Virus record (IMG/VR): IMGVR_UViG_3300009103_000152
Location: 1 to 24,068 of that record
Source: a virus
Direction: 5' to 3' (one strand)
Length of the DNA stretch: 24,068 nt
Every line of letters starts with the position of its first letter. Position 1 is the first letter of the stretch. A program made the position numbers and the translations under genes. Below are positions 1-24,068 of the stretch, in pieces. The notes beneath the pieces were generated by a model, which had not been told where the DNA came from, did no database searches, and saw only the letters and a program-made list of their open reading frames with translations.

Positions 1-3000
1 CCCCCCATCCCGGAAGAGAGATAAAAAGCGACTTTGACCCCCTCTATGTCTATTACTACAAAAGGACGTACATCATCCGACACTATGTAGTTACTGCCGT
101 CGAACAACTGAGCCCCCTTCAGCTCCCCTACGGCGGCGTTTGCAGCTTCTAGCGTGTCATGAATACGGGTGGGTACACCTCCCTCGGCCTTCGACTCCGT
201 CTCGGGCTTGAGGCCTTCGGGTACTCTCTGCCCGTACAGGAGCAGGTAGCCCGTCTTATCATTCAACTTATACTTTCTGTATCTACCGTCCTCCTTCCGA
301 TATACCGTGGTATCCAGGCCCTCGCTTGAAAATTCGTTATAGGTGGAAGCGAGCTCACCCAGCGTATACCGCTCATACTTATTGGTGTCCAGTTTGCGGA
401 AATAGCCGAAATGGGGGACATCCATCCAATTTATGGAAGCTTGCTCGGGACGTACGGCACTGCGGAACCTACGAACCAGATCCAGTTTCTTTCTCAGGTC
501 TTCAAGTTCGCGCTCACGCCTTTCGAGAACGGCGGCGGGTACCTCCGCTTTCTTAGTTTCTTCCTTAGTTTCTTCCTTAGTTTCTTTCTTGGATTTTTTC
601 TTGGATTTTTTCTTGGAGACTCCCTTGCCGTCGTGCTCCCAGACCTGAATGTAATTTTCAAAATTCTCAAGGAGCTTGTCTTTACCTTTATGCCGGTTCC
701 TAAACCCTGTCTTGAGCGTTTTGAGTTTGGCTTCAAACTCCTTGTCACCCTGCCAGGCTCCTTTTTTGAAGTCGAGTTTATGGAGAAATCGAGCCTTTCG
801 GATCTTCTTACCGTCGCCCAGCTGCTTTAGCTTGATCACCTTTTTCCCGTCATCGCTTAACCCTACATAGAAGAACTTACCGTCTTTTCCCTTCTGCTGA
901 ATGACGGGAGTGTAGATTTTTTTGCGGGGTGAACGAGAGCCTAAGGCCGTGGACCCCAAAGACTCGATTCTCCGTTCGAGCTCCGTCTCCCGACGCTTGA
1001 GAGTCGCCACTACGCCGTCAATCATCTCATCGAACTTGAGGAACTCCTGGATTACTCGATCAGCGTCGGGTGCCTTTGCGCTGACCTCAGTCACAAAGTC
1101 TCGTCCGGCGGTCAAGCCGCTGAAAGCGGAATTCGCTATTAGTTCACGGAGCCCGATTATATGGGAGACTAATGAACCCATGCTGGCTTCCTTGCCCTTC
1201 TCCTTTACGGTTCCATCCTTCGAAACGACAGGCGGGGTATCGAGGGCCTTCACAGCCTCTTTGGCCGCCGCCTCGAACTTTAGCGGATCCATTACGATCT
1301 CTCGGGCCTTCTTTACGGCCTTTTCGACGTTTGAAAGCTTCTCCATCTCATCCGCCACGAACTTATCCCCAGCCTCCGTGGCCTCTTTTCGAGTAAGGTG
1401 CATGGAGGGCTCCACCGCCTCACGATCGCCCGCCGTGCGCCTCCTTAGCTCGTATCCACTACCCTCGGCTCCGCGAATAACGGCATAACTGGGCAGCAGA
1501 GACTCGAGAGCGTTGATCTCCTCCAAGGTGCGATTGCGTAAATCGTCATTTACATCCTCGTCGTACTCGTGCGAGATGTAATCAAGCTCGCCGTATCTAA
1601 CGGGCTTTTTGCGATTCTCCAACTTTACCGGAGCGGCGATTATCTTTCCCTTGACCTTGTCCAAGTCGGCAACGGCCTTCGTCCTCTCCTCCGACTTCTC
1701 AAACCCAGAGCCCAAGCGTTCCTCCAAAGCGACAAGCTGCGCTTCAAGCTCGGCCCTCTGAGCCTCCATCTTTTCAACCTTCTCCGCGCCTTTCGTTATT
1801 TTGGAGGGGCGTCCCTTCTGCCGGGCGCCCTTCTTCGTAACGACATACCGCTTGTCCCCAAGTTTCCTCGCGGGCCGTCGCTCGTCGCCAGAACCCTGCT
1901 TGGGCATCAGCTGGTCATGCGCGTCTTTTGCGTCCTTGCCCTCGAGCCCTTCGTAGACTTCGGCAGTGCTCTCAATTTCCCCCTTGAATACTTCATGCTC
2001 CGCGAACGGAAGCAACCTCTCCTTAAATTCCTTGAGGGTATAAAACGAGTTATCGCCCACGGTGATCTTGGATGCACCCATAAGCTTCCATAGGGCAGAG
2101 ACGACGCGTTTGGCGCGATTGAGACCGTGGTCCTCCGCAATCACACGCACCTCACGCATTAAATGATTCAAGCCCTCCTCGTCGCTCATTTGAGCGAACT
2201 TGGTATCCTTGTTGCGGAATCGATCGAGCATTCCGGGGCGCTCGTGATACCCGGACCCAAAACGCAGGTTACCGCTGGGCAAACCGAGGGGGGTGTAACC
2301 CAGGTATTGGAGAATTCGCCTGTCGAGCTGGATTCGCTTCTCCTTCGTTCCCGCTTGCTCCATCTGACCCGACCAACCCTCCATGGCGGGATGAAGGGTG
2401 GTGGTGAGGTAATTCTGCAAAGCCGTCCCCACCTCTTTCTTGTCCAAGGTCTGCCCCGCAAGCACCCTACCCCACTGATACGAGAACCACTCCTCGGCCT
2501 GCTGCATCTCCGTCAACCCTTCCAGCACTTGATCTACTCTGGACCGCTCCTCAGGTGGTAAGGCGGAATACTTGGCATCGGGCCGCTTGAGAACGTACTG
2601 GGCCATCGAATCCGACTTCTGGTCTTGGGTTAGGCTCTTATAGGTATCTAAAAGTTCCGCGTCGTTTTCGAACACGAACATGCGGGCAAAATGACCTGAT
2701 TCATGAAGAATGACGGCGACAGGGTTCTCCTTGAAGGCCTTCCTGTTTAAATAGATAAGCGGGGAATACCTTTTCTCCCCCGTTCTCGGGTCCACCTCGT
2801 TGTCGAAATGGAATGACCCCTCAACCCTTCCACCGGATTCTCCAAACGGAGTACGATCCGCGTAAACGATTTTCAGCTTACTCATCTTCTCGGGGTCATA
2901 GGCATACATGCGGGCAAACACGTCCTGGACCACCTTTTGCTGCTCGGGAGGCAACCCGGCCTCGCGGGAAATATCCCTGCTCATCCCCTGCCATGTGGCG

Positions 3001-5393
3001 AACGTGGTGAAAGCGTTACGGAAGCCCGCCAGATTTACAGTGCCGCGCGTGCCCCCCTCGGCGGTCTTGGATATGCCGGCGTAATCAAAGGGGGTCGCCG
3101 TCAAATCCAACCCCCGGGACGACCGTAGGGCCCCCGCCGCACCCAATAAACCGGGGCCGACGCCGACAAATGCTTCAGCCACCATGGCGTTGTTGTCGTA
3201 TGCCTCGCCCGGATCCTTTGACCAAGCCTGTCCGAGAAACTCACCAAGTACGCCGGTAGCCGAATCGGTCCCGACCTCTAAAAGCGCGCTCCTTCCCTTC
3301 TGAAATCGAGTAAAACGGGGGAGCGTCTTCGCCGACCGAGCCCAGGCTTCCTTGTCAAAAAGCTTTCCGCCCTTCAAAGCGTTGCCCGTGTGGTGCAGGG
3401 ACTGCGTAACTCGTGACGCCATCATACCGGAAGCGGCGTCGAGCAAAGCGATTGGGACGCCCTTCTTGAGGGCTTTGGACTTTATCTTCTCCCTAATGGA
3501 GTCGTTAGCCCAAGCGGCGGCAAATACCTTGGGATTCTTCCAATCCACGCCGAGATCATGCATTCCTTCGAGCACCATGCCCGAATATTCCAATACGAGG
3601 GAAGCTACACCCCAGTTGGCCCGGGCGCCCCAAACGGCTCCCGTCGCAGCTCCACCCGCTGCAGTCAGGGGTCCGGCCACCGCACCGACGGTGGCACCGG
3701 CTCCGGCTGCCGCTGGAATCGTCTTCCAGCTCCACCTCGCATAAGCGGGCAAATACGAGGACATGGACTCCACGAAAAGCTCGGGGATTGCGGAAGGGTT
3801 GTCAAACAACAGGTTCCCGACGGAGTCCCAAAAGCCCGAAGACTTGTACTCCTGAAATCTCTGGGCGGCCGTACTGGTAGGTATCGCAGCCGTCTCCTGA
3901 GCAGCCTCTATGAATTTCTCGATGTCGGAGGCATCAGCCATATCAAGGAGAAAATCGTCGGCATACTTACTCATCTCATCCATAGCCCAGCCGCGCTTGG
4001 CGGCATTGGAAAGGTTACGGGCGATAGATGCAAAAAAACCTAAATTCTCGTTCTGCTCGATTATTTCATCCGTCAGCCCAAACTCCTGCGCAAGCATCAA
4101 TGTTTGGTGTACCTTTTCCTCGGACGCCTGCATTTTCTTTAGGGCTTTCTCAGCCCCGGGGCCACCCGCTACCTTTAGATACGCCAACTGGTCATCCTGC
4201 CAAACGTTGCGGCTTGCGTAAACGGCCTGCATGACCTTCGCGATGTTCAACCGCTCCTCTCCTCCGAGGTCGAGCAAAGCCTTCTCAATGGGGACTCCCT
4301 TGTATTCCTTGATATTCGCCTTGCGCATCTCGTCCACGTCGAGGAGATCGACGTCGTTTCGGCTCATGCCGAGAGGGCGGCCGTCAAGCATGCCGTCCAT
4401 CGAGAACATGATCCCCCGATCACGAAGCTTTCGATCCCGAGAAATGCCATCGCGCTTGGCGAACATGGCCTTCGCGTCACCCTTCTGGGCGGCGGCAATT
4501 CGATTGCGTTGGATTTCGTCGTCCTTGTGGGTGACGGACTTTCCGGTATAGGAGCTGATCCGGCCGGGCTTGTGCTTGCGCGGATCGGTCCGCTCCACGT
4601 TTTCTATGCGGCCCGTGCTGACGCTGTAGAAAGGCTCCTCGTAAAGATGAGAAAATTGATCGAGAAACTCCCCCGTCCGCTTGGCGCTCAAGGGAGCTCG
4701 GGAAGAAGTTTTCTTGCGGGCGGCGGATGCCCGATCCAATTCCATCCGATACGGTGCGGGTATGCCCGTCAGGGAATCGATCATGGAGAGGCGGGCATTC
4801 TCGTAGCGATCGGACATCGTCCGACGCATTTCCTTCTGTGCCTTGAGCTTGAAATACTTCTCGCGCAGTCCGTTCGGTCCCTCCCAACCTTGGAACCTTC
4901 CGAGATTACGTATGGCGGCCTCCTTTTCGGAAGAAGCTCCGAAGAACCCGTCCTCCTGCTCGGAGGCGGCGCGGGTGGATTTGAACAAGTCGTCGATGCC
5001 GGTCACGTACCCGTCGTCGCCCTCCTCGGGATCACCGAAGAGATCAAGCCCCTGGTAGAAGGGCTTCAGCTCGTTGTCCATGAAATCCTTGTATCGGTTT
5101 TCCCAGAGCGTGGCGGAAGACTTATGCAGGGAGGCGTCGGAGTTGATCAGCTTGTACTGCTCCTTGAACTGGTCGTACGCGTCGAGATCGTCCAACGGGG
5201 AGCGGGAATAATTGGACGGCTCGGGAGCCTGCGACTCCACCATCTGGGGAGTCGATCCCTGAGATACCTGCATCGGGCCGCCGAACGGCTGAAACGGCCG
5301 CTGTATCGGCTTGCTGAGAAACTGGTCTACGCCCTCGGCGTTGCCGGAGTAGTCCTCGGCGCCCAGGTCCAGCTGATCGTCATACCAGGACAT
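1..5393 (-). CDS. Giant virion-type protein with HExxH metallopeptidase motif (C-terminus cut by window edge)
   Basis: The minus frame is open from ATG 5393 to the left edge: 1797 complete codons and no stop, so the true C-terminus lies outside the window. Visible parts: an N-terminal third rich in charged residues; a Gly/Ala-rich, low-charge, membrane-like stretch near residues 559-600; a zincin-type motif HESGH at residues 897-901 (H897, E898, H901) after a hydrophobic strand; a predicted coiled coil around residues 1195-1250; and a Lys/Glu/Thr low-complexity repeat near 1590-1615. Very long phage proteins with scattered peptidase motifs and membrane-like segments are often ejected internal virion proteins, so that is the inferred role; it is not proven. 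The start is 8 nt after the previous stop, behind a C-rich leader (TAACCTCCCCC). It is the last visible gene of the packaging operon. It could instead be a tail or polyvalent protein. No portal or capsid signature was recognised. Confidence 0.85.
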   Translation of the reverse strand, partial: MSWYDDQLDLGAEDYSGNAEGVDQFLSKPIQRPFQPFGGPMQVSQGSTPQMVESQAPEPSNYSRSPLDDLDAYDQFKEQYKLINSDASLHKSSATLWENRYKDFMDNELKPFYQGLDLFGDPEEGDDGYVTGIDDLFKSTRAASEQEDGFFGASSEKEAAIRNLGRFQGWEGPNGLREKYFKLKAQKEMRRTMSDRYENARLSMIDSLTGIPAPYRMELDRASAARKKTSSRAPLSAKRTGEFLDQFSHLYEEPFYSVSTGRIENVERTDPRKHKPGRISSYTGKSVTHKDDEIQRNRIAAAQKGDAKAMFAKRDGISRDRKLRDRGIMFSMDGMLDGRPLGMSRNDVDLLDVDEMRKANIKEYKGVPIEKALLDLGGEERLNIAKVMQAVYASRNVWQDDQLAYLKVAGGPGAEKALKKMQASEEKVHQTLMLAQEFGLTDEIIEQNENLGFFASIARNLSNAAKRGWAMDEMSKYADDFLLDMADASDIEKFIEAAQETAAIPTSTAAQRFQEYKSSGFWDSVGNLLFDNPSAIPELFVESMSSYLPAYARWSWKTIPAAAGAGATVGAVAGPLTAAGGAATGAVWGARANWGVASLVLEYSGMVLEGMHDLGVDWKNPKVFAAAWANDSIREKIKSKALKKGVPIALLDAASGMMASRVTQSLHHTGNALKGGKLFDKEAWARSAKTLPRFTRFQKGRSALLEVGTDSATGVLGEFLGQAWSKDPGEAYDNNAMVAEAFVGVGPGLLGAAGALRSSRGLDLTATPFDYAGISKTAEGGTRGTVNLAGFRNAFTTFATWQGMSRDISREAGLPPEQQKVVQDVFARMYAYDPEKMSKLKIVYADRTPFGESGGRVEGSFHFDNEVDPRTGEKRYSPLIYLNRKAFKENPVAVILHESGHFARMFVFENDAELLDTYKSLTQDQKSDSMAQYVLKRPDAKYSALPPEERSRVDQVLEGLTEMQQAEEWFSYQWGRVLAGQTLDKKEVGTALQNYLTTTLHPAMEGWSGQMEQAGTKEKRIQLDRRILQYLGYTPLGLPSGNLRFGSGYHERPGMLDRFRNKDTKFAQMSDEEGLNHLMREVRVIAEDHGLNRAKRVVSALWKLMGASKITVGDNSFYTLKEFKERLLPFAEHEVFKGEIESTAEVYEGLEGKDAKDAHDQLMPKQGSGDERRPARKLGDKRYVVTKKGARQKGRPSKITKGAEKVEKMEAQRAELEAQLVALEERLGSGFEKSEERTKAVADLDKVKGKIIAAPVKLENRKKPVRYGELDYISHEYDEDVNDDLRNRTLEEINALESLLPSYAVIRGAEGSGYELRRRTAGDREAVEPSMHLTRKEATEAGDKFVADEMEKLSNVEKAVKKAREIVMDPLKFEAAAKEAVKALDTPPVVSKDGTVKEKGKEASMGSLVSHIIGLRELIANSAFSGLTAGRDFVTEVSAKAPDADRVIQEFLKFDEMIDGVVATLKRRETELERRIESLGSTALGSRSPRKKIYTPVIQQKGKDGKFFYVGLSDDGKKVIKLKQLGDGKKIRKARFLHKLDFKKGAWQGDKEFEAKLKTLKTGFRNRHKGKDKLLENFENYIQVWEHDGKGVSKKKSKKKSKKETKEETKEETKKAEVPAAVLERRERELEDLRKKLDLVRRFRSAVRPEQASINWMDVPHFGYFRKLDTNKYERYTLGELASTYNEFSSEGLDTTVYRKEDGRYRKYKLNDKTGYLLLYGQRVPEGLKPETESKAEGGVPTRIHDTLEAANAAVGELKGAQLFDGSNYIVSDDVRPFVVIDIEGVKVAFYLSSGMG

Positions 5394-5401
5394 GGGGGAG
5401 G

Positions 5402-7552
5402 TTACGAGAGGCGACGTCTTTGCTCCAGTCTGGCCGGCGACAGGTACTCATCGGGAACCTGCCTGTTGTTGTTAAGCCACTCTTCGCGCGATGGGTAAGG
5501 CTGACGGGGAGTCATCGGACGCTTGGGGGCAACCCCCGAGGCCATGACCCTTTTCCGCGCGTTTTCCTCAATCGTGGGAACGCGGACGGGCTTTTGACCT
5601 CCCGTCCAGCCGCGAGTCTCGCCGGCGAAACGATTGGGGTCGCCGTTGGGATTCGGGCCGTGGAAATTCATGGGATCCCCGGGAGCGACGTATGGGCTCC
5701 CGTCGGGATTGAGCCGTTGAGATTTGGCGCCGCCCATCTGGCGAGCCATCAGACCCTTTGTCTTCCAACCGGTTATGCGAGGCTTGCCGTTGACGGAGGA
5801 TACGATGGGAACCCGATCCGCGAAAGTAGGGTCGGTAATGCGCTCGCGCTCGCTGCCGACGCCCTGAGGAAACAGGTGGCCGACGGTCGGGCCGGGGTTG
5901 TCCAAGCTCTTTTGGGAAGGGACCACCTTCGCACTCTCGGTCACTACCTCGAGGCCGCGATCGTCTACCCGAGTGGGAACCGGAGTGCCCGCCTCTATCG
6001 TGGGAATGGGCTTGGTGGGAAGGCCGGGGCCCACCGTTTCGGCGGTATCCAGTATAAACTGCCGTTCCCGGTCTTCCGGGGTCAGGCCTTCGTCCGCATT
6101 AACCGTTGCGGCGGTATCCAGTATAAACTGTCGTTCCCGGTCTTCCGAGGATATGCCGGGTCCAAAAGGTTCTATCGGTGTGTCCGGTAGGGGGCTACTA
6201 GACCCCGGGACGGGTTTGTGATCTAGGGAGCCTTGAGTTACCGAGGGTTGGTTCGGTATCTCTGTGTAAGACGGTGGGACAGGTTTGTGAGCTAGGGACT
6301 CCTGAGTTATCGGAGGTTGGTTGAGGTGCTCGGTAACCGCATAGGAAGGCTGGGGAGGTTGGGGGGCTGGTTCCGCATAGGGAGTCCCGGCGGGAGTGCC
6401 CGGAGGGGAGGGACGAACAGCCATCTCTTCTTGGGAGGGTATGTCGTCAAGGGCGGCTCCGGGAACGGTATGCGTTTCGGGGGCAGGCGTAAAGGTCTTT
6501 TTGCCCTTGCCGCCGATCTCGCCCGTGGTTACCTTCGGGGCGGGGTTCTCGAGGGAAGCCTCATAGGCCTCGCGGTCTTTTTTGATGTATTCCGGATCTC
6601 CGCTGGATCGCTTAATATAGTGATCCCTGGCAGTACGGCGCTCAGCCTCGCTGAGCTCGTGCCAGCGGCGGTTGTCGTCGCGGTTGTGGGCAGTGTCGTC
6701 CCATAGCTGCGCGAGGCTCTCGTTGCGGTTTGCGTCGCGCATCTCGCGCTTATGCTTGCGCTCCGCTAGATCGTCCTCGCGGTCAGCCTGCTTGCGGCGA
6801 AGGGCATCGGCTCGGAAGCTGCTGCGATCTACAAAGGTGTTGTTGCCCGTACGACTCTTCCGGCGAAGATCGGGAGCCTGACGGTTGCGGTGATCCAGTT
6901 TCTCGGACAGGGACGGGGCGGGCTCGTCGAGGGTGGCGGGTGAGGTGGCGCCGGGTCCGAAGTCGTCGGGGGTGACGGATGATGTTAGCTGATCCTTCTT
7001 GGCCTTCTCGGCAGCTTCGGCCTTCTCGGCCTCTTTGGCCTCCTTGGCCTCCTCGGCCTCCTCGGCTAGATCGTCGTCGGTCTTGTACGTGGCACCATCC
7101 AATTCCTCGGTATCCTTCTTCTGGGATTGCTTTTCCGTTCCGGGCTCTTGCCAATTACCGCTCGCGTCCCGGAAATAGCCCCAGGGGCCCAGCAGGCTTT
7201 CTTCGTGTTCGTCTAAGCTGTTACTCCCGGTAAAGAAATCCTTGATATGCAGTGCCGGCCTGGCAATATACCCGGCATTACCCGCGCTGAGCAGAGCATC
7301 CTGGACGCTCTCGCCCTCTCGTTTGCTGTATACCGAATTAAAAGCCTGGTAGAGAAGAGGGTCGTCTCTGAACGCACTCCCAAACGCGGTATGGGCGGCT
7401 TTACGGTCCTTGTCGAGAATATCGAAGACCTCCGGAGTACCGATGCCGTACAGATCCTTGAATTCTCTGATAAGACCCGTAATCCTTGTCAGGGCCTCGT
7501 CATATTTCAAGCCCTCCCGCTTCGCGTATTTCTCGATGATGTTCTTACTCAT
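5402..7552 (-). CDS. 716-aa repeat-rich, probably virion-associated protein
   Basis: No family was recognised. The N-terminal ~110 residues look folded. They are followed by an acidic Glu/Ala/Lys coiled-coil stretch (about 150-190), an Arg/Glu-rich region (about 220-335), a Pro/Thr-rich low-complexity region (about 340-560) and a basic Gly/Pro-rich tail. Two internal repeats are clear. One carries QPxxTQxSLxHKPVP twice. The other carries EDRERQFILDTAxTV twice, from a 69-nt DNA period at 6042 and 6111. The gene sits between the terminase large subunit and the giant protein, so a structural, scaffold or portal-associated role is inferred from place alone. The ATG at 7552 is 26 nt after the TerL stop. 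The A+T-rich gap (TATAG-CATA-CTATA) could hold a weak promoter. Composition matches the late neighbours. Confidence 0.8.
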   Translation of the reverse strand: MSKNIIEKYAKREGLKYDEALTRITGLIREFKDLYGIGTPEVFDILDKDRKAAHTAFGSAFRDDPLLYQAFNSVYSKREGESVQDALLSAGNAGYIARPALHIKDFFTGSNSLDEHEESLLGPWGYFRDASGNWQEPGTEKQSQKKDTEELDGATYKTDDDLAEEAEEAKEAKEAEKAEAAEKAKKDQLTSSVTPDDFGPGATSPATLDEPAPSLSEKLDHRNRQAPDLRRKSRTGNNTFVDRSSFRADALRRKQADREDDLAERKHKREMRDANRNESLAQLWDDTAHNRDDNRRWHELSEAERRTARDHYIKRSSGDPEYIKKDREAYEASLENPAPKVTTGEIGGKGKKTFTPAPETHTVPGAALDDIPSQEEMAVRPSPPGTPAGTPYAEPAPQPPQPSYAVTEHLNQPPITQESLAHKPVPPSYTEIPNQPSVTQGSLDHKPVPGSSSPLPDTPIEPFGPGISSEDRERQFILDTAATVNADEGLTPEDRERQFILDTAETVGPGLPTKPIPTIEAGTPVPTRVDDRGLEVVTESAKVVPSQKSLDNPGPTVGHLFPQGVGSERERITDPTFADRVPIVSSVNGKPRITGWKTKGLMARQMGGAKSQRLNPDGSPYVAPGDPMNFHGPNPNGDPNRFAGETRGWTGGQKPVRVPTIEENARKRVMASGVAPKRPMTPRQPYPSREEWLNNNRQVPDEYLSPARLEQRRRLS

Positions 7553-7578
7553 AATGCGTGAATCCTATATATAGTATG

Positions 7579-9345
7579 CTATACCTTCAACCGCTTGCCT
7601 TTAAGGAATTCCTTGAGCGGAACACGCATGAATCCGTCGGGACAAAGCAGCGAGGGATTCTTGCGGAGCATGCGATTGGTGATTTTCTTTTTCTTCGGCG
7701 CCCGATAGGACGACGCCAGATCCAAATTGTATAGGGCGATCGCGGCGGCGAGGACGTGATCGTCATGGTGGCCGGGGGCGGCCTCGGGCTTTCCCCTGTC
7801 GTTTATCACGAATACCTTCATCTCCCGAAGAACCTCGCGATCGGGGATATCGAAATTCTCCTCCATGAGCTCGGCGGCCATGTGATCGATGATGGTCTTG
7901 CGGGTGATCTTGTCGGTACTCCACCCGAAGCTCTTCTCGACCATGCCGCTGGAATCATTCACCTTGCGGCGGCGATATACGCTCAGGCCGGATTCGAGAA
8001 GGTACTTGAGCAACGCCAATCCCGAATTATTTACCTCGGGAACGATGAAGGCCCCGCCGTACCAGCGGGCGGCCCCCTCGATTTCCTGGGCCAATACCCC
8101 GATATCGAGACGAGAATGATGCAGGGCGACCAGGCGGGGGACATGCCAATGGCCATGCCAGTCCTCGTAGGGGCCCTTCCAGACCTGAACGGAATGAAAA
8201 TCGGGATCGGCGGCCAAACCCTGCTGCTGCTGATCCTCCCCCGTGCAGGTATCGACCGAAATCAAATACTTGGAATCATGCTGAGGCTCCTCGTAGACGC
8301 GCCAATTACCCGAGCGATCGGGAATGAACGCGCCCTTGTCGCCCTTCTGGACCGACATATAGCCCACGTGAAACGAAAGATCCTTGGCGGCCTTCGACAT
8401 CGACTCGAGAACATCCATATGGAACCTCGGGCGCGAGGACATGAGGAAGCATTCCTCGGGATCGGAGGGATATTCCTGACGAAATTTGCTGATATCGCCG
8501 TTGCATTTGTCCTGCAGAACCCGGCGGCGCCATTGAAGCTGCTCCATGGATACGTCGAAGCGATCGACTTCAGACTTCTCGTCGTCGGTCAACGTGTCGA
8601 TAAAATCCTGTTTCATCGACTCATTGCGGAAAGGAATCACGGAATCCTCGAATTCGAACCAGGCGGCGAATATCTTCGCCCATTCGTTGTCCTGCACCCA
8701 TGTTCGGTAAAACCATCCGGCGGGACCGTTGGGAGTGGAGTCGGCCACAACCAGCGAAACATTATCCCCGTCGTACAGGGATTGAAGATAGCCGAGAGCG
8801 GGGTCTCTTTCCCCCGCCATGGGCCAAAAGGCGACCTCGGTCATGTTGCCGACCTGGATCGTTCCGCTTCGGCCCGCATTCTTGGAACCTGCGGTCTCCT
8901 TGCCGTACTGGCTGCCCGAACTGAGGCGGATGTTGTCCGCGAGGTTTCCGCCGTCGGCCAGGTTGTTCCCCGTCTCGTCCCATGGAAAATGGTCGTTTTC
9001 CGCGTATCGGCGGTAAATCTCGTAGACCTTGTCGGAAGTACCGCTGATATCGCCCATCAGACTGCCCGACAGGTCGGGATGCTTTCGCATATGATGATAA
9101 GTCAACGCCTGCGCGCACGTGGAGGCCCCCTTCTGGCGAGGCTTCAATATCACCATCTTGCAGGGCTTGCCCTCGATCTGGCACTTTCGGTAATGCTCGA
9201 ACATCCGTTTCTGCAAAATATTGGGCTTGGGCTTGATGCTGCGCCCGCGCTTGTCCTTGATTACCCCGAACGTGCTGAACCAGACCTCGGGATCAATCCG
9301 TATGAGATCGGCCAATTGCCGTTGGTCTTGGTCGGTGGTGGTCAT
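7579..9345 (-). CDS. terL: Terminase large subunit (DNA-packaging ATPase and nuclease)
   Basis: This is the packaging motor that cuts concatemeric DNA and pumps it into the prohead. The 588 aa are within the usual family range. The ATPase half shows an adenine-binding region near residue 45, a Walker A-like KPRQKGAS at 68-75, a Walker B-like strand ending in E170, and coupling motif ADSTPNG at 201-207. The linker has the typical YPSDPEECF at 292-300. The RNase H-like nuclease half has acidic residues at D365 (LISVDT), E437 (VPEVNN) and D528/D529 (GHHDDH), matching the D-E-D pattern. The start ATG overlaps the preceding 41-aa ORF stop as ATGA, suggesting translational coupling. A 535-aa open frame on the opposite strand is only its shadow. 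The packaging type (cos, pac or terminal repeats) cannot be told from these motifs. Confidence 0.95.
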   Translation of the reverse strand: MTTTDQDQRQLADLIRIDPEVWFSTFGVIKDKRGRSIKPKPNILQKRMFEHYRKCQIEGKPCKMVILKPRQKGASTCAQALTYHHMRKHPDLSGSLMGDISGTSDKVYEIYRRYAENDHFPWDETGNNLADGGNLADNIRLSSGSQYGKETAGSKNAGRSGTIQVGNMTEVAFWPMAGERDPALGYLQSLYDGDNVSLVVADSTPNGPAGWFYRTWVQDNEWAKIFAAWFEFEDSVIPFRNESMKQDFIDTLTDDEKSEVDRFDVSMEQLQWRRRVLQDKCNGDISKFRQEYPSDPEECFLMSSRPRFHMDVLESMSKAAKDLSFHVGYMSVQKGDKGAFIPDRSGNWRVYEEPQHDSKYLISVDTCTGEDQQQQGLAADPDFHSVQVWKGPYEDWHGHWHVPRLVALHHSRLDIGVLAQEIEGAARWYGGAFIVPEVNNSGLALLKYLLESGLSVYRRRKVNDSSGMVEKSFGWSTDKITRKTIIDHMAAELMEENFDIPDREVLREMKVFVINDRGKPEAAPGHHDDHVLAAAIALYNLDLASSYRAPKKKKITNRMLRKNPSLLCPDGFMRVPLKEFLKGKRLKV

Positions 9346-9467
9346 TCCCCCTTCGACTTTTGACTTTTGACCTTTTTCCTGACCCTGTTGAGCGCTCGGG
9401 CACGAGCCACCCGCTTACGGATCTCGGCGTCCGTATTCATCTTCTTGATCGATGCCAGGTCCCACAT
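9342..9467 (-). CDS. 41-aa basic peptide coupled to terL
   Basis: This short ORF (begins MWDLASIKK, ends KSQKSKGE) fills the gap between the 66-aa acidic protein and the terminase large subunit. Its ATG shares one base with the upstream stop (TAATG), and its TGA overlaps the terL start (ATGA). Such exact packing on both sides argues that it is translated. It is Lys/Arg-rich and predicted helical. No family was recognised. It could be a small packaging accessory or simply a coupling leader peptide for terL. Confidence 0.6.
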   Translation of the reverse strand: MWDLASIKKMNTDAEIRKRVARARALNRVRKKVKSQKSKGE

Positions 9468-9667
9468 TACTCCTCGAGATCGAAATCGGCTGAGAAATCC
9501 ACGTCCATTCCGAAGAAGCGATCGACGGCGTAGGAGGCTACGTCGGCCATTTCCTCGTCATCCATGTCGCTTTCCTCGTACCAGCGCATGAATACGCTCA
9601 TCACCTCGTTCAGGTATTGCCTCTGAGGAGGAGTCAGGCTGTTCAAATATGCGTCGTCGTGGCTCAT
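9467..9667 (-). CDS. 66-aa acidic hypothetical protein
   Basis: This is a very acidic small protein, with an Asp/Glu-rich second half containing ESDMDDEEMADV and ending DFDLEE. The N-terminal half is predicted helical (LTPPQRQYLNEVMSVFMRWY). It starts 6 nt after the terS stop and its own stop overlaps the next ATG, so it belongs to the packaging operon. The strong opposite charge to the 41-aa neighbour is notable. No known domain was recognised, and a role in packaging is inferred only from position. Confidence 0.75.
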   Translation of the reverse strand: MSHDDAYLNSLTPPQRQYLNEVMSVFMRWYEESDMDDEEMADVASYAVDRFFGMDVDFSADFDLEE

Positions 9668-9673
9668 CCAACG

Positions 9674-10072
9674 CTATTCTTGGTTATCGAGGGACATGGG
9701 CATGAGTTCGGCCTCCTGGACCGATTCGGTGTATACGTCCAGAATCTCGGTCAGCTGAGCCCCCGAATCCCGTAGTCGGGACATGATCTCGGCGGGAGAG
9801 GCCGATTTCTGGGTCTTGTCGTCCACCGTGATGTCGTGGCGAGTGGCCGGTTTGCCGAATCCGTACTCGAGCAAGAGGCGAGCCGAGTGCAATCGGGTCG
9901 TGTGATCGGGCTTTTCGGTGTATTCCACCCCCCTTTGGCCATCGTCCCTGTTCTTTCGGACGACGGTTTCGGCCGCTAGTCCTTCGCGGAGGGCCTGGAT
10001 CGCGTTCTCGAAGTCGTCGTCCTCGATGAAGCGGTGAATGTCTTCTCGGAGCTTCTTTACGGCCTTTTTCAT
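9674..10072 (-). CDS. terS: Probable terminase small subunit
   Basis: The 132-aa protein lies two small ORFs upstream of terL in the same operon. It has a helical N-terminus and the segment SARLLLEYGFGKPATRH at about residues 63-79. That segment resembles the ARLLLEYGYGKP pattern common in phage small-terminase-like proteins. The family role is to recognise the packaging site on phage DNA and load the large subunit. The ATG overlaps the protease gene stop by 4 nt (ATGA). There is no obvious classical helix-turn-helix, so the call rests on the family-like segment and on context. A second frame over the same DNA (131 aa) is a shadow. Confidence 0.7.
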   Translation of the reverse strand: MKKAVKKLREDIHRFIEDDDFENAIQALREGLAAETVVRKNRDDGQRGVEYTEKPDHTTRLHSARLLLEYGFGKPATRHDITVDDKTQKSASPAEIMSRLRDSGAQLTEILDVYTESVQEAELMPMSLDNQE

Positions 10073-10965
10073 TCGCCAATGGTGGTTTTTCTAATCAAAA
10101 ACGGGAATTTGGCGCCTTTGGAGTCGCCGCCGGAGCCGGTTCCCTCGGATGTGGAAGTCTCGATAGGCATTTTCAGTATCTCCTCCATACCAGGAGCCTC
10201 GACCGTGGCATCGAGACTCCAGAGGAGGTCGTTTTCGGACGCCCATTTGTACATGCGGCGAATTGGGACGATGAGATTGAACCCTTCGCCCGCCCCCCGC
10301 ACGAGCATCCCGACGTATTCTCCGGATTTGAGGTACACTCCCCCACCACTGCTTCCCGGGAAAGCGGTAACGGTAGTCTGATCGAACTCCATCTTGCCCT
10401 GGGTACGTCCAACCTGGGCAATTATGCCTGATGTCATGGAGTTCGAGCCCATCTGACCTAGCAGAGAGCCCACGTGATATAATTCAGTGCCGATGGGCAC
10501 TACGTCATCCTTCTTGGCTATTAGAAATTTTGCGCCGGCCTTGCCGTAATCCTTCGCTCGGACCATCAAAAGGGCCAAATCGTGCCCGTCGTCGTAGTCG
10601 GAGTACTTTATTACGCGCGCGTCCATCTTTATCTCACCGACGCGGCGGCCTCTTTCGACCAATTCCTTGACTACCTTGGCATCCTTGAACTCCACGACCT
10701 TTCGGGAATTGCCCTTGGAGTCGATTGCCTCGCGTACGGTGCGGAGGTTGTCGACCACGTGGGCGGCGGTCCATACGAAGGTGACGTCCTCCCCGTCTAT
10801 TTTGCGGATAATGAGGACCCCGGAGCCTTCGGAGCGCGAAAATCTGTCTTCTGCCTTAATCGTCACCGAAATGTCCTGTAAGTGCTCGGCGACTTTGGGG
10901 GCCGCGAACAGCGCTGCGGCCGGCATTATTAAGAGAAGAGAGATAATCGCTTTAAATTTTGTCAT
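10069..10965 (-). CDS. Secreted trypsin-like (HtrA/DegP-type) serine protease
   Basis: The 298-aa protein starts with a clear signal peptide: MTKFK, then the hydrophobic run AIISLLLIMPAAALF and a likely cut near AFAAP/AAP at residues 21-23. The chymotrypsin-fold triad is intact: H69 in TAAHVV, D129 in GHDLALL and S206 in PGSSGGGV. No PDZ domain follows the protease domain; about 60 residues after it look simple and end in a Ser/Gly-rich tail. It is therefore exported and probably active outside the cytoplasm. It is the first gene of the packaging operon, behind a likely promoter at 11074-11079, and its stop overlaps terS. A secreted protease is unusual in this position. Envelope remodelling, exclusion of other phages or help in lysis are possible roles. 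Prohead maturation is unlikely because of the signal peptide. Confidence 0.85.
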   Translation of the reverse strand: MTKFKAIISLLLIMPAAALFAAPKVAEHLQDISVTIKAEDRFSRSEGSGVLIIRKIDGEDVTFVWTAAHVVDNLRTVREAIDSKGNSRKVVEFKDAKVVKELVERGRRVGEIKMDARVIKYSDYDDGHDLALLMVRAKDYGKAGAKFLIAKKDDVVPIGTELYHVGSLLGQMGSNSMTSGIIAQVGRTQGKMEFDQTTVTAFPGSSGGGVYLKSGEYVGMLVRGAGEGFNLIVPIRRMYKWASENDLLWSLDATVEAPGMEEILKMPIETSTSEGTGSGGDSKGAKFPFLIRKTTIGE

Positions 10966-11373
10966 AGTATTTGGCCGTTATGGGTTCCCTAAACCCGAAC
11001 AGCCTACATTTTAGGTACCCCCCTTCCAAACGGTTGTGTCCGTAACAAACGGCTCTCTCAAAGGATACCTACAATTATATGTGATTGATAGGCGATTGCG
11101 AGTGGTAGTGATAGTGGTACCCCGCACAGGGTGGGGGGTGGCAGTGTCAGTAGCACTGGGAATCGCCGAGTCGGATGCGAAGTCGATACCGTCCTCGGTA
11201 GCGAGCTTGGCATGCGACTGAGAGTCAACGACTTAGCGTAGCGGGAATAGAGGATTCAGAATCCTGTATGCTTGAGTGATGGTAGGGGTCGTACGGGAAG
11301 GCCCCATCCCCTAAGCTTCAGGGTTAAGAATTTTCTATGGCAGTGGAGATAAGTCAAGAGGTTGACTCGGGAT
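10966..11373. other. Intergenic control region upstream of the late operon
   Basis: No gene is called here. The stretch holds a TATAAT box at 11074-11079 (minus), a leader hairpin GGGTT/AACCC at 10982-10995, a perfect 15-nt palindrome AGGATTCAGAATCCT at 11251-11265, and a longer inverted repeat TAGGGG/CCCCTA within about 11283-11312. A start-less but coding-like minus frame spans 11011-11232. A GTG-initiated plus frame at 11036-11221 covers the same bases and is not convincing. No tRNA fold was found. Confidence 0.5.
11074..11079 (-). promoter_or_regulatory. Likely -10 box of the late-operon promoter
   Basis: There is a perfect TATAAT on the minus strand about 110 nt upstream of the protease start, facing the protease-terminase operon. 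The -35 position at 16-18 bp spacing has only a poor match (CTCGCA region), so the promoter may need an activator or a different sigma factor. Confidence 0.4.
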
Positions 11374-11407
11374 AAAAAAAGGGCCTCCGGCGCGGAGCCG
11401 GAGACCC
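11374..11407 (-). terminator. Strong intrinsic terminator
   Basis: On the minus strand an 11-bp G+C-rich stem (GGGTCTCCGGC / GCCGGAGGCCC, one G-T pair, 5-nt loop) at 11381-11407 is followed at once by seven T residues at 11374-11380. It lies 35 nt beyond the stop of the gene at 11442-11765. It therefore ends that transcript, and any early read-through, before the late control region. The plus strand has no T-tract after the stem, so it acts in one direction. Confidence 0.9.
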
Positions 11408-11441
11408 TGTGTGTGGGAGGCCGATGAGGCCGAGAGGATGG

Positions 11442-11765
11442 TTAGGGGACTAAGCAGACGTCACATTCGACGAATTCGTTGGGGTATTCGTCGGTTACGG
11501 GGAGTATACTGATATGGATAAGACAGTTATCGCCGGGCTTTAGCTCGGTGGGAACTTTATTACTCCATATGGAGACGCTCCGTGTTTCGCCGAATCGATT
11601 TTCGAAATCGATATAGGCCTTACTTGACCCCGGTTTGTTGGAGCGTAGGACTCCGTCGTGCGGTCCGACAATCACTTCGTGGGACTTGGCCCACGGAGGG
11701 AGGGGTCCGGATTCGGGTTGAGCGGCGGCTGCGGCTGCGACACGTTTTTTGTTTTTAGCATTCAT
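11442..11765 (-). CDS. 107-aa hypothetical protein, separate transcription unit
   Basis: No family was recognised. The N-terminus is Lys-rich then Ala-rich (KNKKRVAAAAAAQ), followed by a Pro-containing linker and a beta-rich domain with the pattern RSVSIWSNKVPTELKPGD, which is vaguely OB-fold-like. The frame could extend to a GTG at 11801. ATG 11765 is preferred because a TATAAT box (11772-11777) and a palindrome (11790-11805) lie inside the longer version. With that box, transcription would start at or next to the ATG, giving a leaderless mRNA. It is flanked by its own promoter and a strong terminator, so it is probably expressed independently of both large operons. Confidence 0.7.
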   Translation of the reverse strand: MNAKNKKRVAAAAAAQPESGPLPPWAKSHEVIVGPHDGVLRSNKPGSSKAYIDFENRFGETRSVSIWSNKVPTELKPGDNCLIHISILPVTDEYPNEFVECDVCLVP

Positions 11766-11771
11766 TGTTTT

Positions 11772-11805
11772 ATTATACGTATTTAATAAAAGGGTGTACA
11801 CCCTT
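11772..11805 (-). promoter_or_regulatory. Promoter with a palindromic operator for the 107-aa gene
   Basis: On the minus strand the order is a perfect 16-nt palindrome AAGGGTGTACACCCTT (11790-11805), then TATAAT (11772-11777), then ATG (11765). At 17-bp spacing the -35 hexamer would be TGTACA, the centre of the palindrome, so a bound dimer would block the polymerase. The palindrome is followed by TTTTATT, so a weak terminator role is an alternative reading. Confidence 0.55.
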
Positions 11806-11847
11806 GTTAACCCATGAAATGGGGAAATAAATTAAATACAGAGAAGA

Positions 11848-11909
11848 GGAGAGCCTGAATGATAGTAGGCTATCCGATGTCGTAGGGGAGAGCCTGAATG
11901 ATAATAGGC
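11848..11909 (-). repeat. Tandem pair of 23-nt repeats
   Basis: Copies at 11848-11870 and 11887-11909 are identical except for one base, 39 nt apart. Each contains a short hairpin, GCCT...AGGC. A diverged third copy that includes the flank GCCGTTCGAC lies about 10.4 kb away at 22345-22370. A TTG-started frame (11832-12014) crosses both copies, but the distant copy has an indel in that frame. The conservation is therefore at the DNA or RNA level rather than the protein level. Confidence 0.8.
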
Positions 11910-11938
11910 GAGCCGTTCGACTCGGGATAAAATAAGAG

Positions 11939-11966
11939 TGAGCAGTTTTACGACATGCTCAGGTCG
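11939..11966 (-). repeat. 28-nt hairpin repeat, copy A
   Basis: TGAGCA ... TGCTCA flank an 11-nt middle that can add a further GT/AC pair around a single bulged base. The same 28 nt occur at 15315-15342 with one difference, which falls at the bulged base. There is no adjacent T-tract, so it is not a simple terminator. Confidence 0.75.
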
Positions 11967-12083
11967 GTCATCATGAAACAATGATATGAGTTTTTGTTCG
12001 GTGAGGTTGGGCAACGTGTCGGACGTAATCGATCTCGACAGGGCTTTATCCCTTTATCCTATGTGGCACCTTGGTGAACAAAG

Positions 12084-12422
12084 TTATTTGGCGAATAGTC
12101 GCTGGGCGTAGGGCAAGAGTGAGTCGGCTGTGTCAATCATCCATCGGAAGTGGGTTGTGGATGGGACGAAGCCGGTGCCGATGTACCATTTGTCTCCTGC
12201 GGAGTACATGGACATGTGTTGCCACCTTTCCGATTGCAGGCGGAAGTCTACGTGGCCTCCGTACATCTTGGAGATGATTAGACCTTTGGGAAGGTCGCAT
12301 TTCTTTGTGGATGCGGAGATTACTTCCATGAGGTCGTGGTCTCTTGGAGTCATGCGACTTTTGACGCCTTTGTGATTAAGGATGTAAATCTTAGGCGGAT
12401 TGAATGTATGATTTGAGTGCAT
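12084..12422 (-). CDS. 112-aa hypothetical protein, last gene of the early block
   Basis: No family was recognised. It is a mixed alpha/beta protein with aromatic clusters (KWYIGTGFVPSTTHFRWM near residues 78-95). The ATG at 12422 lies inside the end of the rIIA-like gene (32-nt overlap). A second in-frame ATG at 12353 (MTPRDHD) would remove the overlap, but the intervening PPKIYILNHKG looks coding. No copy of the start-associated element precedes either start, unlike most genes of this block. No terminator is seen directly after it. Confidence 0.7.
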   Translation of the reverse strand: MHSNHTFNPPKIYILNHKGVKSRMTPRDHDLMEVISASTKKCDLPKGLIISKMYGGHVDFRLQSERWQHMSMYSAGDKWYIGTGFVPSTTHFRWMIDTADSLLPYAQRLFAK

Positions 12423-14703
12423 CTTGGATATCCTTTGCGTTGGTGTTGTATGGTATGTTTAGGAACTGGATCAGGGGTTTCTCATCTATGAGTGGTTGAA
12501 CGTGCTCGTCCCATAGTTTCGTATCGTTAGAAGGCCATTCCATGAGATTTAAATTCATGGCGATGGTTAAGAGCTTATAGATTACGTGAGGTTGAGGTCC
12601 TTTCTTGAATGGACTATGGGTAGCCGACAAGTCTTTGGTGGGTATAGCGCAGTGGCTGTATCGATCGAAGTCATGAAGGTTGATGAGTGTGGGTAATGCG
12701 GGATGCCAGTATTGATGTTTGTCTAGTATGTCTGATACTCGATAATCCGGGATGAGTTGATTAAGTTTGATGCTCGTTGATATGGAAGTGATCGCAATTT
12801 CGTAGGCTTTTCGATATTTGTTTCGAAAGGCTTTGAATTGTTTCTCGAACCATTGATCGTATGGAATCCAGGAGTCGTCGAGTTTGTCGAGGTATGCTCT
12901 CTTAACTCCGTGGATGATGGGATCTACATCGGGTTTGGTGAGGGTTAGGTTGTTGGTCTCTTCGAATAGATCGATTGCATGGTAGTAATCGGCTAGGAAT
13001 TGTCGTTCTATTGATGGGCCGTTGTTATTCCATTTGAAGCGATCGAGGGGTATGTATAGAAGTTCTCCTGTTTCTAGGGGTTGAGGAGTATCGATGTCCT
13101 GCAGTTGATCAGTTGCGAGAGAGGAAGGTTGTAGCCTGCATATAGATATTTTGGTTGTTGTTCCTTTCTTGGTTTTTACATTTGTACGGTTGGGTTTCAT
13201 CGGTTCAATGTCCTTGAGATCGATGAAGGAGTCCTTACCGAATAGGTGAAGGTTGGATTCCCAGTCTTTACCTTTAACTGATTTTTGTTTGGCCTTTAGG
13301 AATTTCAAGGGAAGGACGGGGCTGCAATCTATGCTGTTGGCGAGAGTTGGTGCATAGTAGGCATCCTGTTTTACTTTGACTTTTTCTTTTATCGTGGGGA
13401 GTACGTAAAAGATATGTTTGGGATCGTTGCCGTGTTCATGTTGAAGCGTGCGTACTCTGCGAGTTGCATTGGTCTTGGTTATGGATTCGGCGTCGTATCT
13501 ACATAGAAACGTATCAGGGGTAAGTTTGAAGGTACGTGCTTCGTCCTTTGTGTTTCTGTAGGTGTCGCTTTTCCAACTGTGTTTCTTGGAGTAGTATGTG
13601 ATATCGAATGGTACTTTGACTTGATTTGGTAGGGATTGGTCTTGCCAAGTTAGTGTCTTTAGTATGCCCGGTTGGAGGGATGCGGGCATGGCTTGAATCG
13701 CTTTGGTTGCGTGAGTAACTGCGGCGTGAAGGTTGGGTTGTCCGTCTATGTCCGATTGAAGTTTAGATGATAGTTCTTTGAGGGTGGTCTCCATCTGGGA
13801 GATTAGGACGGTATTTGTACGATTGGTGTATTCGAGACTTTCGCGTGATGCGGTTATTTCGAGACTGCCTAGGGGTAGTCTGAGTATAAGGTTACGCGCT
13901 TGCATTGCGGAACTTAGGTGGCTTGGTATGTTTTTCATCTTGTCGTACTCGATCCTGTACGGGACGTTGCCCATGACGGCTACGGGGGATCCTTCGTAGT
14001 AGTAATGGCTACGGTACTTGTTGTCTGCTTCTTCCTTTGCGAGTATTTGCCATGCGGGGCCTTCGTAATCGTAGGTTAGAGTGGGAATTTCTGCATTACA
14101 TTTGGGTTGAACGTCGAAGTATGGCAGTAGTTCTTTTGCTTCCTTGAGGAAGGTGTCGCGATCGCCGAGGTTAATTGGTACTTGGATCTCGATTCCTTGT
14201 TCATTTGGGGCGAGGGCTTCGCCTGACTTTGTTATCTTGCCGTGGTTGTTGTCGTCCATTGAAGCAAGCCATATGGTTTTCTTTCCGTTGTGCCAGGAAG
14301 TGATTGTGAATTGCTTTCCGTATGAGAAGGCGGCTTTGCATCCGATGCCGAGGCAGCCGGTAAAGGCATTGGATTGCCTCTTGGTTGATGCTCCGTACAT
14401 GATGTAGATTTCTCGTATGTCGGATTCGTCTAGTCCTCGGCCGTAGTCGCGTATGCGAAGCGTGGAGTCTTCCAAGGTGGGAAGTGTGATTTTGATGGGC
14501 TTGTCGGGGATGCCCGCTTCAATGTGTGCATCGATTGCGTTGGTTGCATACTCGCGAAGGACAGCTAGTTCTTTCTTTGAGTATACCCTGGATCGCATGA
14601 TGCCTTTTACGTGATCCATGTCTTCCGTTCGGATTCCGAAATGACTGGTTTCGTTTTCGTTTAGGTTGTTTGTGATTTTTGATGCTGCGGTTGCTAGTTT
14701 CAT
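12391..14703 (-). CDS. rIIA: rIIA-like GHKL ATPase protein
   Basis: The 770-aa protein has an N-terminal Bergerat-fold (GHKL) ATPase. The N-box E51-YATNAIDAH has N55 and D58, the DYGRG motif is at 86-90, and a glycine loop TGCLGIGCKAA lies near 115-125. This fold and length match the phage rIIA family. In T4, rIIA is a membrane-associated factor that overcomes exclusion by RexAB in lambda lysogens and affects lysis inhibition; the biochemical activity is unknown. The rest of the protein is family-typical but divergent. The rIIB partner lies upstream, separated by two small genes rather than adjacent as in T4. The leader contains an exact copy of TAACCACACACC at 14713-14724, 9 nt before the ATG, plus two extra TAACC units. 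The 3' end overlaps the next gene. Confidence 0.88.
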   Translation of the reverse strand: MKLATAASKITNNLNENETSHFGIRTEDMDHVKGIMRSRVYSKKELAVLREYATNAIDAHIEAGIPDKPIKITLPTLEDSTLRIRDYGRGLDESDIREIYIMYGASTKRQSNAFTGCLGIGCKAAFSYGKQFTITSWHNGKKTIWLASMDDNNHGKITKSGEALAPNEQGIEIQVPINLGDRDTFLKEAKELLPYFDVQPKCNAEIPTLTYDYEGPAWQILAKEEADNKYRSHYYYEGSPVAVMGNVPYRIEYDKMKNIPSHLSSAMQARNLILRLPLGSLEITASRESLEYTNRTNTVLISQMETTLKELSSKLQSDIDGQPNLHAAVTHATKAIQAMPASLQPGILKTLTWQDQSLPNQVKVPFDITYYSKKHSWKSDTYRNTKDEARTFKLTPDTFLCRYDAESITKTNATRRVRTLQHEHGNDPKHIFYVLPTIKEKVKVKQDAYYAPTLANSIDCSPVLPLKFLKAKQKSVKGKDWESNLHLFGKDSFIDLKDIEPMKPNRTNVKTKKGTTTKISICRLQPSSLATDQLQDIDTPQPLETGELLYIPLDRFKWNNNGPSIERQFLADYYHAIDLFEETNNLTLTKPDVDPIIHGVKRAYLDKLDDSWIPYDQWFEKQFKAFRNKYRKAYEIAITSISTSIKLNQLIPDYRVSDILDKHQYWHPALPTLINLHDFDRYSHCAIPTKDLSATHSPFKKGPQPHVIYKLLTIAMNLNLMEWPSNDTKLWDEHVQPLIDEKPLIQFLNIPYNTNAKDIQDALKSYIQSA

Positions 14704-14735
14704 TGGTTATGTGGTGTGTGGTTATTGATTACTGG

Positions 14736-15053
14736 TTATCCAACGATAGATATAAGTTCATCCATGTCTTGGTTTTTGTTTTCGCTTGTTCCTTTTCTTA
14801 GTCGTTCCATGAGCTGGTGAATGCGGTCCAAGCGTTCCTCTCTCTTCTGTGCGAGTAGTCGGTATTTCCATCGACGAGAGTTGAGCTTGAGTAGGCGATC
14901 AGCGGTGAATTCAATTCCGGTTAGTTTGAGGTAAGCGTCTCGGCATTTGCTTATACGCATTAGTTTTTCAGAATTAGTTAAGGCTTCTATGCTGCATTCT
15001 TCTACGATTGCTCGAAGGATTTGATAGCGTGAGTTGAAGTTTAGTGAGTTCAT
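14736..15053 (-). CDS. 105-aa basic helical hypothetical protein
   Basis: No family was recognised. It is predicted almost entirely helical and Arg/Lys-rich in the middle (RRWKYRLLAQKREERLDR), so nucleic-acid binding is possible but unproven. The frame extends upstream to 15128. ATG 15053 (MNSLNFNSRYQ) is preferred because it overlaps the preceding stop as ATGA and follows an A/C-rich leader (AACCATC just before ATG), like other starts in the block. The stop TAA begins TAACCAG, close to the start-associated element of rIIA. Confidence 0.72.
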   Translation of the reverse strand: MNSLNFNSRYQILRAIVEECSIEALTNSEKLMRISKCRDAYLKLTGIEFTADRLLKLNSRRWKYRLLAQKREERLDRIHQLMERLRKGTSENKNQDMDELISIVG

Positions 15054-15280
15054 GATGGTTTTTGTTTGGTGTTGTGCTTGGTTAGTAGTTCGGCGATTAC
15101 GGTGAGGGGGGTGTACGGGTAGACGCATTCCGTGGGATCTTCGTTTAGTCGTTCTCGGTGTGGTTCCAATAGTTCGTCCGGTTTGGATGGGAAGCCTACT
15201 TCAACGGATCCTTCGCTTGAATACGTGTGGGGGCCAGTGATCATGCCGAAGGTGAAACCGTCTTTGCATGTGATTCTCAT
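15050..15280 (-). CDS. 76-aa hypothetical protein
   Basis: No family was recognised. It is a small beta-rich protein with a Gly/Ser-rich N-terminal half and a helical C-terminus (TPLTVIAELLTKH). An exact start-associated element lies at 15298-15309, 17 nt upstream. A degraded second copy (AATCACGCAC) sits 4 nt before the ATG, suggesting an old duplication of the leader. It is coupled by ATGA to the next gene. Confidence 0.7.
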   Translation of the reverse strand: MRITCKDGFTFGMITGPHTYSSEGSVEVGFPSKPDELLEPHRERLNEDPTECVYPYTPLTVIAELLTKHNTKQKPS

Positions 15281-15314
15281 GATAGTGCGTGATTAGTGGT
15301 GTGTGGTTAAAGGA

Positions 15315-15342
15315 TGAGCAGTTTTACGACGTGCTCAGGTCG
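15315..15342 (-). repeat. 28-nt hairpin repeat, copy B
   Basis: This matches the 11939-11966 copy at 27 of 28 positions, with the same TGAGCA/TGCTCA stem. It lies between the rIIB stop and the next start-associated element. Read in the rIIB frame it is open and ends at the TAA of that element. Confidence 0.75.
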
Positions 15343-15357
15343 CCATAACCAATACCG

Positions 15358-16332
15358 CTAAGAGGGGTTGGGCCGTGCAGTTAGATCCTCGGCATTGATG
15401 TCCCATTGAAAGGAACCTCCTGCCTCGACGAGGGTGTTATGGATGTCGTTGGAGTTTAGCTGTGGGAATTTCCCTGCGATTTTGTGCAAGGTGGGAGTTT
15501 TGTTTTTCTTCCACCTTTTGCGTAGGTACTTTTTCAGCTTTTTGGTTTGCGGGTTGTCGGCGTCGATGCCGTATAGGCCGTCGGCCAGGGGGGCACGGTC
15601 GAAGCATTCACCCACCACGGTGTATTTGCAGACGCGTAGCTTTGCGTATTGACTGCAGCTGGGTACGGATACGATGTCTTTGGGGCTGAATTCGACTTGC
15701 ATCAGTTTTCCATTGTGGCCCCAGGAGTCGGCGTATTGGAAGGTGCCGATGTGGAAGCCTGCGGAGCAACCGTGATCAACGTTGTCGTCGACCATTGTGC
15801 GGGGCATCTCGTGGGTGGAACCGATGGAGTTGTCGAATCGTCCGGAGTATATGTCTTTGTATTCTTCCGATACTCCTTTGTATCCGATGACGTTTCCTTC
15901 GTGAGTGATGGGCATGTTGGAGTGTTCGATGAACTTATACCCTTGTTCTCTCGAATTGTAGGATGGATTTTCCATGTATTTGTTGGCGAATTTCATCCAT
16001 GGTCCGAGGTCGGTGAATCCTTCTCGAAGGAGGTAGAGCATCTTATTGCTCAAGGCGTTGTTTATTGGTTGTCCCTTGTATAGAACGATATCTCCTTCGA
16101 TGGATATGTCTCCGTCGCTTAGCTTTTGGAAGGATGCTTTGACCGATAGAGTTTGGTCGAGCAGATCCCAGTGTTTTGAGCGGATTACGTCCTTGAGGTC
16201 GGCATAGTTGGGAGACGAGCTGGACACGGTGTGGGGTACTCCGTTCCAGATGATTGTGATTGATGAATCCGATATTTCGTACGGTGGATCCTGATCCGTG
16301 TGTGGTGTGTGGTCTGTTTTGTTATAGTACAT
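15358..16332 (-). CDS. rIIB: rIIB-like protein
   Basis: The 324-aa protein matches the conserved core of phage rIIB-like proteins. The blocks are MENPSYNSREQGYKFIEH (120-137), the Gly/Tyr block NVIGYKGV, YKDIYSGRFDNSIG (158-171), MPRTMVDDN (176-184), CSAGFHIG (189-196) and DIVSVPS. In T4, rIIB works with rIIA against RexAB exclusion. The first ~22 residues are unlike the family and contain a copy of the start-associated element (16304-16313) read as coding. No ATG, GTG or TTG follows it for more than 20 codons, so ATG 16332 is kept. That ATG overlaps the upstream stop by 11 nt. The stop is TAG. The frame stays open for 16 more codons after it. Confidence 0.88.
   Translation of the reverse strand: MYYNKTDHTPHTDQDPPYEISDSSITIIWNGVPHTVSSSSPNYADLKDVIRSKHWDLLDQTLSVKASFQKLSDGDISIEGDIVLYKGQPINNALSNKMLYLLREGFTDLGPWMKFANKYMENPSYNSREQGYKFIEHSNMPITHEGNVIGYKGVSEEYKDIYSGRFDNSIGSTHEMPRTMVDDNVDHGCSAGFHIGTFQYADSWGHNGKLMQVEFSPKDIVSVPSCSQYAKLRVCKYTVVGECFDRAPLADGLYGIDADNPQTKKLKKYLRKRWKKNKTPTLHKIAGKFPQLNSNDIHNTLVEAGGSFQWDINAEDLTARPNPS
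16304..16313 (-). promoter_or_regulatory. Start-associated element inside the rIIB 5' end
   Basis: ACCACACACC occurs downstream of the only usable rIIB start codon, 9 nt after the stop of the upstream gene. This copy tracks the gene junction rather than a fixed distance to the ATG. Confidence 0.6.
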
Positions 16333-16999
16333 GAGCCCAGTATAGTGAGTTGGTTTGGTTTTGGATTTTGTCCCAGAATATGTTCCTGCTGATTACAGGT
16401 GGGACGTTGTAGTGTTGGGATTGTTTCAACCAGTAGTTTTCGTAGTGTTGGTACTGCGGTAGCTCCGGTTGATGATCCAGCATAGTCCAGCCGAATGTCT
16501 TGAGCATGTGTCGATCGAGACATAGGCATTGGGCCGTATGAGGATGAATCATTTCGATGGCGAAGCTGATCTTGGCTTGCCCTATGTTGGGTAAGCGTTC
16601 GATGAGTTTGTTTCTCCATTGTTGCCAATCGTTGGTGGGTTGGAACAGCTTGCGATCCGTTAACCATTTCATTTGGAAGTGGTATATTCCGTTGGCTTTG
16701 AGTGACCACATGCCTCCGCTGGAACATGATAGTTTGTGTTCCAGGCGTTGGCGTGTGGTGTAACCGTATATACCTTTGATTTGGTTGTACTGATCGCAGC
16801 TGCGTTCCCACGGGGTATGGATTGTGCAGTAGGCGAATCGCCATCGATTGATGGTTTCCTGATCGGTTTGTGGGGCTATAGTCGACCAGTCGCGCTTGTA
16901 TTGCGAAATCTTGTAGGGTGTTAGACCTTCGAAGAATTTGGTTATACGCTTACGAGATGCTCTTGGTATGGGCTGAATAGCCGGTCCATCCGATTTCAT
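16322..16999 (-). CDS. HhH-GPD DNA glycosylase-like protein (first copy)
   Basis: The 225-aa protein carries a helix-hairpin-helix LPNIGQAK at 136-143, followed 19 residues later by CLDRHML with D162 in the place of the catalytic Asp of endonuclease III-type glycosylases. The known family cuts damaged or modified bases from DNA. The Lys of bifunctional enzymes (VGRKTA) is shifted by one position here, so the chemistry may be monofunctional or altered. There is no C-terminal [4Fe-4S] cysteine cluster. The start at 16999 lies 50 nt inside the upstream GP88-like gene. No other start is available, and a start-associated element at 17006-17014 supports it. Tight overlap with GP88 suggests joint action. 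A base-modification role is inference. Confidence 0.72.
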   Translation of the reverse strand: MKSDGPAIQPIPRASRKRITKFFEGLTPYKISQYKRDWSTIAPQTDQETINRWRFAYCTIHTPWERSCDQYNQIKGIYGYTTRQRLEHKLSCSSGGMWSLKANGIYHFQMKWLTDRKLFQPTNDWQQWRNKLIERLPNIGQAKISFAIEMIHPHTAQCLCLDRHMLKTFGWTMLDHQPELPQYQHYENYWLKQSQHYNVPPVISRNIFWDKIQNQTNSLYWAHVL

Positions 17000-17729
17000 G
17001 TTTTAGTGTGGTTAAGGCTTTGGATGCTTTTGAACCAGCGGGTTGTGACCCGTGGATCAAGTGACCGAACGATTTGCCTGGTTTGTATGCGTGGCTGTCG
17101 TCATGGTCTAGTTCCAGTCCTTTTTTCTTGGCTGCGGCTAAGCTGAATACGACCTCTGCAGTCTTCAGGTTGTGCAGTTCGATCAAGTCGTCGAATTTGC
17201 CTCCTTTGGATGCGTTCAGCTCGAAGTTGTCGGGAATCTCGTCTTTGTAGAGTACCCATAGATCCAGTCGCTTTGTATAAGCGTAGAATTGGGTGGGATG
17301 TAAGCTCCTTGCGAGATCCATCCATGCGAGGAAGTAATCGTCTTTGAAGAAGTCTCCTCCTACGTGAGCCCTGACAATTGGCCTTTGTTGATGATTGAGC
17401 AGATACTTGTCATGTAGGGGTTGGAGAGAAGCCTTCAGTAGTGTGAAGATTTTCTTTCTTCCCAGTCGACGAAGTGTCTGGAAGTTATGCCATCGTTGGT
17501 TGCGGATGTTACTGTGCCTTGCTTCTTGCATGGCTGCATAGCAACGATAGTCCTGTTGTTTGCCGTCCGTTATTTTGCCGGTTAGGGCATGGGCTTTGGC
17601 TAGACACTTCAGAGCAGCGGGGCAGCTGTGGCCTGATGGTAGGCTGAAGTGAATGATACGATCGGGCAGCTTTACGTTGCCGCGATTCCATCGTAATACT
17701 GGATTAGTCTTTGACGTTGTTTTTGTCAT
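16950..17729 (-). CDS. GP88-family phage protein
   Basis: The 259-aa protein resembles the phage 'gene product 88' family. It has HFSLPSGHSCPAALKC near 27-42, a later Cys in YRCYAA (C63), the block RAHVGGDFFKDDYFLAWMDLA at 120-140 and FYAYTK at 148-153. Three well-placed Cys (C36, C42, C63) could bind a metal, but this is inferred. The family function is unknown. It starts 26 nt inside the preceding zinc-ribbon gene, with the short element AACCACA just before the ATG, and its 3' end overlaps the glycosylase gene by 50 nt. Such nesting on both sides points to co-translation with the glycosylase. Confidence 0.75.
   Translation of the reverse strand: MTKTTSKTNPVLRWNRGNVKLPDRIIHFSLPSGHSCPAALKCLAKAHALTGKITDGKQQDYRCYAAMQEARHSNIRNQRWHNFQTLRRLGRKKIFTLLKASLQPLHDKYLLNHQQRPIVRAHVGGDFFKDDYFLAWMDLARSLHPTQFYAYTKRLDLWVLYKDEIPDNFELNASKGGKFDDLIELHNLKTAEVVFSLAAAKKKGLELDHDDSHAYKPGKSFGHLIHGSQPAGSKASKALTTLKHEIGWTGYSAHTKSIS
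17006..17014 (-). promoter_or_regulatory. Start-associated element within GP88 coding sequence
   Basis: TAACCACAC lies 6 nt before ATG 16999, in the same alignment to the ATG as in the 3-nt-spaced full copies. Because it is inside a coding region, it supports both the start choice and a role tied to the start codon. Confidence 0.6.
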
Positions 17730-17937
17730 TATGTGGTTCGTTTGTGCCTAACCATAGCATGCAGCGGAAACAGCTTTTTCCGTTCTTTGCTTGGTCTGCG
17801 TTCATTAGGATTTCATCGCAGACTGGGCAAGGTGCCAGGCTGTAGGCTTTTACGTATCGTTTCACTGCTTTCCGGTACTGCTCTTCGGAGTATTTTTCCG
17901 GGCGAGCGAGTACCTTGAAGGCAGTGCGCAATAACAT
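17704..17937 (-). CDS. 77-aa zinc-ribbon-like protein
   Basis: This small basic protein has paired cysteines CPVC (about residues 37-40) and CFRC (about 56-59), separated by about 15 residues and typical of a zinc ribbon. The N-terminal half is helical and Lys/Arg-rich (EEQYRKAVKRYVKAY). It probably binds nucleic acid or a protein partner; no specific family was recognised. Its ATG follows the DUF932-family stop directly (TAAATG), without a start-associated element. Its end overlaps the GP88 start by 26 nt. Confidence 0.75.
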   Translation of the reverse strand: MLLRTAFKVLARPEKYSEEQYRKAVKRYVKAYSLAPCPVCDEILMNADQAKNGKSCFRCMLWLGTNEPHNDKNNVKD

Positions 17938-18750
17938 TTAGTTTACCAGTATTTCGGTGTCTTCCAGATGAGTGATGTCAATGGGATCCGGGGATCGTTC
18001 GGCCATTAGGTCATCGATTGTATCCTGACAGAAGCTGTTGAACGTGTTATGTAGCAAAATGCTACGGTCCTGGATTGTGCTTGGGGAGCTCTTTTGTACT
18101 TCGGTGAAGGCGTTGAACATCGACCAGGCGTTTCGTGGCTCGAATTCATCATGGCTTGGTTTTTCCCATTCTTGGAGTACCTTTTGGAATTTGGATCCGG
18201 GAAGGCATTGCTTGCGGAATGCGAGACCCATCAGTTGATCGGCCTGTGTCTGTTCCAGTTCCGTAGCGGAGTAGGCTTCGTAACGGATTTCCTGATGAAG
18301 CCACTTGTCGTTCAGTTGTCCCACCATGTAGTTTACGATGTTAGGGAGATCCTTGAGGATGTTGCGGGTATGCTTTCTGTTGCATTTGATTTCCCCGCTG
18401 AATGCGAGGTTGTCGCAAACGAATACTCTTGATCCTGCGACGAGTCCGGCACTGAAGTGCTTGATGTGACTGTTGCGTATGCCGACGATGTTTCGGAAGG
18501 TACCGTTGTCTTCTCCTGCACCGGCTTTTTCGATCTCGAAGGTGGCGAACATGTTGTGTCCTTTGTGGCCGAGGCCGTATCGCTTTTTCACGATGTCGAG
18601 TCCTTGATCGGTCAAGGTGTCTTCTACGAGGCCGAGTAGGTGATCGTGCTTTATCGGGTAGTGTGTGTCGGTGTGACTTGGCGTGGAAGCCCGTTGTATG
18701 TCTGGAAGTTCGCAGGGCGTGCTTCCGCAATGTAGATATAGATCTTTCAT
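17938..18750 (-). CDS. DUF932-family protein
   Basis: The 270-aa protein has the hallmark segment of the phage/plasmid DUF932 family near residues 90-120: GIRNSHIKHFSAGLVAG, then RVFVCDNLAFSGE. The family is widespread on phages and plasmids; its function is unknown. The frame extends to 18906. ATG 18750 (MKDLYLHCG) is chosen because it overlaps the previous stop as ATGA and has a start-associated element upstream at 18769-18780. That element would fall inside the longer version. Confidence 0.8.
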   Translation of the reverse strand: MKDLYLHCGSTPCELPDIQRASTPSHTDTHYPIKHDHLLGLVEDTLTDQGLDIVKKRYGLGHKGHNMFATFEIEKAGAGEDNGTFRNIVGIRNSHIKHFSAGLVAGSRVFVCDNLAFSGEIKCNRKHTRNILKDLPNIVNYMVGQLNDKWLHQEIRYEAYSATELEQTQADQLMGLAFRKQCLPGSKFQKVLQEWEKPSHDEFEPRNAWSMFNAFTEVQKSSPSTIQDRSILLHNTFNSFCQDTIDDLMAERSPDPIDITHLEDTEILVN

Positions 18751-18971
18751 TTTATGATAGTTAGCTTTGGTGTGTGGTTTATATGATCGCACCAGCCTTG
18801 TATTGTGATTAAGGGCTGACGCTTGTTCTTTTTTGATTCCGTCGGCACGGATATGCGGACGGCTTCGGTTAATAAGCATTTGCCTCGGTAGTGCACCGTC
18901 AGGCATCGCTTGGGTTTGTTGTAGTGGTAGAAGAATCGGTATTTACGAGGCTTCTGCGAATTCGAGGACAT
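18747..18971 (-). CDS. 74-aa basic hypothetical protein
   Basis: No family was recognised. It is basic and aromatic-rich at the N-terminus (PRKYRFFYHYNKPKR), with a beta-rich middle. The start at 18971 lies 29 nt inside the preceding gene, with an A/C-rich leader but no clear element. The 3' end carries the element of the DUF932 gene as coding sequence. The frame is open between two genes that otherwise leave a 190-nt hole, which supports it being real. Confidence 0.6.
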   Translation of the reverse strand: MSSNSQKPRKYRFFYHYNKPKRCLTVHYRGKCLLTEAVRISVPTESKKNKRQPLITIQGWCDHINHTPKLTIIK

Positions 18972-19299
18972 TGTTCGGTTGGTCTTGTTGTGTTAACGAG
19001 AGGTCGAACGTTTGCTCGATTGGTTCGGGGGTTACGTTGGCTTTGATTCCGTAGCATTTTATGGATTTTACGGTATCGAGGTTTAGCGTGCGGTAACCTG
19101 TTTCGTTGCCCATGAGATATATGGGAACGTAACTGTTCGTTGGTTGGGATATCCGTCGGCCGGTTCCCTTGATGTTTTTGACTACTCGGGTACGGCAGTT
19201 GGCGGATCTTTCGGTGCCGTCTTTCTTAATCCACGTGATGTGGAAGATGGCATTGCCGAGACGTTGTAGTATGGTTTGCAGTTTTGTTCTATGTAGCAT
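18943..19299 (-). CDS. 118-aa hypothetical protein
   Basis: No named family. The central pattern, with TRVVKNIKGTGRR and later YRTLNLDTVKSIKCYG, resembles small phage proteins of unknown function that have a beta-barrel-like core. An exact start-associated element (19301-19312) sits 1 nt before ATG 19299, and its TAA is the stop of the glycosylase upstream. This is the closest spacing in the set. Confidence 0.75.
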   Translation of the reverse strand: MLHRTKLQTILQRLGNAIFHITWIKKDGTERSANCRTRVVKNIKGTGRRISQPTNSYVPIYLMGNETGYRTLNLDTVKSIKCYGIKANVTPEPIEQTFDLSLTQQDQPNNVLEFAEAS

Positions 19300-19309
19300 T
19301 GGTGTGTGG

Positions 19310-19873
19310 TTATTTAGTTGTTGCGGTTTGCCAGATCAGATTATCGAGATCCGTCGGGCTTATGTTTAGTTGACAGCTACGGCCTAGGAACAAGGCTTCT
19401 ATGTTCTTGTATTCCTGTGGTTGCTGTGGAGTAATTTTGGGTATGGGTAGTTTGGGGAATTGGTCTTTCAACCATTTGAGGATATGGGTATCGAGTACGG
19501 CGATCTCGGGCCAGGCTTGGGAGTGAGCGATGAAGAAGCTTGCGGTCTTCATTCCTATTCCGGGTACTTGGACTAAGATGTCGCGATCGATGTTTCTTAG
19601 GTGTGTTGGACGCATGTTGTTGGCAATGTGACGCCAGCATTTTGTCAGTCGGGTTTCCTGGCCCATGCCTACGGAACGCAATGCTCCGCGAACGGTGTTG
19701 CCGTGTTGGTTGATCAAGTCTTCGGGTTCTTGTTCCTCGAAGAGTTGGTTGAACTTAGTGGTTTGAACGTCCGATCGTTTTCCCGCTACTACGGTAGTCC
19801 ATAGTAGGAAGTGCAGGAGTTGAGTCGGCGTTCGGTTATCTTTCGTTATTCGGTATTGGTCTATGGGTTTCAT
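19310..19873 (-). CDS. HhH-GPD DNA glycosylase/lyase-like protein (second copy)
   Basis: The 187-aa protein has a canonical helix-hairpin-helix VPGIGMKTA at 103-111, with K109 aligned to the catalytic Lys of endonuclease III/Ogg-type enzymes. D128 in AVLDTHILKWL is the catalytic Asp. Both residues present suggests a bifunctional base-excision glycosylase/AP lyase. There is no [4Fe-4S] cluster, as in 8-oxoguanine glycosylases of the smaller type. It is clearly distinct in sequence from the copy at 16322-16999. An exact start-associated element lies 3 nt upstream, and the stop TAA begins the next element. The substrate is unknown: damaged bases, host-modified bases or phage-modified bases. Confidence 0.85.
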   Translation of the reverse strand: MKPIDQYRITKDNRTPTQLLHFLLWTTVVAGKRSDVQTTKFNQLFEEQEPEDLINQHGNTVRGALRSVGMGQETRLTKCWRHIANNMRPTHLRNIDRDILVQVPGIGMKTASFFIAHSQAWPEIAVLDTHILKWLKDQFPKLPIPKITPQQPQEYKNIEALFLGRSCQLNISPTDLDNLIWQTATTK

Positions 19874-19885
19874 TGTGGTGTGTGG

Positions 19886-20056
19886 TTATAGTTGTATTGG
19901 ATTTTTGACTTCCAATATTTGCTGAAGGGCAATGATTCGTGCTCGAAGGATTCTGAGTTGGACGGCGTCGCGGATGGGGGACTTGCCCCTGTCGTGGTCG
20001 ACGAGTTGGATCATGTAGTCCTCGAGTTCCTCGATTAGGTTATGCAGGGGCTTCAT
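19886..20056 (-). CDS. 56-aa hypothetical helical protein
   Basis: No family was recognised. It is predicted as two long helices (LHNLIEELEDYMIQLVDH and LRILRARIIALQQILEV) and may form a coiled-coil dimer. ATG 20056 is chosen over 20122 because the longer form would overlap the previous gene by 83 nt, whereas this one overlaps by 17. The TAA stop forms the start of the glycosylase element. Confidence 0.65.
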   Translation of the reverse strand: MKPLHNLIEELEDYMIQLVDHDRGKSPIRDAVQLRILRARIIALQQILEVKNPIQL

Positions 20057-20252
20057 CGAATGGGCCGAATAGTTCTTTCCAGCTTTCCGGAGTGATTCCC
20101 GTTTTGATGAATTCTCGTTCACCTTGAGGTACGTTGGGCATGGCTTCCTGGATTAGCATTCCGTTTTGCCATTGGAAGATTTGGTCTTCCGTTACGTCGA
20201 TTTCCATCTCGACGGTTGTTCTTTTAACGGGGTCGAATCTTGATATCTTCAT
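20040..20252 (-). CDS. 70-aa conserved phage hypothetical protein
   Basis: The C-terminal half, with PNVPQGEREFIKTGITPESW, resembles a small protein common in phages of unknown function (pattern xxEREFxxTGITPExW). The N-terminus is a beta hairpin. An exact start-associated element (20262-20273) lies 9 nt before the ATG. An out-of-frame ATG lies between element and start, so leaky initiation is possible. Confidence 0.78.
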   Translation of the reverse strand: MKISRFDPVKRTTVEMEIDVTEDQIFQWQNGMLIQEAMPNVPQGEREFIKTGITPESWKELFGPFDEAPA

Positions 20253-20270
20253 ATTGCATGTGGTGTGTGG

Positions 20271-20444
20271 TTATTGGTTGATGGCTTGATTAAGTTTATC
20301 GTAGTCGGATTGTTCCTTGAGGTAGATGAATCCGGGCCATTGGTAGCGCATCTTTAGTGGAGTTATATTGAGTTTCTCGAGGTAGTGGAGTGCGAGATGC
20401 AGTCCATCTACATGGAAGCCTTGTTTTTGGTATATGATTCTCAT
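20271..20444 (-). CDS. 57-aa hypothetical protein
   Basis: This short ORF (begins MRIIYQKQGFHVDG, ends YDKLNQAINQ) fills the space between two confident genes. An exact element sits 3 nt before its ATG and its TAA is the start of the next element, which together make translation very likely. The fold appears beta-alpha; no family was recognised. Confidence 0.75.
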   Translation of the reverse strand: MRIIYQKQGFHVDGLHLALHYLEKLNITPLKMRYQWPGFIYLKEQSDYDKLNQAINQ

Positions 20445-20456
20445 TTTGGTGTGTGG

Positions 20457-20945
20457 TTATGTTGATTTTTTTCTTTTTGCTTTGAGATATTGCGTGAAGG
20501 CGAGATCGTCGGCTTTCGCTTTTGCGAAGCTACGGACGAGCTCTTCATGGATTTTTGGGTCGTCTATTTCATCCATGTCGAGTGGTTCATTAAGCAGATG
20601 GACAATACCTCGAATGCTGCCTTGTATTCTGTTGAATAGCATATGGCAGTCTACGATTTGGTTTTCGGGTCTTGAGTAGCCTTCTAGGTTTACCTTGACT
20701 GCGTATACTCCGTACTCCGAGGGCATGTCGCCTTCCACTATTGAGAGATAGTCGTAGCTGAATATCTCTGATAGTTCTCCTTCGGCATGGATGGCCCAGA
20801 TTTTTTCTTTTGGATACTTTAGAAGGTTGGGATTCGATAGGGTATTTTCGAACCAAGGCCCTTTTTGTTTGTTAGAGTAGTCCAGATTTGGGTGGGGTTT
20901 TCCAATATTGTGGAGTGGTTCGAGTACTAGGTTAGTTGATTTCAT
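20457..20945 (-). CDS. 162-aa hypothetical protein
   Basis: No family was recognised. It has a mixed fold: a beta-rich middle (YGVYAVKVNLEGYSRPENQIVDCHMLF, quoted in part: VYAVKVNLEGY), an acidic loop (DMDEIDDPKIHEE) and a Lys/Arg-rich C-terminus ending KAKRKKST. A one-base variant element (20949-20960) is 3 nt before the ATG. The stop TAA begins the next element. Confidence 0.75.
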   Translation of the reverse strand: MKSTNLVLEPLHNIGKPHPNLDYSNKQKGPWFENTLSNPNLLKYPKEKIWAIHAEGELSEIFSYDYLSIVEGDMPSEYGVYAVKVNLEGYSRPENQIVDCHMLFNRIQGSIRGIVHLLNEPLDMDEIDDPKIHEELVRSFAKAKADDLAFTQYLKAKRKKST

Positions 20946-20957
20946 GATGGTGTGCGG

Positions 20958-21050
20958 TTATTGGATTGAGGCTGTTAGCCAGGAGAAGAGCATCGTTAGT
21001 CCGATGAGGATTAGTACGAATGCCCAGTCTAGTGCGGTTTCTAGGTTCAT
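20958..21050 (-). CDS. 30-aa single-pass membrane peptide
   Basis: This tiny ORF (begins MNLETALDW) is almost entirely one hydrophobic helix (AFVLILIGLTMLFSWL), flanked by an acidic N-terminus and a short polar end. The leader is the shortened element TAAACC directly before ATG, and its stop TAA begins the next element. That context supports translation. It probably inserts in the inner membrane. Possible roles include exclusion, lysis timing or a subunit partner for rII proteins; none is proven. Confidence 0.6.
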   Translation of the reverse strand: MNLETALDWAFVLILIGLTMLFSWLTASIQ

Positions 21051-21053
21051 GGT

Positions 21054-21707
21054 TTAGATGTGGATAGTATCGATTATGCAGTTCTCGGGACGAGCGATGC
21101 TGTCGTAAGGGTTGCCGGTCAGGTTGGCTATGCTCACATGGAGTAACCTAATGGGAAAGTCTTCGTCTTCCTTTCCTAGGTGATCATAGCTGTCGAACAG
21201 GTCGAGGTTTATGTCTCCCCATAGGTGGGTAGCTCTATATATCCATTCGGGATGTAGGGGGATCCAGGCGGATTTTTTGTTGTCGACTGCACTGATGTAG
21301 ATAGGCGCTAGTGTAATGTCGCCAATGATTGGTACGGCATCCATGTGACATAAATCTAGGCTCTCGTTTAGTTTCTCTTCGTAGAGGTCGTGTGCGACGG
21401 TAGGGTCTGATTGTAGCGAGTTAAATCGGAATGGTGTGCCCAAGCTGATGTGAAAGCTGTCGAGCATGGTGAGGTTGTGTTTAACGTCGTCCGGCTTGTA
21501 GTAGTGGTCCGCTCGTGCGTAGTATCCTTTGTAATCATTGGATTTCAATTTTAGTATTTGGTGTCGGTGATAATAAAGCTGGCCGCCTGTGCAGAGGGAG
21601 CTTTCGTCGAGATCGTCTAGTTTTTTTACTAGATGTTTGTGAATCACCGAATCGGTATCGATGTCGATGTGCATGTAGTTTTTGTTTTTAATGTTTAGTG
21701 TTAGCAT
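21054..21707 (-). CDS. Candidate 2H phosphoesterase-like protein
   Basis: The 217-aa protein has two H-x-S motifs about 100 residues apart, each at the end of a hydrophobic strand: SFHISLG (H86, S88) and LLHVSIANLTGNPYDS (H190, S192). This is the pattern of the 2H phosphoesterase fold (RNA ligase/cyclic phosphodiesterase type). Known phage 2H enzymes include T4 Acb1, which degrades CBASS cyclic nucleotides. The match is by motif only. An exact element lies 3 nt before the ATG. The neighbours are small orphans. Confidence 0.6.
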   Translation of the reverse strand: MLTLNIKNKNYMHIDIDTDSVIHKHLVKKLDDLDESSLCTGGQLYYHRHQILKLKSNDYKGYYARADHYYKPDDVKHNLTMLDSFHISLGTPFRFNSLQSDPTVAHDLYEEKLNESLDLCHMDAVPIIGDITLAPIYISAVDNKKSAWIPLHPEWIYRATHLWGDINLDLFDSYDHLGKEDEDFPIRLLHVSIANLTGNPYDSIARPENCIIDTIHI

Positions 21708-21725
21708 GATGGTGTGTGGTTATGG

Positions 21726-22220
21726 TTATGCGTAGGAGGGAACGGGGCCTGTCCACGTAGGGTGGACTTCTTCGGTTAGCGGTGGGTGCATGTGGTGTTG
21801 ATATTCAACCATTTGATGAGGTTCTTGTATCCATTTAGGGCTTTGGATGATGTGCATCTCTTTGGCTTTTTCTCCGAAGGTGAACATGTTTCGTCCGTCT
21901 CCCCATGATTCGAAGGCACAATCGATTTCAAGATGAGTTTGGTTGTATCTTTGTTCTCTGGGGTCGAGTTGGCGATAGTAGTGCATATAATGAACTTCCC
22001 GTAGGTGGTGCATGAGATCATAGCTGTTTTCCTCGGTTTTCCATTTTTCGTTTTCTTTGAATATGATTAGTGCTGAGAAGCCGTATTCAGATTCGACGGG
22101 GATGGTGCATTCTTGTCGGCGATTGTCGTTAGTGGTAATAAGCTCGAATTCTCTACGAGGATCGTGTTCTTCGCCGAATATGGTGATGATGATGTCGGGT
22201 TTTTCCTTTAGTATGTTCAT
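21726..22220 (-). CDS. 164-aa hypothetical protein, first large gene of the early block
   Basis: No family was recognised. It is beta-rich, with a His/Met/Tyr-rich centre (HHLREVHYMHYYRQLD) and a Pro/His-rich C-terminus. The His richness might reflect metal binding, but this is speculative. An exact element lies at 22224-22235, 3 nt before the ATG. As the first full gene after the divergent control region it is probably expressed very early. Confidence 0.75.
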   Translation of the reverse strand: MNILKEKPDIIITIFGEEHDPRREFELITTNDNRRQECTIPVESEYGFSALIIFKENEKWKTEENSYDLMHHLREVHYMHYYRQLDPREQRYNQTHLEIDCAFESWGDGRNMFTFGEKAKEMHIIQSPKWIQEPHQMVEYQHHMHPPLTEEVHPTWTGPVPSYA

Positions 22221-22267
22221 GATGGTGTGTGGTTATGGTGTTGTATGGTTTAGGAGTTGGAGTCCTT

Positions 22268-22328
22268 GTCCCCCTGTCCTAAAATTTTTCAAATTTCACC
22301 CCGTGAAATATGGAAATGACAGGGGGAC
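22268..22328. repeat. 11-bp perfect inverted repeat with nested hairpin
   Basis: GTCCCCCTGTC (22268-22278) and GACAGGGGGAC (22318-22328) enclose 39 nt. Inside is a second perfect inverted repeat, ATTTCAC-CCC-GTGAAAT. The plus strand continues TTTATTTTA, terminator-like but with no gene upstream on that strand. Possible roles are a regulator site, an origin-like structure or an antisense stop. Confidence 0.75.
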
Positions 22329-22329
22329 T

Positions 22330-22425
22330 TTATTTTAAGACGACTGTATGATAGTAGCTAGCCGTTCGACCTTGACGTGGGCACGCCGGCCGTGCATGTA
22401 GTGGGGGATACTGAATGATACGCAT
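22330..22425 (-). CDS. Possible 31-aa leader peptide
   Basis: ATG 22425 (MRIIQYPPLH...) follows a one-base variant element (22428-22439) by 2 nt, exactly as at real starts in the block. The frame runs 31 codons to TAA, just before the inverted repeat. The peptide has no recognisable feature and part of it overlaps the dispersed repeat. Only the element argues for translation. It may be a remnant gene or a leader peptide. Confidence 0.35.
   Translation of the reverse strand: MRIIQYPPLHARPACPRQGRTASYYHTVVLK
22345..22370. repeat. Diverged copy of the repeat at 11895-11921
   Basis: TGTATGATAGTAG and then AGCCGTTCGAC match the other copy with a few substitutions and one indel. A further CTGAATGATA occurs at about 22411-22420. 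Repeats are thus shared between the two control zones of the genome. Confidence 0.6.
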
Positions 22426-22527
22426 GTGGTGTGTGGTTGTTTAGTACTTGGGCTGATCTGTTAGCGCAGGTTGGCCCTTATTTTTTGTCTGTGGAGCACG
22501 GGTATGAAGACTGGGAAAACCTGTTGC

Positions 22528-22609
22528 AAGTAAAAAAAGACTCTCTGTCTACTTTTGTATTCTTTTGTAAACTTTAGGCTTTACAGGAAGTGAAAAAAAG
22601 TCTTCTGTC
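22528..22609 (+). repeat. Pair of A-tract direct repeats upstream of the RHH gene
   Basis: The 22-nt segments at 22528-22549 and 22588-22609 share AAGT, a run of seven A, and TCTGTC at the end; the starts are 60 nt apart. The second ends 5 nt before the GTG start. Paired operator sites for the ribbon-helix-helix protein are a reasonable guess. Confidence 0.5.
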
Positions 22610-22614
22610 GCGCC

Positions 22615-22854
22615 GTGAATGCAAAAAAGCTGACCCTCAACACGCTCAATGTTCGCATGAATTGCGAGGACTACACTCGGCTTCAGGAATTATGCCAGGA
22701 GCTGAGTGAGCGGGGGGCCAAAACCAACGTCTCGTCATTCGTCAATGACGCCGTGCTAGGCGCAATGGCAATGATCGAGCAACCTAAACCCAAACTTCCG
22801 AGATTCATAGGAGTTGCGCGCTACGCAAAGGACTATGAGCCGGAAGACGTATAA
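22615..22854 (+). CDS. Ribbon-helix-helix type transcriptional regulator
   Basis: The 79-aa protein has a beta strand (LNVRM, 11-15), a first helix (CEDYTRLQELCQELS, 17-31), a polar turn and a second helix (VSSFVNDAVLGAMAMIE, 39-55), matching the Arc/CopG-type layout. Such proteins bind operators as dimers through the strand. The start is GTG, because no in-frame ATG gives the strand. It lies at the divergent control region, right behind two A-tract direct repeats, so autoregulation and control of the leftward early genes is inferred. The TAA stop begins the plus-strand relative of the start-associated element. Confidence 0.7.
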   Translation: MNAKKLTLNTLNVRMNCEDYTRLQELCQELSERGAKTNVSSFVNDAVLGAMAMIEQPKPKLPRFIGVARYAKDYEPEDV

Positions 22855-22885
22855 ACCCACACACCGCGAGAAAGAAGAAAAGACG

Positions 22886-23707
22886 ATGAGTAAACTGACT
22901 ATAGACAATGAGGACGGATCAACCGCCGATTACGAAATCCCCAACGGCACCGCTGCCCAATCAATCACGCTCGACGGAGTAAAGCTGTCGACGGTGGTGG
23001 GTTTAAGGACCGGGCTTAGACGACAAATGTGGGTGCTGGCCGCATCAGCCGCCACATTCTGCGTAAGCTGCGTGGCAATCCTGTCGATCTGGACGCACGA
23101 ACAATACGGAACCCCTAACAATACGAAGGATGCGGTGGTAGCCGCGCTGACCGAGCAAAATCAACGGCTTGCAAAACACATCGAGAGTAGCATTGGAAAG
23201 CGCGTGCTTACTCCCGATTCGTTGTTCAAAATAGGTGATCGGGTGCGTGCTAAGCCGGGGAAGAAGGCAATCAGCTATGGTAAAGAGTGGGCTGGGAGAA
23301 TCGTGAACGCATGGTATGTTTCCGGAGGGCGATCGGTAGTTTTCCCTGCGAAGACCTTCAGCATCGCGAATGAGTATACGGGGTGGGTCTACGACATAAG
23401 GCTGTATGCCCCCTACCGACTTACAAGCTTCTATGAGGATCGTAAGGTTGCTTGGGAGAAACACACGACGGAAGAAAAAGACCCATGGGAAAAGGGCAGG
23501 TGGGACGCAGATTACCGAAAGGTCTTTGAACGCCATGAGTGCGCAAAGCTTTTGGGGTGGGTGAACCCAGCGCATTTGATTACGGACGTCGACGAGGATA
23601 CCCACAGAATCGTCGGGTTCTCTATCCCTGAGGGCACTTTTCATAGCACGGCTAAGCAATTCCCTTCGGGGTCGTCGGTCGAGGAGCAGGAGCAGGCGAA
23701 GAAGTAG
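22886..23707 (+). CDS. Membrane-anchored 273-aa hypothetical protein
   Basis: ATG 22886 (MSKLTIDNEDG) is preferred to 22814, which would overlap the regulator gene. It follows TAAACCCACACACC and a purine-rich leader. The N-terminal ~47 residues are cytoplasmic-type, followed by RTGLRRQ and a transmembrane helix at about 48-69 (MWVLAASAATFCVSC...). The C-terminal ~200 residues include a short SH3/KOW-like strand pair (FKIGDRVRAKPGKKA). Positive residues before the helix suggest the C-terminal part lies outside the cytoplasm. No family was recognised. An envelope or superinfection role is possible. Confidence 0.75.
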   Translation: MSKLTIDNEDGSTADYEIPNGTAAQSITLDGVKLSTVVGLRTGLRRQMWVLAASAATFCVSCVAILSIWTHEQYGTPNNTKDAVVAALTEQNQRLAKHIESSIGKRVLTPDSLFKIGDRVRAKPGKKAISYGKEWAGRIVNAWYVSGGRSVVFPAKTFSIANEYTGWVYDIRLYAPYRLTSFYEDRKVAWEKHTTEEKDPWEKGRWDADYRKVFERHECAKLLGWVNPAHLITDVDEDTHRIVGFSIPEGTFHSTAKQFPSGSSVEEQEQAKK

Positions 23708-23767
23708 CATCTCTCTCCCACCCCCCAACCGGTTGCTCCATACCTCTGGCCGGGGCAGGATTCCGGT

Positions 23768-24010
23768 ATGCCTACTCGGAGAAACTATAAGAAGGAGTAC
23801 AAGAATTACCACTCCAAGCCGAAACAGAAGAAACGCCGGGCTCAGCGCAACAGTGCAAGGGCTAAGCTCAAGAAGGCGGGCAAGGTTCGAAAGGGTGACG
23901 GGAAAGACGTCCACCACAAGAATCGCAACACGGCCGACAACCGAAGAAAGAACCTCAAGGTTACGTCCAAGTCCAAGAACAGGAGCTTCTCGCGAAAAAG
24001 AAAAAAGTAG
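23768..24010 (+). CDS. Small HNH-endonuclease-like basic protein
   Basis: The 80-aa protein is rich in Lys/Arg, with KGDGKDVHHKNRNTADN and NLKVTSKSKNRS forming the HNH-type core: H49/H50, N58 and N62, ending in basic residues. Similar short proteins are common in phages. They may be nicking or homing HNH enzymes, or DNA-binding relatives with no cutting activity. It has a weak GGCAGGA upstream, 60 nt after the previous stop. A minus-strand frame over it is a shadow. Confidence 0.75.
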   Translation: MPTRRNYKKEYKNYHSKPKQKKRRAQRNSARAKLKKAGKVRKGDGKDVHHKNRNTADNRRKNLKVTSKSKNRSFSRKRKK

Positions 24011-24019
24011 CGGGTCAAC

Positions 24020-24044
24020 ACCTCCATTTGCATATTTTGGAGGT
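24020..24044 (+). promoter_or_regulatory. Hairpin that can pair with a ribosome-binding-like sequence
   Basis: ACCTCCA (24020-24026) and TGGAGGT (24038-24044) form a 7-bp stem with an 11-nt loop. The 3' arm contains GGAGG, the best Shine-Dalgarno match in the window, about 20 nt before ATG 24064. There is no T-tract, so termination is unlikely. RNA-level control of the next gene is possible. Confidence 0.4.
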
Positions 24045-24063
24045 AAAGGAGCTCGGAGCTCGC

Positions 24064-24068
24064 ATGAT
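24064..24068 (+). CDS. Possible start of a further gene (cut by window edge)
   Basis: Only ATGAT is inside the window. It follows a purine-rich leader with GGAGGTAAAGGAG and the repeated GGAGCTC. Nothing can be said about the product. Confidence 0.25.

Follow-up and report, generated by a model that had tools for sequence, protein, structure and literature searches.

A G-free word set before early start codons in a group of uncultured phages, a putative Shine-Dalgarno-independent initiation signal

The DNA analysed here, hereafter the window, comprises all 24,068 bases of a virus record and is apparently a fragment of a larger phage, the relatives of which extend up to 69 kb. The recognisable genes include those for the terminase (phrog_2), an rIIA-like protein (phrog_612, E 1e-93), an rIIB-like protein (phrog_609), gp88, DUF932, an Ogg/HhH glycosylase-like protein, WYL_2, and HNH. 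On the minus strand, eight exact copies and three one-base variants of the word TAACCACACACC were identified between 14713 and 22439, in agreement with a preliminary description of this DNA and with a mismatch scan against shuffles, in which a total of 14 matches with two or fewer mismatches were obtained vs 1.74 expected (7 in the top shuffle). All 11 copies are located in the early block and oriented with the gene direction. The association with starts described earlier was reproduced: nine of the 11 copies are followed by ATG after 1–9 nt, usually 3 nt (five copies; two at 2 nt and one each at 1 and 9 nt), and the other two after 17 and 18 nt (Table 1). The TAA of the element is the stop codon of the upstream gene in four of the eight exact copies (20448, 20262, 19877, and 19301) and also in the variant at 20949, so that its frequent use as an upstream stop, another early claim, holds for five of 11 copies.

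Three further early genes are preceded by shortened forms, TTAACCACACTAAAACATG, GAACCACATAATG, and AAAAACCATCATG. Within the late block (1–12 kb) of the window, no copy of TAACCACACACC with 0–1 mismatch was found, as claimed before, the sole match being one with two mismatches on the opposite strand at position 1838. Confinement to the minus-strand early block likewise stands for copies with 0–1 mismatch, but a diverged relative, TAAACCCACACACC, is located outside this block between two plus-strand genes. A two-mismatch copy inside the rIIB-like gene is an exception to the start rule, and one relative (G007) also carries a copy there.

Table 1. Copies of the element and associated features in the window. 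The leader hairpin, the two shortened forms, and the degenerate form were read from the sequence.
Feature	Position	Strand	Context
Diverged relative TAAACCCACACACC	22852..22865	+	Contains stop of small upstream gene; 20 nt before ATG of next plus-strand gene
Leader hairpin GGGC/GCCC, inner CTG-[CGCTAA]-CAG	22450..22477	-	Directly upstream of leader copy
Leader copy CAACCACACACC	22428..22439	-	2 nt before ATG opening only 31 codons
Exact element	22224..22235	-	3 nt before ATG of gene 21726-22220
Exact element	21711..21722	-	3 nt before ATG of gene 21054-21707; same start keeps element in 3 relatives
Variant TAACCGCACACC	20949..20960	-	3 nt before ATG of gene 20457-20945; TAA is upstream stop
Exact element	20448..20459	-	3 nt before ATG of gene 20271-20444; TAA is upstream stop
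Exact element	20262..20273	-	2 nt before short-frame ATG, 9 nt before ATG of gene 20040-20252; TAA is upstream stop
Exact element	19877..19888	-	3 nt before ATG of Ogg/HhH glycosylase-like gene 19310-19873
Exact element	19301..19312	-	1 nt before ATG of WYL_2 (Sm-like) gene 18943-19299
Variant AAACCACACACC	18769..18780	-	Within 3' end of gene 18747-18971; 18 nt before an ATG of DUF932 gene (17938-18753)
Shortened form GAACCACATA	17730..17739	-	Abuts ATG of gp88-like gene 16950-17729
Shortened form TTAACCACACTAAAAC	17000..17015	-	Abuts ATG of gene 16322-16999
Two-mismatch copy AGACCACACACC	16304..16315	-	Within 5' end of rIIB-like gene, past its ATG
H-type pseudoknot CGACCTGAGCACGTCGTAAAACTGCTCA	15315..15342	-	Directly upstream of 15298 copy
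Exact element	15298..15309	-	17 nt before ATG of gene 15050-15280
Degenerate form CAAAAACCATC	15054..15064	-	Before ATG 15053 of gene 14736-15053
Exact element	14713..14724	-	9 nt before ATG of rIIA-like gene 12391-14703; offset identical in G007

A search with the terminase yielded 80 loci at 76–84% identity; among cultured phages, no terminase relative above about 30% identity and no portal relative were found. Of the related contigs inspected, at least nine (G002-G005, G007, G011, G012, G015, and G017) carry the element, and its known carriers are about ten uncultured phage contigs, mostly of 15–69 kb, apparently from mostly marine viruses of bacteria. The copies in these relatives are oriented with the genes and show the same ATG offset as in the window. 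In seven less redundant genomes the 11-mer AACCACACACC occurred 57 times, with ATG within 3 nt for 33 of the occurrences, the starts being predicted and the counts not representing independent events because the contigs are related to one another. A set of 400 permuted 11-mers gave 0.49 occurrences on average in the same seven genomes, and the only frequent permutation was the same word moved by one base; a control count with the backward pattern was discarded in favor of these permutations, since CCACACACC is palindromic by letter order and such a control matches the element itself. An unbiased test of 8-mer enrichment before ATG placed pieces of the element at the top, CACACCAT being first (p about 1e-20). 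ATG followed within 3 nt for 39 of 63 element copies, whereas among 684 further 11-mers composed only of A and C in these genomes the proportion was 5.4%, indicating that base composition does not explain the element. The preliminary description had considered that the motif might be equally frequent away from starts; in the relatives it is linked to starts.

Position weights were compiled from 51 sites with one mismatch or less. The 3' portion CACACC is invariant, partly as a result of site selection, the 5' AACC is partly variable, and position 5 is A, sometimes G. The offsets to ATG at these sites were 3 nt (22 sites), 9 nt (9), 2 nt (4), 10 nt (3), and 15 nt (3), with few others, and the spacers between the element and ATG contain only 9 G per 331 nt.

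Conservation at orthologous junctions, the second point raised at the outset, was observed in the relatives. The Ogg-like gene, whose proteins are 40–66% identical, carries the element 2–3 nt before ATG in most close relatives and at seven of 13 distinct starts; it is kept at this junction even though the flanking sequences are unrelated and different genes lie upstream in the relatives. The start of the DNA polymerase gene is preceded by the element in 18 of 33 distinct upstream regions, distant homologues included, and gene 21054 is so preceded in every relative holding the gene, with one mismatch in G011. Loss or decay was also found, as in G001, which has CCAAAATCCTACGAACC before the Ogg-like gene, and before rIIA in G003. 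Lineages lacking the element were considered as a lead to a trans-acting factor and gave little information, since G006 has no early block and weak forms persist in G001. Two leads to the host were set aside: the best phage matches of the Ogg-like protein are mostly Caulobacter phages at about 34%, and a single GTDB match lies in a MAG labelled archaeon that is probably misbinned.

Genes were divided into classes using a simple home-made gene caller, early genes being A/C-rich genes on the terminase strand and middle genes the replication genes on the opposite strand, and the element was counted within 40 nt upstream of each start. Element-marked genes were 42 of 100 early, 10 of 91 middle, and 2 of 117 late genes; more than half of the early genes are without a good copy. 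None of the 54 element genes has an SD-like (Shine-Dalgarno-like) tetramer, compared with 59 of the other 254 genes, an exclusion that is partly forced for steric reasons because the element fills the position of the SD. Together with the absence of G from the element, these counts support the non-SD character attributed to it before. The host can probably use an SD, since clear SDs are included among the middle genes, for example GGAGG before an exonuclease-like gene. Between -15 and +3, starts that carry the element have a predicted unpaired probability of 0.83, compared with 0.60 at early genes lacking it and 0.48 in the interior of early genes; the openness of the element region follows from its A/C composition.

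In leaders and at the first genes of transcription units, a hairpin is located about 10–15 nt upstream of the element. Among CUGCAA-loop hairpins with a stem of at least 5 bp, collected from all loci, 10 of 13 stand directly before the element, and for 12 control loops there were none. In an alignment of 10 CUGCAA-loop hairpins, 95% of the stem cells pair, a value biased upward because the rows were partly collected by pairing; the informative feature is the double changes around a constant loop, all six pairs being changed on both sides. Neither the pairing nor the covariation score was matched by any of 500 shuffles or by any slid version. The loop is CGCUAA in G005 and in the window, and the equivalents of the window leader hairpin in relatives have either CUGCAA or CGCUAA loops. 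The H-type pseudoknot CGACCTGAGCACGTCGTAAAACTGCTCA also recurs next to the element in relatives. An Rfam search of six sources detected only two tRNAs, and the leader gave no convincing match. In this alignment, what is conserved in the stem is its pairing rather than its sequence, which places the leader signal in RNA.

Leader copies equivalent to that at 22428 are present in G003, G004, G005, G012, and G017, with ATG at +2; in the six genomes the element is followed by AU or AC and then ATG. The open reading frames so opened are only 4–31 codons long where measured, indicating that the leaders keep the element plus AUG and not a peptide. That the element precedes genes, as first stated, is correct for most copies, but the copy at 22428 precedes only its leader frame and not a recognised gene.

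From the start linkage, the sequence-specific conservation, the replacement of SD, the predicted openness, and the covarying hairpin, we infer that the ribosome is recruited at this site, and we lean toward the element being an SD-independent translation-initiation signal in mRNA, possibly also a regulatory target. Points against this reading are that leader copies have ATG without a real gene and that a good copy is missing from most early genes. A role in RNA is preferred over one in DNA mainly on account of the adjoining hairpin. The word AACCACACACC and its short, nearly G-free spacer would sit in the place of the SD and keep about 15–20 nt upstream of AUG single-stranded. Lack of structure is a sufficient start cue (PMC3121790) and correct start selection is possible without SD pairing (PMC7043885); because the word is exact, openness alone should be insufficient and a reader presumably exists. 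The AUG that follows after 3 nt, or less often 9 nt, would be where a sequence-specific reader holds the 30S subunit; candidates for this reader are the host's own ribosome or protein S1, a small RNA encoded by the host, and an RNA-binding protein of the phage. At the first genes of units, the partner of the element would be the hairpin about 10–15 nt upstream, with a CUGCAA loop or, in some leaders, a CGCUAA loop, and within operons, where the upstream stop is often at or near the element, terminating ribosomes could reload. ACA motifs are known to enhance initiation in Salmonella yifK and dppA, where replacement lowers expression by 90% or more (PMC3879156). In E. coli, four reporters lost all expression when upstream A was replaced by C (PMC7043885), arguing that a mixture of A and C does not amount to just a generic A-rich signal. 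Complementarity to E. coli 16S and 23S rRNA was no better than that of shuffled elements.

As a more specific form, possible though somewhat unlikely, the CUGCAA-loop hairpin and the single-stranded AACCACACACC box would constitute a two-part SD-free start code that sets early phage mRNAs apart from SD-led host or later phage mRNAs, read by a dedicated factor such as a phage Sm-like protein, a modified ribosome, or a host small RNA. The WYL_2 protein, encoded directly behind one copy of the element and conserved in six genomes, is a candidate reader only: its predicted structure, a helix plus a strand barrel (mean pLDDT 65), gave weak matches to WYL domains, Rof, and Hfq/Sm (best E 0.03, TM about 0.5 or less). 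The predicted structure of gene 21054 was too low in confidence for use.

Two serious rivals should be considered, a RegA-like repressor and a stoperator-like DNA site. The former, unlikely in our estimate, assumes that a phage protein such as T4 RegA or a GU-rich sRNA such as GcvB binds the element beside AUG and shuts early and replication genes down jointly at a later stage of infection. The RegA regulon consists of about 30 mRNAs with sites overlapping or just 5' of AUG, rIIB included (PMC3014915), and the target class is the same here, the element being found on rIIA, DNA polymerase, and early genes; like the RegA operators, the copies are unstructured sites at the AUG that numerous early phage mRNAs share, rII among them. 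Exact conservation implies a specific reader, and an early Sm-like/WYL_2 protein is conserved in the six genomes, its likeness to Hfq/Sm/WYL folds, however, being weak. RegA operators differ in being A+U-rich, poorly conserved, and repressive, and neither a RegA homologue nor a RegA-like Pfam match was found among the proteins scanned, which for the relatives were a part of the total. A conserved phage antisense RNA with the GGTGTGTGG site was also not found; four antisense or convergent matches were detected, of which three are isolated in the late block and not conserved and one (G012 1678) is a sense leader copy. Genes under repression would also continue to require a signal for starting translation, but the element is not accompanied by an SD-like motif.

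Quite unlikely is a DNA-level site similar to the L5 stoperators, asymmetric repressor sites in short intergenic gaps that block elongation in lysogens. As in cluster A phages (PMC9283540), the element is an asymmetric, intergenic site of 11–12 bp in many copies oriented with transcription, an integrase-like protein is encoded in one relative (L213:3724-4659), and small proteins that by eye resemble ribbon-helix-helix proteins, among them that encoded at 22615-22854, lie near the divergent promoters. However, stoperators act on DNA through a known repressor and are not known to be associated with an RNA hairpin or with a constant distance to ATG, whereas the element stands at tight offsets of 3 and 9 nt, keeps ATG even behind leader copies without a gene, is linked to the covarying RNA hairpin, and is replaced at some starts by degenerate A/C-rich forms; no repressor was recognised, and the rII-like genes point to lytic growth.

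It is very unlikely that each copy marks a 5' end, as a transcription start or RNA-processing element of near-leaderless mRNAs. The copies are indeed very near ATG, and those of first genes are preceded by AT-rich tracts and the hairpin typical of 5' ends, but conservation is limited to 11–12 nt, internal copies share no -10/-35-like sequence upstream, many copies overlap the upstream stop codon, and no phage RNA polymerase was noticed among the relatives' genes, which were scanned in part. A recombination seam, with the word kept because gene cassettes exchange at starts, fits the varying upstream neighbours at conserved element-gene junctions such as the Ogg gene and is nevertheless most improbable, since it does not predict the fixed ATG offset, the persistence at junctions, or the absence from the late block, and 11 bp is short for homologous exchange, which could be a by-product. 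Among the three roles proposed in the preliminary description, the initiation signal thus fits best, a regulator target in RNA or DNA retains some probability, and the recombination seam is poorly supported as a primary role because the ATG offset is fixed and the element stays with its downstream gene.

How ribosomes find starts without SD is still unsettled, and the role of phage start-associated sequences (SAS) has been open since 2011. The present case separates a start-associated repeat from the SD and provides many natural replicates together with a covarying RNA partner, and both questions become testable with simple reporters and pull-downs. In addition, the element serves as a tag for recognising this group of uncultured phages.

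The ACA or CA-rich enhancers targeted by GcvB (PMC3879156) resemble the element in being C/A-rich, located beside the initiation site, stimulatory to translation, and readable by a GU-rich RNA, but they act with an SD and at loose spacing, whereas here an exact 11-mer stands in place of the SD at fixed spacing. The TAACTGA repeats of marine Beggiatoaceae (PMC4679880), for which a translational role was proposed, also replace the SD and contain built-in stop codons; they are, however, tandem heptamers in cellular genomes, different from the mostly single copies of another word in phages. The layout is closest to the SAS of cluster K mycobacteriophages and cluster EF Microbacterium phages, asymmetric 13 bp repeats in about 10–19 copies with unknown function (PMC3203893, PMC7302621), in accordance with the likeness to cluster K noted before. 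Both are short asymmetric repeats in at least 10 copies per genome (11 in 24 kb in the window) and one orientation, stand a few nt before ATG (here within 3 nt for 39 of 63, with a second peak at 9 nt), precede largely non-structural genes, sometimes include the upstream stop, and are accompanied by a second motif upstream of a subset. SAS (GGGATAGGAGCCC, GGGAAAGGACCCC), in contrast, include an SD core that can base-pair with the 3' end of 16S rRNA, and the RNA hairpin of their partner ESAS, a 17-bp inverted repeat, is unsupported by covariation, whereas the present element has neither G nor SD and its CUGCAA-loop hairpin covaries strongly; the host group and phage lineage of the SAS systems are apparently unrelated to those of the present phages. 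With the SD core absent and the upstream partner different, the element is not filed as a member of SAS, though it works like one.

A small RNA motif, NGACCTGAGYANGTCN...AACTGCTCA, is present in the window and repeated in the loci of related phages, including about five copies in a single contig (G007), and in most records it is adjoined by the AACCACACACC element, the A/C-only word that precedes the start codons of many early genes. The rIIA gene often lies downstream of the motif. The motif fits an H-type pseudoknot, for which pairing was found in 98% of cells and compensatory changes are present in stem 1. Scans of six sources against Rfam gave no match to the motif that reached the gathering threshold.

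Positions of the motif and of other conserved features in the window and in related phage contigs (G) and loci (L).
Feature	Record	Position	Strand
NGACCTGAGYANGTCN...AACTGCTCA motif	window	15315-15342	minus
	L221	5595, 7116, 7328	
	L093	6453, 10111	
	L043, L048, L065, L095, L098, L106, L122, L159, L188, L231		
Box GCTAGCTACTATCAT	window	22348-22362	minus
	G004	~6650-6700	
	G012	~1760-1800	
	G011, G005, G017		
Perfect 11-bp inverted repeat GTCCCCCTGTC / GACAGGGGGAC	window	22268-22328	minus
AGGGAACCCATAT or GAGGACTCCTTT leaders, upstream of first late gene	window	~10069-10990	minus
	many L loci		
Integrase-like gene and preceding noncoding stretch	L213 (G004)	3498-4659	

In the early leader, the box GCTAGCTACTATCAT, single or repeated, is placed after the leader copy of the element and ahead of the first gene, and is possibly an operator or promoter. 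Also ahead of this gene is the inverted repeat GTCCCCCTGTC / GACAGGGGGAC, which resembles an attenuator or antitermination site. Short inverted repeats, AGGGAACCCATAT or GAGGACTCCTTT, form conserved leaders ahead of the gene adjoining terminase and could represent a late promoter or leader element. Strand asymmetry is sharp between 12-23 kb and 1-11 kb of the window, the coding strand being A/C-rich in early genes but not in late genes, with the turning point of the cumulative skew near 11 kb.

One element copy is remote from any ATG, within a conserved noncoding stretch upstream of the integrase-like gene of L213. This stretch may be an attachment region, in which case some of these phages would be temperate. 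In L210 and L212 (G003, G004), tRNA-Ala(TGC) and tRNA-Thr(GGT) are located immediately upstream of an element-led middle gene.

Among the minus-strand early proteins, the WYL_2 (Sm-like barrel) protein (18943-19299), conserved in the phage group, is a candidate nucleic-acid-binding partner. The protein encoded at 21054-21707 gave no match in Pfam and a poor predicted-structure model; its two HxS motifs, FHISLG and LHVSIANLTG, are kept in relatives, and it appears 2H phosphoesterase-like, possibly an anti-CBASS (Acb1-like) enzyme.
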